This document shows positions 1-64,000 of a stretch of DNA of 64,000 nucleotides, piece after piece. Every line of letters begins with the position of its first letter. Position 1 is the stretch's first letter. The notes under the pieces were generated by a model. That model made no database searches, was not told where the DNA came from, and worked only from the letters and a program-made list of their open reading frames with translations. This DNA comes from JAYKJB01 sp035284745 [NCBI: Candidatus Sericytochromatia bacterium] (GTDB taxonomy: Bacteria > Cyanobacteriota > Sericytochromatia > S15B-MN24): NCBI GenBank assembly GCA_035284745.1, contig JAYKIL010000012.1, positions 62,001 through 126,000 of the forward strand. Direction: 5' to 3'. The position numbers were made by a program, and so were the translations under genes.

Positions 1-112
1 GGAAGCTCAGGACCAACGCAAACGCGGCAGGGAGAGGATGGCGTTGCGTGACCATCGCCAACGCAGCGGCAATCGCAACAAAAGAGAGTAGATAGAAGAA
101 AGCAGGGTGCAT
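1..112 (-). CDS. nuoJ: NADH-quinone oxidoreductase subunit J (partial, cut by window edge)
   Basis: Only the first 37 codons are in the window. The reverse strand opens with ATG at 112 and reads into a hydrophobic helix followed by a short polar turn (MVTQRHPLPAA), the typical beginning of the NuoJ membrane subunit of complex I. It follows nuoI on the same strand after a 39-base gap, which is the standard operon order. NuoJ is one of the small proton-translocating membrane-arm subunits. The rest of the gene, and presumably nuoK-N, lies beyond the left edge. The call rests on position plus the N-terminal pattern. Confidence 0.8.
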   Translation of the reverse strand, partial: MHPAFFYLLSFVAIAAALAMVTQRHPLPAAFALVLSF

Positions 113-151
113 AGAGGCAATCGTTCCTGGATCGTAAGGCAAAGCAGCGGT

Positions 152-748
152 TTAGTACACTTGACCCTCAGGGTGCGGATCAGGTTGCACCTGCATCAAC
201 TCTTCCTTGGTCACGACAAAGCTCTCGCGGTCAAAGGCGGTCAGCGAATAAACACCAGAGTCCATTCGTATGGCGTCGACCGGGCAAGCCTCGACACACA
301 TCCCACAAAATACGCATTCCAAAAGGTCGATATCGAACCGAGCGGGAAAGCGTTCGATATCCGGATCTTCACTCTCCGCGGGAGTGATGTGAATACATTC
401 GGCCGGACACGCCGTCGCACACATCAAACAAGCAACGCACTTGGTGCTCCCATCAGCGCGCGTCGTCAGGCGGTGCTTGCCCCTGTAACCTTCAGGAATA
501 GCACGCTTCACCTCAGGGTATCCCACCGTACGCGCGGGTTTCAGTCCCAAAAGATTTTTGACGACGTGCCCCATGGTGACGCCTAAACCCTTTGCGATCT
601 CAAGGAGATATACGGACTCCCCCAGTTGGTTGACGTTGCGATCAACCACTTGAGTGGGCGAATCCAGACCATCAGGGACAAGGTCAGGGCTAATGTTCAC
701 CTGCGACTGCGCCAGACGAACGATATCAATCGGAGCATTGTGACTCAT
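152..748 (-). CDS. nuoI: NADH-quinone oxidoreductase subunit I, two [4Fe-4S] clusters
   Basis: 198-residue ferredoxin-like subunit of the peripheral arm of complex I; it passes electrons through clusters N6a and N6b towards quinone. Two CxxCxxCxxxCP motifs are visible, CVACLMCATACP and CVFCGMCVEACP, about 45 residues apart as in the family. The reading frame is open upstream to 820, but the ATG at 748 overlaps the nuoH stop by one base (TGATG), and the protein from there has family length, so I chose it. The first 50 residues are less conserved and link to the membrane-contacting region (GLGVTMGHVVKNLLG). Confidence 0.96.
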   Translation of the reverse strand: MSHNAPIDIVRLAQSQVNISPDLVPDGLDSPTQVVDRNVNQLGESVYLLEIAKGLGVTMGHVVKNLLGLKPARTVGYPEVKRAIPEGYRGKHRLTTRADGSTKCVACLMCATACPAECIHITPAESEDPDIERFPARFDIDLLECVFCGMCVEACPVDAIRMDSGVYSLTAFDRESFVVTKEELMQVQPDPHPEGQVY

Positions 749-2034
749 CAATTCAACACCGTAATCACGATCCCCGTGATCAAAACGTTCACAAGGGCAA
801 GTGGAAGCAACGAACGCCAACCAAGATTCATGACTTGGTCATAACGGAAGCGGGGTAAAGTCCAGCGCACCCAGACAAAAACCCAGCATAAAAAGAGAAC
901 CTTTGCGATAAACACGTGAAACTGAAGAACGGCCGCAAATATCGGAGCAAACCACACAGGCAATGGCAAAATCGCAACGACGACAGCACCGGCCAGGAAG
1001 GTGACAGCCCCACCGAGCAACAATCCGGCAATGATGAGGCCTTCCAGATCACGCAAGTCCTTCCAACGGCCGGCCCCTTCCACAAAATTCACGAGCGCTA
1101 CGGCGGTCAGAACCAAGAACAATGTTCCAACAGCCGCAAAAGTCCAAAACGAGACCGGCGTGATATTGGCAACGATCGCTTCTGTGTTTAGAAAGGGTAC
1201 TTGCCACCCCCCCAGAAAGAGAGTCACAAACAGCGCAGACGAAACCACCATCGCGGCATACTCCGCCAAGAAGAACATTCCGAACTTCATCGAAGAGTAT
1301 TCCGTGTGATAACCAGCAACCAGTTCGGATTCCGACTCCGCCAAGTCGAACGGCACCCGGTTCGTTTCAGCAAAGGCACAGACAATAAAAATGATGGCGG
1401 CCAAGGGTTGGACGAAAATACCCCACACGTGTTCCCCCTGCCAACGCGCAATGTCAGGCAAACTCACAGTCCCATAGATCATGAGCGCCCCAATCACCGA
1501 GAGGCCCAAGGGAATTTCATAGCTCAACACGGCGGCAGACGCCCGCATCGCACCCAGCAAGGAATATTTGTTGTTGCTCGCCCATCCCGCGAAAATAATG
1601 CCGTACACCGTCAAAGAAACAATGGCGAAAAACCAAAGGATTCCAGGATCCACATTCAGGACCTGCCCCTTCACGACTGCCCATCCCTCCAGACCCACCT
1701 TCGAGAAATTAATCGTATCGAAGAAAGGGATAATCGTAATCGTCAAAAATGCGATAGCGACGACGATGACAGGAGCCGCTAAGTAATAGAAACGGTTGGC
1801 CCGATCGGGAATGACATCTTCTTTGAAGAACAGCTTGATGGCATCGGCAACCACGTGCAGCAAACCAGCCAAGCGCAACGGGCCAAGCGCCGCACGCTCT
1901 GGCCCCGGCCGATCCTGAATGTAAGCGGAGCCTTTGCGCTCTAACCAGACAAGCAAGGGCACCAATTGCAGAACCACACCAATAACCAACAGGTTCAGTC
2001 CGATAGCGATAAAAGGGTCTAACCAATGCTGCAT
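748..2034 (-). CDS. nuoH: NADH-quinone oxidoreductase subunit H (ND1-type)
   Basis: 428-residue integral membrane subunit that forms the quinone-access site at the junction of the two arms of complex I. The two hallmark loops are present: DRPGPERAALGPLRLAG near residues 41-57 and FAETNRVPFDLAESESELV near 222-240. About eight to nine hydrophobic segments alternate with short loops. It is longer than the E. coli subunit (about 325 residues), with extra length in the C-terminal membrane segments. It starts 12 bases after nuoG and overlaps nuoI by one base, so translation is probably coupled. Confidence 0.96.
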   Translation of the reverse strand: MQHWLDPFIAIGLNLLVIGVVLQLVPLLVWLERKGSAYIQDRPGPERAALGPLRLAGLLHVVADAIKLFFKEDVIPDRANRFYYLAAPVIVVAIAFLTITIIPFFDTINFSKVGLEGWAVVKGQVLNVDPGILWFFAIVSLTVYGIIFAGWASNNKYSLLGAMRASAAVLSYEIPLGLSVIGALMIYGTVSLPDIARWQGEHVWGIFVQPLAAIIFIVCAFAETNRVPFDLAESESELVAGYHTEYSSMKFGMFFLAEYAAMVVSSALFVTLFLGGWQVPFLNTEAIVANITPVSFWTFAAVGTLFLVLTAVALVNFVEGAGRWKDLRDLEGLIIAGLLLGGAVTFLAGAVVVAILPLPVWFAPIFAAVLQFHVFIAKVLFLCWVFVWVRWTLPRFRYDQVMNLGWRSLLPLALVNVLITGIVITVLN

Positions 2035-2046
2035 CGAAGAACTCCG

Positions 2047-3654
2047 TTAACGCAAGACTGAACCGGCCAAGGCTTCAACACGGCCAAGACCTTTGGGCGC
2101 GGCCTGCGCCTCACCGAAAGAAGGAATCTGGTAACCCGCGTCGCCCAGGGAATACCAACTCGTGTCACCGAGCTCTGTGCGCCAAGAGCGAAGTAACGCC
2201 CAGACATCCTCAACGTCGGACCAGCCGAATTGGGGCGTCAGCCACTGTCCAATTCGGGACAGTAATTCATACTCTGCGACCGCATCACCTGGGGCCTCAA
2301 ACGCCTTGAAGAAACGTTGAACGCGGCCCTGGAAGTTTACAAACGAACCCAATTGCTCAGCGTGCGTTGCAACGGGGAATACGTAGGAGGCCAGCCTCGC
2401 CGTCGCATTGTCATGAGCCCCGAAGTATACAACCGAGGAGACCCCCCGCAAGGCGTCCGCGACCTCAGGGTCCTGAGCCAGGTCATTCCCCATCACCCAC
2501 ACCACCTCCAACGAGGGAGAACGCAGGGTCGCCAAAAGTGCCTCTCGGGACATCTCATATCCCAGGTATTGAACCCCCGTCCGGTTCGGCGACTTATCGC
2601 CTCTCAACAGGAACGAATCCTCCACACCAGCGGGCGTCGGGTCCCAAGCAAATCGGGAAGCCCCAGGCATGAACGCCTCTGCAAAATGCCACAAGGCAGC
2701 GTTCGCCTCCAGCGACGAGAATGCCGAGCCAACGACCGCAAACGCGCCAGGAGGGCGACTTCCTTCAAGAAGGCCAGCCACCTCACGCAGTGCATCCCCA
2801 ATCGGCGCTTCCACACCGCGTACGCGGACATGGGGCAAACGATTCTCGTGCAAGGACTTGTAACTCAAGCGACCCGCATCACTCATCCAGTAACCGTTGA
2901 CACAGGCATTTTCCCGGGGGCGGTAGCGATAGACCATCGCGTCTTTGTGGTCCATATAAATGTTGCATCCCCGACTGCAACCCGTACAGATGCTCTTGGC
3001 TGTCTTCATAAACCACACGCGCATCTTGAAACGGAAGTCTTTGCTGGTCAAAGCCCCCACTGGACAAATATCGACAACATTTCCCGAGTACGGGTTGTCG
3101 AGGTCTTTGCCTGGGAAAGTCTCAATGACCGACGTATCACCCCGGCCCGTCACCACCAGTTCGTGAGAGTCTGATATTTCCTCACAAAACCGGACGCACC
3201 GGGTGCAGAGAATGCAGCGTTCTTGGTCCAGAACAACCATCGGACCGATATCCAATGCCTTTTCTTTCTGAATTTTCGGAACATCCGACCTGTTATCGTA
3301 CTGCCCATACTCCATGTAGTAGTCTTGCAGACGGCATTCCCCTGCTTGGTCACAAATCGGACAATCAATAGGATGGTTCAAGAGCAGGAATTCCTGAACC
3401 CCTCGCCGCATCTTCTCCACAGCCGGAGTATCTGTCCGAACCACCAGACCGTCCCTGACCTGTTGCCCGCAGGCAATCTGCGGGCCCCGAGCCCCCTCAA
3501 CTTCACACAGACACATGCGGCAATTACCCGCGACACTCAAGCCGGGGTGGTAGCAATAATGCGGAATATCAACACCGTGCAATTTCGCAGCTTCAATCAG
3601 GTTCAATCCATCAGGAGCCTCGACCTGCTTGCCATTCAGCGAAAACGTCGCCAT
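2047..3654 (-). CDS. nuoG: NADH-quinone oxidoreductase subunit G (short form)
   Basis: 535-residue iron-sulfur subunit of the NADH-oxidising module. The N-terminal 2Fe-2S ferredoxin domain has ligands C34, C45, C48 and C62. Next come an HxxxCxxCxxxGxC segment (HPIDCPICDQAGEC), then CILCTRCVRFC with the distal CP at VDICPVG, then a CTGCSRGCN cluster motif that opens a molybdopterin-oxidoreductase-like domain. That last domain is much shorter than in E. coli NuoG (about 900 residues). Short NuoG forms are known in several phyla, and the frame here is intact, so I see no sign of a broken gene. It lies 17 bases after nuoF. Confidence 0.94.
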   Translation of the reverse strand: MATFSLNGKQVEAPDGLNLIEAAKLHGVDIPHYCYHPGLSVAGNCRMCLCEVEGARGPQIACGQQVRDGLVVRTDTPAVEKMRRGVQEFLLLNHPIDCPICDQAGECRLQDYYMEYGQYDNRSDVPKIQKEKALDIGPMVVLDQERCILCTRCVRFCEEISDSHELVVTGRGDTSVIETFPGKDLDNPYSGNVVDICPVGALTSKDFRFKMRVWFMKTAKSICTGCSRGCNIYMDHKDAMVYRYRPRENACVNGYWMSDAGRLSYKSLHENRLPHVRVRGVEAPIGDALREVAGLLEGSRPPGAFAVVGSAFSSLEANAALWHFAEAFMPGASRFAWDPTPAGVEDSFLLRGDKSPNRTGVQYLGYEMSREALLATLRSPSLEVVWVMGNDLAQDPEVADALRGVSSVVYFGAHDNATARLASYVFPVATHAEQLGSFVNFQGRVQRFFKAFEAPGDAVAEYELLSRIGQWLTPQFGWSDVEDVWALLRSWRTELGDTSWYSLGDAGYQIPSFGEAQAAPKGLGRVEALAGSVLR

Positions 3655-3671
3655 CGCCTAAGCCTCAGTTT

Positions 3672-5018
3672 CTAAACCGCAGCCCCAACAGGGGCTACAG
3701 GGTGCAAGTAACGTCCCCGGCGATCAACAGGTCGACCGCCCTTCACAAAATACGATACAAACTCCTCACGGAATTTTTGGATATAACTGCGGGTAGGCAT
3801 CGTGGCGGCGGCCGCAAGAGCGCATATCGTGCGCCCTTCCATGTTGTCCGCAATATCCAACACCTCGCGCAGGTCGTCTTCGGTCCCCTTACCTTGGAGC
3901 ATGCGGCCCAGTATCTTGTAGAGCCAATCTGTTCCTTCTCGGCACGGAGTGCACTGACCGCAAGACTCGTGAGAGTAGAAGCGCAACAGGTTATGCAGCA
4001 CCCAAACCAAACTGGTTTGCTGCTCCAAAACAATGAGACCCCCTGAACCAAACATCGTACCGTGTTTCGCCATCGACTCGTACGTCATTTCAACCGAGCG
4101 AACCTCGTCAGCGGTCAAAATCGGGCACGAAGACCCCCCGGGGATGGCGGCTTTTAATTCGCCCTTCACCCCGCCACAGTACTCGTCAATGTATTCCATC
4201 AGTCCGATGCCCAACGGAATTTCATGCACACCGGGTTTGTTGATAGCCCCCGAAGCGCACATCAAACGCGTGCCCCTTGAATCAACTTGCGGCCGCCCGT
4301 CGGGCCCCACCACGTACTTGCCAATTTGGGAGTATGCATCTCCCCCGTGTCTTACAATCCACGGAACATTCGCAATCGTTTCCACATTGTTAACGACGGT
4401 CGGGCACTGAAACAGACCGTGGGTCGCGGGAAAAGGAGGCTTCAAGCGTGGGTAGCCGCGTTCACCCTCGAGCGAAGTCAAGAGCGCTGTTTCCTCACCG
4501 CAGATGTACGCCCCAGCCCCAGAATGGACCGTGATGTCGAGGTGGTAACCAGAGCCGAAACAATTCTTTCCGAGAAATCCCTTGTGGTAGGCCTCCTGCA
4601 CCGCCTGACGCAGGATGCTCTGTTGATGCCAAAACTCACCGCGGACGTAGATGTAACAAGCATGGGCCTGGATCGCGTAGGATGCCAAAATGCACCCTTC
4701 AATGAGCATATGCGGGTCGTTCTCGAGTATCCGGCGGTCTTTGTAAGTACCCGGCTCTGACTCGTCAGCATTGATCACCAAGTAACGGGGGCGCGGGTCA
4801 TTCTTGGGCAAGAATCCCCATTTCATTCCCGCCGGAAACCCAGCGCCACCGCGCCCACGCAGGCCACTTTTCTTCACCTCGGCGGTGATATCATCGGGCG
4901 TCCGGGCCCCACCCAACACCTCACGAGCAACATCATACTGCCCCCGCGACATCGCCACGTTAATATGATGATTATCTGGCACGCCCCAATTGGCTGACAA
5001 AATTTTCGGAAAACTCAT
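3672..5018 (-). CDS. nuoF: NADH-quinone oxidoreductase subunit F (NADH- and FMN-binding)
   Basis: 448-residue flavoprotein where NADH is oxidised. The glycine-rich NADH-binding loop is GRGGAGFPAGMKW near residues 54-66; an FMN-site region (ADESEPGTYKDR) follows, and the C-terminal N3 cluster motif is SCGQCTPCREGT. Length and order match the family. GTG at 5021 and ATG at 5018 are adjacent; I took the ATG because a GAGGAA ribosome-binding site lies just upstream. Its presence together with NuoE and NuoG shows this complex uses NADH, unlike the cyanobacterial NDH-1 complex, which lacks these three subunits. Confidence 0.97.
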   Translation of the reverse strand: MSFPKILSANWGVPDNHHINVAMSRGQYDVAREVLGGARTPDDITAEVKKSGLRGRGGAGFPAGMKWGFLPKNDPRPRYLVINADESEPGTYKDRRILENDPHMLIEGCILASYAIQAHACYIYVRGEFWHQQSILRQAVQEAYHKGFLGKNCFGSGYHLDITVHSGAGAYICGEETALLTSLEGERGYPRLKPPFPATHGLFQCPTVVNNVETIANVPWIVRHGGDAYSQIGKYVVGPDGRPQVDSRGTRLMCASGAINKPGVHEIPLGIGLMEYIDEYCGGVKGELKAAIPGGSSCPILTADEVRSVEMTYESMAKHGTMFGSGGLIVLEQQTSLVWVLHNLLRFYSHESCGQCTPCREGTDWLYKILGRMLQGKGTEDDLREVLDIADNMEGRTICALAAAATMPTRSYIQKFREEFVSYFVKGGRPVDRRGRYLHPVAPVGAAV

Positions 5019-5027
5019 CACCGTTCC

Positions 5028-5504
5028 TCACGCCAAGCTGTTGAGAATCTCATCAACCCTTTGCGGTGTCAGACTCTCAAAGTAACGCTTACCATTAACC
5101 TGCATCATCGGACCCGTACCACACGACGCCAGGCACTCCTGCGTCATTAACGTGAACTTGCCGTCGGGGGTGGTCTCCCCCACACGAATGCCCAAACGAT
5201 TCTCTAGGTGATCCAGGATTTCAAACGCACCGCACAGAGCGCAGGACAGAGTTCGACACACCTCAATTTTGTAGCGTCCCACCGGCTTCAAGTTGAACAT
5301 CGTGTAAAAGGAGGCCACGCTCAACGCCTTCGAAGGCGCCAAGTCCAACAATTCAGCGCAGTAGGCCAAGGCTTCCGGCGGCAACCAGCCCAGCTCTTCT
5401 TGTGCGAGCCACAAAGTTGGAATCAGCGCCGCCTTTTTTTCCGGATAGCGCGTGACAAGAACATCAAACTTTTCTTTGGTTTCAGGTGAAAACGAATAGC
5501 CCAT
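5028..5504 (-). CDS. nuoE: NADH-quinone oxidoreductase subunit E (24 kDa, 2Fe-2S)
   Basis: 158-residue thioredoxin-fold subunit holding cluster N1a. The four cysteines are in CRTLSC and CLASC, with the usual spacing between the pairs, and the ECLxxCGTGPMMQVN block is typical. A TTG at 5519 also opens the frame, but ATG 5504 has a GGAG site nine bases upstream and gives family length. It sits between nuoD (25 bases upstream) and nuoF (9 bases downstream). Confidence 0.95.
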   Translation of the reverse strand: MGYSFSPETKEKFDVLVTRYPEKKAALIPTLWLAQEELGWLPPEALAYCAELLDLAPSKALSVASFYTMFNLKPVGRYKIEVCRTLSCALCGAFEILDHLENRLGIRVGETTPDGKFTLMTQECLASCGTGPMMQVNGKRYFESLTPQRVDEILNSLA

Positions 5505-5529
5505 TAGAGCCGACTCCAATTCAAAAACA

Positions 5530-6771
5530 CTACCGTTCCAATTCGCCCGCGATGATATTGATGGAGCCCAGTGTGGCTACCGCATCAGCAATCATGTGCC
5601 CCTCCACCATTTCGTGGAACGCATTGAAAGCGTAGAAACAAGGCGGGCGACACTTAATCCTGTAGGGATACCCAGAACCATCGGAAACAATGTAGAAGCC
5701 CAGTTCTCCGTTGGCCCCCTCCGTCGCATCGTATATCTCACCGGCCGGAACTCGAACACCCTCGAAAACCAGTTTGAAATGGTTGATCAAGCCTTCAATG
5801 TTTTGGTAGGTATCAACCTTCCCTGGCAGGGTAACCCTCTTGTCATCCACATTTACCGGTCCACCAGGAAGCTGTTTCAAGGCTTGCCGAATAATACGGA
5901 TCGACTGTTCCATCTCGATGAAGCGAACCATAATTCGGTCGTAAGTATCGCCCGTCGAGCCCAACGCGATATCCCAATCAAACGTGTCGTAGTAGTAGTA
6001 CGGATGCACCTTGCGAATATCGAAGGGCACGCCCGTCGCACGAAGGTTCGGACCCGTAAATCCGTAAGAAATCGCTCTTTCAGGGGTCAGGATACAAATT
6101 CCCTGCGTTCTATCAACGAAGATGCGATTCTTCGCGATCAACCCCTGCACTTCCGCAGCCGCCTGCTCAAGTTCCTTGCATACGGCCAAGACATCCTCTT
6201 CAAACCCATCGTACAAATCCCGGTACAACCCACCGATGCGCGTAAAGCTATTGGTCAAACGCGCCCCGGTCAGTTTTTCCAAAACGGTGTACACCGCTTC
6301 CCGCTTGTTGTAAAGAAACCAGAAGTTCGAAAGAGCGCCTATGTCCACCAAATTGGTGCCAATGCAGATGCAATGGTCCACCACCCGCATCAACTCTCCG
6401 ACGATCACACGAATGAATTTGCAGCGGTCGGTTATTTCAATATCGAGCAACCGTTCAACCGCCTTGGCGAAACCGATATTATTCAAAATCGCAGAGCAAT
6501 AATTGAGGCGATCCGTGTAAGGAATACACTGGTTATACGTCCGTTGTTCACAGGTTTTTTCAAACCCGCGATGCAAATATCCAATTTCGGTGACGGCAGC
6601 CGAGATAGTTTCACCGTCTAAGGCCACGAACGTTCGCAAGGTTCCGTGACTGGCCGGATGCGAAGGACCCAAGTTGAGAAACATCAGTTCGGTGTGAAGG
6701 TCCTTATAGAATTGAGGCTCCTCACCAGGAGCAATTACGGGGGGCTTATTGCCCAGAGCAGGAATTTGCAT
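5530..6771 (-). CDS. nuoD: NADH-quinone oxidoreductase subunit D (49 kDa)
   Basis: 413-residue subunit that, with NuoB, forms the quinone-reduction chamber; related to the large subunit of NiFe hydrogenases. Recognisable blocks are LNLGPSHPASHGTLR near residue 32, GYLHRGFEKTCE near 64, and the C-terminal GELER. Encoded separately from nuoC, as in most phyla outside the gammaproteobacteria, where the two are fused. A 341-residue open frame lies on the opposite strand (5596-6621), but it has no family features and is a shadow. Confidence 0.97.
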   Translation of the reverse strand: MQIPALGNKPPVIAPGEEPQFYKDLHTELMFLNLGPSHPASHGTLRTFVALDGETISAAVTEIGYLHRGFEKTCEQRTYNQCIPYTDRLNYCSAILNNIGFAKAVERLLDIEITDRCKFIRVIVGELMRVVDHCICIGTNLVDIGALSNFWFLYNKREAVYTVLEKLTGARLTNSFTRIGGLYRDLYDGFEEDVLAVCKELEQAAAEVQGLIAKNRIFVDRTQGICILTPERAISYGFTGPNLRATGVPFDIRKVHPYYYYDTFDWDIALGSTGDTYDRIMVRFIEMEQSIRIIRQALKQLPGGPVNVDDKRVTLPGKVDTYQNIEGLINHFKLVFEGVRVPAGEIYDATEGANGELGFYIVSDGSGYPYRIKCRPPCFYAFNAFHEMVEGHMIADAVATLGSINIIAGELER

Positions 6772-6792
6772 CGTTCCAATCTTCCTCAGCGC

Positions 6793-7344
6793 TTACTTCA
6801 GACCCTTGAAACGCAGTCGCTTCTCCATCTCATCCACCATCGTGTCCGATTCAGAGAGAGGCTGGCGCTTTTTCGTCGGATAATCTTTCCGGAGGGGATA
6901 TCCGATAAAATCCTTGTGCGTCAACAGGCGCTTCAAATTCGGGTGTCCTTCAAACTCTATCCCCAACATTTCCCACGTTTCACGTTCACCCCAGTCCGCA
7001 CTGGCCCACATGTCACACAAGGTGGGCAGGGTTTGGCCCACGTTCACGCCAACCTTCACCCGCAGACGATGCCCCCAGTGTAAGGAGTACAGCTGGTATA
7101 CCACCTCAAACCGTGTCTTCCGGGGTTCAGGATGGGTCAGATAGTCGACCCCCACAACGTCCATCAAGAAGTTAAAATTCAGCCCAGCCTCATCCCGCAA
7201 AAACGCCATTACTTCACGAAGGCCGGCACGACTGACCACCACTGCGACGTCGCCGTGGGCGGAAGAAACGGCCTCGAGATGATGAGAGAAACGGCCTTGC
7301 AGCGCATCGATAGGATCTAGCTTGACCTGATTGGTTTGTGTCAT
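6793..7344 (-). CDS. nuoC: NADH-quinone oxidoreductase subunit C (30 kDa)
   Basis: 183-residue peripheral-arm subunit. The 30-kDa family signature is clear: ERETWEMLGIEFEGHPNLKRLL followed by DFIGYPLRKDYP, near residues 118-152. It has no cofactor; it packs against NuoD and NuoB. It lies 22 bases after nuoB and 21 bases before nuoD. Confidence 0.95.
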   Translation of the reverse strand: MTQTNQVKLDPIDALQGRFSHHLEAVSSAHGDVAVVVSRAGLREVMAFLRDEAGLNFNFLMDVVGVDYLTHPEPRKTRFEVVYQLYSLHWGHRLRVKVGVNVGQTLPTLCDMWASADWGERETWEMLGIEFEGHPNLKRLLTHKDFIGYPLRKDYPTKKRQPLSESDTMVDEMEKRLRFKGLK

Positions 7345-7366
7345 CGGCTTCCGTCCAATAGAAAGA

Positions 7367-7909
7367 TCAATGTATGGGCAAGTCTTGAGGACGCGAAGGC
7401 GCGGCGTCTCGCCCCCCCGTATAATCTTCGTCTTTCACCGAGGACACTTCCAGCTTGCCTTGAAGTTTCATCACCGCGTCCAAAACGGCCTCCGGGCGAG
7501 GAGGACAGCCCCCAATGTACACATCCACGGGGATAATCTCATCGACGCCTTGCACCACCGCGTAGTTGTCATAAAAGCCGCCAGAACTCGCGCAAACGCC
7601 CATCGAAATGACCCATTTCGGTGATGGCATCTGCTCGTAGATCCGCTTAAGAATCGGAGCTTGCTTGTAGTTGATCGTCCCCGCGATGATCATCAGATCA
7701 GCTTGGCGCGGAGAAAATCGAACCACCTCGGCACCAAAGCGGCTGATGTCGTACGCAGAAGAAACCGTCGACATAAACTCTATGGCGCAGCAGGCCGTGC
7801 CAAAAGGCATCGGCCACATCGAATTCTCACGCCCCCAGTTCAGCAGCCAATCGACAGTCGTCGTGATGACCCCTTCGGGCAGTTTCGTCTCAAGCGACTC
7901 TAATCCCAT
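7367..7909 (-). CDS. nuoB: NADH-quinone oxidoreductase subunit B (cluster N2)
   Basis: 180-residue subunit binding the terminal [4Fe-4S] cluster N2. The tandem cysteines of [12 protein letters not shown] (around residue 41), the later MGVCASSGG cysteine and [18 protein letters not shown] supply the four ligands. Start ATG at 7909 lies inside the last codons of nuoA (10-base overlap), which suggests translational coupling. The C-terminus after the CPPRPE block is short and ordinary. Confidence 0.97.
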
Positions 7910-8259
7910 TGGAGCGCCCCTTTCCGAAGCACATAAACAAATCCGGCAAACAACACGCCTATGAAGATAAACATTTCAATCAACCCAAACAGCCCGAGCG
8001 ATCTGAAGTTGACAGCCCACGGAAACAAGAACACTGCTTCCACGTCAAAGACGATAAAAAGTATCGCTACCAAATAAAACTTGATAGAGAAACGCTCCCG
8101 GGCCGAGCCGTGAGGCGTTGTAATGCCCGATTCATAAGGTTCTAGCTTGTGCAACCCCGCCTTTCGTGGCCCCAGCACTGCGTTCAAAGCAAGCATCACC
8201 AGAGGCAAGCCCAAGGCGATGGCGAATGCGACGATCAAGGCAAAAGCAGAATTGGTCAT
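7900..8259 (-). CDS. nuoA: NADH-quinone oxidoreductase subunit A
   Basis: 119-residue membrane subunit with three transmembrane helices and the ND3-type loop [44 protein letters not shown] (key residues E-x-Y-E-S-G and F-D-x-E). In this lineage the conserved cysteine of the loop is replaced by E-S-G-I. The frame stays open upstream to 8460, but only the ATG at 8259 gives the family length of about 120 residues. First gene of the complex I operon. Confidence 0.95.
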
Positions 8260-8399
8260 CAATCTTACTGTGTCGTAGAGGTGCGTATCGAAAATGTAGC
8301 AGTGCCCACGAATCGCGCAAGCACCCGCCGGTATCATCGCACGCTTTCTACCCAGCGTCCACGGCCGGCTCTCATTTCTGGCGGAAAGATTCTGCTGTG

Positions 8400-8427
8400 T
8401 TAAGAACTTTCGTATTTGGTCTATATT
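8400..8427 (+). promoter_or_regulatory. Candidate sigma70-type promoter for the LysM gene
   Basis: TTAAGA (8400-8405), 16-base spacer, TATATT (8422-8427). Predicted transcription start is near 8434, leaving a leader of about 65 bases before ATG 8501. It would make any start codon at 8426 impossible, which supports the downstream start. Pattern match only. Confidence 0.45.
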
Positions 8428-8500
8428 GATCTGGGCCGGGTACACAGTGATCACCCCCACATCTTTCCCTAGCGGCGCGGGCCTATCCTTGGGCGGGGTG

Positions 8501-9484
8501 ATGAGACTGCTGGCTATGAGTGCGAGACATCACAAATTTAGACGGCGCAGCGATTGGGAAGAGAGTGACCCTTCAATGGCGGTAGATAAGGAAAACAGTT
8601 TGGTCGCAGTCGGCACTCCTGCGTGCGAACCCGACGACATTGCCTCTGAGATGGCGCTGTTGCTCGAACTTCTTGAGCGCTCGCCAGGCTCGGTCAACCA
8701 CGCAGCGCTCGGGACGTTCAGCATCGTGGGTGAAACATTGGCCGCTGAATCTCCTCGCGACCGGTACAAGGTCGTCGGCCCGACCGTCACACGGGTTGCA
8801 GCGGTGGGTATTGCCACACTTCCTGCGGTGCTCGCGCCCATTCCTGCATTTGCCGGAACCCCCCACTCCCCTAATTTGATGCTCGCGATGGCGGCCCGTC
8901 CATCGGTGACGCCCGACCGAGACCTGCCCCCCGCGCTGGCCGCGACAGGCCCCCAGCTTTTCCCCTTCACGCGTCCGATGCAAACGACTCGCAACCGGGC
9001 CATTGTTCCGATCGCCGAGCCGACAGCCCTGACCTCGGACAACCAAAACTTTTCTCTCAATCCCCGACTGCGCTCGATCTTTAGAGAACAGCGAAAGGTG
9101 GCGGTCGCCACCAAGCGGCAAGCCTCCGGCACCATGTATCGTGTCCAGGCGGGCGACTCGCTGTATTCCATCGCACAACGTGAACTGGGAAGCGGGGCCC
9201 GCTGGCGGGAGATTTACCAGGCCAACCGGGACAAAATTGGCGCAGGCTATCTGTTGCACCCTGGGCAACGTTTGTTGATCAGAACATCGCCATCCGTGCA
9301 CGTTGCGACGGCCAGCAAGGGATACATGGTTTCAACCGGCGATAACCTGTATACGATCGCTCAAAAGAAGCTGGGTAATGCGGGCCGCTGGCGTGAGATT
9401 GTCGCGCTGAATAAGGCCCTACTAAGGGGAAAAACGACGATCTATCCAAACCAGTGGCTTATCCTCCCCTCCAGTCAAGTCTAG
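8501..9484 (+). CDS. Membrane-anchored protein with two C-terminal LysM domains
   Basis: 327 residues from ATG 8501 (ATG 8516 and 8576 are alternatives). Residues 1-94 are charged and probably cytoplasmic. A hydrophobic stretch at about 95-116 (VAAVGIATLPAVLAPIPAFAG) would act as a membrane anchor, or as a cleaved signal if the true start is further downstream. After a proline/threonine-rich linker, two LysM peptidoglycan-binding repeats follow at about 212-258 and 273-325; both carry GD(S/N)LY(S/T)IA and RWREI. Probably a wall-binding structural or anchoring protein; there is no catalytic domain. Divergent from nuoA, and followed after 24 bases by the PilZ gene, so the two may be co-transcribed. 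Confidence 0.8.
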   Translation: MRLLAMSARHHKFRRRSDWEESDPSMAVDKENSLVAVGTPACEPDDIASEMALLLELLERSPGSVNHAALGTFSIVGETLAAESPRDRYKVVGPTVTRVAAVGIATLPAVLAPIPAFAGTPHSPNLMLAMAARPSVTPDRDLPPALAATGPQLFPFTRPMQTTRNRAIVPIAEPTALTSDNQNFSLNPRLRSIFREQRKVAVATKRQASGTMYRVQAGDSLYSIAQRELGSGARWREIYQANRDKIGAGYLLHPGQRLLIRTSPSVHVATASKGYMVSTGDNLYTIAQKKLGNAGRWREIVALNKALLRGKTTIYPNQWLILPSSQV

Positions 9485-9508
9485 TGGAATAACACGGGCT
9501 CATACATC

Positions 9509-10261
9509 GTGGATGATCCAATTTTGGAAGAACTGACCGGGGAGACCGTGTCACTCTCGATGGAGGGGCAGACGACCCAAGCGATGGTCTCCTCCGTCAG
9601 GTCTGATCATCTCGTGGTGAGAGTTCCCCTGAGCTTGCCAGCCACTCAGTGTGAGGGCGTCATTGGAAAAATAGCCCTTCCCGACGGGCGAGAATTACGC
9701 TTCGATGTGGGGCGCCATGGCTCGTTCATTGAGATGGAGTTGAAGGTCCCGCTGACAGCAACCCAGCCGGTGGCGGAGGCGGCGCCGGCCATCGAACGTC
9801 GCAAGTTCTACAGGCTGGCCTGTGAATTGGACTTAGAGATCATCGAACCCATCAGTTATGGAAAGGCGGGCGGCAAAAAAGGGTTTGGTTCAGAAATCAT
9901 ACGCACCAGAGGACGGACCATTAACGTATCGGGGGGAGGATTACTGTGCAAACTAGACCAACCTCTGATGCCGGGCGTTTACGCTGTCAGACTACACCTC
10001 CCCGATGAGACCCTGAGCCTGTCGGCCAAAGTCATTCGTAAGCCTTTGGCCTCTCCAGTTTTCACCGCGATGGAATTTGCGGGCATCAACGAAATGGACC
10101 GTTCGAAGGTCATACGGTTAATCTTCAACCGCATGCGCCACGTGAAGGACACCGTCCAGAAGGATCGTCCCAAAACGAGTTCTTGGCGGCGGGAGGAGCC
10201 TTCGAGGCATCAAATCCGGCGGGAAAAATACTACGCCCCGCCCAAGACCCGGTATTGGTGA
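9509..10261 (+). CDS. PilZ domain protein (c-di-GMP receptor candidate)
   Basis: 250 residues from a GTG start 24 bases after the LysM gene. Residues 1-90 resemble the YcgR-type N-terminal beta-barrel domain. Residues 92-210 form a PilZ domain with both nucleotide-binding motifs: RRKFYR near 95-100 (RxxxR) and NVSGGG near 139-144 (D/NxSxxG). A basic tail of about 40 residues rich in K/R/P follows and might contact another protein or nucleic acid. It probably senses c-di-GMP and adjusts surface motility or export; the nearby surface proteins and MglA module fit that. A diguanylate cyclase is at 43698-45263 and a degenerate HD-GYP protein at 40473-41198. Confidence 0.88.
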   Translation: MDDPILEELTGETVSLSMEGQTTQAMVSSVRSDHLVVRVPLSLPATQCEGVIGKIALPDGRELRFDVGRHGSFIEMELKVPLTATQPVAEAAPAIERRKFYRLACELDLEIIEPISYGKAGGKKGFGSEIIRTRGRTINVSGGGLLCKLDQPLMPGVYAVRLHLPDETLSLSAKVIRKPLASPVFTAMEFAGINEMDRSKVIRLIFNRMRHVKDTVQKDRPKTSSWRREEPSRHQIRREKYYAPPKTRYW

Positions 10262-10376
10262 CGCGGCCCGGAAATTAATGGACAATAAGTCGCTGGTCGG
10301 CGCTTCACCGAGGCGCTCAAAGCCTGCCATTGGAAAATTATTCACAGACTTCGCCCCGCTTGAGCCATCTCAGCCT

Positions 10377-10394
10377 ATGCCCCCGCCGGGGCAT
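10377..10394. repeat. Perfect inverted repeat upstream of the SLH porin operon
   Basis: ATGCCCC-CGCC-GGGGCAT, seven paired bases and a four-base loop, in the 232-base spacer between the PilZ gene and the SLH porin. No T-run follows, so it is a weak terminator candidate. It could be an operator, or an RNA hairpin in the porin leader. Nothing else recognisable is in this spacer. Confidence 0.35.
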
Positions 10395-10493
10395 CAGAAC
10401 CACTTCGTATGTGGACTGCCCTTTTGGGGTATTTATTAGCGGTCAGGCAATTGGCTTGTGTTTTTTATGATCTCAGTGGTTGAGGAGGCCCCT

Positions 10494-12134
10494 TTGTCCG
10501 CTCCCCACTCGTTACGTTCACGGTCAGGCCCGTGGAACGTCGAGGCTTCGTTGAGCAGCAGCTTCGTCAAGCGTGGTTACAAAAAAGGCAGAAGCGTGCT
10601 TCTTGCCTGGACTTTTGTTTTGTGTTTGCAAGCCCCAGGATGGGCCGTGTCGGCTGCTGACCTCTATGATCTTCCCTCCGATCACTGGGCATTCCAAGCG
10701 ATACAACAACTGACCGAACGCTACGGAGTGATGCAGGGATTTCCAGACAACACATTCCGGGGCAATAAAACAGTGAGTCGCTATGAACTAGCGGCGGCGC
10801 TGACGCGGGTCATGCAGCGGATGCAAATGGCCTCGCAAACCACAAATGCTCCGTTGGCTCAGGCTGGCAATGTGACTCCAGCCAGGCCCCAAGACCCGAC
10901 TCAAGCGGATAAGGAACTGGTTGAGCGCCTTGGCACTGAATTCAGAAAAGAACTTCAAGACATCCAAGACCGACTTAAAAAGGGTGAGGATAACCTGAAA
11001 GGTCTCCAAGACAAGCTGACCAAAATGGTCACTATCAAGGGGCAGATTGACACCGTCCTGGGGGACGAAACGCTTGATATCGGTAAAGACCGAACCGCCC
11101 CGTTCATTGGCAGCAATTTATCGATGATGTTCAAGGGTCAAATTTCGGAACAAACCACCTATGATGCCTCACTGGCCGGTGCTCTGAAGGCAGCAGGGTC
11201 AGGGGATGTGCCGGCCATTATGGCAGGTGCCCTGGGCCGAACCCCGACCAACGACACCGTCTCCTTGCGAAGCGCCCGGGTCACGAGCAAAATAGGGGGT
11301 ACCACGATCAATGTGGGACGCTTCCCGTTATGGCTGGTCGGCCTCGGCGGATATTCTGACCAAGCCTTCCACCACTGGGACTTCGCAGTGGGCGCGGGGA
11401 TCATCAGCCCTGATGCCTCCACCCTGAGAGTAGGAAGTGACGTAGGTATCGCGGTTCAAGCCCCCGTCGGACCCGTTTCCGTAGCAGGAGCGCTGAATTC
11501 AAATATTCTCGTCGCCCAGGTCGAGGGAACCTGGGGAATTTTTGGTCTGAAGGCAGGTTTTGAAACGGACCACAAGGCCATCACGCAGGAATTCATGACG
11601 CCGGGACAACGGGTGAAGACCACCTATAACACCGTGGCATTGGTCGATGTTGGGGGCGAAGGGCCCGTCGGGGGAACGCTGCAGCTCAATGTCACCAATG
11701 ATGCCCTCACGCAATTTGGTGGTGGAATCCGGGGAACTTGGAATAACATCGACCTGAACGGCATTCTCACGTCGTCCTCCGACCCGGGACGAAGCGTCGA
11801 TGTCTTGAGTTACAGTGCCATCGCCTGTTTTCCAAAGTACTCATTATTTGGTGACCGCTTCACGATGCCTGTGACAAAATTTGCTCTTGTCGATAATTAC
11901 ACGTGGAATGCGCCCTTGCGATCTGACCGGCAGGAAACGACTGGCCCAGGCGGCCTCGCCTTGGGAAAGAATGCGGGTTTGAGTATCCAAGTCGTCCTCG
12001 ACAACCCTTTTATCCCGGGGCTTCTTTTGGAATACAATGCACAGGCCAAATTAATAGAAAATATCTTTATTCCTAATGCACAGGATCCAATCACGTCAGA
12101 ATCAGTGCTCATGAAATCAACCCTGAGGTTCTGA
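10494..12134 (+). CDS. SLH-domain outer-membrane porin (cyanobacterial OprB-like)
   Basis: About 546 residues. A signal peptide (basic KRGYKKGR, then a hydrophobic core ending WAVSA) precedes one SLH domain whose core reads DHWAFQAIQQLTERYGVMQGFPDN, with SRYELAAALTRVM after it. A predicted coiled coil (about residues 145-185, EFRKELQDIQDRLKKGEDNL) and a long beta-rich region to a C-terminal aromatic residue (STLRF) follow. This is the layout of cyanobacterial SLH porins, where the SLH domain grips peptidoglycan and the barrel sits in the outer membrane. ATG 10467 and GTG 10458 are alternatives; I chose TTG 10494 because GAGGAGG lies five bases upstream. The next gene's ATG overlaps its TGA. 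Confidence 0.85.
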   Translation: MSAPHSLRSRSGPWNVEASLSSSFVKRGYKKGRSVLLAWTFVLCLQAPGWAVSAADLYDLPSDHWAFQAIQQLTERYGVMQGFPDNTFRGNKTVSRYELAAALTRVMQRMQMASQTTNAPLAQAGNVTPARPQDPTQADKELVERLGTEFRKELQDIQDRLKKGEDNLKGLQDKLTKMVTIKGQIDTVLGDETLDIGKDRTAPFIGSNLSMMFKGQISEQTTYDASLAGALKAAGSGDVPAIMAGALGRTPTNDTVSLRSARVTSKIGGTTINVGRFPLWLVGLGGYSDQAFHHWDFAVGAGIISPDASTLRVGSDVGIAVQAPVGPVSVAGALNSNILVAQVEGTWGIFGLKAGFETDHKAITQEFMTPGQRVKTTYNTVALVDVGGEGPVGGTLQLNVTNDALTQFGGGIRGTWNNIDLNGILTSSSDPGRSVDVLSYSAIACFPKYSLFGDRFTMPVTKFALVDNYTWNAPLRSDRQETTGPGGLALGKNAGLSIQVVLDNPFIPGLLLEYNAQAKLIENIFIPNAQDPITSESVLMKSTLRF

Positions 12135-12799
12135 TGACGCGCCGTATGTCGCGTAGACATTGTGTCAAAATTTTTTTCCGATATCTTGCAGCTCCTATGA
12201 TGGCTGGTGCCATACTCCTGTTCTTAACGAGTGCGTGTTCTGGCGGTGCGTCCCCAGGGATTATCTCAGGCCTCATCACCTATGCTGGAAAGCCGGCCGC
12301 GGGCAAACGGGTTCAATTGATGGGTGGGGAGAGAATTTATCAATCAACGGGCCCCGAGGGTCGTTACACGTTTGAAGGTATCTCGCAGGGGCGATACCAA
12401 ATCATTTTTCGCAGTGAAGGTGATCAACCCAAAGCACTTCCCAATGAGATCGCGGAATGGCGCTCGCTGCCTTTTGACTTTTCGGCGGCGAGCGGCAAAG
12501 AGATACCTCCCATTGAAGTCGCCTATAATGGTCTGTTGTATCCGGATGAAGGCATGGCCCTCATCGTCAATGAGGAAGCATTGGTGCCCTTTCACTGGTC
12601 GACCCACCCCCGTGCCTTGAATTACAGGGTTCGCCTCGAAGCGGAGGCGGGCACTTTTCGTTGGAATGGCCCTTGGACCAGTGAACCCACCGCCATCTTC
12701 GGACAAGCGGTCAACACAGGGCGCTATCGCTGGCTGGTCGAAATTGACGGGGGTGAAACCGGAATGGGAGCCTCACGCCCACGCCAGGTCGATTTCTAA
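12134..12799 (+). CDS. Lipoprotein with a carboxypeptidase-regulatory-like (beta-sandwich) domain
   Basis: 221 residues. A long basic n-region and hydrophobic core end in a lipobox-like LTSAC, with the lipidated Cys near residue 35. Residues 43-95 have the pattern of a CarboxypepD_reg-like domain: ISGLITYAGKPAAGKRVQL, then GRYTFEGISQGRYQIIF. The last 90 residues carry an ALNYRVRLEAEAG...GRYRWLVEI pattern, suggesting a second beta-sandwich. Probably a periplasm- or surface-facing accessory of the preceding porin, to which it is coupled (overlap of one base at both ends of the gene). Function is inferred from context only. Confidence 0.75.
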   Translation: MTRRMSRRHCVKIFFRYLAAPMMAGAILLFLTSACSGGASPGIISGLITYAGKPAAGKRVQLMGGERIYQSTGPEGRYTFEGISQGRYQIIFRSEGDQPKALPNEIAEWRSLPFDFSAASGKEIPPIEVAYNGLLYPDEGMALIVNEEALVPFHWSTHPRALNYRVRLEAEAGTFRWNGPWTSEPTAIFGQAVNTGRYRWLVEIDGGETGMGASRPRQVDF

Positions 12800-13803
12800 T
12801 GACTTCCGAACCTCTGCCCATTCGGGAAACGCCAAGTCCTTCGGGGACCCCGCTTTCGCCGCGTGTAAAAAAAATACTCCCCAGTTGGGTTCACGAACAT
12901 CTGGGCGACACATCCTTTCGAAGTCTTTATGATCCTTTCGCGGGAGAAGGACAGGTTGCCAGGTACTTTAAAAGACTTGGTAAACAGGTATTTGCCGGAG
13001 ACTTGTTAGAGGGACATTATTGTTTCACGAGTGCCCTCATCGCGAATAACGACCTTAGGATCTCGGCAGAGCGCCTCGCAAGCTGGCAACAGGTCATTCG
13101 AGACCCGCAGGTGGCAACACGCTACGCCAGTTGGGCCCATCGTTACTTTACGCCCGAAGAGACTATCTGGCTGGGCATCTGGAATGCTCATTTGGCGGCC
13201 CCCGACCTCCACGCCCACGAACGGGCGCTGGGTGCAACGGCCGTTGCCTATACAATGCGCTATTGGCGCTCTTTTGCCCTCGGAACACCCTTCAAAAAAC
13301 CCTTGCCCCCTCTTGGGGTGTTTCAACACTACGTAGAAACCCTTAATGCGTGGGTATTCAATAATGGACTTGTGAACCAAGCCCTGTGGGGTGACGCCTA
13401 CCAACAGGCGCCACGTGTTGAAGCTGAACTTCTTTTCTGTTATCCTCCCACCCACTTAGGTTTTCACAATTGTTCAGATGGAATGGCCCTCTTTGAAGCT
13501 TGGGTGAAAGGAGATCCTGATCTGAGGCTCCCTGGGCAGATAGAAATGATCCCTGGACCACCAACCCTCGGAATGCCACTGGGCACGTCCAAATTTTATA
13601 AAGAAGCTTTGCGTCGGTTTATGGCGCGCTGCACCCACATACCCACCTGGGTCGTCGCTTTCCACGACCGGTATCCACTGAACGAAACGGAATTTGCCGA
13701 CCTCATCAGCGAGTTCAAAACCATCCTTAAGCGGCCATCGGTCGCAGTGTGGGATGACACCCTCGGCACCCCTCTGAGAGAAAATCTCATCATTGCTCGT
13801 TAA
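12799..13803 (+). CDS. D12-class DNA methyltransferase-like protein with a degenerate catalytic motif
   Basis: 334 residues, no signal peptide. It follows the layout of COG3392/D12-type adenine methyltransferases: a SAM-binding motif I at 44-52 (YDPFAGEGQ), then VFAGDLLEGHY (like V-x-A-N-D), a helical insert, GDAYQQ near 198, and the region that should hold D-P-P-Y at 211-221. That region instead reads LLFCYPPTHLG, so D-P-P-Y has become Y-P-P-T (codons 215-218, 13441-13452). A further block, WVVAFHDRYPLNETEF, resembles the conserved LLSYNxEGL segment. The gene is intact and coupled to the lipoprotein gene by TAATG. It may bind SAM without methylating DNA, or have a new role. Confidence 0.6.
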   Translation: MTSEPLPIRETPSPSGTPLSPRVKKILPSWVHEHLGDTSFRSLYDPFAGEGQVARYFKRLGKQVFAGDLLEGHYCFTSALIANNDLRISAERLASWQQVIRDPQVATRYASWAHRYFTPEETIWLGIWNAHLAAPDLHAHERALGATAVAYTMRYWRSFALGTPFKKPLPPLGVFQHYVETLNAWVFNNGLVNQALWGDAYQQAPRVEAELLFCYPPTHLGFHNCSDGMALFEAWVKGDPDLRLPGQIEMIPGPPTLGMPLGTSKFYKEALRRFMARCTHIPTWVVAFHDRYPLNETEFADLISEFKTILKRPSVAVWDDTLGTPLRENLIIAR

Positions 13804-13837
13804 TTCTGCGCTTTAGGAATTGAAACAAGGACTTCTC

Positions 13838-14725
13838 ATGATAAAAGAGGGCAGTTTACAAGACTTCAGCCTGCCGGACCTGCTTCAGATTTTGGCGTTG
13901 GGCGAGGCGACTGGCACCTTGTCTTTGCGCAGCGAAGGGCGGCTGGGGCAAGTCATCTTGTCCAGAGGCCAAGTAATCGCCGCGACAGCGGGGGAACGGT
14001 CGGGCGAAGATGCGGCTGCGGACCTTTTTTTGTGGACCACCGGAGTATTCGACTTTCTCGATGGATCGCCCGTGAGCGAAGAAGGCCTGGGCCTATCGCT
14101 TGAGTCAATTTCTCAAGAAGGCTTAAGGCGCTTAGAACGTCGGCGAGCCGTGCTTGAAGAACTCCCGACATACTTCTCATCCCGCACGTGGGTACACCCG
14201 ATGCAGATGTACCAAGCAACTCCCCCGGCGCTTCTGACCGCTCTCGGAAGCGGGAAAACCTTCACGGATCTTGCGCGCGTGGCCGCATTGAGTGAACTAG
14301 AATTGCTCGAGGAGTTGGCGCGCCTCTACCGGGAAGACCAGATTGGCTTTTCGTGCGCACCGGAAGAACTTTTGCGTCAACTCTTTACCACGATTGCTTG
14401 CGAACTTTTTAATCAATTTTCGTCGATCAGCGGGGTGAAGATGGTGGATGGACTTGAAAACAGACTGAATGAAGAGGCCCGAGCTGCTGCACTCAGCTTG
14501 CGTTGGCGCGGGGGAAAGGTCCAAGACAATCTGCCCCAAGCTTGGAACAAAGAACAGTTGCTGCTGGCTTACCGTCCTCAACTACTCATCCTGAATGATT
14601 TTATTGCGAAGGTGTACGGTCCCGCCTTCGTGCAGCGTATCGTACAACCGTTGTTAGAAGGGGCTCCAGCGCCTCAAATTGCGCTTTGGAACGAACTGAG
14701 CGCGACGCCGCACCCGCAATCTTGA
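13838..14725 (+). CDS. PATAN/DUF4388-domain protein upstream of Roadblock-MglA
   Basis: 295 residues. The N-terminal about 100 residues match the DUF4388 (PATAN) fold: GSLQDFSLPDLLQILALGEATGTLSLR followed by GQVILSRGQVIAATAG and a DLFLWTTGVFDF strand. The family is common in deltaproteobacteria and cyanobacteria near response regulators and small GTPases. The C-terminal 190 residues are helical, without a recognised domain. ATG 13838 has AAGGA eight bases upstream and was preferred over TTG 13820. The Roadblock gene follows 20 bases later, so this is probably an adaptor in that module. Confidence 0.75.
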   Translation: MIKEGSLQDFSLPDLLQILALGEATGTLSLRSEGRLGQVILSRGQVIAATAGERSGEDAAADLFLWTTGVFDFLDGSPVSEEGLGLSLESISQEGLRRLERRRAVLEELPTYFSSRTWVHPMQMYQATPPALLTALGSGKTFTDLARVAALSELELLEELARLYREDQIGFSCAPEELLRQLFTTIACELFNQFSSISGVKMVDGLENRLNEEARAAALSLRWRGGKVQDNLPQAWNKEQLLLAYRPQLLILNDFIAKVYGPAFVQRIVQPLLEGAPAPQIALWNELSATPHPQS

Positions 14726-14745
14726 AGGCGGCAGGGAATACTCTG

Positions 14746-15210
14746 ATGGCAAAACCCAGTGGCAACCTCGTCCTTACTGAAGCAGGCGTTCACGCCTTGA
14801 ATGCGTTGACGGGAAAACTTCAGCAGGAAATCCAGGCCCGAGCCGTTCTTCTGATTGAAAAGAGCGGGCAGATCATCACGGCGCAAGGACAAACCAGTAC
14901 GCTGGATACCCTGTCTTTGGCCGCCCTCATTAGCGGCTCTTTTGCATCGACGAAGGCCCTGGCCCGCCTGCTTGGGGAAAAGCACTTTAAAACGCTCTTT
15001 CAACAGGGAAAGAGTGAAAGCATTTTTGTCGTTCAACTCGAAACGACCGACACCCTTGCGGTGATTTTCGGCCCCCAAGCGACCATTGGGCTGGTGAAAT
15101 TCAAAACGATGCAAGCTTTAGACAATATCAATGCGCAGATACTGGCACTTTATACGAATAAAAAGCCCACGTTATCGAATTTAAGCCAGTCGATTGACAA
15201 TCTATTCTAA
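14746..15210 (+). CDS. Roadblock/LC7-domain protein (MglB-like)
   Basis: 154 residues from ATG 14746 (the frame is open from 14686, overlapping the previous gene; GGGAA precedes the chosen ATG). The sequence has the Roadblock pattern: a helix, then VLLIEKSGQIITAQG, an intervening LAALISGSFASTKALARLLGE helix, and SIFVVQLETTDTLAVIFG strands. In Myxococcus and Thermus, the Roadblock protein MglB is the GTPase-activating partner of MglA. An MglA lies 38 bases downstream, so this is the likely GAP or polarity partner. Confidence 0.85.
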   Translation: MAKPSGNLVLTEAGVHALNALTGKLQQEIQARAVLLIEKSGQIITAQGQTSTLDTLSLAALISGSFASTKALARLLGEKHFKTLFQQGKSESIFVVQLETTDTLAVIFGPQATIGLVKFKTMQALDNINAQILALYTNKKPTLSNLSQSIDNLF

Positions 15211-15248
15211 GCCCCTTAGCGATTGAAATTGAACCTCGGGAGACATGA

Positions 15249-15830
15249 ATGGCTCTGATTAATTACGCCACCCGCGAAGTGAATTGCAAAATAGTGTATT
15301 ACGGAACCGGTCTTGGGGGAAAAACGACGAACCTGGAATTTATCCACAAGCAAGTCCCACCTCACGTTCGCGGCGAAATGGTGAATCTGGCCACCCCAAC
15401 GGAAAGAACACTTTATTTCGACTTTCTATCCTTGGACCTCGGCAGCGTTCAGGGTTTCAAAACTCGTTTCGCTCTTTACACGGTCCCCGGTCAGGTCGAG
15501 TATAACGCCAGTCGCAAACTGATCCTGAATGGGGTGGATGGAATCGTTTTTGTGGCAGACTCACAGCAATCGCGCTGGAGCGACAACCTGGCATCCATGC
15601 AGAATATGGTCGACAATCTGGCCGAATATGGATTGAACCCCGACGACGTTCCGTGGGTTCTGCAGTTAAATAAGCGTGACCTGCCTGACATTTCCTCCCT
15701 TGATGAACTGAAGCACGCGCTAAACCCCAAAGGAATTCCGACATTTCCCGCCATTGCACACCAAGGACACGGCGTATTTGACACTCTCAAAGCAGTCAGT
15801 CGTGCTGTTCTGGCTCGCTTATCCGGATGA
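15249..15830 (+). CDS. mglA: MglA-family small Ras-like GTPase
   Basis: 193 residues, full family length. It opens with the typical [19 protein letters not shown]. Motifs: P-loop GTGLGGKTT at 20-28, switch I around [24 protein letters not shown] in place of the Ras DTAGQ (a hallmark of MglA), a [19 protein letters not shown] block, NKRDLP base-recognition motif, and the final [12 protein letters not shown]. MglA sets cell polarity and drives gliding or type IV pilus-based movement. Upstream genes encode a Roadblock protein (likely MglB-like GAP) and a PATAN protein. Confidence 0.95.
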
Positions 15831-15895
15831 GAATCTCAGAAAACCTCTCTCTATTAAGGTTTCAATAACCTTACTGGATCTATCATGCTAACCCG

Positions 15896-15904
15896 TGGTA
15901 GAAT
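15896..15904 (+). promoter_or_regulatory. Candidate extended -10 promoter for rplS
   Basis: TGGTAGAAT (TGn plus TAGAAT) about 107 bases before rplS; no good -35 box at 16-18 bases. The leader downstream holds a small GC hairpin (CGCCG-TCAG-CGGCG, near 15967-15980), which might be a site for ribosomal-protein feedback. Both are pattern matches only. Confidence 0.35.
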
Positions 15905-16010
15905 AGAACCCCTCGGCGTGCTCCATCTTGGGCCAACGTAGAAATACCTGCCCGCCCCTGTATAGCCACCGCCGTCAGCGGCGCCGTTATTCTCAAGGAG
16001 TTTTCTTTCC

Positions 16011-16388
16011 ATGTCCAAAATCAACGCTGGCGAGATTCTGAAATCCGTCGCCGAACCTCATCTCAAATCAAATGTGCCGGACATTGCCCCTGGCGACACT
16101 GTCAAGGTTTTTGCGAAAATCCGCGAGGGTGGCAAAGAACGCCTACAGGCGTATGAAGGCACGGTCATTAAGCTGCAAGGGGCCGGAATTAGCCGGGCCG
16201 TTGTGGTTCGTCGAATCTTTCAAGGCGTCGGTGTAGAGCGGACATTCCCGCTGCACTCCCCTCGGGTAGACCGCATTGAAGTCCTGCGGAAGGGCGATGT
16301 ACGTCGCGCACGCTTGTACTATCTGCGCGGCCTGCAAGGGAAAGCCACTCGCATCAAGGAAAAAGCATCTTCTCGCCCTGCGAAGTAA
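16011..16388 (+). CDS. rplS: 50S ribosomal protein L19
   Basis: 125 residues, a standard L19: [27 protein letters not shown], then [46 protein letters not shown]19 sits at the 30S-50S interface. AAGGAG lies eight bases before the ATG. In many genomes rplS follows trmD, but here it is on its own and followed by a terminator. Confidence 0.98.
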
Positions 16389-16402
16389 TTTTTCTATTGT
16401 GA

Positions 16403-16430
16403 CCCCGAGTCGCCAGCGACTCGGGGTTTC
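16403..16430 (+). terminator. Rho-independent terminator after rplS
   Basis: Perfect 10-base stem CCCCGAGTCG/CGACTCGGGG with a CCAG loop (16403-16426), followed by TTTC. It lies 15 bases after the rplS stop. Confidence 0.85.
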
Positions 16431-16493
16431 TGCTGAGTGCATCCAGCTGCACAAACAATTAAAATATTCGTAACAAATTAAAGGAATGGCTGG

Positions 16494-17315
16494 ATGGCCC
16501 TCTGTGCTTACCACGAAGATGTAGAATCCGTCGCCGTCTGTGTGGCCTGCCGCTCCCCCGTGTGTGCAACGTGCCGAGACTTCGGGGCAGACGGTATGTG
16601 CGGCATGTGCTTGGAAATGGCACAAGCCCGCCAGGCTGCGAGTTCACGTGAACGAAGACCGTCAGCCCCTGCGTCGGCCCCGATGGCTTCCCCCAAACCG
16701 TCGAAACCTGCCACCCCTGTCTCAAAGGCTGCTCAAAAAGCGCCTCCTTCCAACGAACGCAATGGGGGCAAGTCGAACACAAGCCCGACGACCAGTCACG
16801 CCGCCAGCAAAAAATCACGGACAGGAACCCTCCCCAAGCCACCGCAGCCACGGGCCCAAGCCCCTCGGGTTTCCCCAAAAGTCGTATTTCTCACGGCCAT
16901 AACAGGCGTCGTGCTGGCCCTATGGTTCGGTGCGGGTCCTAGAGAGGAGCCGAATCAGCGCGACGAAGAAATTCAAGAATATATGGGTCGTGTCAAAAGC
17001 GCGATACTGGCCGTGCAAGATAAGACAGGAAAATTACCCGAGAACATTGCAGTGATTGAGGATCATCTCAGGCGCGGGGGGGTCGATCTGGAATTACTGC
17101 GCCCTCCAATTTACATCCAGATGGACCGAAGCACAAAACAGGCCAACACGATACTGCTCACCACGGTCAGTGACGGTATTGAAATTCGAGGGCTTAACGC
17201 CAAAGGCAAGGAAGTCTCGTATGACAACCGCCCTATTATTCTGAATGCCCGACGCCGGCAACAACCATTGTCACGCCCCAGTCGCTACACATACGAACGC
17301 AATCGCGGGCAATAG
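16494..17315 (+). CDS. Membrane protein with an N-terminal B-box-type zinc finger
   Basis: 273 residues. Residues 4-40 hold a Cys/His-rich zinc-finger-like module (CAYHEDVESVAVCVACRSPVC, CRDF, CGMC). A disordered S/P/A/K-rich linker (about 45-125) leads to one transmembrane helix near 128-147 (VVFLTAITGVVLALWFG). The remaining 125 residues would be outside the cytoplasm; a helix EIQEYMGRVKSAILAVQDKTGKLPENI followed by short strands resembles a pseudopilin-type fold, though no cleavage site is seen. AAGGA lies eight bases before ATG 16494. Function unknown; such zinc fingers usually bind proteins. Confidence 0.65.
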   Translation: MALCAYHEDVESVAVCVACRSPVCATCRDFGADGMCGMCLEMAQARQAASSRERRPSAPASAPMASPKPSKPATPVSKAAQKAPPSNERNGGKSNTSPTTSHAASKKSRTGTLPKPPQPRAQAPRVSPKVVFLTAITGVVLALWFGAGPREEPNQRDEEIQEYMGRVKSAILAVQDKTGKLPENIAVIEDHLRRGGVDLELLRPPIYIQMDRSTKQANTILLTTVSDGIEIRGLNAKGKEVSYDNRPIILNARRRQQPLSRPSRYTYERNRGQ

Positions 17316-17322
17316 AAAAGCG

Positions 17323-17805
17323 TCAACGCGCAAAGCTAAAATTGAATTGATTCCAGGCCGGGGCATTAAAGGTCCAGCCCCGCATGTCTTGCTTAAGCAG
17401 TTCCCACTCGCCCCCCAGGGCTTCATTGACATCGCGAAGCCCATTTTGGTTAACATCATCCCACGCAAAGATGCGTATCATTCCATAGCGGGACTTGACC
17501 ACAAACGTTTTTTTGAAGCGTCGGTCTTGATCCAGCGTCAACAGCTCAGTCGGCACGTAAATCCCGCGAGCGTCGATGCCCGCACCTTGAGGTCCCATGA
17601 TGCGGAAACTGCTGCGATCAGTACTGCTGCCCTCTCCTTGTACGTAAGCGACCCGAGGAAAGCTCGCAAAGCCGCGCGTTAACGACCCTTCAACCATGTA
17701 GTTTGCCGCGTTAGGCCACAACAAGGTCTCGAAGTTTGGATTGATCGGCGCACAAGCGACGGTGACGAGCGTCACGAGAGGGACAAGCAATCTCGGGAAA
17801 GGCAT
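17323..17805 (-). CDS. Small secreted lipoprotein with an EF-hand-like loop
   Basis: 160 residues from ATG 17805 (frame open to 17913). Signal peptide MPFPRLLVPLVTLVTVAC gives a good lipobox (VTVAC, Cys18). Near residues 115-135 the sequence WDDVNQNGLRDVNEALGGEW has the D-x-N-x-N-G-x-x-D-x-x-E pattern of calcium-binding loops of the dockerin or SdrD B-domain kind. No enzyme motifs. Convergent with the zinc-finger gene (7-base gap) and divergent from clpS. Function unknown. Confidence 0.65.
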   Translation of the reverse strand: MPFPRLLVPLVTLVTVACAPINPNFETLLWPNAANYMVEGSLTRGFASFPRVAYVQGEGSSTDRSSFRIMGPQGAGIDARGIYVPTELLTLDQDRRFKKTFVVKSRYGMIRIFAWDDVNQNGLRDVNEALGGEWELLKQDMRGWTFNAPAWNQFNFSFAR

Positions 17806-17905
17806 CAGGCAATAAATCTTGGGTATGAAAAGAAACAGGGGCGGCAATACGCCTCCCATCAGTATACCCTTAGCTCCCTTCAAAATGCAGCCAGGAGGTT
17901 TCGCG

Positions 17906-18187
17906 TTGACCACAAAGCCGTTGGAAAAGTCAGAAATTAAACAGCGCCTGTTCGACCCCTACAAGGTTTTGCTGCACAACGACGACCACAACGACATGGA
18001 CCACGTTGTATCGGCCATTCTCAAATCTGTTCCCCAAATCCCGAAACACGATGCGCTGGCCATCATGCAAGAGGCACACCTCAGCGGTGTCGCGGTCGTC
18101 ATTTCAGCACCTCTAGAGTATGCAGAAATGTATTGCGACCGCTTAAGAAGCTTCAACCTGACAGCCTCTATCGAGAAAGACTTCTAA
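17906..18187 (+). CDS. clpS: ATP-dependent Clp protease adaptor ClpS
   Basis: 93 residues from a TTG start. AGGAGG lies seven bases upstream and the length fits ClpS (about 95-105), whereas ATG 17885 has no ribosome-binding site. Core motifs: PYKVLLHNDDHNDMDHVV (the N-degron-binding HNDD), then EAHLSGVAVV and ALVISAPLEYAE-like strand at VISAPLEYAE. ClpS delivers N-end-rule substrates to ClpA/ClpC by binding the Clp N-domain. A free-standing protein made only of Clp N-domains is at 30929-31963 (see findings). Confidence 0.93.
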   Translation: MTTKPLEKSEIKQRLFDPYKVLLHNDDHNDMDHVVSAILKSVPQIPKHDALAIMQEAHLSGVAVVISAPLEYAEMYCDRLRSFNLTASIEKDF

Positions 18188-18207
18188 CGCGACCGTTTCC
18201 GGCGGCC

Positions 18208-19158
18208 CTAGGAGGCCGCCGGGGTTGAACTGCCCTGATAAACCGGCGTCGTCCAATCGGCAAAACGGGGATAGTTACCGCGCACCGCCCGATTGTAAAT
18301 ATCCATAATCTGCCGGGTTAAAGGCCCCACCTCACCGTGACCACCGACAGGACGATGGTCAATCGACACAACCGGTGATATTTGGGCGCCAGTTCCACAC
18401 AAGAACATCTCGTCCGCAATATAAAGCTCCGTTCGATCCACAGAGCGTTCCTCCGCCTCGATCCCCAGTTCATCGCCCGCGATCATCATCACGGCTTGCC
18501 GTGTCACGCCCTCGAGGATATTGTGCTGAACGCCTGGGGTGACGAGACGTCCCTTGCGCACCAAAAATAAGTTCATAGCGCTTCCTTCGGAGACGTGTCC
18601 GTCAGGATTCAAGAACACGGCGTCATCGAAGCCGTTGTTGAAAGCCTCTGTTTTGGCAAGCGCAGAGTTGATATACGCCCCTGTGATTTTGGCACGCGCA
18701 GGGACCGCGTTGTCATCGATTCTGCGCCAACTCGACACCCCCACCTTGATGCCTGTCGTATCAATGTAATCCCCCATCGGCGTTGCGAACATCGTAAATT
18801 CCGTTTTCAGGTTGTGGAGTCGAACGCCAATGACCTCATCCCCCAGGTAGAGCAGAGGCCTGATGTAGACATCCTGCTTAAACTCATTTCGCCGCATCAG
18901 TTCCACGGTAATCTCACACAATTCATCGACCGTGTGTGGCAAATGCATGTACAAGATGCGCGCGGATTGATGCAAGCGCTCAAAGTGCGGTCGCATTTTC
19001 AGGACAAACAGATCCTGCTTATCAGGGTTCCAATAGGCTCTGATGCCTTCAAAACAACCCGTTCCATAATTGAGGCCGTGTGTCATCACGCCCACTTTAG
19101 CATCGTGGAATGGGACGAAGGCCCCTTGAAAATAAACATATTTCGCGGGGGCAGACAT
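18208..19158 (-). CDS. ilvE: Branched-chain amino acid aminotransferase
   Basis: 316 residues, fold-type IV PLP enzyme that makes Leu, Ile and Val from their keto acids. Visible: VMTHGLNYGTGCFEGIRAY near residue 24, RPLLYLGDEVIG, the Schiff-base lysine in VPARAKITGAYINS near residue 157, GHVSEGSAMNLFLVR and ITRQ-type VTRQAVM. Length and motifs match IlvE group I. The stop codon sits within the loop of a GC hairpin shared with the end of clpS (18199-18222). Confidence 0.96.
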   Translation of the reverse strand: MSAPAKYVYFQGAFVPFHDAKVGVMTHGLNYGTGCFEGIRAYWNPDKQDLFVLKMRPHFERLHQSARILYMHLPHTVDELCEITVELMRRNEFKQDVYIRPLLYLGDEVIGVRLHNLKTEFTMFATPMGDYIDTTGIKVGVSSWRRIDDNAVPARAKITGAYINSALAKTEAFNNGFDDAVFLNPDGHVSEGSAMNLFLVRKGRLVTPGVQHNILEGVTRQAVMMIAGDELGIEAEERSVDRTELYIADEMFLCGTGAQISPVVSIDHRPVGGHGEVGPLTRQIMDIYNRAVRGNYPRFADWTTPVYQGSSTPAAS

Positions 19159-19233
19159 GGGGGGTCTCCTTTCGAAACTCGGCGCCCGTTACCAGGCACT
19201 CAAGGCGCAAAGTGGCGCAATTCAACCATCTTC

Positions 19234-19242
19234 AGTATAGCA
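19234..19242 (-). promoter_or_regulatory. Candidate extended -10 promoter for ilvE
   Basis: Reverse strand TGCTATACT (extended -10). The closest -35-like sequence, TTGCCA, is only 14 bases upstream, so the call leans on the extended element. It gives a leader of about 70 bases before ATG 19158. Confidence 0.4.
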
Positions 19243-19267
19243 GGTCTGACGCATGGCAAGGGACCTA

Positions 19268-20386
19268 TCAAGTCAGGTCCGGGAACAGGCTCTGGGAAAC
19301 TCCAGGCAGCGGTATTTCCAAGTGACGGTAGGTTTTATCCGTCACCATTCTTCCCCGGGGTGTGCGGGCCAAAAAACCAGCCTGCAACAAGTAAGGCTCG
19401 TAGATATCCTCGATCGTGGTCACATCCTCGCCCAAAGCTGCAGCCAATGTTTCGATGCCCACCGGGCCGCCTTTGTGATGCTGAATCATAATCTTGAGCA
19501 GCTGTCTGTCTACAGGATCCAATCCGGCAGGATCGACCCCCAGTCTCCCGAGAGCTTCACCCGCCACCACTCCTGTGATCACGCCATCGCCACGCACCTG
19601 GGCATAATCTCTCACTCGCCGCAGCAGCCGATTGGCCACCCGGGGTGTGCCGCGCGAACGCTGGGCGAGAACCCGAGCCCCCTCCGTATCCAGTTCCACC
19701 CGCAAGATACCAGCGGCCCGCTGTAAAATACTCACCAGTTCATCTTCCAAATAGAAATTCAGACGTTGCACCAGGCCAAAACGGTCACGCAAGGGAGAGC
19801 TTAAGGCCCCCGCGCGCGTGGTGGCGCCCACCAGGGTAAAACGAGGCAACGGCAAGCGACGCATCCGGGCGGTTTGCCCCTTACCGATCGTGATGTCGAG
19901 GGAAAAGTCCTCCATGGCTGGATAGAGCAATTCTTCCGCCAGACGACTCAGGCGATGTATTTCGTCAATGAAAAGCACCTCCCCAGGCTGCAAGGTAGCG
20001 AGAAGACCCGCGATGTCTCGGGGGCGCTCCAGGGCCGGGGCCGAGGTGATTCGAACAGGCACATCCATTTCGGCTGCAACAATCTGCGCCATCGTCGTTT
20101 TTCCAAGCCCAGGGGGGCCATACAATAAAAGATGGTCAAGCGACTCTGCCCGACGTTTTGCGGCATCAATCGCTACTTGCAAAACTTCCTTGAGTTCCGT
20201 CTGCCCCGTGTAGTCACTGAGTCGGCGGGGCCTCAGCACAGTCCCTTCAGCGCTATCCTCAGGTTGAGACTCAGGGGCCAAGACTCTGTTTTCATCGCGC
20301 GATATCACACCAGAGAAGTTCGGTTTGCGGGGCTTCTTGCCAGGCGTCCCATCCTCCATCGAACTGACAATCGCCACGACAGCCAT
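19268..20386 (-). CDS. ruvB: Holliday junction branch-migration ATPase RuvB
   Basis: 372 residues. Walker A GPPGLGKT, Walker B DEIHRL, sensor-1 region [20 protein letters not shown], arginine finger in PLRDRFG, and the C-terminal winged helix ([22 protein letters not shown]). The N-terminus is about 25 residues longer than E. coli RuvB and low in complexity. RuvB drives branch migration with RuvA, which is not in the window. It is alone here, 108 bases from ilvE. Confidence 0.97.
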
Positions 20387-20484
20387 TCCTCACTTTCTGC
20401 CACGAAGCCTCCGTGACAGCATACACAGGCGCAACATCGCGCCGCCGACATCATAACATAGAACATATTTTCCAGTCTGCGCGA

Positions 20485-20856
20485 TCAGCGGGGCAAAAGA
20501 GTCTCAAGCGCATCGACCACTGCTTGGGTCTTGATCGCCTTCTCCAAGCAAATGGTATTGCCCGCAGCCAACAAATCCGCCACACGACGACTGGTCTCCG
20601 CTGTCACAAAAACAATGGGTATGTGGGCCGTCGCGGGATGGTCTCGCAAATGACGCGCGACCACATCACCATCCATCTGAGGCAGATTCACGTCCATTAC
20701 GACGGCGTCGGGCCGCCTTTCAATGGACAGGCGCAAGGCGTCAACACCGTTTCGAGCAACCATGACGTGATAACCGCGGTCGCGCAAGCGTCTTGCAAGA
20801 AAGTCCACGGTGTCGGGGTTGTCTTCCACCAGGAGAATAGAGGCCATGTCAGACAC
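20485..20856 (-). CDS. Receiver-only response regulator (CheY-like)
   Basis: 123 residues: a single receiver domain without an output domain. Acidic pair ED near residue 11, phospho-acceptor Asp in AVVMDVNLPQMDG, Thr in IVFVTAE, conserved Lys in CLEKAI. It starts with GTG 20856 or ATG 20847. No kinase is adjacent. Possible roles are in a phosphorelay or in motility control. Located between ruvB and the triple-HTH regulator. Confidence 0.9.
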   Translation of the reverse strand: MSDMASILLVEDNPDTVDFLARRLRDRGYHVMVARNGVDALRLSIERRPDAVVMDVNLPQMDGDVVARHLRDHPATAHIPIVFVTAETSRRVADLLAAGNTICLEKAIKTQAVVDALETLLPR

Positions 20857-20907
20857 AATACCCCCGGCCCTGCGCTCACGTTGACAGCCGCAACTATTGA
20901 TATGGAA

Positions 20908-20920
20908 ACGATACTATCGT
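20908..20920. promoter_or_regulatory. Palindromic operator candidate between the receiver gene and the HTH regulator
   Basis: ACGATA-C-TATCGT is a perfect 13-base palindrome; a second, ATACGTAT (20933-20940), is 12 bases away. Both lie in the 98-base AT-rich spacer upstream of the receiver gene and just after the end of the HTH regulator gene. They look like binding sites for a dimeric regulator; the HTH protein is the obvious candidate. No experimental support. Confidence 0.4.
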
Positions 20921-20954
20921 ACTAAATCGCAAATACGTATTGCAAGTGAGACAA

Positions 20955-21791
20955 CTAAGCTAACTTGAATGTTTCTTTCAACAAACGGGTCGACTCAGGC
21001 AACTCGTCAGATTGCAGCTGCCCCATCGCGATTAATCGAACATCCTGAGAAGGAACACCTGCTTCGTCAGCCACCTTTCGCACTGAAAGACGTCGTTTGC
21101 CCATCACCCGGAAAAGCTCACGTACCCAGGACTCATAGCGCTCGTCTGCAGGAAAAATTCGAAGCATCTCGTCAGAAATCTCGGCCGCCGGTGTCTCGTA
21201 ATCAGCGTAACCGCGCTTTAGCAGCATTTTTGTCACCAATAAGTCTAAAAAAACGTGCTCGATAGCTCCGGGATTACGTTCCGCCCAATCCTGAACCGGC
21301 GCCAAGTATTCAGCGAAAACCTCCGGTTGAAGGTGCGCAGCCGCAGCAATTTTTTCAATCACTTCCGGGTTTCTCGGAAAGGGGACGTCCCCACGCAATA
21401 TTTCGTACATATAGGTTCGACTGATCGCGACATGATTCGAAAACTCTTGGCGCGTTAATCCCAACACCTGAAGTTGCCCCCACAACTTCCGGGTGGACTC
21501 TGGGAGAACACTCACAAGTTGCTGGTATTCCACAAACACCATCGGATCAATCCGGGCCACCTCAGCAAACTTCTCCAGGGTTTCACGCACCGCAGGAAAC
21601 TTCACCTTGCTGTTAAATATGCGGGACACATACTCATAACTGAGCCCCGTGGCGTCCACGAAGGTCCTGCGATTCACCCCTGCGTTGTCCAAGCTGCGTT
21701 TCAGGATATCAATAGAGGGAGAACGATGACGGACATTGGTCATGTCCCGACGAGTGGGCATCCGTGTGAGAGTGCGGCCGCGTTCAGACAC
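20955..21791 (-). CDS. DNA-binding protein with three XRE-type helix-turn-helix repeats
   Basis: 278 residues from GTG 21791 (GAAAGG nine bases upstream); ATG 21761 and 21743 are alternatives. Three HTH-like units are visible in order: VNRRTFVDATGLSYEYVSRIF, LTRQEFSNHVAISRTYMYEILRG and LSVRKVADEAGVPSQDVRLIAMG. The first two are each followed by a similar helix (IEKIAAAAHLQPEVFAEY and LEKFAEVARIDPMVFVEY), so they look like a tandem duplication. No sensor or enzyme domain. Probably a transcription regulator. A small hairpin (GACCCC-GTCG-GGGGTC, 21821-21836) lies upstream. Confidence 0.75.
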   Translation of the reverse strand: MSERGRTLTRMPTRRDMTNVRHRSPSIDILKRSLDNAGVNRRTFVDATGLSYEYVSRIFNSKVKFPAVRETLEKFAEVARIDPMVFVEYQQLVSVLPESTRKLWGQLQVLGLTRQEFSNHVAISRTYMYEILRGDVPFPRNPEVIEKIAAAAHLQPEVFAEYLAPVQDWAERNPGAIEHVFLDLLVTKMLLKRGYADYETPAAEISDEMLRIFPADERYESWVRELFRVMGKRRLSVRKVADEAGVPSQDVRLIAMGQLQSDELPESTRLLKETFKLA

Positions 21792-22020
21792 GAAGTTTTG
21801 CCTTTCTAGGTCAATACGAAGACCCCGTCGGGGGTCGCAAGGCGCAGACAATCTTTGTCCTGCACAGAACTAAAATAGCACGATTCCCCAGTGACCAACG
21901 CGTCGGCGAGAAAAACTTAACAACACGATAAACACGGAACATCCCGCCTCTCTCAGGGGCAGGCAAGGCGAGAAAAGGGGGGCAAAAAACAACCGCCTCA
22001 TTTCCCAAAGGTTCAAGGGG

Positions 22021-22068
22021 GAAAACGAAAAAAGCGAGCGGATCGCCTCGCCGGGCCCCGCTCGCTTT
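22021..22068 (-). terminator. Rho-independent terminator of the GH13 lipoprotein gene
   Basis: An 11-base perfect stem (AAAGCGAGCGG 22031-22041 with CCGCTCGCTTT 22058-22068) and, read on the reverse strand, a following T-rich tract TTTCGTTTTC (22030-22021). It lies 16 bases after the stop at 22085. Confidence 0.85.
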
Positions 22069-22084
22069 CCTCTAAACCAATGCC

Positions 22085-23635
22085 TTATCGCTGAGAGGGG
22101 AACAAGATAGCCCCCGACTGCGCCGGCAGAGCCCTCAGGATAATCTTGCCGTCAGTCACTGTGGCACTACTCTTTCCAAGGGCATCCCGCAAACGCGTTC
22201 CGTTGGCAAAGCTATCGCCCAATGGAACCGTGATGTCCCGGGCTTGCGTTCCACTGTTCAACACCACCACTGCCTTTTCACCGCGATCTTCTCGCAAGAA
22301 AGCCAACTGCCGGAAGTGATTATGCCTCAACAGTGTCTTCACTTCCCCGCCGCGCAGGGATGGATGTGCACGCCGAACGGAAACCAATTTCCGCACGAAT
22401 CGAAGCATCTCATTGCTGTCGCGCGCCTCCGACCAGGGAAAACAACGACGGTTATCCGGGTCTTTACCGCCCACCATACCAATTTCATCTCCGTAATAGA
22501 TCACAGGAGCACCGGGCTGCGTCATCAAATAGAACATCGCCTCTTTGGCCCGTGTTAAGTCACCGCCCGCCACCGTTCGAATGCGGGGCACGTCGTGACT
22601 GCCCAGAATATTGAAACTGGCTTCTGTGATCTCGCGTCCATAGTGACGACGCAAACCATTCTCACGAGAGTCGAGCTCATCAACGCTGATTTTTTGATAG
22701 GCAAAAAAGTCAAGAATACTGTTCCGCCCCACATAGTTCATCACCGCGTCAAACTGATCGCCCTTCAGCCATTGAGAACCGTCCTCCCAAATCTCCCCAA
22801 CAATGTAGGCCTGGGGGTTAATGGCGCGGACACGTTTACGCCACTCCCTCCAAAAATCGGGGTTATCGATTTCGTTCGGCACATCCAAGCGCCATCCATC
22901 AATGCCTTGACGGGTCCAGTGTTCTGTCACATTAAACAGGTACTCTTGCACGTCACGGTTCTTGGCAGCGGTCAATTGCGGCAAAGTTCCGAAACCCCAC
23001 CAGGCATTGTAATTGGGCTTGGGGCTGTGCACGACCGGGAAGCCCCAAATGGTGTAGAAATTCCAATACGGACTCTTAGGACCCTTCTCCCGGCAGTCCA
23101 GGAAAAACGGGTGATCATCGCCCGTGTGGTTGAATACGCCGTCGATAACCACCCGAATGCCCGCGCGATGCAGATCGTCCAATAACGCCTTAAATTCCGC
23201 ATTGGTTCCAAACGCCGGATCAATTTGCATGTAATCCGCGGTGTTGTACTTGTGGTTAGAGGATGCCTTGAACAACGGGTTGAAGTAGATCGCGTTGATT
23301 CCCAAGGACTTCAAATAGGGAATTTTCGCGCGAACACCCGCCAAATCACCCCCGAAAAAATTCTCATACTCGGGTTTACCACCCCAAGGTTGAACCCCCT
23401 TCGGGTCGTTTCCCGGATTACCGTTCAAAAACCGCTCAGGGAAAATCTGATAAAAGACCGCATCTTTCACCCACGCCGGCGTAAATCCTTGGGCCGATTT
23501 GCGCGCTGAGTTTTTAAATTGTTGAGCCGCTTTAGTCGCACCGGTTGTGTTCGCAAACAGAGTGCCACAACCTGTGAGCGCGAGTGAAACCAGGGCCGCG
23601 AGCGCAGTCGCTCGGGCAGCAATGACACGATGCAC
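22085..23635 (-). CDS. Secreted lipoprotein alpha-amylase family enzyme (GH13, cyclomaltodextrinase-like)
   Basis: 516 residues. Signal peptide ending in lipobox LALTGC, so it is anchored to a membrane outside the cytoplasm. The TIM-barrel GH13 motifs are complete: region I DGVFNH, nucleophile Asp in GWRLDVPNEI, acid/base Glu in VGEIWED, third acid in LGSHDVPR. The early WVKDAVFYQIFPERF is typical of cyclomaltodextrinase/neopullulanase-like enzymes. GTG 23635 was chosen because AGGAG lies about ten bases upstream; GTG 23665 is possible. It probably degrades alpha-glucans or maltodextrins outside the inner membrane. It has its own promoter and terminator. Confidence 0.9.
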   Translation of the reverse strand: MHRVIAARATALAALVSLALTGCGTLFANTTGATKAAQQFKNSARKSAQGFTPAWVKDAVFYQIFPERFLNGNPGNDPKGVQPWGGKPEYENFFGGDLAGVRAKIPYLKSLGINAIYFNPLFKASSNHKYNTADYMQIDPAFGTNAEFKALLDDLHRAGIRVVIDGVFNHTGDDHPFFLDCREKGPKSPYWNFYTIWGFPVVHSPKPNYNAWWGFGTLPQLTAAKNRDVQEYLFNVTEHWTRQGIDGWRLDVPNEIDNPDFWREWRKRVRAINPQAYIVGEIWEDGSQWLKGDQFDAVMNYVGRNSILDFFAYQKISVDELDSRENGLRRHYGREITEASFNILGSHDVPRIRTVAGGDLTRAKEAMFYLMTQPGAPVIYYGDEIGMVGGKDPDNRRCFPWSEARDSNEMLRFVRKLVSVRRAHPSLRGGEVKTLLRHNHFRQLAFLREDRGEKAVVVLNSGTQARDITVPLGDSFANGTRLRDALGKSSATVTDGKIILRALPAQSGAILFPSQR

Positions 23636-23711
23636 GTCAACACATCTCCTATGAAATCGTGACACGACTCGTGAAAGTCGCGGATGTAAAACCGAGGACC
23701 GACAACACCTG

Positions 23712-23740
23712 ATTATAACATGTTCTTATCAAATTCTTAA
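23712..23740 (-). promoter_or_regulatory. Promoter of the GH13 lipoprotein gene
   Basis: Reverse strand TTAAGA (23740-23735), 17-base spacer, perfect TATAAT (23717-23712). Predicted start near 23705, leader of about 70 bases. The surrounding 60 bases are unusually AT-rich. Confidence 0.65.
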
Positions 23741-23750
23741 ACATTTTATC

Positions 23751-23776
23751 AAAAAAAATTTCCGGCCAGTGACCGG
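23751..23776 (-). terminator. Rho-independent terminator of the two-lipoprotein operon
   Basis: Reverse strand hairpin CCGGTCACTGGCCGG (23776-23762), then AAATTTTTTTT. It ends the transcript of the NHL-repeat lipoprotein just before the promoter of the amylase gene. Confidence 0.7.
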
Positions 23777-23817
23777 TCCCAAAGGGGCTGAAGGATGGTG
23801 GATGAAAAGGGGGCAGC

Positions 23818-25239
23818 CTAAAAACGCTCGGCGTAGCGAGGTGCCTCCACAGAGGCTTGCCACTGCAAGTCTCGTCCCGCCGTCACCTCAATAACACGGG
23901 AATTTCCGGTGTCGGCGATGAGCGTATTCCCGTTAGGTAAGCGAACGGCTGAATTAGGGAGGAAGCACGTCGAGCGCTTCCCATCACCACCATAGTCCCA
24001 CGCAAGTTTGTGGTCACGCGTAATCTCGAGGATTCGGCTATTCCCAGTATCGGTGACCAGCGTATTCCCGTTGGGGAGACGTGTCACGTGGGTCGGGCGA
24101 TTCAATGTTCGAACATCCCCATCTCCAAACCCCCACACGATTCGCCCCCAATCATCTACTTCCAGAACACGGTGATGCCCCGTGTCTGCAATCAATGTAG
24201 TCTTCATATCATCTAAACGTTCCACACTCATTGGCTTACTCAGATCAACGGTCAAAACGCGTTGAATCTTTTGCGAGGTCGAAACCTCAATAATCCGATT
24301 ATTCTGAGTATCAGCGATGAACGTATTTCCGCTACGAGAGCGGGAAACCCCCTGTGGGTTTCCGAGAAGCCCGAGGCGCAGCGACCTGTAGGACCAAACC
24401 ACGGCCCCACTCGCAGAAACCTCCTCAACACCCCGAGGCCCCGAAAAAAGGAGATTTCCCGTCGCCAACACACGTACCTGCGAGGCACTCCGGTTGATCC
24501 GCCGGACCTGGCTGCCCCCGCTTTCCAGTTCCAGCACTCCATCCGGCGTCGCCACCAGTGTATGCCCCAAGCGGTTCACATCCCTGGTAGGCTGCATGCG
24601 AAAGTCTGCCCGCGTGGAAGCACCTGCCTGCAACGAGACCGAGAGGCGATGCTCTCGAAATCCCGGGTAGGTCGCAACAACAATGGGGTTCCCGACCGGA
24701 ACACCCTTCAGCAAAAAAGAGCCATCCGCGTTGGAACGCACTGACGCCGGCATCCCGTGTACCTTCAGCGTCGCGCCGAAGAGCGGAACCCCTGTCACCC
24801 CGTCAAAGACGGTCCCCCCCACACTGCCCCGCGCGGCATGGGGAGGCGTGAGAAGGATGCTAACGAGGACGGGTGCTTCTCCTTCGATATCAAAGGCATG
24901 GGACGCGAAAATCCCATTGGCTCGGGCCACCGCCTGATACCCCTGGCCCGGAGGCAGCTTGGCGAAATTAACGGAGCCATCAGCGCCCGACTTGATCTCC
25001 TCCCGAACAATCCGCCCCTGTGAATCCCTGAGCGTGACCACCGCACCAGCGATCGGTCTCGCGCTGGCATCAATCATCGTCACGGTCACGCCTGACACCA
25101 CCTGGCGATTTTGAGAAACTCCGTTGGTTGGCTGTAGCGCATCCGGCACCCCGAATTCCTGCCGTGATCCACAGCCGAACGCAACCAAGCCAGCGATAAG
25201 CAAGGCCGTTGCATTCAAAAAACGAGAGATTGAAGGCAT
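23818..25239 (-). CDS. Lipoprotein with regulatory-like beta-sandwiches and an NHL-type propeller
   Basis: 473 residues from ATG 25239. Signal peptide with lipobox VAFGC. Residues 45-140 and 140-225 look like two carboxypeptidase-regulatory-like domains (VTVTMIDASARPIAGAVVTLRDSQGR; GTVFDGVTGVPLFGATLKV). The C-terminal half has repeats of the NHL/six-bladed-propeller kind: NTFIADTQNNRIIEV, TTLIADTGHHRVLEV, NTLVTDTGNSRILEI, NTLIADTGNSRVIEV. Likely a surface or periplasmic binding protein with no catalytic signature. It follows the FN3-like lipoprotein by 22 bases. The bases just before the ATG read CACCTCCTG, so there is no ribosome-binding site but an anti-Shine-Dalgarno-like stretch. Confidence 0.75.
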   Translation of the reverse strand: MPSISRFLNATALLIAGLVAFGCGSRQEFGVPDALQPTNGVSQNRQVVSGVTVTMIDASARPIAGAVVTLRDSQGRIVREEIKSGADGSVNFAKLPPGQGYQAVARANGIFASHAFDIEGEAPVLVSILLTPPHAARGSVGGTVFDGVTGVPLFGATLKVHGMPASVRSNADGSFLLKGVPVGNPIVVATYPGFREHRLSVSLQAGASTRADFRMQPTRDVNRLGHTLVATPDGVLELESGGSQVRRINRSASQVRVLATGNLLFSGPRGVEEVSASGAVVWSYRSLRLGLLGNPQGVSRSRSGNTFIADTQNNRIIEVSTSQKIQRVLTVDLSKPMSVERLDDMKTTLIADTGHHRVLEVDDWGRIVWGFGDGDVRTLNRPTHVTRLPNGNTLVTDTGNSRILEITRDHKLAWDYGGDGKRSTCFLPNSAVRLPNGNTLIADTGNSRVIEVTAGRDLQWQASVEAPRYAERF

Positions 25240-25261
25240 CAGGAGGTGACCGCCACACGCC

Positions 25262-26248
25262 CTACGGGACGAAATACGAAACGGGTGCCGTCGCCTTGGC
25301 GATGGCTTTGGCATTGTGCATGTTGTGAGTGTCTGTTCGAACCGCCGCCACGGTCCAAGCGTACCGAGTTCCGACATTCAAGGGCAAAGACCATTGCATC
25401 GGGCGCGTCCCTTCGAAAACATCCATTTGCTGCCCATACATCATGACACTGGCATCGGATTCAGAGCGAAAGCCGCGCCACATCGGAACCGAAGGCAATA
25501 TACCGCGCAACGTTCGGAAAACCTGCACGTAATACCCATCCGCACCACGGGCAGGGGTCCACTTAAAGTAAGGGTTCTGACCCGTTTGAACCGCTGCCTG
25601 GCCGGGCTCGCGCAAATAGGGAATTTCCAAGGGTGGCAAAGGAGCACAATTGTCTTGTCCGGAGGCAATTACATTCCCCGCGCGATCCAAGGCTTCAACC
25701 GTGAAAACATATTCTTGACCGACATTCAAATTCGCCAGGCCCCCCATTCCGCCCCCCACGATGGCGACCGGCATCCACTGCGGCAGGTAATAGCACAGCT
25801 TTCCTTTGTCGCCTGCCGCAGCACCCTCACGTGAAGGGAGCGAGTAGATGCGATAGGCCCCCGCGCCCTTCACCGGCGTCCAAGTGACACGCGCACGAAT
25901 GACGCTGATTCTCACGTTCCCAAGGCCGGGCGCTGGCATCAGGGTATTGGTGGTAGCCAAGGCTCGGATTTGCAAACTCGCAGGCTCCACCGGGGTCTCC
26001 GGAGCCTTGGGAACTGAGGGAAGATTGACCGGTCCCTCAACAGGGTCCGTTTCTGCGAATTCCGGCTGGGTCTCAGGGTATACCTCGCTGACCACCGGGT
26101 TTCGCGCAATCGGAAGCGTTTTTCCGGGCGCGGCCACTTGGTTTCCCAGTGAGGGCATCTGACGGCCACAGGCGGCCAAAAAGGTGGCGCAGAATACGGC
26201 CAATGCGACGCCCTTCAATACGCCGGTTTGGCTCTGCAAATGGGTCAT
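25262..26248 (-). CDS. Lipoprotein with fibronectin-III-like domains
   Basis: 328 residues from ATG 26248, with AAGGGGAG upstream. Lipobox FLAAC near residue 27, then a proline/glutamate-rich linker. Residues 105-200 and 215-328 show the W-x-P-x-x-G-A-x-x-Y-x-I/V pattern of FN3-like or Ig-like beta-sandwiches (VTWTPVKGAGAYRIY; FKWTPARGADGYYVQVF) and end RYAWTVAAV. No catalytic motif. Translated just upstream of the NHL lipoprotein; probably a surface pair. Confidence 0.65.
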   Translation of the reverse strand: MTHLQSQTGVLKGVALAVFCATFLAACGRQMPSLGNQVAAPGKTLPIARNPVVSEVYPETQPEFAETDPVEGPVNLPSVPKAPETPVEPASLQIRALATTNTLMPAPGLGNVRISVIRARVTWTPVKGAGAYRIYSLPSREGAAAGDKGKLCYYLPQWMPVAIVGGGMGGLANLNVGQEYVFTVEALDRAGNVIASGQDNCAPLPPLEIPYLREPGQAAVQTGQNPYFKWTPARGADGYYVQVFRTLRGILPSVPMWRGFRSESDASVMMYGQQMDVFEGTRPMQWSLPLNVGTRYAWTVAAVRTDTHNMHNAKAIAKATAPVSYFVP

Positions 26249-26441
26249 TTCGCGCTCCCCTTCTCTCACACACCTCACGAGCCCACGTTGTTTCGCTCGC
26301 GCTTGTAAATCCAGAATGGCGCACAGGCCACCCTGATATTCTTATCGCGAGAGATGGTGATGAGGTTGCGTCATCCGTATAAAAACTATGTTAAGTTATG
26401 GGTAACACCCACTTAATTAACAGCCTCATAACAAGCAGCAA

Positions 26442-26471
26442 CAAAAAAATCGCTCCTTAATTTGGAGCGAT
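26442..26471 (-). terminator. Terminator after tRNA-Gly
   Basis: 8-base stem ATCGCTCC/GGAGCGAT (26449-26456 with 26464-26471) and loop TTAATTT. On the reverse strand it is followed by TTTTTTTG. It lies ten bases after the tRNA 3' end. Confidence 0.85.
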
Positions 26472-26480
26472 CTCTGGAGG

Positions 26481-26552
26481 AGCGGGAAAAGGGATTCGAA
26501 CCCTCGACCCCCACCTTGGCAAGGTGGTGTTCTACCACTGAACTATTCCCGC
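26481..26552 (-). tRNA. tRNA-Gly (anticodon GCC)
   Basis: 72 bases, a full cloverleaf on the reverse strand. The acceptor stem GCGGGAA pairs with TTCCCGC; D-loop AGTGGTA; anticodon arm CCACC-TTGCCAA-GGTGG with GCC at complement of 26518-26520; T arm GAGGG-TTCGAAT-CCCTT; discriminator T. CCA is not encoded. A promoter (26596-26624) and a terminator (26442-26471) frame it, so it is probably transcribed alone. Confidence 0.97.
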
Positions 26553-26595
26553 ATATTTGACGCACGGTGTTCCAAAACAACCCGAGCGTAAGACG

Positions 26596-26624
26596 AGGAT
26601 AACATGGGTATTGTTTTGTGTAAA
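26596..26624 (-). promoter_or_regulatory. Promoter of tRNA-Gly
   Basis: Reverse strand TTTACA (26624-26619), 17-base spacer, TATCCT (26601-26596). Predicted start near 26589, giving about 37 bases of 5' leader for RNase P. Confidence 0.55.
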
Positions 26625-26727
26625 GCCCTCTGATTCCGTCGGTCTGTTTGCAAAGACGGGTAAGATACCTGAGCGTAGTGTCTTTCCCGGATGATCACCC
26701 CTTGGTTATTTCGGCACGAGTGTTTCA

Positions 26728-27606
26728 TTGTCGACAGCAGCCACTTCCGGAACCCTGTATGTGATTGCCACCCCCATTGGAAATATGGGGGATATCACCG
26801 CACGCGCACTCTCCCTGCTGTCCCAAGTGGACCTGATTGCCGCAGAAGACACTCGGGAAACCCTTAAATTGCTGAGGCATCACAACATCACAACCCCCCT
26901 GATCAGTCATCACGCGCACAATGAGAGAAATTCCACCCCGGGCGTTATCAAGCGCCTCCTCGCGGGGGACAACGTAGCGATCGTGTCAGACGCAGGAACT
27001 CCTGCAATTTCTGATCCGGGGGAAAAACTTGTTTCAGCCGCCATCTCCGCCGGTGTCACCGTCGTTCCAATCCCGGGCGCCACCGCCTTTGTCGCTGCCT
27101 TAATCGCCAGTGGTTTGCCCACTGGACGCTTCGTCTTTGAAGGCTTTCTACCGAGTGAGGCCAAACTGCGACGGCGGGCCCTGCGGGCGCTGGCAAAAGA
27201 AACGCGAACCATGATTTTTTACGAAGCACCGCATCGTCTGTTCGACACGCTCACAGATATGCAAGCGCTGTTGGGTCCACAACGCCCGGCGTGCATCGCC
27301 AGGGAAATCACCAAGCGGTTTGAAACGTTTCATCGCGGGACACTCGATGAATTAGGTCGTGAATTCCAAAATACTGAGGTCCTCGGGGAACTGGTTCTCA
27401 TCATCCGGGGGGCAGAGCCCGCAGACAGCACCCAAGACGGGGGAAGCCTCCCCTCGTGGGAAGAGGCACTGGACGTGCTCCTCGCCGCGGGCACCAAGGC
27501 TTCCATCGCAGCACGAGAAATTGCCCTTCGGTATGACCTCAGCCGAGAGATCGTTTACGGACACGCGGTGAGTCGGCGGGAAAAAAGAACCGGCAAGACT
27601 GAATAA
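26728..27606 (+). CDS. rsmI: 16S rRNA (cytidine-1402-2'-O)-methyltransferase RsmI
   Basis: 292 residues. Canonical RsmI N-terminus (GTLYVIATPIGNMGDITARAL), then AAEDTRETLKLL, VSDAGTPAISDPG (SAM-binding loop), VPIPGATAFVAAL and FYEAPHR. Modifies C1402 of 16S rRNA in the P site. The frame begins with TTG 26728; a GTG at 26761 is closer to the conserved start but would remove family residues, so I kept the TTG with moderate confidence in the start only. The last 45 residues form a variable tail. Confidence 0.95.
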   Translation: MSTAATSGTLYVIATPIGNMGDITARALSLLSQVDLIAAEDTRETLKLLRHHNITTPLISHHAHNERNSTPGVIKRLLAGDNVAIVSDAGTPAISDPGEKLVSAAISAGVTVVPIPGATAFVAALIASGLPTGRFVFEGFLPSEAKLRRRALRALAKETRTMIFYEAPHRLFDTLTDMQALLGPQRPACIAREITKRFETFHRGTLDELGREFQNTEVLGELVLIIRGAEPADSTQDGGSLPSWEEALDVLLAAGTKASIAAREIALRYDLSREIVYGHAVSRREKRTGKTE

Positions 27607-27633
27607 CTGCCCCAAAAAATGGTCCCAACGCCG

Positions 27634-29307
27634 TCAGTAAGAGAGGGAATCCCCAGGGGCCATCAAGTGTAAGCGCAGATCTCGTGCGCTGCTCAGCGCT
27701 GGGTTCGCTAAACTGACCTTTCCAGTCTCGAGAACCAATACTGGGTCATCTCCCCACGCGTTGATGCGATGACCCACCAGGCGAATCCCATTGGACGGCG
27801 TTAACCCAATTCCGATCGCCCCGTTCGCCAGCAACGCGTCGACAGCTAGTCGCTCGAGCGCTCCCACCCGCCAGACATCGGGCGTTGCGACCATTCCCGG
27901 CGCGAAGCGAAGCCCCGGTGCCAAATCCGCCCGCCCGGCTGCAGTGGTTCGCGTGGCGGGTTCTCCCACAATCCCAACAGTCGCCGCGGCCGCCAAGCAT
28001 TGCAAGCGTTTAAGATGCTCACGAAGCACATTTCCCGGGTTTCCACGCAAAGCAGAGGCCAAGGTTCCCGCCGGATCCTCAACAAGAAGCAGTCCCCCCG
28101 CGATGGTCAAATACTTCGTCAGCAAAGGAGAGCGAACCTGATCCGCAGACAAGATTCGCACAGTCGTCCGCCCTGCTGATGTGAGGGCAGATTGCCATCT
28201 TTGCGCCAACGAAATCGCATCATTGCCAGCCAAGACCAATAATTCTTCAGGCAGCGGCGCAAATGCGGCCGTCTTGGAATCATCCGCAGCCACCAGCGAG
28301 GACGGAACCGACTCTTTTCCTTGCAGCCACAACGCTGCAGCCTCCAGGGGCAAACGTACAGGCGGCGAGAGCATCGGAACCCGTTCGTTCTCTTCGCGTC
28401 GCCATCGCAGGGATTCACCGGCCCCAAGAATGTGCATCTCGACGTCTCTCATGGATATGGGGGGGCGCAACGGACGCTTCACCCGAGCACGAGAGAAATC
28501 TAACAACGAGACGCGCCCTTCCCCCAAGACGCGGACGCCCTCCGAGGTTACAACCGCTGCGGTTCCCTCATCAACGCCCAGGCCCCACACGCCCGGTGAT
28601 TGGGCAGACGCTACCAACAGGCGTCCCAGACGCCCCTCTCTGCCAAAATGGGTGTCCACGAGAACATCCGGAAGCAGGCCCAAGCCATCACGCAGTTCGA
28701 GGCTGCCGGGCGAAATACCGCGCCGCAGCGCCGAGGCGCTCAGTCCGGATGTAATATAATTCGGCCCCCAAACCATGGCCCCCGCGCTGGTTCCAGCCAA
28801 AACAACTCCCCTCTGCCATGCAGCGAGCAAAGCTCCGTGGGCGGGGGTTCCTTGTATCACCTGCGCCAGCCGGATCTGATTGCCACCCGTCGCATAAATC
28901 AGATCGGCCTCGCCAATCAGAGACAGAATCGCGGGGTCATAGGCTTGGTCTCGACTGAGCAATGGAAGTACCGCCGCACGTTTCACCCCAAGTCGCTGCT
29001 GGAAGAAACGCTCATAAGCGGCACCACTTTGCGCTGGATTACTGGAAGCCGTGTTCAGAATCAGAACCTGACTGTCACGTCCACGTGCCAGTTCAAGCAC
29101 CTCTTGTATCAACTCTACATTTTCAGACCCACCGCCGAGCGCCACCAACGTTCCAGACCGAGTCTGAGCAAATCCCGGCCAGGCCATCGCTAAAAAGCAA
29201 AAAATGGCGAGCAAACAAGCCTGTGACCGCCAGAAACCGTGTCTGACAGAAAAGCACAGAGCCAAGACATCCATTGCAAAACGCTTCACGACGGTTCCAG
29301 TTTCCAT
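27634..29307 (-). CDS. Secreted cyanophycinase-family (S51) peptidase with duplicated, degenerate second half
   Basis: 557 residues from ATG 29307 (22-base overlap with the upstream gene); ATG 29274 is the alternative. Signal peptide ending MAWPGFAQ, so it is exported. First domain (about 52-310): VALGGGSEN, the nucleophile Ser174 in LAGTSAGAMV, then DVLVDTHFGREGRLGRLL and WGLGVDEGTAAVV, all cyanophycinase hallmarks. Second half (about 345-557) lacks the GTSAG serine but echoes the end of the first: PGMVATPDVW, AIGIGLTPSNGIRLVG, ARDLRLHLMAPGDSL matching MRDVEMHILGAGESL. Cyanophycinase degrades the beta-Asp-Arg polymer; here an isoaspartyl or other acyl-peptide substrate outside the cell is possible. 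Last gene of the five-gene operon. Confidence 0.8.
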   Translation of the reverse strand: METGTVVKRFAMDVLALCFSVRHGFWRSQACLLAIFCFLAMAWPGFAQTRSGTLVALGGGSENVELIQEVLELARGRDSQVLILNTASSNPAQSGAAYERFFQQRLGVKRAAVLPLLSRDQAYDPAILSLIGEADLIYATGGNQIRLAQVIQGTPAHGALLAAWQRGVVLAGTSAGAMVWGPNYITSGLSASALRRGISPGSLELRDGLGLLPDVLVDTHFGREGRLGRLLVASAQSPGVWGLGVDEGTAAVVTSEGVRVLGEGRVSLLDFSRARVKRPLRPPISMRDVEMHILGAGESLRWRREENERVPMLSPPVRLPLEAAALWLQGKESVPSSLVAADDSKTAAFAPLPEELLVLAGNDAISLAQRWQSALTSAGRTTVRILSADQVRSPLLTKYLTIAGGLLLVEDPAGTLASALRGNPGNVLREHLKRLQCLAAAATVGIVGEPATRTTAAGRADLAPGLRFAPGMVATPDVWRVGALERLAVDALLANGAIGIGLTPSNGIRLVGHRINAWGDDPVLVLETGKVSLANPALSSARDLRLHLMAPGDSLSY

Positions 29308-30932
29308 TCCCACGTGTTCCACAGGTTTCCCCGTATCGTTGGATTCGGTCTAAAACCTTGCAGGCGCGGACTGGTTGCATCCAAACCGACCCAATATAAC
29401 AGGGGAATCACTGGAAGATCGAGACGTAATTGCGCGGCAAGCTCGTGATAAATTCGCTTGCGCGCAGAGGACTCCACGGTTCGCAATCCCCGCTCTAGCA
29501 ATCCGTCCACGCGCCGTTCACGATAACGTGAGCGATTCTGTCCGACGGGCGGCACCTGATCCGAGCGCCAACGAAAAGTGGTATCCGGGTCCGGGCGAGA
29601 CAGTGAAGCCAGCAAGGCCAGATCAAAAGTGCCTTGAGCGAGTCGCCCGCGAGGAACCCCAAATATTTGCGAAGGAGGCCAGCGTTCAATTTCAAGTTCA
29701 ATACCCACATCACGCCACTGTCGTCTCCACATTTGCGCAGCCAGAGAGCGTGAGGGTTTGTCGGTCGTCGTGAGCAAGTTCAATGCCAAACGACGTCCAT
29801 TTTTGCGGCGAACACCGTCCACCCCCATCACCCATCCCGCGTCGGTCAAGAGACGCTCTGCCAGTCGGCGATCGGGGGGATAGGCATTCACCCCACGGGC
29901 ATCGAAAGCCCAGTGAGCCGGGGTCAACTCACTCCACGCTGGCTGTAATACGCCGCTGTAGGCACGCGCGTTCAACTGCTGCCGATCAATCAGATGTGCC
30001 ACGGCACGTCGAACCCGTAAGTCAGACAGAATCGGATTCTCCAGATTAAAGACCAGGTGTTCCCACGTCCCTGACGTGGTCAGATGGACCCGCTCGGGGG
30101 CCTCACGTTGAAGCGCATCAAATGTCGCGGGAGGGGCTCCCTGCAAAAGGTCCGCCTCCCCAAGACGCCACATTTGATAAGCTGTCGCGTCACTGGGAAT
30201 GAACCGTAAATCCATTCGCTTAATGGCAGGGGGTCCTCTGAAATAATCATCATTGGCAACGGCCAAAACACGATCGCCGCTGCGCCAGGCTTCGTAGCGG
30301 TATGGCCCAGTCCCGACAGGAGCCAAATTCCAGCTCTGGCGGAGAAAATCACCCTTGGCAGCCGTCAACAAATGGGCCGGCAACAGGAACGGAAAGAGCT
30401 CGGCGAAAGGGGCATACGGACGAGAAAAATGAAGCACTGCCGTGTGTGGATCTGGCGTATCGATGCGACGAATTTCCTCAAAACCAGAACGAGACAGAGC
30501 TGGGAATCGAGGGTCCATAATGAGTCGCCACGTGGCCTTCACGTCATCACTGGTCAGAGGATGTCCGTCGTGCCAACGCACGCCCTTGCGCAAGCGATAC
30601 GTGACGCGCATCGCGCCCTTTTTTATCACGACCCCGCCATTGGCGATAGAAGGCACCCGCTCTGCGAGATCGGGCTGCCAGCGTCCCCGTTCGTCGCTGA
30701 TCACAAGCCCACTGTAGAACAGGGGAGCCATCGCTCCAACGACGGCCATCGGAGACAAATACGGATTCAATGAGTCCGGTTCTTGCGAAAAAATAACGAC
30801 GGCTGTTCCGGGGGCCGAGCGCACAGAGATCTTGTCGCCCGTTTCTTTCCGAGACGCCGGGCACGCCGTAAGCGAGAAGGCAAAAAGGACCGCCGCTGAA
30901 TAAATAGCGAACGGGTGTCGCAATGCGTTCAC
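29286..30932 (-). CDS. Peptide/nickel-type ABC transporter substrate-binding lipoprotein (SBP family 5)
   Basis: 548 residues. Lipobox SLTACPAS near residue 24. Family-5 features: EPDSLNPYLSPM, YRLRKGVRWHDGHPLTSDDVKATW, VGTGPYRYEAW, a long lobe, LRVRRAVAHLIDRQ, and IPLLYW near the C-terminus. Most of the family captures oligopeptides. No permease or ATPase genes are adjacent, so it may serve a distant transporter or act as a sensor. Starts with ATG overlapping the previous stop (4 bases, ATGA) and leads directly into the cyanophycinase-family gene. Confidence 0.9.
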   Translation of the reverse strand: MNALRHPFAIYSAAVLFAFSLTACPASRKETGDKISVRSAPGTAVVIFSQEPDSLNPYLSPMAVVGAMAPLFYSGLVISDERGRWQPDLAERVPSIANGGVVIKKGAMRVTYRLRKGVRWHDGHPLTSDDVKATWRLIMDPRFPALSRSGFEEIRRIDTPDPHTAVLHFSRPYAPFAELFPFLLPAHLLTAAKGDFLRQSWNLAPVGTGPYRYEAWRSGDRVLAVANDDYFRGPPAIKRMDLRFIPSDATAYQMWRLGEADLLQGAPPATFDALQREAPERVHLTTSGTWEHLVFNLENPILSDLRVRRAVAHLIDRQQLNARAYSGVLQPAWSELTPAHWAFDARGVNAYPPDRRLAERLLTDAGWVMGVDGVRRKNGRRLALNLLTTTDKPSRSLAAQMWRRQWRDVGIELEIERWPPSQIFGVPRGRLAQGTFDLALLASLSRPDPDTTFRWRSDQVPPVGQNRSRYRERRVDGLLERGLRTVESSARKRIYHELAAQLRLDLPVIPLLYWVGLDATSPRLQGFRPNPTIRGNLWNTWEWKLEPS

Positions 30933-31963
30933 AAGATCTCCAGATCCTCACTGGGAAACTCGTTATCGAGATTTAAACCCTCGCCTGAGCGCCCCATCTG
31001 AGGCTCAGGATTCCTAGGAGCCGCTAAAAAACTGTCCTCGAGGTCATTGCGAATCTGAGGTAGATTCAAGTCGAGTTGGTCCAAGATATACATGGCACCG
31101 GCCACATCCAAATCCAGCAAACCCATTAACAGATGTCCTGTCCCGACGTGAACCAACCCCTGTTTCCGCGCAAGACCCCACGCCAAATCACAGGCTTCCT
31201 CACACCAACGTGACGGCTTCAAATCACCTGACAGCGTGCCACTCCCTCTCCCAACGGCCCGCGCCGCGACGGCTTCGACCACCACCGCACGGGCACCATG
31301 TGCGGCCAGGATCTGCGACGCAAGGCCTCCCCGTGCATCAATGAGACCAACCAATAATTGTTCCGTCCCCACAAGGTTGTGCCCCCAAGCCCGGGTTGCG
31401 GCCTCGGCCATTTCAAAAACCTGCCCCCCTTCTGCTGTTAACAAGCGGGGGACAAAATGACGCGGGAGAACAGGGGTCTCGCCCTCCTCTGTGACCTCTA
31501 CCTCCTCCGAAAAGGAACCAAGCTTGGCCCTGACATCCCGAACGATGGCCCCGAGATTCAATGACAGGTCACGAAGCAAAAATTGAGCGGCCGTGTTGGG
31601 TTCCTCCAGCAAAGCCAAGAAAATATCTGCGCTCTCGACCAACTTCGCTCGCGGATCGATCAATCTTCCAAGCACACGAATAGTGTCCGGAGAAAAAACA
31701 AGGTCCTCTTGGCGAGCCAGGCTGTAGCCCCGTCCAGACAAACGCTCCGCCGCCATCCTCAATTGGCGCGAGGTGACCCCGTGACGCTGTAGCGTAATAT
31801 TGGCTAATCCCCGTTGCTCGTGCACGAGTCCGAGCAAGAGATGATCAGTCTCAACCTGATTAAATTCCAAGCGCAGAGCCTCTTCACGGGCTGCATTGAG
31901 AGCCTGAATTGCGCTGGCAGAAAACTTTTCAAGCAGCTTAGACCTCTCTTCCAGAGCTGTCAC
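30929..31963 (-). CDS. Stand-alone double Clp N-domain protein (no ATPase)
   Basis: 344 residues from GTG 31963 (TTG 31966 is one codon upstream), overlapping the kinase gene by 26 bases. Four Clp repeat units in two pairs: SASAIQALNAAREEALRLEFNQVETDHLLLGLV, the second near FSPDTIRVLGRLIDPRAKLVESADIFLALLEE, a third with EQLLVGLIDARGG, and a fourth with VHVGTGHLLMGLLD. These match the ClpA/ClpC N-domain. There is no Walker A/B, so it cannot be an unfoldase. Similar free Clp-N proteins (plant ClpT, bacterial ClpC-N homologues) adapt or stabilise Clp proteases. The position in a two-component/peptide operon is unusual. Confidence 0.8.
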   Translation of the reverse strand: MTALEERSKLLEKFSASAIQALNAAREEALRLEFNQVETDHLLLGLVHEQRGLANITLQRHGVTSRQLRMAAERLSGRGYSLARQEDLVFSPDTIRVLGRLIDPRAKLVESADIFLALLEEPNTAAQFLLRDLSLNLGAIVRDVRAKLGSFSEEVEVTEEGETPVLPRHFVPRLLTAEGGQVFEMAEAATRAWGHNLVGTEQLLVGLIDARGGLASQILAAHGARAVVVEAVAARAVGRGSGTLSGDLKPSRWCEEACDLAWGLARKQGLVHVGTGHLLMGLLDLDVAGAMYILDQLDLNLPQIRNDLEDSFLAAPRNPEPQMGRSGEGLNLDNEFPSEDLEIL

Positions 31964-33365
31964 CAAGCCCCACTTGCCTCAACGGCAGACTCACAAACAC
32001 TGTCGTACCCTGGCCCTCTGTTGATTCCACATGAATATCGCCGCAGTGGGCATCCACTGCCTGCTTCACAATGGTCAACCCCAGACCGCTGCCACCTTGG
32101 AGGCGAGAGCGCCCGCGAGTGACCCGAAAGAATCGATCAAAAATATGAGGCAGATCCTTGGCCGGAATTCCAATGCCTGTGTCTGCTATTTCCAAATGAA
32201 GCCTGCCCGCTTCGGCATCGAGGATGGCCCGCACCACCACCTGGCCCCCCGCAGGAGTAAATTTGGTGGCGTTGGCCACCAGGTTGACCAAAACCTGTCG
32301 CAAGCGGGCGCGATCACCTTCGATTTGCACCGGGACGTTCGCCTCAGCCACTGCGAGGGAGACATCCCGTTGTTTGGCGAGCGGAGAAACAGTCTCCACC
32401 GCATCGCGCAGCAGAGGGTTCACATCTATCAACCCCACGTTTAAGCGCTCGCGACCGGCCTCCAAGGCAGCGACATCCAGCAGGTCGTTGACCAACTCCC
32501 GCATCCGGTCAATTTCTCGCAGCGCATCATTCAAAAACTCATCCCTCACCGATGGATCATCCTTTGCGCCATCGACCAAATTCTCGAGCAGGACTTTTAC
32601 CGACGTCACGGGCGTGCGTAATTCATGAGAGGCATTCGCAATGAAATCTTGGCGCAAGCGGTCTTGCTCGACTTCGTGCGTAATGTCCTGGTAACTGACC
32701 AAGAATCCTGCGAGAGACCCTCCCCCCCCTTGTAAGGGCGCACTATAGCGACGAATAAACTGCCGGGGACGCTCCAGCTGAATAATATCCGTGCGAGGCC
32801 TCTCGGGAAACCGAACCATCTCCTCTTCGATGAGAGCCAGTTGTTCGGGAACAAAAACGCGCGCGTGGAACGCCCGGTCAAAATCAACGTCCCGATCCCT
32901 GCCGTCGGCAGCCTCGGCATCGTGTGCCATACCCCGCAACGCAAAATTAGCCCAAACAGGCTGTCCTGACGGCGTTGTCAACATAACCCCTTCACTCAGA
33001 CTGTTCAACACCGACTGCCAGTCGGTGACCATCAAGTGTCCTACGGGCTGGCTCGAGCCTGCCGAGAAGCCCTGCAGTGCACGCAAGAGTTCCATCCACG
33101 TCGCACCATCAGGGCCTCGCAGGGAGGGAACCGGAGTTAATTCGCCCGCCACTGTCAGGCGCACCGACTGCAAAATTTGCTCTATCGGGTGCAGGAGAAG
33201 TCCTATGACCACGGACGAAAGCAACCATCCCACCCCAGCGACCAATCCAATGCTCAAGGCTTCTGGAAGATCGAAATAAATGGCGAGCAACCAAAAAACA
33301 AAACCGGCGACGCCCAACAGCAGAAAGTTGAACAGAATCAAACGCGCGTAAAGCAGGCGAACCAT
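31938..33365 (-). CDS. PhoR-type membrane sensor histidine kinase
   Basis: 475 residues. Two transmembrane helices (about 8-28 and 38-58) with only a few residues between them, so no large extracellular sensor. A PAS-like region (about 115-230; SLSEGVMLTTPSGQPVWAN, GFLVSYQDITHEVE) is followed by the HisKA box NASHELRTPVTSV, N-box NLVANATKF, and ATP boxes DTGIGIP and GGSGLGLTIV. It starts 33 bases after the response-regulator gene. It may sense a cytoplasmic or membrane cue. Confidence 0.95.
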   Translation of the reverse strand: MVRLLYARLILFNFLLLGVAGFVFWLLAIYFDLPEALSIGLVAGVGWLLSSVVIGLLLHPIEQILQSVRLTVAGELTPVPSLRGPDGATWMELLRALQGFSAGSSQPVGHLMVTDWQSVLNSLSEGVMLTTPSGQPVWANFALRGMAHDAEAADGRDRDVDFDRAFHARVFVPEQLALIEEEMVRFPERPRTDIIQLERPRQFIRRYSAPLQGGGGSLAGFLVSYQDITHEVEQDRLRQDFIANASHELRTPVTSVKVLLENLVDGAKDDPSVRDEFLNDALREIDRMRELVNDLLDVAALEAGRERLNVGLIDVNPLLRDAVETVSPLAKQRDVSLAVAEANVPVQIEGDRARLRQVLVNLVANATKFTPAGGQVVVRAILDAEAGRLHLEIADTGIGIPAKDLPHIFDRFFRVTRGRSRLQGGSGLGLTIVKQAVDAHCGDIHVESTEGQGTTVFVSLPLRQVGLGDSSGREV

Positions 33366-33398
33366 AGTGCCACCGGATGCAAAGCGCTGAGAGGCGCG

Positions 33399-34118
33399 TT
33401 AGGAAACTTCTGCGGGCCGCGTCCGGCGTTCAAAGCGATAACCCACCCCTCTCACCGTTTGAATGCGCATCGGGTGGTTCGGGTCCTTCTCAATTTTCTC
33501 ACGCAACCAATGGATATGAACGTCCACGGTCCGACCTTCGCCCGTAAAATCATAGCCCCAAACCTGCTCGATTAAATACTCTCGACTCAGCACCTTGTTA
33601 GCATTCAAGGCCAGTAGTTTCAACAATTCATATTCTTTCAAGGTCAAGTTGAGCACCCGTCCCCCCAAGGTCACCTCGTGACGGGTCAAATCAATGATGA
33701 GATCCCCAATCTCAATTTTATCTGGCTGCGCCTGTTTCGCCTCCCCATATCGGGTCACCAAGCGCAGCAAAGCCTTCACTCGGGCCAGCAACTCTCGCAG
33801 ACTGAAGGGCTTCGTCACATATTCGTCAGCACCAATCTCTAAACCAACCACTTTGTCGATTTCTTCCCCCTTGGCCGTCAACATGATGACGGGGATGGGC
33901 ATCTCTTGACGCAGTTGACGACAAACCTCGTAGCCATCCAGAAGCGGCATCATCACGTCAAGCACCATCAAATTAGGCTTCTCACGGCGCGCCACCTCTA
34001 GGGCCTGCTGGCCGTCGGAGGCCGTCACCACGACATAACCTTCCTTCTCAAGGCTGTATTGGATGCTTTTCACGATGGAAGGTTCATCATCGACGACAAG
34101 AATCTTTGCAGGCGCCAT
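33399..34118 (-). CDS. PhoB/OmpR-family response regulator
   Basis: 239 residues from ATG 34118 with TAGGAG ten bases upstream. Receiver domain: VVDDE, phospho-acceptor in VLDVMMP, Thr in IMLTAKG, Lys in YVTKPFS. The winged-helix output domain holds LTLKEYELLKLLALNANKVLSREYLIEQVWGYDF and GRTVDVHIHWLREKIEKDP...IQTVRGVGYRFE. First gene of the operon with the kinase, Clp-N, peptide-binding and cyanophycinase-like genes. It resembles RpaB/PhoB-type regulators. Confidence 0.95.
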   Translation of the reverse strand: MAPAKILVVDDEPSIVKSIQYSLEKEGYVVVTASDGQQALEVARREKPNLMVLDVMMPLLDGYEVCRQLRQEMPIPVIMLTAKGEEIDKVVGLEIGADEYVTKPFSLRELLARVKALLRLVTRYGEAKQAQPDKIEIGDLIIDLTRHEVTLGGRVLNLTLKEYELLKLLALNANKVLSREYLIEQVWGYDFTGEGRTVDVHIHWLREKIEKDPNHPMRIQTVRGVGYRFERRTRPAEVS

Positions 34119-34376
34119 ACGGCTTGAACTCCTAGTAACGCAAACGAGCAACCCGTCAGGGGACCAGAGTGCTGATGCGTATTCGGGCCGCTCAATCTCA
34201 TCTGGACACAGATGCCACCGCTCAGCCCGCGAGCAATGTTCAGCAATTCCATGGGCTTATACCCCACGCGCAGAGGGCGTAGCAAGCCTTCACGAAGATT
34301 TACGTTTAAAAACACTCCCAAAGCAAGTATCCAAGGGACTTTACGGAAAAACAGGGGGTATCATGCATCCATCACG

Positions 34377-37337
34377 ATGCCGATGCCTCCCCTCTGCTCA
34401 AAAAACTTTCGAGCCCTTCTTCTGTTGGGCGCGTGCCTTGGGGCCACGTGGCCCTCAGTTCCTGCGTGGGCGGCGAACCATCCCGAACGACGCTGGAGGA
34501 TACACGACAGCGAACACTTCCGCCTTCACTTTTTTCCCGAAATCCAAGGCACTGCCGAACGCGTATTGTCAGCAGCCGAAGAAGTTTATGCACGCCTGCG
34601 GTACGACTTTGGGGCCCCCGAGGGGGCCCGTATTCCAATCATTCTCGATCCTGATGCGTTTTTTAACGGAGAAGCGGAACCTTTCAAGGATCGAATCACC
34701 CTAGACCCCGCGTTGACATCATCCTCCATCGTCGGCACGCGACGATTCGTCGCCCACGAATTGGCGCACGTGATGACTTTTCGCTCGCTTTCAACAGGAC
34801 ACGTTCTATCCAAACTCAACGGCCTCAGTACCATTCCAACTTGGTTTCTCGAAGGGGTGGCCCAGTACGAGGCGGAGTATTGGTACCCGAGTTTGGACCG
34901 GATGCTCAGACTCTCAACGCTTGAAGACAAACTGCTAACGGCCAGTGAGCGACAGCATTTTAGAACGCTGGGAGTTCACTCGGCTGCGGCCGGATATACC
35001 GAAGGATATTCCCTGTGTCGCTTCATTTTTGAGACTTATGGCCACAGAAGCCTCTCCAGGCTCATGAAACGATTGCGAAGCGGCAAAGGCAACTTCGAGA
35101 GCGCCATCAAAGCGACCTTCGGAAAGTCCCTGCAACAACTGGAAGCGGAATGGCGGACAGGGCTGAATCGGGGTTACCAAAAACAGGTGTCCCCCAAGCA
35201 CGACCAAGTTCCCGGAGCGCAAACGGTCATCGCTTCACGCGAAGGCGAAATTCACATCCAACCGAAGATGAGAGCCGATGGCCGGCAATTGGCATTTCTT
35301 ACCAGCCGTCATCAAGGACGTTTCTTATATCTGCGCGGCCAAGTCTTCGGTTTTCTCTCCCTGGCCTTGGCAAACTCAAGGGGTGAACAAGTCAATATTT
35401 TGCCAGTCGCCCAAGGCACCATCAGCGCATTCGCTTGGTCACCCAAGGGCGATCGGTTGGCTTTTTTACAAGGGGTCCGAGACGCATCCAATACCCCAAT
35501 TTTTTCCCTTTTTTCCTACGAGATTGCATCGGGCCGACTCGAACGCCTGAGCCAGGACGAGAACGTCGTCGCCCTGAGTTGGAGACCTGGTAGCTCTGAA
35601 ATTGCCTTTGTGAGCGTCAACGATGGAAACAACACCTTAAAGCTGGTCAACAGGTACACCCGAAAAACCCGTACCGTCTATCAAGTGCCTGACCTCGTGC
35701 AATGGCGGGATATCCAGTTCAATCCTGATGGCTCGTCATTGGCACTGGTGGCCTTTAAGCCTGGTGAAAACGGCCGTTTGCTCCACTTTGACCTCAGCCA
35801 AGGACTCACACGAGTCCTTGGCGAACAGCGCCAGAAAGGATCTGACAGTCACCCGTGTTGGACGCCGGATGGCCGCAACGTCATCTACAGTTCTGAAAAA
35901 AGCGGCTTCAGCCAGCTTTATTCTCTCGAATTGAGTACGGGAAAGGAAACGGCTCTCACCAATACATTCCGCGGCGCGGAGACCCCATCAATCACTCCTG
36001 ACGGAAAATTCGTTTACTATACAACGTACCTGGCCCAGGGAAGTCGCATTGAAAAACTGGCGATAGGGCAGGCCTCCGACGCAGAAAAAAGGCACCCGAG
36101 TGTCCAGCCAGAAAACGGGTTCAGCCTCCCCCACGGAAACGCAAAAGGTGGCGAATTATGGGACGCGAGCAAGCCCGTAATTCCCGCGGAGAATGTCAGT
36201 TTTTTCCAAGTGGGGGCTCAATCGCCACAGCTGCCGTGGAGACGGCGCGCTCCCTTCGAGCGTCAGCCCCCCCCTCCGTGGCCGCCCATTGATGAGGCGC
36301 ACGCCAAACCCTATCAACCGGCGATGAGCAATGACCTGCTCATTCCTCAAATGACGGTGGATGAACGCGGGCAACAAATCGGGGTCGCCGGAACTTACAG
36401 CGACATTCTGCAACACCACGAATTAGGCCTCGATGTCCGTTGGGGGCTCTGGAGCCAAAGATTTAGCTACAATGCGTCTTACACAAACAAAATGAACACT
36501 TTCTCGTGGAATGCCAGCCTTTTCGATGTCCCTCAACTGGCAATCGCGCCCGAGGTCCGCAGTGAGAGCCGCCCTCTCTTTGAACACCTCTACCTCCAAC
36601 GCCGGCGGGGTTTACGCTTCGATATCGAGACTCCCCTCGGCGCAGGGCGTCACCTTCTTACCAGCGCTCAATGGAGCACACTGGGAACGCTGCTGGCTCC
36701 GCTCTCCGGCTCAAACACGCTTCAGGAAGGGAGTTTGAACACGGTCGGTGCCGTGTACCGAGAACAACGTGTGCGCCCTGATGTAGATCAAGACATCAAC
36801 CCAGGCGATGGTTACCGTCTCGCGATCGCCGGCACGGTGGCGGACAGACGCCTCGGCAGCGCCTATGACTTTTCGCAATTAAACGTCGTCGGCGAACGGT
36901 ACTATCCCATCATCAGAGACTGGCGCCATCACCTCACCTGGCGTTGGGGGCTCGGGATGCAAACAGGCGACTCGCCCGTACCTTTTCTGCTGGGAGGCCC
37001 CAATGCCTCGGCACAACTCTTTGCGCTCCGGGGTTATGCGGTGGGAAGTTTTTCTGGCAACCGCCTCGCCAGCACTGGATTGGAGTACGTGTTTCCGGTA
37101 TTCAAACACCTTGATCGTACATTAGGACCTCTCTATCTTGACCGCTGCTACATGTCTACCTTCCTAGACACCGGGGGTGCCTGGCAAGACACACTGTCTC
37201 CCCGCGTTGGAAGTAGCATGGGCGGTGAAATACGCCTGCGGGGAACCGTGATGGGGCGGCAAAATCTCACCGTGCGCTTGGGCTTCGCGCAGGCTCTCGG
37301 GGGGGATAACGGCTCTGGATTCTATCTCACCTTCTGA
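34377..37337 (+). CDS. Secreted metalloprotease with a TolB-type propeller and outer-membrane barrel
   Basis: 986 residues from ATG 34377 (ATG 34383 is also possible). Signal peptide ends PAWA near residue 32. Residues 35-310: peptidase MA-like gluzincin with VAHELAHVMTF (HELAH, 127-131) and the third ligand in WFLEGVAQYEAE (Glu160). Residues about 330-620: repeats of the TolB/WD40-like type (SPKGDRLAFLQG, WTPDGRNVIYSSE, TPDGKFVYYTT). Then a Pro-rich linker and a beta-rich C-terminus with SGNRLASTGLEYVFPVF, DTGGAWQ and RLGFAQALGGDNGSGFYLTF, like the surface-antigen/Omp85 barrel family, ending in a terminal Phe. So the active site would be tied to the outer membrane. Confidence 0.75.
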   Translation: MPMPPLCSKNFRALLLLGACLGATWPSVPAWAANHPERRWRIHDSEHFRLHFFPEIQGTAERVLSAAEEVYARLRYDFGAPEGARIPIILDPDAFFNGEAEPFKDRITLDPALTSSSIVGTRRFVAHELAHVMTFRSLSTGHVLSKLNGLSTIPTWFLEGVAQYEAEYWYPSLDRMLRLSTLEDKLLTASERQHFRTLGVHSAAAGYTEGYSLCRFIFETYGHRSLSRLMKRLRSGKGNFESAIKATFGKSLQQLEAEWRTGLNRGYQKQVSPKHDQVPGAQTVIASREGEIHIQPKMRADGRQLAFLTSRHQGRFLYLRGQVFGFLSLALANSRGEQVNILPVAQGTISAFAWSPKGDRLAFLQGVRDASNTPIFSLFSYEIASGRLERLSQDENVVALSWRPGSSEIAFVSVNDGNNTLKLVNRYTRKTRTVYQVPDLVQWRDIQFNPDGSSLALVAFKPGENGRLLHFDLSQGLTRVLGEQRQKGSDSHPCWTPDGRNVIYSSEKSGFSQLYSLELSTGKETALTNTFRGAETPSITPDGKFVYYTTYLAQGSRIEKLAIGQASDAEKRHPSVQPENGFSLPHGNAKGGELWDASKPVIPAENVSFFQVGAQSPQLPWRRRAPFERQPPPPWPPIDEAHAKPYQPAMSNDLLIPQMTVDERGQQIGVAGTYSDILQHHELGLDVRWGLWSQRFSYNASYTNKMNTFSWNASLFDVPQLAIAPEVRSESRPLFEHLYLQRRRGLRFDIETPLGAGRHLLTSAQWSTLGTLLAPLSGSNTLQEGSLNTVGAVYREQRVRPDVDQDINPGDGYRLAIAGTVADRRLGSAYDFSQLNVVGERYYPIIRDWRHHLTWRWGLGMQTGDSPVPFLLGGPNASAQLFALRGYAVGSFSGNRLASTGLEYVFPVFKHLDRTLGPLYLDRCYMSTFLDTGGAWQDTLSPRVGSSMGGEIRLRGTVMGRQNLTVRLGFAQALGGDNGSGFYLTF

Positions 37338-37387
37338 CTCGGGCAAAAGTTTGCTACGATGTCTGCCACCGGAAGAAGGAGAATCCT

Positions 37388-38161
37388 ATGCCCTCGATGG
37401 CTTATCAAGATCTGATGTCGCTCAAGGCGCACTGGGGAAGGCCCCTGATCATGGGACATCGCGGCGCGATGGGGCACGCGCCGGAAAATACGATGGCGTC
37501 ATTCAAGCTCGCCCACGAAATGAAAGTCGACGCGATTGAACTGGATGTTCACCTGAGCCGTGACGGTTGTCTCGTGGTTCATCATGACGAAGCACTCGAA
37601 CGGACAACCAATGGCCGCGGGGAGTTGGCGGACCTAACGCTTGAACAGTTAAAGCAGTTGGACGCGGGAAGTCATTTTTCGCAAGACTTTTCAGGCGAGC
37701 AAATTCCCACCCTCGAGGAGGTCTTGGCGTGGGCGCGGCCCTTGAATTTGCCCGTCGTGATTGAGTTTAAGCGCAATCCCAACGCACCGGCGATCGTGAA
37801 GGCAGCCACCGACCTGATTGACCGCCTCGACGCGGGAGCACATGTTGCTTTCATCTCATTCGACCACTTTGTTCCGGCAGGTCTCAAACAGATTCGGCCC
37901 CAATGGTGCACGGGAGTTCTTTACGCCGCACGCCCGATTGATCCAGTCCACCTTGCCACGAGCGCAGGCGCCGATGGTCTCTTGCCGAATTTTTACTTCG
38001 TCGACAAAGAAATGGTCGCGGCCGCCCATCAGGCAAATAAATGGGTGGGATGCTGGGCGCCGAACTCAGAACGAGAGTTAGGCTATACCCTGATGCAAGG
38101 CGTCGATATGATCGGCACAAATTTTCCCGATCGTCTGCACGCTCTGATCAATCGCAGCTAA
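37388..38161 (+). CDS. Glycerophosphodiester phosphodiesterase
   Basis: 257 residues. GDPD motifs in order: MGHRGAMGHAPENTMASF, AIELDVHLSRDGCLVVHHDEALERTTNG (metal- and acid-base residues E-x-D and H-H-D), VIEFKRN, and the C-terminal VGCWAPNSE block (W-T equivalent). Hydrolyses glycerophosphodiesters to glycerol-3-phosphate. Cytoplasmic: no signal peptide. GAAGGAG lies six bases before the ATG. The RNA methyltransferase gene follows 21 bases later. Confidence 0.95.
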   Translation: MPSMAYQDLMSLKAHWGRPLIMGHRGAMGHAPENTMASFKLAHEMKVDAIELDVHLSRDGCLVVHHDEALERTTNGRGELADLTLEQLKQLDAGSHFSQDFSGEQIPTLEEVLAWARPLNLPVVIEFKRNPNAPAIVKAATDLIDRLDAGAHVAFISFDHFVPAGLKQIRPQWCTGVLYAARPIDPVHLATSAGADGLLPNFYFVDKEMVAAAHQANKWVGCWAPNSERELGYTLMQGVDMIGTNFPDRLHALINRS

Positions 38162-38182
38162 GACAAAGACAAGGAGAAAGTT

Positions 38183-39616
38183 GTGGGAAAAAGCCTCCAG
38201 CCACTGCGAGTGGGGGATCGGCCGGCCCTTCAAGTGGAAGAAATGGTCGTTGGTGGGGAATCGCTGGCTCGTTATGAGGGCCTCCCTGTTTTCATCCCTT
38301 TTGGCGTGCCCGGGGACCGGCTCATCGCCCGCGTCATCAGTACAAAGCCCGGTTATGCCCGTGCTTTGATCGAAGAAATAGACGCCCCCGGGGTCGCGCG
38401 CGAAGAACCGCCTTGCGATGTTTTTGGTGTATGCGGGGGGTGTCAGTGGCAAATGCTATCCCGCGCTGCTCAAGCCCAGTGGAAAAAGGCCATTGTAGAA
38501 GACAGTCTGAGGCGAATCGCCGGGATCTCCCCCGAAAATATAGTGGCCGACTGTTTATCATCGCCAGAATTTTGGCACTACAGAAACAAAGTCCACTGGG
38601 CCATTGAACACACTGCTGATGGGTGGAAATTAGGCTTGTTCGAACCACGCAGTCACCGGGTCGTGACGACCTCGGCCTGCGCGCTACAACATCCCACCCT
38701 TACCGCCGCGCAACACGCCTTGGAAGCGGCGCTCGAAACCCTCCAACTGACTGCCTATTCAGAACAAAAGCAAACCGGATTTTTGCGCTCGACATTCGCA
38801 AAAGTGGGGCATCGTTCGGGCGAACTGATGGTGGGCATTGTGACGCGCGAAGCAAGTTTTCCCCAAGCGAATTTGCTCGTCGAACGGCTGCGTGAACAAT
38901 TACCTCATCTCACCACGGTGGTACAAAATGTTCACCGCTCAGCAGGCAACAAACTGATGGGCCCAGAAACAAGAACCCTTTATGGTCCGGGTGTTATCAA
39001 AGAGGAGCTCAATACCGGCCCAACACACCGCCCGCTGACGCTTTCAATCTCTCCTGTGTCGTTCTTTCAAGTCAACGGAGCAGCGGTCGAGATCCTATAC
39101 GATGCCATCGCCAATGCATGTGGCTTGCCCAAAGAAGGCCCGGTGGGCACGGGGCCTCACATTATCGATGCGTACTCAGGAACAGGCGCCATCGCCCTGT
39201 TTCTTGCAGCCAGAGGCGCAGGCAAAGTCACAGGCATTGAAATCATCACCGCGGCGACGAACGACGCGGCGCATAACGCGTCCGTAAACGGGTTGGAATC
39301 CCGCGTTCAGTTCATCACGGGAGCCGTCGAAAATCTCCTCGGTGGTCTGCTGCACGAGATTAGCGAGAAACAGACCATTGTTTTGGACCCACCCCGCAAA
39401 GGCTGTGAGACGGCGGTTATTGACGCGTTGCTGACGCATCACCCAGAACGCATCGTTTATGTTTCTTGCAATCCCGCGACCCAGGCGCGTGACATCAAAC
39501 GGCTCACCGCCGGAGGATATCAACTCCAGCGGGTGCAGCCCGTCGATATGTTTCCCCAAACAGCGCACGTTGAATGCATCGCAGAACTACGCTGGTCCCC
39601 CAACACCCAAATCTAG
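38183..39616 (+). CDS. RNA m5U methyltransferase of the RlmD/RlmCD type (TRAM domain)
   Basis: 477 residues from GTG 38183 with AAGGAG ahead. N-terminal TRAM domain (about 10-65), then CDVFGVCGGCQWQ, the [4Fe-4S] motif of RlmD-like enzymes. The SAM fold has DAYSGTGAIALFLA near residue 334, VLDPPRKGC, and the catalytic cysteine block VYVSCNPATQARDI. Makes 5-methyluridine in 23S rRNA or tRNA; I do not assign the target. The long C-terminal domain is complete. Confidence 0.93.
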   Translation: MGKSLQPLRVGDRPALQVEEMVVGGESLARYEGLPVFIPFGVPGDRLIARVISTKPGYARALIEEIDAPGVAREEPPCDVFGVCGGCQWQMLSRAAQAQWKKAIVEDSLRRIAGISPENIVADCLSSPEFWHYRNKVHWAIEHTADGWKLGLFEPRSHRVVTTSACALQHPTLTAAQHALEAALETLQLTAYSEQKQTGFLRSTFAKVGHRSGELMVGIVTREASFPQANLLVERLREQLPHLTTVVQNVHRSAGNKLMGPETRTLYGPGVIKEELNTGPTHRPLTLSISPVSFFQVNGAAVEILYDAIANACGLPKEGPVGTGPHIIDAYSGTGAIALFLAARGAGKVTGIEIITAATNDAAHNASVNGLESRVQFITGAVENLLGGLLHEISEKQTIVLDPPRKGCETAVIDALLTHHPERIVYVSCNPATQARDIKRLTAGGYQLQRVQPVDMFPQTAHVECIAELRWSPNTQI

Positions 39617-39673
39617 CCATTTTTTTGGGTCAACGTGGGCCGGGGGACCGCAAAAAATCATCATAGCGAAATG

Positions 39674-40273
39674 TTATCTGCCACCAAATGCATCGCGGAT
39701 CGTGCCCACCACGCCTCGATACAGCGAAGAGTCTCTCAACATTCCAGCCACCAAACCATATCCGCCGATGCCCGCAACACCCGCCACGATGGAGCCCAAC
39801 ACGCCAGTCACAGGAAGGATTGCCAAGACAGTGGCCCCCGCAATGGCAGCCCCGGCACCACCTGCGAAACCACACATGGTGTCGCCCGCCAATCGCCCTG
39901 CGAACGTCCCAAAACCGATACTCCCCTGGGCCAAACGCACACCATTGGAAAAAGCCGAAATAGCCGCTTCGAAAACAGCAGAACGTGTCATCAAGGGCAT
40001 TGCAGCGCCAGCAAGGCCTTTCAAAGAGCTAAAAAATGCATTGCCTCTCAGGCCTTTGACCGCCCGAAACAAGGAAGACAATTCGCCCCCCAGAGCTTGC
40101 TTTCCGTCAATTCCTGTCTTCGCGGCATTCCAAAGATGAGCCAGTGAGCGCCCTTGGTCGACCCAATCCCCTTGTGTGAAGCTTTGAACGATGCCACCGC
40201 CAGACGCTCCCACTGCGCCCAATGGAGCGGGTGGGTAGAGGTTTCCTTGAGGGGATTGCCCAATGACGGTCAT
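39674..40273 (-). CDS. Unknown glycine-rich hydrophobic protein
   Basis: 199 residues, no recognised family. AAGGAG seven bases before ATG 40273 is an excellent ribosome-binding site. Residues 1-40 are polar, Gly/Pro-rich. A helical middle (about 50-120) precedes a strongly hydrophobic Gly/Ala zipper region (about 115-180: GRLAGDTMCGFAGGAGAAIAGATVLAILPVTGVLGSIVAG), then a short basic tail ending FGGR. No signal peptide. Such zippers can pack in membranes or form oligomers. An AT-rich leader with a promoter candidate (40450-40476) lies upstream. Could be a membrane-active or cell-envelope protein; function unknown. Confidence 0.55.
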   Translation of the reverse strand: MTVIGQSPQGNLYPPAPLGAVGASGGGIVQSFTQGDWVDQGRSLAHLWNAAKTGIDGKQALGGELSSLFRAVKGLRGNAFFSSLKGLAGAAMPLMTRSAVFEAAISAFSNGVRLAQGSIGFGTFAGRLAGDTMCGFAGGAGAAIAGATVLAILPVTGVLGSIVAGVAGIGGYGLVAGMLRDSSLYRGVVGTIRDAFGGR

Positions 40274-40449
40274 CGCAGACTCCTTCTTTTTTCCAGGCGG
40301 TCACAACAAGACCACGGGGGTTCAAAGGAATGACGGCCCCGGGACAATGAGTAAGGACTCACCGCCAAGAACGAGTGGATGCAGCAATTCCCGAACCTTG
40401 ACCTCCTTGTCGCCGTTCATCAGGCGTTAATAGATTAAATAAAGTTTAA

Positions 40450-40476
40450 ATTTTAATTTTTTTTGATGAACGTCAA
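40450..40476 (-). promoter_or_regulatory. Candidate promoter of the glycine-zipper gene
   Basis: Reverse strand TTGACG (40476-40471), 15-base spacer, TAAAAT (40455-40450), in a strikingly AT-rich stretch. The -35 overlaps the end of the upstream HD-domain gene. The spacer is short, so an alternative -10 within the A/T tract is possible. The implied leader is about 170 bases. Confidence 0.4.
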
Positions 40477-41198
40477 CGAGAGAGTGAGCCAACCGACACC
40501 TGCTGCAACACGTGATTGGGCAGCACGTGTTCAAGAAACAGCGGAACCAAGGCTGGATCAAAAACAATTCCAGACAGACCTTCGATCTCTCGAGCCACAT
40601 CATCGGGCACCAACGCCCCGCGGTATGGGCGAGGATGCAGCATGGCCTCGGCACTGTCAGCCAAACGCAAAATTCTAGACGCCAAAGGAATATCAACCCC
40701 TGCTAACCCATCCGGAAAGCCCAAACCATCCCACCGCTCGTGCGCCCAGCGCACCCAGGTCGCCATCTCCGCGTCACGGGTGAGGTCCAATACCTGAGCC
40801 GCTCCTTTCACCGAATGACGCCATATCTGAGCATTCTCAGCGGGAGAAAGGGAGCCTGGTTTCGCAATCAACGCCTCGGGAACCTCAAGCATCCCAAGGT
40901 CGTGAAAGATGGCCGCCTGGTGGATTCGCTCACGCGTCTCACGGGGCAGGCCAGCTGCGCCTGCCAGCGCCAGCGCCAGAGCCGCTACGCGCTCGGAATG
41001 TCCCCGGGGATAACGTTCGTGGGCATCCGCACGCGCAACGAGATCGCCCGGCTCCGCCGCCGGGAGGGGACGCCGGGATTCTCGACGCCGAGGCACCACA
41101 GGACGGCTGGGGGGAAAGAACAGGTAAACCGCCACCAACACCGCCGCAAAAAAGAACAAATAGCCGACAAGTTGAATCCAATCCGGCAAACTCGCCAC
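40473..41198 (-). CDS. Membrane-anchored HD-GYP-like protein with altered active-site residues
   Basis: 241 residues from GTG 41198 (GGGAGG seven bases upstream). One transmembrane helix at about 10-29, then an HD phosphohydrolase domain. HD-GYP residues kept: GHSERVA, IFHDLGML, HSVKGA, ERWDGLGFPDGL, PLASRILRLADSAEA, FDPALVPLFLEHVLP. Changes from the usual HDxGK..HHExxDGxGYP: Lys of HDIGK is Met, the first His of HHE is Ala, and GYP reads GFP. It may be a c-di-GMP phosphodiesterase with altered metal coordination, or inactive and signalling by binding. Confidence 0.75.
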   Translation of the reverse strand: MASLPDWIQLVGYLFFFAAVLVAVYLFFPPSRPVVPRRRESRRPLPAAEPGDLVARADAHERYPRGHSERVAALALALAGAAGLPRETRERIHQAAIFHDLGMLEVPEALIAKPGSLSPAENAQIWRHSVKGAAQVLDLTRDAEMATWVRWAHERWDGLGFPDGLAGVDIPLASRILRLADSAEAMLHPRPYRGALVPDDVAREIEGLSGIVFDPALVPLFLEHVLPNHVLQQVSVGSLSR

Positions 41199-41241
41199 GC
41201 CGAAACCTCCCTCGACTCACTCAAGGCACTCAACAATGATA

Positions 41242-41269
41242 AACCTTCTCCCCTGTCGGGGAGAAGGTT
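41242..41269 (-). terminator. Terminator-like hairpin downstream of hppA
   Basis: Perfect 12-base stem AACCTTCTCCCC/GGGGAGAAGGTT with loop TGTC (forward). On the reverse strand it is followed by TATCATTG, so the T-tract is weak. It lies 53 bases after the hppA stop. Confidence 0.65.
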
Positions 41270-41321
41270 CAAGAGCAGCAATGCGCGCAGGAGACTCACC
41301 GTTCCGGCGCAGACTTGCGAC

Positions 41322-43541
41322 CTAGGGTGCGTCCGACGACGGCGCAGGGGATTCCGCACCGGCAGGCGCCTCATTAATCACCGGAGTCTCACTGGGAGGT
41401 GTACTCTCCGGTTCGGCTGAGGGTTGCGCGGCAGGGAGCGCCGAGCTCGTCACACCGTGTGGAGCAGCCACGGAGGGACCAATCGCTTTTGGCTCCTTGT
41501 GAACACTCAACATGAAGGGGATCAGAAGCAATGCCACGATGTTCAAGATTTTGATCATCGGGTTCAATGCCGGCCCAGCGGTGTCTTTGAAAGGATCACC
41601 CACGGTGTCACCCACAACGGCAGCAGCGTGCGCAGGGGTTCCTTTCGCACCCTTGATCTCAATGAGCTTCTTGCCATTGTCCCAAGCGGCACCGCCCGTC
41701 GTCATCATCAAAGCCAGCGTCAAGCCGGTGATGATGGCACCGACCAGCAGACCACCCAACGCAATGGGGCCGAGTAACATTCCAACGGCAATCGGAATGA
41801 CCACTGCCAGGACACCTGGCAGGAACATTTCGCGAATGGCAGCCTCGGTCACAATCGCCACGCAGCGATCATATTGCGGTTTATTCTTGCCTTCAAGAAT
41901 GCCCAATTCACGGAACTGACGACGCACCTCCGTGATAACTGACTGCGCGGCCTTCGAGACCGCCTTCATGAAGATGGCACCGAAGAAGAACGGCAACACG
42001 CCGCCAATGAACAAACCGGCAATCACTTGAGGATCAGCCAAGCTGAAGGTGACATACTGAGCGACACCCCCCGCCTTTGCCGCGGTTTCCGACATCGCCC
42101 GATAAAGGTCTTGGGTGTAGGACGCAAACAAAACCAATGCAGCCAACCCTGCCGAACCGATGGCATAGCCCTTGGTGACGGCCTTCGTCGTGTTACCAAC
42201 AGCATCCAACGCATCCGTGATCTGGCGAATTTCGTGGGGCAATTCGCTCATTTCGGCGATACCACCCGCGTTATCGGTGATGGGACCGAACGAGTCGATG
42301 GCCACGACCATCCCCGCTGTGGAGAGCATTGAAACAGCAGCCACCGCGATGGCATACAAGCCCGCGCTGTAGTCACCGGCAAAACCGCCGGCGGCATAGA
42401 ACGAAGCAATGATCGCAGCAACGATGACGAGCACAGGGGCCAAGGTCGACTCCATGCCGACGGCCAGACCTGCGATGATGTTGGTTGCAGCCCCCGTCTC
42501 CGAAGCCTCAGCGACGTCCTGAACCGGACGGTATTCCGTGGCCGTGTAGTACTCGGTAATGAAAGTGATGACCACCATCACCGCCAGGCCGATCAGGGCC
42601 GCCGAGAGGTACTGCCAAGGATTGGTCGGGAACATCTGGAATGTGAGATACGCGAAACCAAGCATCGAGACCAAGGCGGTCATCAAGGTGCCCCAATACA
42701 GGGCGTGCATGATGTTCTGGTTGCGCCCGAGCTTCACGCTGAAAGTTCCGACGATCGATGCCAAAATCGCGATGGCACCCAACCCAATCGGATAAAGAAC
42801 GTACGTCGCGTTGCTCGGGAAGAACAAATGGCCGAGCAACATCGCAGCGATCAAAGTCACCACGTAGGTTTCGAACAAGTCGGCGCCCATGCCCGCGCAG
42901 TCACCCACGTTGTCACCCACATTGTCCGCAATCACGGCTGGGTTACGAGGATCGTCCTCGGGGATACCGGCTTCCACCTTGCCCACCAAGTCTGCGCCCA
43001 CGTCGGCCGCCTTGGTGAAAATGCCGCCGCCCACCCGGGCGAAGAGCGAAATCAGGGACGCGCCAAAACCCATCCCAATGATGGTCTCGACGTCGTGGGT
43101 CGCGCCATAAAAGCCCGCAACCCCAAGCAAGCCCAAACCTGCGACCGCCAGACCTGTGACCGCGCCACCACGGAAGGCCACTTGCAAAGCAGGGGCCAGG
43201 CCCTTCTCTGCCGCAGCGGCCGTCCGCACATTGGAACGCACCGAAATATTCATTCCGACGTAACCGGCAGCCGCAGAGAACGCGGCGCCGATCGCGAAAC
43301 CAATGGCCGAGGTCCACGACATGGCAGCCCCGATCACAACGAACAAAACAGCGCCAACGATCGCCACCCATTTGTACTGGGTGTTGAGGTAAGCGCCTGC
43401 GCCTTCCTGAATGGCGGCTGCAATCTGCCGCATCCGGTCATTACCATCCGGCAGTCGCAAAATCCCCATGGCGAGGTAACCGCTGGTGGCCAGCGTTAGG
43501 ACAGCGGCGACGACACTGCCCCAGATGATGTAATTTTCCAT
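41322..43541 (-). CDS. hppA: Membrane pyrophosphatase, K+-independent H+-pumping type
   Basis: 739 residues from ATG 43541 (frame open to 43610). About 15-16 transmembrane helices. Active-site blocks: [40 protein letters not shown] and the later [13 protein letters not shown]. In the segment [18 protein letters not shown] the Lys (K460 in usual numbering) and the Thr three residues later mark K+-independent, H+-pumping enzymes. K+-dependent ones have Ala and Gly there. The C-terminus carries an extra tail of about 60 residues, rich in Pro, Ser, Ala and Glu, which looks disordered. Hydrolyses pyrophosphate to pump protons. An AAGGAG lies 16 bases before the ATG, farther than usual. Confidence 0.95.
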
Positions 43542-43640
43542 GATGACGTAGTACCTACTCCTTGCGAGACAATTGCGTGCGTGTTCGGTGCATGATGAAG
43601 CGACAGCCAAACCGACGACTTAGCAAAATTTCAGCCTGTA

Positions 43641-43669
43641 ATTTTACTTGCTTTTAATCCGTGCGGCAA
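43641..43669 (-). promoter_or_regulatory. Candidate promoter of hppA
   Basis: Reverse strand TTGCCG (43669-43664), 17-base spacer, TAAAAT (43646-43641). Predicted start near 43634, leader of about 90 bases. Confidence 0.5.
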
Positions 43670-43697
43670 CCAAGGGACGAGAAAATCAGCAAACAAA

Positions 43698-45263
43698 CTA
43701 TTCCGCGAGCGTCACACGGTTCCGTCCCAGCGCCTTCGAACGATAAAGCGCCCGATCTGCCGATTCCACCAAAGCCGTTGCATCCCTCCCGTGATCGGGA
43801 AACGTCGCGACCCCCACACTCACGGTCACCCCCAAGGGTTCGCCTGCGGGCCCGGGCAGTTCCATGGCCCCAATGGCCTCACGCACGCGTTCGGCCATGA
43901 TGTATGCGCCATCGGTTTCGGTCTCTGGCATCAAGACCAATAGCTCCTCCCCTCCAAAACGTCCTGGCACATCAACATCTCGGATGCTGTGACGTATCGT
44001 CCGAGCCACCCACCTGAGCACCTCGTCCCCGGTTTGGTGTCCGTGGGTGTCGTTAAAACGCTTAAAGTGATCGATGTCCATAATCAACAATGAGGCCTGG
44101 GTGCCATAGCGCTCCGAACGTCGCAATTCCTCGCTCAATCGCTGCTCAAAATGTCGCCGAATGAAAAGACGCGTCAGGCCATCGACGGTCGCCAATTCAT
44201 AGAGTCGAGCGTTCTCTATGGCAGTGGCCGCCAAGGATGCGATATTCGCGAGCATCGGTACATCCTCTTCCGAGCTAAACGGCTCCAAACCCTCCGCGGC
44301 CTCCTTGTCAAATACGACAAGAACCCCCAAAAGCCTCTCTTGATAAACAATCGGAGCAGACAATGCCCACGTGGCGTCAAAATCATGCGGCAACTCGCTT
44401 TGCACGAAGGCCCGCGGCGCTTCGGACTCCAAAGAGGCAAGCAGCCAAGGATGATTGACGGAATCACGTGGCACTGCGTTTTCCAACGAAAACCCAAACG
44501 AAGCCAGCACCTCGCACCATTCCCCCGAATCATCTTTCAAAAGCAACAGGCCTTTTCTAGCACCGAGCAACTCAACCGCACGTTGCATCAATTCCGTTGC
44601 GACGCGGTCGCGCTCAAGCGAAGAACTGATTCCACGGCTCACGTCGTACAGTTGCTCCAGTTGCCAGACCTTCAGCCCAAGTTGTTTGTTCGCCGCCATT
44701 AAATTCGTTTTGAGTTGATTATTGTGCAGCGCCACCGCCAGTTGGCGGCCGATCAGAATCAAAATATCGCGCTCAGTCTGGCTCAAGGGCGCGCGTGATA
44801 GCTTATCCCCGAGCATCAGGAGGCCCAGGAAATGCCGGGTCACACTCAGGGGTAACCAGGTTGCCTCAGGCAGGTCACAGAGAAGCTCCGAATTGCCCGT
44901 CATAAATTCGATCAGCAGGGGATGCGGATTTTCGCGATCGATCAGATTTCCCCCTTCCGACCACAAAAAGCGCCTGACATCGGAGGTTACCACCAAACGC
45001 ACCGTTTCCTCATCGGACCCCACCACCGAATACAGTTCACCTTCCTCCGGGGCGTAAAGAAACAGCGCGGCACGCCGGATACCCAACGCACCACAAGCCA
45101 TCCGAACAATGGCGCGAATACTCGATTGAGGGTTCGGGTTGGTGGTCATTTGTTCGGCCATTTCCCCGAGGGCCGACAAGACATACAGCAGGTGCTCCAG
45201 GCTCTGTTGCTCCGCCTCGGGCAACGACGGAGCCACCTCCACGACACGCTCTAAAGAATCCAC
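43698..45263 (-). CDS. Diguanylate cyclase with two GAF domains
   Basis: 521 residues. Two GAF-like domains (about 45-175 and 200-350; the second with GVLVVFDKE) and a C-terminal GGDEF domain (about 355-521). The active motif is intact: GRFGGEELLVL (GGEEL). Five residues upstream, RDVD keeps the RxxD inhibitory I-site. So it should make c-di-GMP and be feedback-inhibited. Other conserved GGDEF residues: DIDHFKRFNDTHGHQTGDEVLR and VTVSVGVATFP. Last gene of the RsbW-STAS-GGDEF operon, 15 bases after the STAS gene. Confidence 0.95.
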   Translation of the reverse strand: MDSLERVVEVAPSLPEAEQQSLEHLLYVLSALGEMAEQMTTNPNPQSSIRAIVRMACGALGIRRAALFLYAPEEGELYSVVGSDEETVRLVVTSDVRRFLWSEGGNLIDRENPHPLLIEFMTGNSELLCDLPEATWLPLSVTRHFLGLLMLGDKLSRAPLSQTERDILILIGRQLAVALHNNQLKTNLMAANKQLGLKVWQLEQLYDVSRGISSSLERDRVATELMQRAVELLGARKGLLLLKDDSGEWCEVLASFGFSLENAVPRDSVNHPWLLASLESEAPRAFVQSELPHDFDATWALSAPIVYQERLLGVLVVFDKEAAEGLEPFSSEEDVPMLANIASLAATAIENARLYELATVDGLTRLFIRRHFEQRLSEELRRSERYGTQASLLIMDIDHFKRFNDTHGHQTGDEVLRWVARTIRHSIRDVDVPGRFGGEELLVLMPETETDGAYIMAERVREAIGAMELPGPAGEPLGVTVSVGVATFPDHGRDATALVESADRALYRSKALGRNRVTLAE

Positions 45264-45278
45264 TGCCAGCCTCGTCTA

Positions 45279-45641
45279 TCAGGCATCGGCCAAAACCCCC
45301 AACACCGCATCGTTCTCGGTTTCGAAAACCGAAGCATACTGCACCAAACCCATCATGGTGAAGGTTTTTTGAATCGTCCGCGTGAGATGACAAAAAGCCA
45401 ATCGGCCGTGGGTTTCCTCCATTTTCTCAATGATCTCAATCAAAACGGAGATCCCAATCGAATTGATGACCGTGCTTTTCTCAAGGTTAATGATGATGCG
45501 AGTATAACCCTCCGCAATCAGTCGGTGTGCGGCCTCGCCTATCTTCTCACCGCCCAGATTATTGATGTAACCATCCGTGATTACCACCGCAAACCGCCCC
45601 TGCGGATCTTTTCGGACAGCGATGGCGAATGAGCTATTCAC
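45279..45641 (-). CDS. STAS-domain anti-anti-sigma factor
   Basis: 120 residues. STAS fold with RFAVVITDGYINNLGGEKIGEAA and the phospho-acceptor segment INLEKSTVINSIGISVLIEI, in which a Ser sits at the usual position. Partner-switch antagonist that binds the kinase/anti-sigma protein encoded just upstream. Overlaps that gene by 4 bases (ATGA), so the pair is made together. It is 15 bases ahead of the diguanylate cyclase gene, suggesting that the switch controls cyclase output or expression. Confidence 0.92.
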   Translation of the reverse strand: MNSSFAIAVRKDPQGRFAVVITDGYINNLGGEKIGEAAHRLIAEGYTRIIINLEKSTVINSIGISVLIEIIEKMEETHGRLAFCHLTRTIQKTFTMMGLVQYASVFETENDAVLGVLADA

Positions 45642-46084
45642 TCTGCAGTCTCCTCAAGGCGCTTCTTGATCATCACAATGCGGGTCCCTTGAGGTCCACT
45701 GTCGATGTGAACATCGTCCATCAGACTCTCCATCATCACCAGGCCCCACCCCCGCTTTGGTTCGGAGCCTGCCAATTTTCGCACCAGCGAAGGTCGCGGA
45801 ACGCAGTCAGTCTCAAAACCTGCACCAAAATCCTGAATGGTCAAAGTCAACTGCTCACGATCGATGAAAAACTTGATGTATACATTTCCCTCCCGGCTTT
45901 CGCTGTGCTCGAAGGCATTGATGCAAGCTTCAATCAAGGCATGCTTCACTTCGTCAATCTGATCCGATGAAAAACGCATCAGACGCAAAACAGCCTCTGC
46001 CGTGTGCGTTGCCGCCATTTCCATATTGGGGACGATGGGAATGGTCAGACTCACTTCACGAGGCTCCTCCGCGTGATACACCAT
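45638..46084 (-). CDS. RsbW-type serine kinase / anti-sigma regulatory factor
   Basis: 148 residues. HATPase_c_2 family: DEVKHALIEACINAFEHSES (N-box), LTIQDFGAGFE (G1 box), and GWGLVMMESLMDDVHI with G-x-G-L-V. Such proteins bind a sigma factor and phosphorylate a STAS antagonist. The antagonist is encoded immediately downstream. No sigma factor or PP2C phosphatase gene is adjacent, so the target is unknown. The 101-base spacer upstream is unremarkable. Confidence 0.9.
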   Translation of the reverse strand: MVYHAEEPREVSLTIPIVPNMEMAATHTAEAVLRLMRFSSDQIDEVKHALIEACINAFEHSESREGNVYIKFFIDREQLTLTIQDFGAGFETDCVPRPSLVRKLAGSEPKRGWGLVMMESLMDDVHIDSGPQGTRIVMIKKRLEETAE

Positions 46085-46184
46085 TCACCTCCTTGTGTGG
46101 CCCCCTCTTCTTTCAAGAAGCGGTCGCAACACGGACAGCGGAATTATACCTGCCTGCCAGCGCGTGAAAACCGATCCGCGACCG

Positions 46185-47054
46185 CTATTCCACCTGGACG
46201 AGGCGCGTATATATTTTGTTCGCCTGAACCACCTCTTGCCCCGCTTGACGCAAAACCTTTGGTACAACAAGAACATGGGCGTAAGTTCCAGGGCGCGAGG
46301 GGGTTGCCCGGCGGGTGACTATCCCCCGGCGGGGAATGGGCGCGAAGCGCAAGGCTCTGTAGACTTCTTCCGCACCGTTTTTCGCCAAGACTGTCGACAG
46401 TGGAACCAGCGCATATGCGTATTCCGTAAAGGTGCCGCGGAAAGAATCGTCTCCAACAAAAAACCGCAGCCAATAAGACTGCTGAGAGGCAGCCAGAACC
46501 GGCAGATTAGAAAATCCCATCAAACCAAAATCTTGCCCCACATCGATGAAACTGTCATTCCAAGCGACTTGTAGAGTGTCCGCAATCCAGTCGTCACCTT
46601 TTTTACGGTACATCGCGGTGACCTGCCCTATTTCACGGTAGGTCCCTGAAAGACCAGACGCATCATAATTCGATGTGCTGCCCGAAAACTCAGCCACAGT
46701 GGTCACGTTTGCCTCAGTATCACTCATCTCGCTGACATCGATCGAACGATACCGCATGCGCAAATTTGGAAAACTGCGCCGTAAATCATGATTAATTTCC
46801 AGCAGCCTTGCTCGCTCTACCTCAATCCCGTTGTACTCGACGCGGGGGGCAATATCGTGCAAGTAGCCCTCAAAGTCACCGTGGTTAAACGCATCCAGGC
46901 TTTTGTCCAGGTGACGTCGCAAAAGGGTTTCCACCAACGACACGGTCGGATTCGCAGTCGCATCGAGCGCCACAACAGCCATCAACGTGCCCATAAAGAG
47001 AATAACAGCCAACAGCGTTCTCAAAAGACGCCTCGCACCACGCACGCACCTCAC
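46185..47054 (-). CDS. Secreted NTF2/SnoaL-like protein
   Basis: 289 residues. Signal anchor at about 10-30 (LLRTLLAVILFMGTLMAVVAL). Residues 35-165 fit an NTF2-like (SnoaL) cone fold: SLDAFNHGDFEGYLHDIAPRVEY, RLLEINHDLRRSFPNLRMRYRSIDV, TTVAEFSGS, GQVTAMYRKKGDDWIADTLQVAW. The C-terminal 120 residues are uncharacterised and beta-rich. It overlaps the end of the GH57-like gene by 4 bases (ATGA), so it is coupled to it. A ligand-binding or enzymatic role cannot be told. Confidence 0.65.
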   Translation of the reverse strand: MRCVRGARRLLRTLLAVILFMGTLMAVVALDATANPTVSLVETLLRRHLDKSLDAFNHGDFEGYLHDIAPRVEYNGIEVERARLLEINHDLRRSFPNLRMRYRSIDVSEMSDTEANVTTVAEFSGSTSNYDASGLSGTYREIGQVTAMYRKKGDDWIADTLQVAWNDSFIDVGQDFGLMGFSNLPVLAASQQSYWLRFFVGDDSFRGTFTEYAYALVPLSTVLAKNGAEEVYRALRFAPIPRRGIVTRRATPSRPGTYAHVLVVPKVLRQAGQEVVQANKIYTRLVQVE

Positions 47055-49252
47055 GAAGCGGGCACTCGCTGCTTAAGGTCAAGGACCAAGCGACATCGCC
47101 ACTGCCCATTTTCATCCAACGAAAGGCGCCAGTGAGGGAGAAGAACGGATGATTGATAGACCCGTTCGAAGCCGCTCTCGGAACGAGACACCGTCTCGAC
47201 GGGCAGACGCCACAGCGTTCCCGTCACATCCCACGCCAGATGGGCATCAACACCCAAGCTTTCGTCTCGCAAACCCACCTCGGAAATGTGCTCGTCCTCA
47301 CTCAGTGCGGCCGGATGAGCAGGCTCCACCTGGCGCCCTGAAAGGCTGTAATAACCACGCTCATGCCCCGCCCCGCTCCGTACGTTAAGGTTGAATTCAA
47401 CCCCGAACCACAATGAAACCGGCCGATCCCACAAATTGGTGACCGCGTAATCTACAGTGAAGCCCCCCGCCTCCTTGGGCACCCGAACGGTCTTGGCCAC
47501 CCGAACAGGCCAGAACTCAGACCCCACCCACACGTGCCCATCACGACTCAGGTGGATCAGAAGTTCGCCCTCGCGTTCGTCCGTCTGGAAATCGTAGGGC
47601 TGATTGATGAAGTCACCCTGCTCGCCGTAGCTCACATTGTAAAACGTCTCTAGATGCGTGTCGGGGTGGAAGAAATGATCCAGTAACGACAATCGACGAT
47701 ACCAATCATAGTGGAGCATCCGTTCGAGGCCACGCTCCTTCACGGCAGGGTGTTCACCCAATGCGGCAAAAGGAGCGGAGTGGGCATCACGCACCGGCAA
47801 GGATTGAGTGATCTGAGAATGATAACTCTCCGGTCGCCGCGCCAAAGTATCCAAAAGATTGTGACGGGCCAATTTTAGATCGTGTTCAAATAAAGCCCCC
47901 CCATAACCGGGCGCAAAATAAAGGTTTTGGGAGCGTGATGAGACCAGAACCTCAAGCGCCCCGTCCCGATCAAAATCTTGGACCTCCAACTCACAGAAAA
48001 CATCGTCACCGTGTCGCGCCTCGTCGCACAGCGCCTCAGCCTCGAGCAATGCCGAATAATTTGCTCCCCGCAAGTGATTGAGATAAATTCCTCCAAACAC
48101 GCCGTGCCAGTAGGCATCGTGACTTTGCCCTCGCCACAGCGCCTCTTGCGCTCGCGTCAGGTTCATTGGCGCCGAGGGCGCTTGCATTGAGCGTCCGACC
48201 GCTACGGGAGCCGCTTGCGTGCTCCAGCGACGCACATCCGCCGCCACCCGAAGCATTTTTTTGTGCATGTTGTTCGATTCCGGGTACCGAACGAGAAAAT
48301 GGCGCCAATAACCGCCTTGGAGAAAGTCCGCAAATTCTGGAGCGACCGTGGCACGCAGATCCTCAAGGCGCACCACCTGTTCGGGGGGTAAAGCCCACGT
48401 TTGCATCTCAGTGAACGAGCCTGCAGGCAGGTACAGACGCCCCCAAGAGCGATGACGCTCTCGATATTCCGCCAAAGTGGTGAGAACCAGCCAATCTTGG
48501 TTGATTTCCAACAATTGAAAAAAGCGCTCGAGCCAACCCTCCACGTACACCGCCTGATACGTTCCCGGCCAGCCCCCGAGTTTGGCCCCATCATCCATAT
48601 GAACCAACAAACGTCCGCCGTTGGCTGTGGCTTGTTGACGCAAACGCTCGATGACACTCTCCGGGGTTTCGAAGGGAATCAATGCCCGCAGCTCTCTTGA
48701 GTTGGCGAACACAGACAATGTTTCACCGAGGTCCTCCGTCTCGTAATAGCCGTAGAGCTCATCATTTCGAAGGCCCAAAGCCCGAAACGGCTGATCATCT
48801 AGCACGCTATATTTGAGACCCGCACCCACAATGGGGCGAACCAGATGTGGCTCCCAGACGCGTCCCGCCAGTGCCGCCCCGGTTGGCTCAGCGCCAAACA
48901 ATCGCTGCACTGTTGTGGACAGATGACGAATCTGCCCGTGTTGATCCTCCGGGGGTATCAAAGCAAGAATCGGCTCGTAAAAGGCCCCCCCCAGAATTTC
49001 AACTTGTTTGGCCGAAACCATGGCCCGCAGGCGCCCTACAAATTCAGGATGATGCTCAGCAAGCCAATGTAAAAGGTGACCACCATAATGAAGGGTCACT
49101 CGGATCAGCGGGTGACGCTCCAATACATCCAAAAAAGGAAGATAAGAATGCTGATACGCATCCTCAATGACGTGGTCCCAATTACCGACGGGCTGGTGAT
49201 TGTAGAGTCCAAACGCCAGGTGTATCCGATCGTGGTCGGCGAGCAACATCAC
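47051..49252 (-). CDS. GH57 4-alpha-glucanotransferase-like protein lacking the catalytic nucleophile
   Basis: 733 residues. It follows the GH57 4-alpha-glucanotransferase family from end to end, including the C-terminal DUF1925/1926 beta-domains. Landmarks: FGLYNHQPVGNW, GGAFYEPILALIP, RVWEPHL, MDDGAKLGGWPGT, YPESNNMHKKML, DAYWHGVFGGIYLNHLR. In the Thermococcus litoralis enzyme, as I recall it, the nucleophile is Glu123 (TERVWQP) and the acid/base Asp214 (HDDGEKF). Both positions map here with the same +7 offset, to Gly130 (AGRVWEP, codon GGA at 48865-48863) and Asp221. His11 is Tyr and Glu216 is Ala. The frame is intact. Probably a non-hydrolytic or altered enzyme. Confidence 0.85.
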   Translation of the reverse strand: MMLLADHDRIHLAFGLYNHQPVGNWDHVIEDAYQHSYLPFLDVLERHPLIRVTLHYGGHLLHWLAEHHPEFVGRLRAMVSAKQVEILGGAFYEPILALIPPEDQHGQIRHLSTTVQRLFGAEPTGAALAGRVWEPHLVRPIVGAGLKYSVLDDQPFRALGLRNDELYGYYETEDLGETLSVFANSRELRALIPFETPESVIERLRQQATANGGRLLVHMDDGAKLGGWPGTYQAVYVEGWLERFFQLLEINQDWLVLTTLAEYRERHRSWGRLYLPAGSFTEMQTWALPPEQVVRLEDLRATVAPEFADFLQGGYWRHFLVRYPESNNMHKKMLRVAADVRRWSTQAAPVAVGRSMQAPSAPMNLTRAQEALWRGQSHDAYWHGVFGGIYLNHLRGANYSALLEAEALCDEARHGDDVFCELEVQDFDRDGALEVLVSSRSQNLYFAPGYGGALFEHDLKLARHNLLDTLARRPESYHSQITQSLPVRDAHSAPFAALGEHPAVKERGLERMLHYDWYRRLSLLDHFFHPDTHLETFYNVSYGEQGDFINQPYDFQTDEREGELLIHLSRDGHVWVGSEFWPVRVAKTVRVPKEAGGFTVDYAVTNLWDRPVSLWFGVEFNLNVRSGAGHERGYYSLSGRQVEPAHPAALSEDEHISEVGLRDESLGVDAHLAWDVTGTLWRLPVETVSRSESGFERVYQSSVLLPHWRLSLDENGQWRCRLVLDLKQRVPAS

Positions 49253-49321
49253 GGCCTCTAGAGGCTAAAAACAGAGGGCTTACCCTGGAAAAACACAGCG
49301 CAAGCTTAGGGCAGACTCCTG

Positions 49322-49330
49322 TTTATACCA
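49322..49330 (-). promoter_or_regulatory. Candidate extended -10 promoter of the GH57-like/NTF2 pair
   Basis: Reverse strand TGGTATAAA. No convincing -35 box; the leader to ATG 49252 would be about 63 bases. Confidence 0.35.
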
Positions 49331-49344
49331 CAGTTCCTGCCACA

Positions 49345-51540
49345 CTACCGCGTTCTTCCAGCAGCCTCCTGACGATCCGCAAACAGGCGGTAATCGATAT
49401 CAGGGAAAAGATTGTCAATTCCCTCACAACTCTCAAGAGTTTCCGCCGAAACCGCTCCGGTCATCAAACCATCGGCCAATGCATCGAAGCGCTCGACGTG
49501 TTCGTTGAATCGATCAATCGCGTAGGTTCTGGCCTGCCCCGTTGTCACCAAAAAGGGCCAATCACTTCCCTCAAGCAACAACAATTCCCGGGCAGCCTGA
49601 GCCAACCCCCTCGCAATCAAGGATGAAGGCGGTTCTGGGTACATGCGAACCAATTCTTCCATGCGCCGTTCGCAACGGTGAATAATCGGCCACATCCATT
49701 CCACCTCGGGATTCATCCAGACATGGTAATGGCCCCCGGCTCCCCAACTGCTTTCAGGCAACTGAAACGCATGCGTCGGCGGAGCATCGGTATGCAATTC
49801 CCCAATCGTCACACGGCGTATGCCACTGCCCTGTGCCATCTTTCTCACAACCTGTTTAATCCACTCAATGCCTTCGAACCACCAATGGCCGAACAACTCG
49901 GTGTCAAATGGAACGACGACGTGGCCCGGCTCCCCGTTGGCGTCCTGATAGCCTTTCAGCATGTCGTGTATCAATGAAACGTAATGGTCACTGTGTTCGT
50001 GAATCCGTTGCAGCGCCATTTGCGGGTTGTAAAAATCTTTGTCGTGCAACTCACAATGAGAGCCGGTGATGCGCCAATAAGACATCCCGCTGTTACCGTC
50101 CCGCTTGTGGAATTCGCGGTACCACGGATCCCCAGGATACCCCATATCCGCAGACCACACCTGCCAGCCGGCACGCTCATTTCTCGCGTAAAAAGCCACC
50201 GGATGCTCAGGCAGCCAATAACCGTGGAAGGTATCGAGGCCAGACAACGGTCGCTCTGGCATTTCAAGAAACTCGATGTTCCCATATAAGCCAATGTGGC
50301 GACGATATCCTGACGTCTTTCCGCCCACCACCGCGTGAGCATCCGTAAAAAAGTACTTCAATCCCTGCGCGTGCAAAAACTGTTCGACCGGAGGACGATA
50401 ATCTCGTGCATCCTCATACCCGGGGCGGTATGCACACTCCGGTAACCAAACACCCGTCGGGCGCCTGCCAAAGTGGCGTTCGTGCGTCTGCACAGCCACC
50501 GAGTACTGGGCATTCAGCGTAGAATCACGACTAAAAAGTGGACTAAAACCGTGCGTAGCGGCGCAAGTGATAATTTCAATGGCCCCTTGTTCCTGCAAAC
50601 GACGGAAGGCTGCGAGCAGGTCGCGCCCAAAACGCTCCTGAAAATCAGACAAACGCTGACGGTACCAATCAAGGTACCATTTGCTCAACTCGGCACGAGG
50701 GTCCGGCTGTTCTGGAACTGTGAGAGGCACTTCCGGGATATCGTCAAGGGTCGGAGGTGTGGCGGGCGTCAACACCACCCGACCCAATTCCCCCTGCGTT
50801 TCCGCAGCCCCCGCCCGCGCCTCGGTCTCTGCCACCGCCTGCGCCAAACCGGCCACAGTGACCTCACAGTCGACGGGATGCGACGGTTGCCCTGCGATGG
50901 CCGAAGCACCAGCGCCCACGCCAAAAGAGGAAAGTGGAGAAGACTCCGTCACGCCGCGGGCTCCCTGCGGCACCTTTTCCGGGTTGCCGCCAGGCGGAAG
51001 GCCGGAATCGCTCGCTGATGGCGCAGAGGCATCCGGGCGTCCTGCACCTTGACCCGCAGGGCGATCCACGATGTTTCTGTGAAAATCACGATCCAGTGCA
51101 TCAAGGGCTGCCAACACATCACCCGCTTCTGAAAGCACGTCCGGTTTGTCGCCCGCGTTGGCCTGTTCCCAATCAGCGATGGCTGCAGCCAGTTGCTCGG
51201 AGCGCATTTCGGCTGAACGCCACTGGGCTGCCTCGCGTTCACCCTCGGCGGAATAGCGATGGACATCTTTTTCAATCCGCTCAATAATGTCCGCCACATA
51301 TTTTTCGAAACCAACCTTCAAATGCTCGTCAGCCAGTTGCTCTGCCAGCACCGGCGTGATTCCGATAGTTAATTTCGGCGAAACCCCTTCTTCAACCAAA
51401 TCTTCCAAAGCCACCAGCAACGGCAGGTATGTCTCTGCCATCGCTTCGTAAAGATTCTCTTCACCAAACGGCCACATTCCTGCCTTGCGGTAGTAAGGCA
51501 GGTGACTATGAAGAACCAAACTGAAGGTACCAACTGACAT
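49345..51540 (-). CDS. GH57 1,4-alpha-glucan branching enzyme with a large low-complexity insertion
   Basis: 731 residues from ATG 51540 (GAGGTGA eight bases upstream). N-terminal FSLVLHSHLPYYRKAGMWPFGEENLYEAMAETY, nucleophile Glu368 in GVWLPECAYRP, acid/base Asp546 in VVPFDTELFGHWWFEG, and the C-terminal DUF1957 domain (about 600-731). This is the Thermococcus/Thermus-type branching enzyme of glycogen synthesis. As I recall, the nucleophile sits near residue 183 in those enzymes, so about 185 residues are inserted here, between about 100 and 285. The insert is rich in Ala, Glu, Pro, Gly and Ser, and would lie beside the barrel without disturbing the catalytic residues. Confidence 0.93.
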   Translation of the reverse strand: MSVGTFSLVLHSHLPYYRKAGMWPFGEENLYEAMAETYLPLLVALEDLVEEGVSPKLTIGITPVLAEQLADEHLKVGFEKYVADIIERIEKDVHRYSAEGEREAAQWRSAEMRSEQLAAAIADWEQANAGDKPDVLSEAGDVLAALDALDRDFHRNIVDRPAGQGAGRPDASAPSASDSGLPPGGNPEKVPQGARGVTESSPLSSFGVGAGASAIAGQPSHPVDCEVTVAGLAQAVAETEARAGAAETQGELGRVVLTPATPPTLDDIPEVPLTVPEQPDPRAELSKWYLDWYRQRLSDFQERFGRDLLAAFRRLQEQGAIEIITCAATHGFSPLFSRDSTLNAQYSVAVQTHERHFGRRPTGVWLPECAYRPGYEDARDYRPPVEQFLHAQGLKYFFTDAHAVVGGKTSGYRRHIGLYGNIEFLEMPERPLSGLDTFHGYWLPEHPVAFYARNERAGWQVWSADMGYPGDPWYREFHKRDGNSGMSYWRITGSHCELHDKDFYNPQMALQRIHEHSDHYVSLIHDMLKGYQDANGEPGHVVVPFDTELFGHWWFEGIEWIKQVVRKMAQGSGIRRVTIGELHTDAPPTHAFQLPESSWGAGGHYHVWMNPEVEWMWPIIHRCERRMEELVRMYPEPPSSLIARGLAQAARELLLLEGSDWPFLVTTGQARTYAIDRFNEHVERFDALADGLMTGAVSAETLESCEGIDNLFPDIDYRLFADRQEAAGRTR

Positions 51541-51603
51541 GAAAAGGTTCACCTCACGCCGCCAAGCGCCCACGCCTTAGCCTGTAAAATCTTTGTAAAT
51601 TTT

Positions 51604-51633
51604 ATTATAAAACCGCATTAAAGACCAGATCAA
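51604..51633 (-). promoter_or_regulatory. Promoter of the GH57 branching enzyme gene
   Basis: Reverse strand TTGATC (51633-51628), 18-base spacer, perfect TATAAT (51609-51604). The -35 overlaps the end of cinA. Leader of about 55 bases. Confidence 0.6.
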
Positions 51634-52865
51634 AAGCAGGCCATCACGCGCCGTCGCAACAAATCTAACGCCATCTGGGAAGCTCTTTGCTTAATCATTT
51701 CTCGAGGAAGATCGCCGAATCTCCAACACTCGGCAGTGGTATGCTCAGCACCGGCAACAGCCAGCCACACGACGCCAACATCTGCCGGGTCCACCCCGTT
51801 TCCTCCGCTGGCCCAGCCTGTAATACCCACACCCCAATCTGCGCCAAACAACGCGCGAATTTTTTGTGCCATTGCACGCGCCACGGCTTCACTCACAACG
51901 CCTTGTTGTTCGATCACACGGGGTTCAACATCGAGCAGCCGGACCTTGGTCTCCGTTTGATAGGCCACCACCCCCCCTTTGACATAGGCACTGCTTCCAG
52001 AGATGTCCGTCAGACGGCTCGCAATCAGTCCACCGGTGCACGATTCAGCCGTTGCGACCGTGTGCCCTAAACCTTTCAGTAACTCGCCCACAACGGCGGG
52101 CAGAGAAAAAGCGCCCTCCCCGTAGTAAAACGGGGAAATTCCTCTGAGCCTTCGCAACACGGGCGCCAGCAATTCTTGGGCGCGCTGATCGTTTTCGGCG
52201 CGAGCAGTCACGCGCAGGTGAACCTCGCCGTCTCCAGCATAGGGCGCGACTGTGGGATTTTCGCCGTCTAGAAGATCAGCCACCTCCTCCGCCAATTGCG
52301 ACTCTCCAATACCCACGTAGCGCAGCAGAACCGAGCTAATCACACCAGCTCGTTCGGCTTTCAATCGCGGATAAGCCCAGTTCGCCCACATCGCGCGAAG
52401 TTCAGCGGGGACACCAGGAAAACACGCCACCCACGCTTTTTGAATTTTCACAGCCATTCCAAACGCTGTCCCCGCAGGATTCGAAATAAGCTCCGCAGAA
52501 AGGGGAAATAAAGCCATTTTTAGATTAGAGGCCGCCATGGGACGCTGCCGGCGGAGGAAATAGGCTTCCAGATGTTGGCGCACCTCTTGGCGTTCCAGCA
52601 GCGGCTCTCCCAGAAGATCGGCCAGAACAGCCACTGTGATATCATCAGCCGTTGGCCCCAGCCCCCCTGTCGTAATGACCCAGTCCGAACGAGCAGCGGC
52701 ACGGGAAATAGCCTCTTTCAAGCGCTCCGGGTTGTCTCCCACGACACTCACCCAATGCAGCGTGACACCCAGTGTTGCCAATTCTTGCGCCAGCCAAGTG
52801 GCGTTTGTATTCACCACTTGGCCGATCAGCAGTTCTGTTCCAATGCAGAGGATCTCGGCTCGCAT
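51630..52865 (-). CDS. cinA: CinA: nicotinamide-nucleotide amidase and pyrophosphatase-like protein
   Basis: 411 residues, full-length CinA. N-terminal molybdopterin-binding-like (COG1058) domain: MRAEILCIGTELLIGQVVNTN, TTGGLGPTADDITV, FPGVPAELRAMW. Middle KH-type region (about 170-250). C-terminal PncC (amidase) domain from about 250, with VATAESCTGGLIASRLTDISGSS and VGVVWLAVAG. It recycles pyridine nucleotides (nicotinamide mononucleotide to nicotinate mononucleotide). It lies 8 bases after upp and is likely co-transcribed with it. Confidence 0.95.
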   Translation of the reverse strand: MRAEILCIGTELLIGQVVNTNATWLAQELATLGVTLHWVSVVGDNPERLKEAISRAAARSDWVITTGGLGPTADDITVAVLADLLGEPLLERQEVRQHLEAYFLRRQRPMAASNLKMALFPLSAELISNPAGTAFGMAVKIQKAWVACFPGVPAELRAMWANWAYPRLKAERAGVISSVLLRYVGIGESQLAEEVADLLDGENPTVAPYAGDGEVHLRVTARAENDQRAQELLAPVLRRLRGISPFYYGEGAFSLPAVVGELLKGLGHTVATAESCTGGLIASRLTDISGSSAYVKGGVVAYQTETKVRLLDVEPRVIEQQGVVSEAVARAMAQKIRALFGADWGVGITGWASGGNGVDPADVGVVWLAVAGAEHTTAECWRFGDLPREMIKQRASQMALDLLRRRVMACF

Positions 52866-52873
52866 CGCGTTCT

Positions 52874-53539
52874 TTAGACGTGCACCGTTCCGAACGCGCG
52901 ATCCCCCGCGTCCCCAAGGCCCGGAACGATATAGCCCTGCTCATTCAAATGCGAATCAACCGACACACAATAAATGGGAACATCCGGATGCGCCGCATGC
53001 ACATTGCGAATGCCTTCAGGGGCAGCAATGAGACACAAAAACTTGATGCAACGGGCCTGGCGTTTCTTGAAGGCATCAATGGTTGCGGTCGCACTACCGC
53101 CCGTGGCCAGCATCGGATCCAAAATCAGGACAGTCGCCTCGGGACTGACCACCTCCGGTAATTTCACATAATATTCGACGGGCTGCAACGTTTCTTCGTT
53201 GCGGTAAAGCCCAATATGTCGAACCTGGGCTTCGGGGAGCAACTCGGTTGCCGACTCCATCATGGCCAGACCCGCCCGCAAAATCGGCGCGACAATCAAG
53301 GGGCGATCGCCCAATGTGCGCCCGGGTGTCACGGCCAGTGGCGTTTCAACATCGATGGCGTCAGTCGCCAGATCGCGGGTCGCTTCATAGATCAAAAACT
53401 TAGCCAGTTCGCGCACCCTCGCTCGAAATCGAGGCGTTGGCGTATCTTTATGACGAAGTTCGGCAAGGGCCGTGACCACCAAGGGATGATCGAGTTGCGT
53501 CACCGCACCGGCGGACAAAGGTTGAAGCCGAGTCGACAT
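52874..53539 (-). CDS. upp: Uracil phosphoribosyltransferase
   Basis: 221 residues from ATG 53539, with AGGAGG six bases upstream (the frame is open to 53752, but that part overlaps the gene before it). Motifs: VTPGRTLGDRPLIVAPILRAGLAMM, PRPP-binding VLILDPMLATGGSA, CIKFLCLIAAPEG, and the uracil-binding YIVPGLGDAGDRAFGT. Salvages uracil to UMP. Confidence 0.97.
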   Translation of the reverse strand: MSTRLQPLSAGAVTQLDHPLVVTALAELRHKDTPTPRFRARVRELAKFLIYEATRDLATDAIDVETPLAVTPGRTLGDRPLIVAPILRAGLAMMESATELLPEAQVRHIGLYRNEETLQPVEYYVKLPEVVSPEATVLILDPMLATGGSATATIDAFKKRQARCIKFLCLIAAPEGIRNVHAAHPDVPIYCVSVDSHLNEQGYIVPGLGDAGDRAFGTVHV

Positions 53540-53613
53540 CCTGTACCTCCTGTTTCTCGCCATGATGAACAGCAAAACAGAAGATTGTCTACCGCCGCAG
53601 ACCTGAATTTTTC

Positions 53614-54876
53614 CTAGTCTGCGACCGCTCTGAGCACGTTGACTTCCCCGTGTCCATACATGGCATCCACTCCTGCGGGGCCCCGATCGGTTGCGGTGCG
53701 CTCGATTTGCTCCTTCACCTGCTGTGCGTTCCAATCCGGATGACGACTCCACACGAGAGCCGCAACTCCGGCGACGAACGGTGCTGCCATCGAGGTGCCG
53801 CTCATTTTCGCATAGGTATTTCCGGGCATTGTAGAAAGAATACCGACTCCGGGTGCCGTCACGCTCATCGTGGCATCGTGGTTTGAGAAGCGGGCGAGAT
53901 TCCCCCCGCTGTCGGTGGCCCCCACAGACAACACTCCGGGATAGGCTGCTGGAAAACCCACCGCATCGGCACTGTTACCAGCCGCTGCAACAATCAATGC
54001 CCCACTCTGGACCGCCGCATCGTAAAATTTGCGTTCCACGCTGGTCGTTGCCTCACCACCGAGACTCATATTCACAATTTTGGCGCCGTGGGTAATGGCG
54101 TGAGCGACGCCCTTCATGACGTCGTAGCTCGTCCCTCCCCCTTTACCACTCAATACTTTGACAGCCATCACCCGCGAGTCCGGCGCCACCCCAGCGATGC
54201 CCAGTTTGTTGTTCGCCGTCGCGGCAATAATGCCTGCACAATGGGTGCCGTGACCGTTATCATCCATCGGCCCGTCCTTGTCCTTCCGATTAAATATTCG
54301 GCCCGCGCGGAAGGCCAAATCAGGGCCCAAAACAACGCGGTCCTTCAAGTCTGGATGAGAGTAATCAACGCCCGTGTCAACGACAGCGACGGTCACAGCA
54401 GGGTCTCCCGAGCTCTTTCGCCACACCGTTGGGACGTCTTTCTGAACCAGTCCGTACTGCAAAGCATAGAACTCATCATCAGGCGTACCCGACTGACGCG
54501 TGGAGGAGATGGCATAGACCATAGGGTTGGGGTCGGCGTGACGAAGGCCTCTGTCTCGCAATGCTGCCAATGCCCGCTGGATGAGATTTTTTTGGCCGAC
54601 GTCCAGCAGATGATACGTCGTCCCCCTGAATGAGAACGAATCAATGTATTTCCCAACATTCTGGGGGGGGCGGAGTTCCGGAGGGCCATCCACAGCCACG
54701 ACAATCTCACTGGGTGCCTCCGCGAAGGCACTCTTCACCTGCAGGACGGGGCGCTCAGTCATCGTCGCACCGCGAACCGTGGGGCGCACGGCAGCAGGCA
54801 AAGTGCCACAAGCCGCCAACAGGAGGGACGCAGCCAAAGCAGGCGCTACAACCCGAATTCCTACGGTCTTTGCCAT
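53614..54876 (-). CDS. Subtilisin-like serine protease lipoprotein (S8)
   Basis: 420 residues. Lipobox LLLAAC near residue 23. A pro-region (about 40-140) precedes the catalytic domain: Asp in VAVVDTGVDYSHPDL, His in NGHGTHCAGI, oxyanion Asn in IVAAAGNS, Ser in MSGTSMAAPFVAGVAAL. All three catalytic residues are present. C-terminal AMYGHGEVNVLRAV. An exported, membrane-anchored protease. It is transcribed alone upstream of upp (74-base gap). Confidence 0.95.
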   Translation of the reverse strand: MAKTVGIRVVAPALAASLLLAACGTLPAAVRPTVRGATMTERPVLQVKSAFAEAPSEIVVAVDGPPELRPPQNVGKYIDSFSFRGTTYHLLDVGQKNLIQRALAALRDRGLRHADPNPMVYAISSTRQSGTPDDEFYALQYGLVQKDVPTVWRKSSGDPAVTVAVVDTGVDYSHPDLKDRVVLGPDLAFRAGRIFNRKDKDGPMDDNGHGTHCAGIIAATANNKLGIAGVAPDSRVMAVKVLSGKGGGTSYDVMKGVAHAITHGAKIVNMSLGGEATTSVERKFYDAAVQSGALIVAAAGNSADAVGFPAAYPGVLSVGATDSGGNLARFSNHDATMSVTAPGVGILSTMPGNTYAKMSGTSMAAPFVAGVAALVWSRHPDWNAQQVKEQIERTATDRGPAGVDAMYGHGEVNVLRAVAD

Positions 54877-54974
54877 TGCGATCGCAACCTCCGAAAAACT
54901 ACCCTGTGGGGCGCCGTCTCCATGGGTATCGCGAAAAGCTGGCAGGAACTTGTGAGGCTGAACTTAAGCCTACA

Positions 54975-56123
54975 TTAAGTTTCCGTATCGTTTTTTTGAA
55001 GCCTGGGTGTGCGCGGTTGCGCGATGGCCGACAACCAAGCCGTCAGCGGGATCGTGAACAGTAAACTCGCGAGGCCCACCAGCAACGTGACCGCAAACGT
55101 CCCCACGGTCTCCAAATGCATCACACGAAGCCCACTCAATGGCTGTACGCTTAGACTCAACATCACCGGCAAAAAGCCCCCCAAATAAGCCAGCATCAGG
55201 GTGTTAGAGGTGGTAGAAAGCAAGTCGCGCCCCACCTGGCATCCCGCTTGGAAAAGCGTTGCCCGGGCCATCCCAGGATTCGCTCCGCTCAGTTCGTCGA
55301 CAGCAGACGCAATCGACAAAGAGAGATCGAGCAAAACACCCAGCAAACCAATCAACATGCTGGCGGCCAACAAACCCGGGGCATCGATGGAAACACCAAG
55401 GGAACCAAGAAGCATCACGCTCCCTTCCGAGGCTGCGCCCGACAATTTGGCCCAAACCACAAAGACAGCCGACAGCATCGCAGCCAGAAAAACAGACACG
55501 GTGGTGCCCCCAACGGCAGTCCAGGTCTTGCGACCGGCACCGCTCGTCAGCAGGGCCGTCGCCAGCGCGATGAAGCCCGCGAGAACCACTGCCAAAGGCA
55601 GTGGAGACCAACCGCGCAACGTCAGCGGCAAAAGGATTCCGGCAACGGTTCCCAAGGTCAATGCAAGAATCATCAGGGTCTTCAGCCCCCGCCAACCGCC
55701 AACGAGGGCAAAAGCAAGCGCCGTAAATCCCATCAGCAGCCAAATGGGTTCTGCCCGCTGATGGTCAACTATTTGCCAGTCCAGTTCATCATCTTCCAAT
55801 GGGGTCGCGCTCAGCACGACCCGGTCCCCCGGATGAACCATCAACTCGTGCCCATGAGGGCCGCCAATATGTTGGATCACCGTAATGGCTTGACCCGCGC
55901 CATAGCCCCCCGTGACCTCAACCGTCACCAATCTCTGTTGCTCCTGCGCACCCGGAACAATTTGACGCACCGTGCCCAAAGATGCGCGCGGTGGAACATC
56001 GGAGACCGGCAAGGCCTGCCCGTGGAAATCATCTGCCGTCGCAGGGCTCAAAAAAGTAACCAACAGCAGAACCGAGAAACAGAGGCGAACAACCCAGATC
56101 AGCAATAGCAGCACCCTTTTCAT
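54975..56123 (-). CDS. YibE/F family membrane protein
   Basis: 382 residues from ATG 56123 (frame open to 56159). A signal-anchor helix, then a periplasmic beta domain (about 40-125: AQEQQRLVTVEVTGGYGAGQAITVIQHIGG, GDRVVLSA), then seven to eight transmembrane helices. The YibE/F signature is visible: GGWRGLKTLMILALTLGTVAGILLPLTLRGWSPLPL, GLLAASMLIGLLGVLLDLSLSIASAVDEL, and LLSTTSNTLMLAYLGGFLPVMLSL. The function of the family is not established; transport has been suggested. Confidence 0.88.
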   Translation of the reverse strand: MKRVLLLLIWVVRLCFSVLLLVTFLSPATADDFHGQALPVSDVPPRASLGTVRQIVPGAQEQQRLVTVEVTGGYGAGQAITVIQHIGGPHGHELMVHPGDRVVLSATPLEDDELDWQIVDHQRAEPIWLLMGFTALAFALVGGWRGLKTLMILALTLGTVAGILLPLTLRGWSPLPLAVVLAGFIALATALLTSGAGRKTWTAVGGTTVSVFLAAMLSAVFVVWAKLSGAASEGSVMLLGSLGVSIDAPGLLAASMLIGLLGVLLDLSLSIASAVDELSGANPGMARATLFQAGCQVGRDLLSTTSNTLMLAYLGGFLPVMLSLSVQPLSGLRVMHLETVGTFAVTLLVGLASLLFTIPLTAWLSAIAQPRTPRLQKNDTET

Positions 56124-56327
56124 CGCGGCGAGCGCCGCAGCCGTGCGTTTCGAGGGCAAGGACTTTTCATCGCTCCCAGCTTATGCCCTGTGAGTATTGA
56201 TACAACGAATCGTGCGTGTACGCAGTGACCGCAAACCGTAAATCGACAAAATAAAAGGGCCGTTTCCCCGAAGACAGGACGGACGCTTCGTCGCGTCTAA
56301 GCCTTCCCTCCATCGTGAAGCGCTGTA

Positions 56328-56359
56328 TTGAAAAAAGCCCCCCAAGAAAGGGAGGCTTT
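56328..56359 (-). terminator. Rho-independent terminator of ndk
   Basis: Reverse strand stem AAAGCCTCCC/GGGGGGCTTT (56359-56350 with 56343-56334) with a six-base loop, followed by a T-run (TTTTTT). It lies about 25 bases after the ndk stop. The rest of the spacer up to YibE/F (56124-56327) holds nothing I recognise. Confidence 0.85.
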
Positions 56360-56383
56360 CGGTGTCAAGACACGGAGAAAAAC

Positions 56384-56845
56384 TTACTCGCGCACCCAGC
56401 TCTCGCCTGCACGGTCCCACGAAACCAACTCTTCGGGTTTAAAGAAGATTCCAATTTCACGCGCGGCACTCTCAACGCCGTCCGACCCGTGAATCACATT
56501 GCGACCGATATCCACTGAAAAGTCTCCGCGGATGGTTCCCGAGTCAGCATTCGCCGGATTGGTTGCCCCCATCATCTTGCGGGCCGTAGCAATCACCGCA
56601 GGACCTTCCCAAACCATCGCCACAATGGGGCCCGAGGTGATAAAACTCACCAAACCCTCGAAAAACGGCTTGCCCTTGTGCTCGCCGTAGTGGGTCTCCG
56701 CCAATTCGCGGGTCACCTGCATCAATTTCAAACCGACCAGTTTGAAACCTTTGCGCTCGAATCGGCCGATTATTTCGCTGACCAGGCCACGCTGAACCCC
56801 ATCGGGTTTGACGGCAAGAAATGTACGTTCGAGGGAAGCACCCAT
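56384..56845 (-). CDS. ndk: Nucleoside-diphosphate kinase
   Basis: 153 residues from ATG 56845, with AGGAG 11 bases upstream. Conserved blocks: [101 protein letters not shown] with the phospho-His in NVIHGSD. Keeps NTP and dNTP pools in balance. The C-terminus ESWVRE is typical. Confidence 0.98.
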
Positions 56846-56941
56846 AATCTTCAGAACTCCTGTAACGATGATGACTGTGTTCTCAGGCGCATAGCGCGAC
56901 CGCATCATAACCGGAGCGCACCGGCACAGCAAGGGGAAACA

Positions 56942-59281
56942 TTAGCGTAATGTCACGCGGGTCACCCCGTCACCGCCCTCCAGGGGGCCCCCGGGCCTGA
57001 ACTCGGCGACCCCCGGGCGGGTTTTCAGCCACGCGCGGATCGCCTGTCTGAGGGCGCCCGAGCCAGCCCCGTGAATGAGGGTCACCTCCCGCAAGTGAGC
57101 TCGTAACGCCTGATCAAGGTAGATGTCTGCGGCGGGGATGGCCTCGTGCTGCATCAAGCCCCGCAGATCACACTCGGTTGCTGTGGCGGCCGATGGAATA
57201 ATGATCGTTCCGGTTCGACGCGGCGGGGGTGGGGTGTCTACCAACTCCGCTCCCGATTTCAAAGTCAGGTCCTTTCGATGACACGTGACGGTCAGAACAC
57301 CCACCTGAACCTTGAGATTCCCATCAGAATCGGGCAATTCCAACACTTTGGCACTTTGCCCCAGCTTCGCGACCCATACGGTTTTCCCAACCTCCAAGAG
57401 TTCTTGTTTGCTCGGCGGCAAAGCCGTCGCCTTCTTCTTCTTCCCTTGAAATTTTTCGAGGCGCTCGGTCGCTTTCTGGGCAACTTGTGCGGTGCGGACT
57501 CCCTGCAACTCCCGAATAATTGCCGCAATCTCACCTTTCGCTGACCGAACCTGTTGTTCAACTTTTTCTTTGGCTTTCGCCTCCAACCCTTTACGCTCTT
57601 CACGCCACGCTGCCAATTTGGCCTCATACTCAGATTTGAGGCTTTCGGCCCGGGCGCGTGCCTTTTCGGCGCGTGCCAGCAATTCAGACGCTTGGTGTCG
57701 ATCCCGCTCCACCGAGCCTATCAATTGAGCGGTGTCGGTCGCTCGATGAGCGACCAGTGCACGGGCCCGCTCCACCACAGAAGACGAGAGGCCCAACCGT
57801 TCAGCGATCGCAACGGCATTCGACTGCCCTGACACCCCGAGTAACAGGCGGTAAGTGGGGGAGAGCGTTTCCACATCAAATTCCACGGCCGCGTTTCGTA
57901 TCCCGGCCAATTCGTAGGGCAGAAGCTTGAGTTCACCGTAATGCGTGGTGGCGACGAGGCGCGTGCCGCGTTCCAAAAGCGACTCAATGACCGCCCGCGC
58001 CAATGCCGCACCCTCTTCTGGATCAGTTCCTGCCCCGAGTTCATCCAGCAAAACCAACGAGCGGGCGTCGGCCCGCTCCAGAATGCGAATGATATTTGCC
58101 ATATGCCCTGAAAAAGTTGACAGACTTTGCGCAAGACTCTGCTCATCGCCGATGTCAGCAAACACGGAGGTCACCAGACCGATTTCCGACCCATGCTCCA
58201 CAGGCGGATGCAAGCCCGCTTGGGCCATCAAGACACAGAGCCCTAGCGTCTTCAGCGCAACCGTCTTGCCTCCCGTGTTGGGTCCAGTGATGAGCATCAC
58301 CGGATGCGCATCATCCACGCTCAGGTCGACGGGGACTGTTCCTATTCCGAGCACGGGAACCAACAGCGGATGCCGGGCTTTCAGCAATCGCGTATTCCCC
58401 CTGCGGTTGAGGCGCGGCGCAGTTCCTCCAAGTAAGTCAGCCAAACGCGCTTTCGCTTGGACGAAATCAAGGTCTGCCGCAGACTGAAGCGTCCAATGAA
58501 TGGGATCAGCGCATCCCGCGACGGCCTCACTTAATTGGGTGAGAATGCGATTCTCTTCGGCGCGCTCTTCGAGTTGCCGTTGCCGCAACGCATTGTTCAA
58601 CTCGACGACCGCCAAGGGTTCCACATAGAGCGTCTGTCCTGTGCCCGATTGATCGTGGACCAGGCCAGGAACCGATGCTTTGGCATCGGCACGCACAGGC
58701 AAGACAAAACGCTCTCCTCGCACCGTCACGATGGGCTCTTGCAGGGCCTGTGCGTGTTGCCCGATGATACGGGTGAGCGCTTGACGCACGTGATTCTGAG
58801 CCTCACGCAAATGACGGCGAATCGCCGATAGTGCTGGGCTTGCGTGGTCCGCCAGCCCGCCCGCAGCATCGAATGCACTCAGCAACTGCGATGTCAGTTC
58901 AGGGAGACCGGCCATCGGCGCGGCCAGTTCAGCCAGGTGAGGAAATTCATCCCGCCGTTCGAGTACCCAGTCCTTGAGACGTCGCGCCGACTGTAGCGTG
59001 TTCCCAACGGCCACTAACTCGTCGGGTCGCAAAGTAAAACCCTGCTGAGCACGTCGCACAGCCCCGGTGATATCAACCAAGCCCCCTTGTGGAAGGGAAC
59101 CTGCCACACGGTTCAATTCGCGGCACTCGGTTGTCAAACGCAATTCTGCCTGCACCTCGTCCAGCGCAAACCGCGGATAGATGGCCTCGCAGCGTTTCGC
59201 CCCCAAACCGTGACTGCTTTGTGCCACCAGCAGGTCGACCAACTTCTGCCATTCAAGAACTTGTAATGTTTTAGAATCCAT
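56942..59281 (-). CDS. mutS2: MutS2 endonuclease/ATPase
   Basis: 779 residues. MutS-type core: ITGPNTGGKTVALKTLGLCVLMAQAG (Walker A), LVLLDELGAGTDPEEG (Walker B), STFSGHMANI, and TTHYGELK. A long charged coiled coil (about 520-640: ELLARAEKARARAESLKSEYEAKLAAWREERKGLEAKAKEK) and a C-terminal Smr endonuclease domain (DLRGLMQHEA, VTLIHGAGSGALRQAIRAWL). Acts in recombination control and ribosome rescue. ATG 59281 is chosen; a -10-like TACAAT lies only seven bases upstream, so the mRNA may be leaderless. Confidence 0.95.
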   Translation of the reverse strand: MDSKTLQVLEWQKLVDLLVAQSSHGLGAKRCEAIYPRFALDEVQAELRLTTECRELNRVAGSLPQGGLVDITGAVRRAQQGFTLRPDELVAVGNTLQSARRLKDWVLERRDEFPHLAELAAPMAGLPELTSQLLSAFDAAGGLADHASPALSAIRRHLREAQNHVRQALTRIIGQHAQALQEPIVTVRGERFVLPVRADAKASVPGLVHDQSGTGQTLYVEPLAVVELNNALRQRQLEERAEENRILTQLSEAVAGCADPIHWTLQSAADLDFVQAKARLADLLGGTAPRLNRRGNTRLLKARHPLLVPVLGIGTVPVDLSVDDAHPVMLITGPNTGGKTVALKTLGLCVLMAQAGLHPPVEHGSEIGLVTSVFADIGDEQSLAQSLSTFSGHMANIIRILERADARSLVLLDELGAGTDPEEGAALARAVIESLLERGTRLVATTHYGELKLLPYELAGIRNAAVEFDVETLSPTYRLLLGVSGQSNAVAIAERLGLSSSVVERARALVAHRATDTAQLIGSVERDRHQASELLARAEKARARAESLKSEYEAKLAAWREERKGLEAKAKEKVEQQVRSAKGEIAAIIRELQGVRTAQVAQKATERLEKFQGKKKKATALPPSKQELLEVGKTVWVAKLGQSAKVLELPDSDGNLKVQVGVLTVTCHRKDLTLKSGAELVDTPPPPRRTGTIIIPSAATATECDLRGLMQHEAIPAADIYLDQALRAHLREVTLIHGAGSGALRQAIRAWLKTRPGVAEFRPGGPLEGGDGVTRVTLR

Positions 59282-59302
59282 CACTCTTATTGTAGCAACG
59301 CC

Positions 59303-59332
59303 TTGCAAGGCCGTATCGCAATTTCTTACAAT
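59303..59332 (+). promoter_or_regulatory. Promoter of the metallophosphoesterase gene
   Basis: TTGCAA (59303-59308), 18-base spacer, TACAAT (59327-59332). Predicted start near 59339, just before GGAGGAG and GTG 59357. It faces away from mutS2. Confidence 0.5.
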
Positions 59333-59356
59333 TAAGGCAAAGCCGGAGGAGCCACC

Positions 59357-60073
59357 GTGCGAATTGGAATTCTAACGGACATCCACGGAGATTACGACAC
59401 GATGTTGCGGGTCCTCGCGTGCTTAGAGGCGCAACGGGTGGACCGTCTCATATGTTTGGGGGATCTCGTCGTCCACGGCTCTGCCCCCAATCAGGTTGTA
59501 GATTGGTTTCGGAAACAAAAAGATGTCCGCGCAGTCAAAGGCAATCACGACATCGGCGCAACCATCGCGCAAGAACAATTAGAGGACCTTCATTTCTTTA
59601 GTTCGGATTCCCGCCAGAACACGCAATGGACGCGCGAGGCATTGAGCGAGGAGAACCGTGCGTATCTGGACCAACTACCTCTTGAGGAGTTCGAAGCCGG
59701 CGTGTGCTACACCCACGCGGCCAAAGGCAATCCCTTTGCGGTCCTGCGCAAACCGGAAACCATTGCCGGGAGTTTTCGAAGTATGAACGAGCCCATCATG
59801 TTCACCGGGCACGCTCACCGAACCCGGATTCACCACTGGCCTGAAGGCAAAAATTTCTGGTGCACCTATCAACCGACCGAAAGCCGCCAATGGATCACCG
59901 AGTTTGCTCCCGGCGATCGTTACATCGTTCATGTCGGCTGTACCGCCCAGTTAAAATATGATCCATATCCCCCGATCTGCGCCGTGTTTGAACCAAAGAA
60001 TCTTCGGTTGGAATTCCACGAACTACCCGACCTCCGGACCGCTGCCGTGCATCAACGAAATCGCCGCATCTGA
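59357..60073 (+). CDS. Calcineurin-like metallophosphoesterase
   Basis: 238 residues from GTG 59357, with GGAGGAG eight bases upstream. Phosphoesterase motifs: GILTDIHGDYDTM, CLGDLVVHG, VKGNHD, MFTGHAHRTRIH. All metal-binding Asp/His/Asn residues are present. Family members cut diverse phosphoesters, including cyclic nucleotides and diadenosine tetraphosphate; the substrate is not known. Convergent with the hotdog gene (24-base gap). Confidence 0.92.
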   Translation: MRIGILTDIHGDYDTMLRVLACLEAQRVDRLICLGDLVVHGSAPNQVVDWFRKQKDVRAVKGNHDIGATIAQEQLEDLHFFSSDSRQNTQWTREALSEENRAYLDQLPLEEFEAGVCYTHAAKGNPFAVLRKPETIAGSFRSMNEPIMFTGHAHRTRIHHWPEGKNFWCTYQPTESRQWITEFAPGDRYIVHVGCTAQLKYDPYPPICAVFEPKNLRLEFHELPDLRTAAVHQRNRRI

Positions 60074-60096
60074 CTGAGTCACAAAGCTGAAACACC

Positions 60097-60501
60097 TCAG
60101 TGGGGCTTCCTCTGAAGCGACTTGGGCGTCACGCACGTTCCAGTGGCCTGTGCAACCAGCAGCGGCTCCGCCAGCACCTCCGCCGCGGATGCCGCAAGAT
60201 CGCCCCTGCGACACAACTGTATCACCTTATAAACAGAAAACTGCATCCTGCGGGACGTGTTTCCAGTGGTAATTAATTCTGCGTGGGCTTCTAAATAATC
60301 CCCCGCGTAGACGGGTGCTTTGAATTCCACCATGTCATAAGCAACAAACAGGCCCTCGTCCCCGTCGAGGCGAATCAATAATTCAGTGGCGAGGTCACCG
60401 AACAGCTCCATCATTTTGGCACCTGCCACCAAGCCACCCGCATAGTGGGCATCGTGCTCCCCCATTCGAACCCGCAAAAAACTGGTCAAGGCCTCAGACA
60501 C
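60097..60501 (-). CDS. Hotdog-fold protein related to 3-aminobutyryl-/beta-alanyl-CoA ammonia-lyases
   Basis: 134 residues from GTG 60501, with AAGGAG eight bases upstream (the longer frame would overlap dgt). The body reads [35 protein letters not shown], then [40 protein letters not shown] and ATGTCVTPK. This is strongly like Kal/Acl ammonia-lyases of lysine and beta-alanine fermentation. Those genes usually lie in kam/kdd clusters, none of which is here. It lies 49 bases after dgt. Probably an acyl-CoA lyase, or thioesterase-like. Confidence 0.75.
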
Positions 60502-60550
60502 GTTGATGGCTCCTTTCTGAAAGGCGTAGGGGTCGCGCCGGAAACAGTTT

Positions 60551-61843
60551 TCAAAGGTAGGCGCCCGTGTGGCCAGCCCCCGGCTCGAACAATCTTTGAT
60601 AAAGGCGCAGAGCATGGGCATCGGTCATGCCAGCAATATAGTCACACACCACACGCAAACGGGCGTGTTCCTCGTGACGAACAAGTTCCCACCCCTCCCG
60701 AACATCCTCAGGAAAAAGGTCCCCGGAATCGGGTTGAGCAAAGGCATCGAAGAGGCGCTGAATGACCAGCCGCCCTTTATGTTCCAAGGTCGTCACGCGA
60801 GGATTCCTGATGAGAAGGACGAATTCTACCCCCATCAATATTCGCGTTTCGCGCCAAATTTCAGAGGGGATGTGAAGGGTCCAACCATAACCGGGTGCTT
60901 GCTCCCGGGCTTTCAAGCCCGTATGGGTAATAAAACGGTGAATCAAGCGGGATGTCAGCGCTTTACGACGTTCCTTCACCTGCGTTGCAAGGGGAGCTCG
61001 CAAACCAGACAGCAAATCCATCATCAATTGCTGAACGGCCTCAGCAGTCACATCGTGGGCCCCTTTTTTTCGCGCGTACGCCGCGATCCTTTCGAGCGTG
61101 CCCTCGTGACCAAAATGGTCCATCCGAATAAGGTCCGCGTGGAGACCGTCTTCCAAGTCGTGCACGCTGTAGGCAATATCATCCGCCCATTCCATGATCT
61201 CGGCCTCCAATGACCGGAAATGATGTCTGGCTCCCTGGCGGATCCAAGATACGATCTCGGTATCGTCGTCGTAGTAACACTTTTCGACCTGAAGCAAGGC
61301 GTCCGGGGAGTTGCCGCGCAGTGCCTTGCGCTGAGAATAGGGCTCCAAATATTTTAGAACAGCCTCGCAGGTCGCCCGGGTCAAATCCAACCCCAAGCCA
61401 GCACGCTTGGCTTCCAAACGCGTCAATATTCTTAAATTCTGCGCATTGCCTTCAAACCCTCCGTGTCGCTGCATCGCGACTTGCAACGCGGCCTCACCGT
61501 TATGTCCGAATGGCGGGTGTCCCAAATCGTGAGCCAGACAAGCCGCCTCCACCAATTCCGTGGACACCGGCGCGTCAAGCAACTCAGGCAAACGATTAAG
61601 AAACAGGGCCAAGCCTTTTCCTATTTGCGCCACCTCCATTGAATGAGTCAGCCGTGTGCGAAAAAAGTCTCCCTCGCCAACCCCAAAAATTTGGGTCTTC
61701 CCTTGTAACCGCCGGAACGCTGACGAATGGACGATACGCGCGCGATCCACCTCAAAGGGCGGCCGCGGATCCACCTCGGGATGCCGATCGTTAGGGTCCC
61801 GCCGAGCGTAATCTGTAGCTCCATAGCGAGCAGACTCATTCAT
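60551..61843 (-). CDS. dgt: dGTP triphosphohydrolase (Dgt) family
   Basis: 430 residues from ATG 61843 with GAGGAG nine bases upstream. N-terminal [41 protein letters not shown] motif [14 protein letters not shown], then [17 protein letters not shown] and [17 protein letters not shown]. All metal-binding His/Asp residues are present. Hydrolyses dGTP to deoxyguanosine and triphosphate; related to phage-defence dNTPases, but the length and motifs are housekeeping-like. Divergent from the membrane protein gene. Confidence 0.94.
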
Positions 61844-61937
61844 CGCCGCGCACTCCTCGTCTTTATGGGATACCCACAACACAAGACCCTTCAATCATCG
61901 ACACCCTGAACTGAAGGCTTTTGCGTGGTACAAGAGC

Positions 61938-62876
61938 ATGGCAACTGGCCGTCCGGCGACGCGCAAAACGCGCCCTTCAGCAAGATCTCAAAAGGGTAAT
62001 CACCTTACATTGTCTGCCGCAGCCCTTCCTGATGACGAAATGGAGCAGTGGAGAGACACTCTCTCTCAACTGCCGCCACCCGCCAAACCAAGCCGCTTTC
62101 ATCACGAACGTTTCGGTTACAGTGGCCATTTGTTGCCCCTTTTATCTCGCCCTATTCCTCTCGTTGCATTGCTCAGCCAGACCTGCTTAATTCTCTTCGG
62201 AATACCACCCCGTTGGAATACGTTGGGGCCTCAATTGGCCGAGGTTTTGTGGTTATTGTGGGGCCCGTTTTGGCTGGCGACCCTGGGGCACGTCGTTTTG
62301 CGGTCGGTCAGTGGCGTGATTTGGCAGCGGAGCCGTCGCTTGAAACACCTGGACTGGTCACCCCGCCGCTGGCACTACGGGACGAGCTTCATCCTTGCCG
62401 CCCTGCCGATCATACTCGTCCAATGGAGTGATGTGGCCCTTGAACACTACCTTTGGCTCACCTGGTACAGTCAACAATGGTCCATTGTCAGTGCCTCGGC
62501 ACATGCTGGTTACAATCCAACATGGGAGAACCTGTGGGTCCTGATCGCATGTCTCCCGGTTGGGTGGCAAGCGTCACGCTACGTGCAGGAAATCCCGCCA
62601 GGGCGATTGCTCGGTTTGCAACGGGAACTGGCCAGACTGCGGGGCGAAGTCACGTGGGGGCCTGAAGCTTGGGGCGCAACAGTCGGAGAAGCGGTTGACC
62701 GCTGGCTGGCGGATCTGATTCCGGGGGCGGGAGCGCCACCCGCCCCGGGAGCGAGTCGCTGGCAACAGCGTCAACGCTGGGCTCGATTACGTCGGGAGAT
62801 GATTGCAGCCTGGGTATGCACTCCGCCTGACCTAGAACGAGCGAACAGAGCCATCCAAAGCTTTCGCGGGGTTTAA
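61938..62876 (+). CDS. Hypothetical membrane protein
   Basis: 312 residues, no family recognised. A polar N-terminus of about 65 residues rich in Arg/Pro (with a PDDEMEQW segment) is followed by three or four hydrophobic helices at about 66-90, 98-123, 145-165 and 195-210. Then comes a charged cytoplasmic helical tail (LLGLQRELARLRGEV..., RWQQRQRWARLRREMI). It is five bases before the GH13 gene, so the two are probably in one operon. The context suggests an envelope or sugar-related role, but this is a guess. Confidence 0.5.
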   Translation: MATGRPATRKTRPSARSQKGNHLTLSAAALPDDEMEQWRDTLSQLPPPAKPSRFHHERFGYSGHLLPLLSRPIPLVALLSQTCLILFGIPPRWNTLGPQLAEVLWLLWGPFWLATLGHVVLRSVSGVIWQRSRRLKHLDWSPRRWHYGTSFILAALPIILVQWSDVALEHYLWLTWYSQQWSIVSASAHAGYNPTWENLWVLIACLPVGWQASRYVQEIPPGRLLGLQRELARLRGEVTWGPEAWGATVGEAVDRWLADLIPGAGAPPAPGASRWQQRQRWARLRREMIAAWVCTPPDLERANRAIQSFRGV

Positions 62877-62881
62877 AACGG

Positions 62882-64000
62882 ATGACACTTCTCGACAAAT
62901 GGGCCCCCCGAGTCATTTATCAAGTCTTTCCCGACCGTTTTTCAGCGTGGCCCACCCCCTCACCCTCGGATCGGGCGACCCAACGCCTCCCGTGGAATGG
63001 TCATCCCATCCAATTTTCCCACCGACGAAGCGATCTCACTCACAGGCACCGCCACCAATTCACGCTGATGGGCGGTAACCTCGAAGGAATTCGCCAAAGG
63101 CTCAGCCATCTGGAGGATCTCGGCATCGACGCGCTGTATCTCACGCCGATCTTCGAAGCCCGCTCAAGCCATCGCTACGATACCGACGACTACCACAACA
63201 TCGACCCGTTGCTAGGAACCCGTGAAGACCTCCAACGCTTGAAGGCAGACTTGAGCCAGCGCGGGATGTTACTCATTCTCGATGGGGTTTTGAATCACAC
63301 CTCCCACTATCACCCTTGGCTCCAAAGTGAGCCGCAATATTACCTTCGCACGGCCAACGGCCAACCGGAAACCTGGATGGGAACGGGTCTACTGCCCAAA
63401 TTAAACCCAGAAAATCCAGGATTACAGCAAGCGCTTCTATCGATTCTTGACGCCTGGCCGGAAGCCGACGCGTGGCGCCTCGATGCCTCTCACTTGATCG
63501 CACGGAAATTCCTGCGTCGATTACGCCATCATCTGGGCCCTCAAAAACTCGTCATCGGGGAGGACTGGGACGATGCGCGGTACGACCTCAAAGAGGGAAT
63601 TTACGACGGTCATACCAACTTCGCTTTTCAGAAGCACGCCCTCGCGTTGCTGCAGGGTGATTGTTCACCTGAAACATTTATTCGCCGGATGTCTGTCGTC
63701 TATGAAGGATACCCTTGGAGCGCTGTATGCCTCAGTTGGAATCTGCTGGGCAATCACGACACGGATCGCGTCTTTTCCAAGGTCGGCGAGCGTGACGCTT
63801 TTCTCACGTATGCGAGGTTGCTGCAAGTGACCTTGCCCGGCACTCCGCTCATTTATTACGGCGATGAATACGGCATGCCCGGCTGGGGCGATTGGGGTGC
63901 ACGAGGCCCCATGGTTTGGAGTCCCAACAAGAAACAGCGAAAGCGTTATGAAGAGTTAAAAAAACTATTAAGCCTACGCAAGGCTCATCCTGTTCTGGTC
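62882..64000 (+). CDS. GH13 alpha-amylase family enzyme (partial, cut by the window edge)
   Basis: 373 codons, in frame, and open to the window edge. It starts at ATG 62882, five bases after the membrane protein stop. N-terminal WAPRVIYQVFPDRFSAWP, then TLMGGNLEGIRQRLSHLEDLGIDALYLTPIFEARSSHRYDTDDY. Region I is DGVLNH, the nucleophile Asp is in AWRLDASH, acid/base Glu in VIGEDWDD, and third acid in LGNHDTDR. It resembles cyclomaltodextrinases, neopullulanases or maltogenic amylases. No signal peptide, so it is cytoplasmic, unlike the GH13 lipoprotein at 22085-23635. The C-terminal domain is not in the window. Confidence 0.92.
   Translation, partial: MTLLDKWAPRVIYQVFPDRFSAWPTPSPSDRATQRLPWNGHPIQFSHRRSDLTHRHRHQFTLMGGNLEGIRQRLSHLEDLGIDALYLTPIFEARSSHRYDTDDYHNIDPLLGTREDLQRLKADLSQRGMLLILDGVLNHTSHYHPWLQSEPQYYLRTANGQPETWMGTGLLPKLNPENPGLQQALLSILDAWPEADAWRLDASHLIARKFLRRLRHHLGPQKLVIGEDWDDARYDLKEGIYDGHTNFAFQKHALALLQGDCSPETFIRRMSVVYEGYPWSAVCLSWNLLGNHDTDRVFSKVGERDAFLTYARLLQVTLPGTPLIYYGDEYGMPGWGDWGARGPMVWSPNKKQRKRYEELKKLLSLRKAHPVLV

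What the first reader, a model, noticed from the sequence alone, without database searches (positions are those of the whole stretch)
27634..34118. Five-gene operon joining a two-component system, a Clp-N-only protein, a peptide-binding lipoprotein and a secreted cyanophycinase-family peptidase
Seen: regulator, kinase, Clp-N, SBP and S51 genes lie on one strand with gaps or overlaps of +33, -26, -4 and -22 bases, so they form one transcription unit. Known: Clp N-domains bind ClpS or substrates, family-5 SBPs bind peptides, and S51 enzymes cut beta-linked or small acidic peptides. Inference: a peptide-scavenging or peptide-sensing pathway in which the kinase/regulator pair controls an external peptidase and capture protein. 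The Clp-N protein might link extracellular peptide status to intracellular proteolysis. I know of no described system with this composition.
Basis: partly seen in the sequence, partly recalled or inferred. Interest (0 to 1): 0.75.

Follow-up and report, generated by a model that had tools for sequence, protein, structure and literature searches.

The report
Family-specific peptide-handling operon in Sericytochromatia
In one family of non-photosynthetic relatives of cyanobacteria, an old sensor-regulator gene pair has acquired three tightly coupled extra genes for a Clp-N-only protein, a peptide-binding lipoprotein and a secreted two-domain peptidase, so the gene cluster is real but local to that family and its job is not proven.

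Summary
By best matches the window belongs to Sericytochromatia. Of 18 class genomes searched, the five-gene order occurs in G013 and G014, the only two held of their family, and was seen in none of the other 16. The two downstream overlaps (-4, -22 bases) are the same in all three loci. Elsewhere the parts lie apart: the regulator-kinase pair is an older class-wide unit, and 8 genomes carry the Clp-N-only gene and the tandem peptidase on different contigs. So it is a conserved family-level operon. The "peptidase" is a catalytic S51 domain fused to a diverged second S51 copy without the Ser motif. Its triad is intact, but a pocket arginine kept in 16 of 17 shorter S51 proteins of the class is Glu. 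The binding protein is an orphan OppA paralogue; a full Opp operon lies elsewhere in G014. The Clp-N protein has four repeats; the ClpC phosphoarginine-site glutamate is kept in repeat 3 in 14 of 14 rows. Its gene is directly followed by a solute-binding-protein gene in 6 of 14 loci, from two unrelated families. Peptide scavenging is plausible; regulation and Clp linkage are untested inference.

The parts
33399..34118 (-). OmpR/PhoB-type response regulator, first gene of the operon
   Evidence: Pfam Response_reg + Trans_reg_C; below the cut-offs of the 25 NCBIfam families shown, best YycF 266 vs 340; 77-96% identical in seven class loci
31938..33365 (-). sensor histidine kinase; two hydrophobic stretches with only a few residues between them (read from sequence by eye), then HisKA and HATPase
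   Evidence: Pfam HisKA/HATPase_c; best NCBIfam PnpS 269 vs cut-off 400; relatives beside the regulator in other class genomes
30929..31963 (-). Clp-N-only protein: two tandem ClpC-type N-domains (four repeats), no AAA+ ATPase
   Evidence: Pfam Clp_N only, 2 stretches; halves align to each other, 98.9%, E 1.4e-16; ClpC N-domain structures are the best PDB hits; glutamate of the GTE motif kept in repeat 3 in 14 of 14 rows
29286..30932 (-). SBP_bac_5 peptide-type solute-binding lipoprotein (lipobox LTAC read from sequence), orphan: no permease gene beside it
   Evidence: Pfam SBP_bac_5 E 1.8e-72; closest NCBIfam Opp4A/NikA, below cut-offs; orthologues 58-68% in G013/G014, paralogues in opp operons elsewhere
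27634..29307 (-). secreted tandem S51 peptidase (signal peptide read from sequence by eye): catalytic domain plus diverged second S51 copy
   Evidence: TIGR02069 cyanophycinase 173.9 bits, cut-off 126.6; family profile aligns to solved cyanophycinases 7uqv/3en0; C-terminal half vs profile of shorter S51 proteins 98.8%, E 1e-16
27634..28245 (-). C-terminal pseudo-S51 domain without the Ser nucleophile motif (boundaries approximate)
   Evidence: single-sequence fold failed, pLDDT 40.5
34289..34303 (-). candidate regulator-binding direct repeat GTAAA-N6-TGAA upstream of the regulator; only exact match in the window, weak evidence
   Evidence: 1 match; at least one in 26 of 100 shuffles; exact repeat before the regulator in G014 and G015, imperfect in G013, not seen so placed in G002, G001, G010, G004
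34212..37337 (+). context: divergent Peptidase_MA-like + PD40 propeller + Omp85 barrel protein (start codon uncertain)
   Evidence: Pfam; relative beside the regulator in G014, G013, G002, G015, G001, not in G010 and G004
26728..27606 (+). context: convergent RsmI-type methylase gene at the end of the operon
   Evidence: Pfam TP_methylase; also convergent in L149 and L150, in L150 with one more gene between

Best explanation
A class-wide two-component operon (PhoR/WalK-like kinase with its regulator) gained, in one family, a peptide-handling tail. Shown: order, overlaps, conservation in the family, domain make-up. Inferred: the tail is transcribed with, and controlled by, the regulator. The secreted S51 protein works as a built-in pseudo-dimer, one live and one dead half, that trims peptides in the periplasm. 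The orphan OppA-like lipoprotein hands the products to the Opp permease encoded elsewhere. The Clp-N protein is a cytosolic mimic of the ClpC N-domain that binds one class of ClpC ligand, through its third repeat, and so tunes ClpC-dependent proteolysis when uptake genes are on.
For: Five-gene order in 2 of 2 held family genomes plus the window; same -4 and -22 overlaps; the three S51 copies form one clade, 100/100. Ser, His, Glu of the triad kept in the window. SBP is an orphan paralogue of an Opp-type system; G014 also has two ATPase genes, an SBP and two permease genes in a row at L212 (one permease confirmed by Pfam). Clp-N: ClpC-like, no ATPase, glutamate kept in repeat 3 in 14 of 14 rows; E32 and E106 are phosphoarginine-site residues of ClpC (PMC12583610, passages; mapped through). 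Clp-N gene directly followed by an SBP gene in 6 of 14 loci: SBP_bac_5 in 3, Bmp in 3, although the 18 class genomes hold only 84 SBP_bac_5 and 10 Bmp matches, about 5 per genome. ClpS is present in both family genomes.
Against: In the 8 other class genomes with both Clp-N and tandem S51 the two genes are unlinked, so neither needs the other. No permease or isoaspartyl dipeptidase gene in the operon. No operator, promoter or transcript is demonstrated. The Clp-N role rests on homology and position only; ClpS was found in 9 of 18 class genomes, and the arginine-kinase search found 0 of 18 but is uninformative because its control was silent. For the Clp-N tree the three family copies group with low support only, 65/41. 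The 'followed by SBP' count was chosen after seeing the data, and it represents two lineages, not six events.
Confidence: 0.45

Rival explanations
1. Passenger operon: the three genes sit behind an expressed housekeeping regulator-kinase pair for expression's sake and have unrelated jobs; there is no common pathway.
For: The regulator-kinase pair stands without them in the outside loci read; Clp-N and tandem S51 are on different contigs in 8 genomes; in six loci outside the family the tandem S51 gene lies back to back with a glycerol-kinase-like FGGY gene (family confirmed by Pfam for one).
Against: Order and both tight overlaps kept across three lineages that differ by 32-49% in these proteins; Clp-N is followed by SBP genes of two unrelated families.
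Confidence: 0.3
2. Cyanophycin scavenging: the secreted S51 enzyme cuts environmental cyanophycin to beta-Asp-Arg, which the SBP captures, as an extracellular CphE-type system.
For: TIGR02069 above cut-off; signal peptide by eye; Thr in place of Gln173 as reported for CphE (PMC3235067, passages); Gln101, Asp172, Arg180 and Arg183 positions kept; cyanophycin synthetase over cut-off in 8 of 18 genomes including G013 and G014.
Against: The position of critical Arg178 is Glu in the window, G013 and G014 and not Arg in 9 of 10 tandem rows, while 16 of 17 shorter S51 proteins of the class keep Arg. GGDQ is GGNQ in the three. In 7 of the 8 genomes with the synthetase a separate shorter S51 gene shares a contig with it, and in none does the tandem gene. 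No isoaspartyl dipeptidase among the five genes.
Confidence: 0.12
3. Peptide-antibiotic defence: an envelope-stress kinase, a capture lipoprotein, a peptidase, and a Clp-N decoy that soaks up peptides aimed at ClpC.
For: ClpC2 of mycobacteria is a Clp-N-bearing sponge for cyclomarin A (PMC10030653, abstract and passages); the kinase has almost no external sensor loop, a layout known from envelope-stress kinases (recalled).
Against: The cyclomarin-contact set F2, F80, E89 is not complete in the window's first module, read by eye; the kinase is class-wide, not tied to the tail; no toxin is known.
Confidence: 0.1

Closest known systems
Extracellular cyanophycinase CphE / intracellular CphB (S51)
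   Same: S51 family, triad Ser-His-Glu, signal peptide, Thr at the Gln173 position as in CphE
   Different: Tandem architecture with a diverged second S51 domain; Arg178 equivalent lost; not on a contig with cphA in the class genomes searched
Cyanophycin utilization locus (Ben Hania et al., as cited in PMC10206079, passages seen)
   Same: A cyanophycinase-family gene beside a transport gene
   Different: No isoaspartyl dipeptidase and no permease in the operon; adds a two-component pair and a Clp-N protein
Mycobacterial ClpC2 and plant ClpT (Clp-N-only proteins)
   Same: ClpC N-domain homology without AAA+ modules
   Different: Two full N-domain copies, no separate non-homologous N-terminal region as described for ClpC2; operon context differs
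Orphan OppA-type binding proteins such as MppA (sharing of the Opp permease recalled)
   Same: SBP_bac_5 lipoprotein without its own permease; full Opp set elsewhere in G014
   Different: Set in an operon with a regulator, kinase, Clp-N and S51 gene
PhoR/PnpS-PhoB, WalK-WalR, NblS-RpaB pairs
   Same: Kinase and regulator domain make-up; best NCBIfam scores
   Different: Below the cut-offs of all 25 families shown for each protein

Membership tests
Cyanophycinase (TIGR02069, CphB/CphE) | Family profile above curated cut-off | tested here: met
   173.9 vs 126.6 bits
Cyanophycinase (TIGR02069, CphB/CphE) | Catalytic Ser, His, Glu | tested here: met
   S174, H220, E247 of the window protein; among the ten tandem rows Glu is Gly in the G005 copy
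Cyanophycinase (TIGR02069, CphB/CphE) | Pocket Gln101, Asp172, Gln173 (Thr in CphE), Arg178, Arg180, Arg183 | tested here: not met
   Q, D, T, R180 and R183 kept; Arg178 is Glu in the window
Cyanophycinase (TIGR02069, CphB/CphE) | Hydrolysis of cyanophycin to beta-Asp-Arg | not testable with these tools
   needs an assay
Cyanophycin utilization locus | Isoaspartyl dipeptidase gene in the cluster | tested here: not met
   none among the five genes and five neighbours scanned; the rest of the genome is not held
Cyanophycin utilization locus | Transporter in the cluster | tested here: not met
   binding protein only; no permease or ATPase among the genes scanned
ClpC2-type Clp-N-only protein | ClpC N-domain without AAA+ modules | tested here: met
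ClpC2-type Clp-N-only protein | CymA-contact residues F2, F80, E89 | tested here: inconclusive
   read by eye for the first module only: Leu at F2, Phe at F80, no Glu at E89; second module not judged
ClpC2-type Clp-N-only protein | Binding to its own promoter | not testable with these tools
   needs DNA-binding assays
WalRK/PhoRB/RpaB-type two-component pair | Equivalog score above cut-off | tested here: not met
   YycF 266/340, RpaB 246/330, PhoB 231/296; PnpS 269/400, WalK 252/725
Orphan Opp-type binding protein | SBP_bac_5 lipoprotein without adjacent permease while a full Opp set exists elsewhere | tested here: inconclusive
   window: no permease beside it; a full Opp set is shown in relative G014, but the window's own genome is not held, and the G013 paralogue at L210 has no permease beside it

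The most novel reading that the evidence does not exclude
Non-photosynthetic Cyanobacteriota use proteins built only of ClpC N-domains as dedicated mimics of the ClpC docking site, encoded with solute-binding proteins and sensor kinases, so that regulated proteolysis follows nutrient uptake; the window operon is the peptide version, with a pseudo-dimeric secreted S51 enzyme of new specificity.
Probability: 0.13. Interest if true: 0.75.

Novelty: new variant of a known kind. Interest (0 to 1): 0.4.

Why it matters
If the Clp-N protein really follows transport genes, it would tie ClpC-dependent proteolysis to nutrient uptake by a mimic of the docking domain, a mode for which the mycobacterial sponge ClpC2 is the nearest described case that I found. 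The tandem live-plus-dead S51 enzyme is a testable case of specificity change in the cyanophycinase family, in a lineage next to cyanobacteria.

Tried and rejected
A scan of genome contigs with the Clp-N protein found no relative; the second and last scan used the MglA-like GTPase to place the lineage. The plasmid collection gave no match to the Clp-N protein. The first gene caller (longest ORF) gave antisense artefacts in GC-rich loci and was replaced by a codon-score caller; the Clp-N neighbourhoods of G009 and G010 (AT-rich) were read only. Arginine kinase search: 0 of 18, but its control rang in 0 of 14 genomes, so it says nothing. Single-sequence fold of the S51 C-terminal part failed (pLDDT 40.5); no fold search was made on it. 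The candidate binding repeat upstream of the regulator is too weak to identify the regulator type. A reading as the organism's own cyanophycin storage enzyme was rejected because CphA lies with other, shorter S51 genes in 7 of 8 genomes. The co-occurrence of Clp-N and tandem S51 (all 10 genomes with the second have the first; 5 genomes have neither) may only reflect kinship. A first pattern count of the Arg178 position (14 of 15 loci tried, L139 dropped) was replaced by an alignment of all 17 loci held for shorter S51 matches, in which L139 has Lys.

Full report
What is there. The regulator starts at ATG 34118, the Clp-N protein at GTG 31963 inside the kinase gene, the SBP at GTG 30932 (GTGA overlap), and the S51 protein at ATG 29307; other in-frame starts exist. 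The operon runs towards a convergent RsmI-type gene and starts opposite a divergent gene for a Peptidase_MA-PD40-Omp85 protein.

Where it comes from. No whole genome is held for the window. The MglA-like GTPase at 15249-15830 has its best matches in records titled UBA8530 (77%), Candidatus Sericytochromatia S15B-MN24 (73%) and Candidatus Tanganyikabacteria (71%), with two untitled bacteria at 72%. The regulator is 96% and 93% identical in G014 and G013 against 77-88% in five other loci of the class. G014 keeps, over 19 kb, the order amylase, NHL protein, the protein at 25262-26278, RsmI, the five genes, the outer-membrane gene and GDPD, with two further genes before RsmI. So the window is a near relative of these two.

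Synteny. Of 18 class genomes searched, the Clp-N orthologue is in 13 (E at most 1e-14, not counting ClpC-sized frames) and the tandem S51 in 10 (matches covering both halves; in G001 as two ORFs). The SBP query matches at E at most 1e-30 in 15 of 18, mostly paralogues, and the kinase query at E at most 1e-50 in 17 of 18. The five-gene order was found in G013 and G014 only, and these two are all that is held of their family. All 10 genomes with the tandem S51 also have Clp-N; in 8 of them the two are on different contigs. In the 11 outside genomes with Clp-N its direct neighbours could be read and are other genes; two of these contigs are short (G003 4.4 kb, G016 3.4 kb). In five outside loci where the gene after the kinase could be read (G002, G001, G010, G009, G004) it is not Clp-N; in G015 the contig ends about 0.4 kb after the kinase; in the others it was not read. 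The -4 and -22 overlaps are the same in the window, G013 and G014, which suggests translational coupling (inference). The three S51 copies form one clade with full support; for Clp-N the three are one group in the best tree with low support, 65/41.

The S51 protein. It passes the cyanophycinase model, and the profile of the tandem family aligns to solved cyanophycinases over about 265 residues. The remaining C-terminal part matches its own catalytic domain (98.4%, E 5.1e-14) and a profile of eight shorter class S51 proteins (98.8%, E 1e-16). The first half of both alignments is loose. The Ser motif is absent in it. So it is a live and a dead S51 domain in one chain; that they pack like a dimer is inference, and a fold of the C-terminal part alone failed. 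PMC3235067 (passages seen) names Gln101, Asp172, Gln173, Arg178, Arg180 and Arg183 as critical in CphB, with Thr for Gln173 in CphE. The window has Gln, Asp, Thr, Glu, Arg, Arg. Of ten tandem rows nine lack Arg at 178 and all ten keep Arg180 and Arg183; of 17 loci held for shorter S51 matches of the class, 16 have Arg at 178 and one Lys. The triad Glu is kept in nine of ten tandem rows (Gly in G005) and in 13 of 17 shorter ones. In six loci outside the family an FGGY, glycerol-kinase-like gene runs away from the tandem S51 gene (one confirmed by Pfam).

Cyanophycin. The synthetase model is passed in 8 of 18 class genomes, including G013 and G014. In 7 of the 8 an S51 gene is on the same contig as a CphA gene, and its open frame is a short one of 280-372 residues; in G014 no S51 match shares the CphA contig. 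The tandem gene shares a contig with CphA in none of the 8. It is therefore not the usual storage partner.

The SBP. Orthologues (58-68%) are found in the two family genomes. Paralogues at about 39-44% lie in complete Opp-like sets (two ATPases, two permeases) in five loci, G014 among them (L212, L213, L215, L216, L217), in sets cut by contig ends in three (L211, L214, L218), and without permease in G013 (L210) (names by eye except one permease). Use of the Opp permease by the orphan is inference; MppA of E. coli is a recalled precedent (only a listing was seen).

The Clp-N protein. It has four repeats, i.e. two ClpC-type N-domains, without ATPase. ClpC E32 and E106 are crucial phosphoarginine-site residues (PMC12583610, passages); numbering through the ClpC chain puts them in the GTEH motifs. 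At that position Glu is found in repeat 1 in 3 of 14 rows (the window has Asp), in repeat 2 in 2 of 14, in repeat 3 in 14 of 14, in repeat 4 in 0 of 14. In 386 genomes of the phylum, 13 full-length relatives at E below 1e-120 are all from this class; the next, from E 8e-41, include Clp-N arrays in open frames of about 449-497 residues. In the six such loci read, the gene lies by ruvX-, DUF1292- or tilS-like genes (those names by eye; Clp_N by Pfam for two). The list is capped and its remaining matches are largely ClpC-sized frames. What follows the Clp-N gene on the same strand: SBP_bac_5 (window, G013, G014); Bmp (G004, G016, G017); a histidine kinase (G002, G015); a short ORF and then NupC (G001); other or opposite genes in five (G003, G005, G006, G009, G010). 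That is 6 of 14 before an SBP gene, in two lineages of the Clp-N tree. SBP_bac_5 and Bmp matches number 84 and 10 in 18 genomes (some are fragments), so chance adjacency is rare, but the category was chosen after seeing the data.

The pair. Regulator and kinase resemble WalR/PhoB/RpaB and PnpS/WalK but stay below all cut-offs shown. A GTAAA-N6-TGAA repeat lies before the regulator, once in the window, with a chance of about one in four.

Known or new. Nine searches for cyanophycinase/CphE, Clp-N-only proteins, ClpC phosphoarginine sites, orphan binding proteins, and Sericytochromatia with two-component, cyanophycin or Clp terms listed no paper whose title or abstract start describes this composition; only listings were judged, apart from the four papers read in passages, and the library holds open papers only. 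Every part belongs to a known kind; the combination, the tandem S51 and the double Clp-N protein are a new variant.

Verdict.

Noticed in passing
L237, L238, L240, L241, L243, L247 (genomes of the phylum with 1.7-2.2 Mb): Clp-N-only arrays in open frames of about 450-497 residues (four and five Pfam Clp_N stretches in the two scanned, no AAA+), beside ruvX-, DUF1292- or tilS-like genes (names by eye).
   Followed up: partly
L106, L107, L110, L092: About 470-480-residue proteins with a Clp_N domain and a single AAA module (Pfam checked for L107 only), a shortened ClpC-like form in several class genomes.
   Followed up: partly
L143, L208, L209, L207, L142, L141: The Clp-N-only gene outside the family is followed by a PnrA/Bmp binding protein, by a histidine kinase, or by a short ORF and a NupC nucleoside carrier.
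   Followed up: yes
window 34212-37337: One protein that joins a Peptidase_MA-like domain, PD40 propeller repeats and an Omp85-type barrel, found beside the regulator in five of the seven regulator loci compared.
   Followed up: partly
L157 9570-11212: In G001 the live and dead S51 halves are two overlapping ORFs, either a split gene or an assembly frameshift.
   Followed up: no
L125 1498-3197: Two adjacent shorter S51 genes with signal-like N-termini in G013, a further expansion of the family.
   Followed up: no
L151-L156 and L158, S51 C-termini: Tandem S51 proteins outside the family end in PRF, ARF or PRR, a tail absent from the window, G013 and G014 copies.
   Followed up: no
window 13820-15830: DUF4388 protein, a short ORF and an MglA-like small GTPase in a row, a motility- or polarity-type set (role recalled).
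   Followed up: no
window 22085-26278: Row of secreted-looking genes: alpha-amylase-like (by eye), CarboxypepD_reg/NHL protein and a protein without Pfam match.
   Followed up: no
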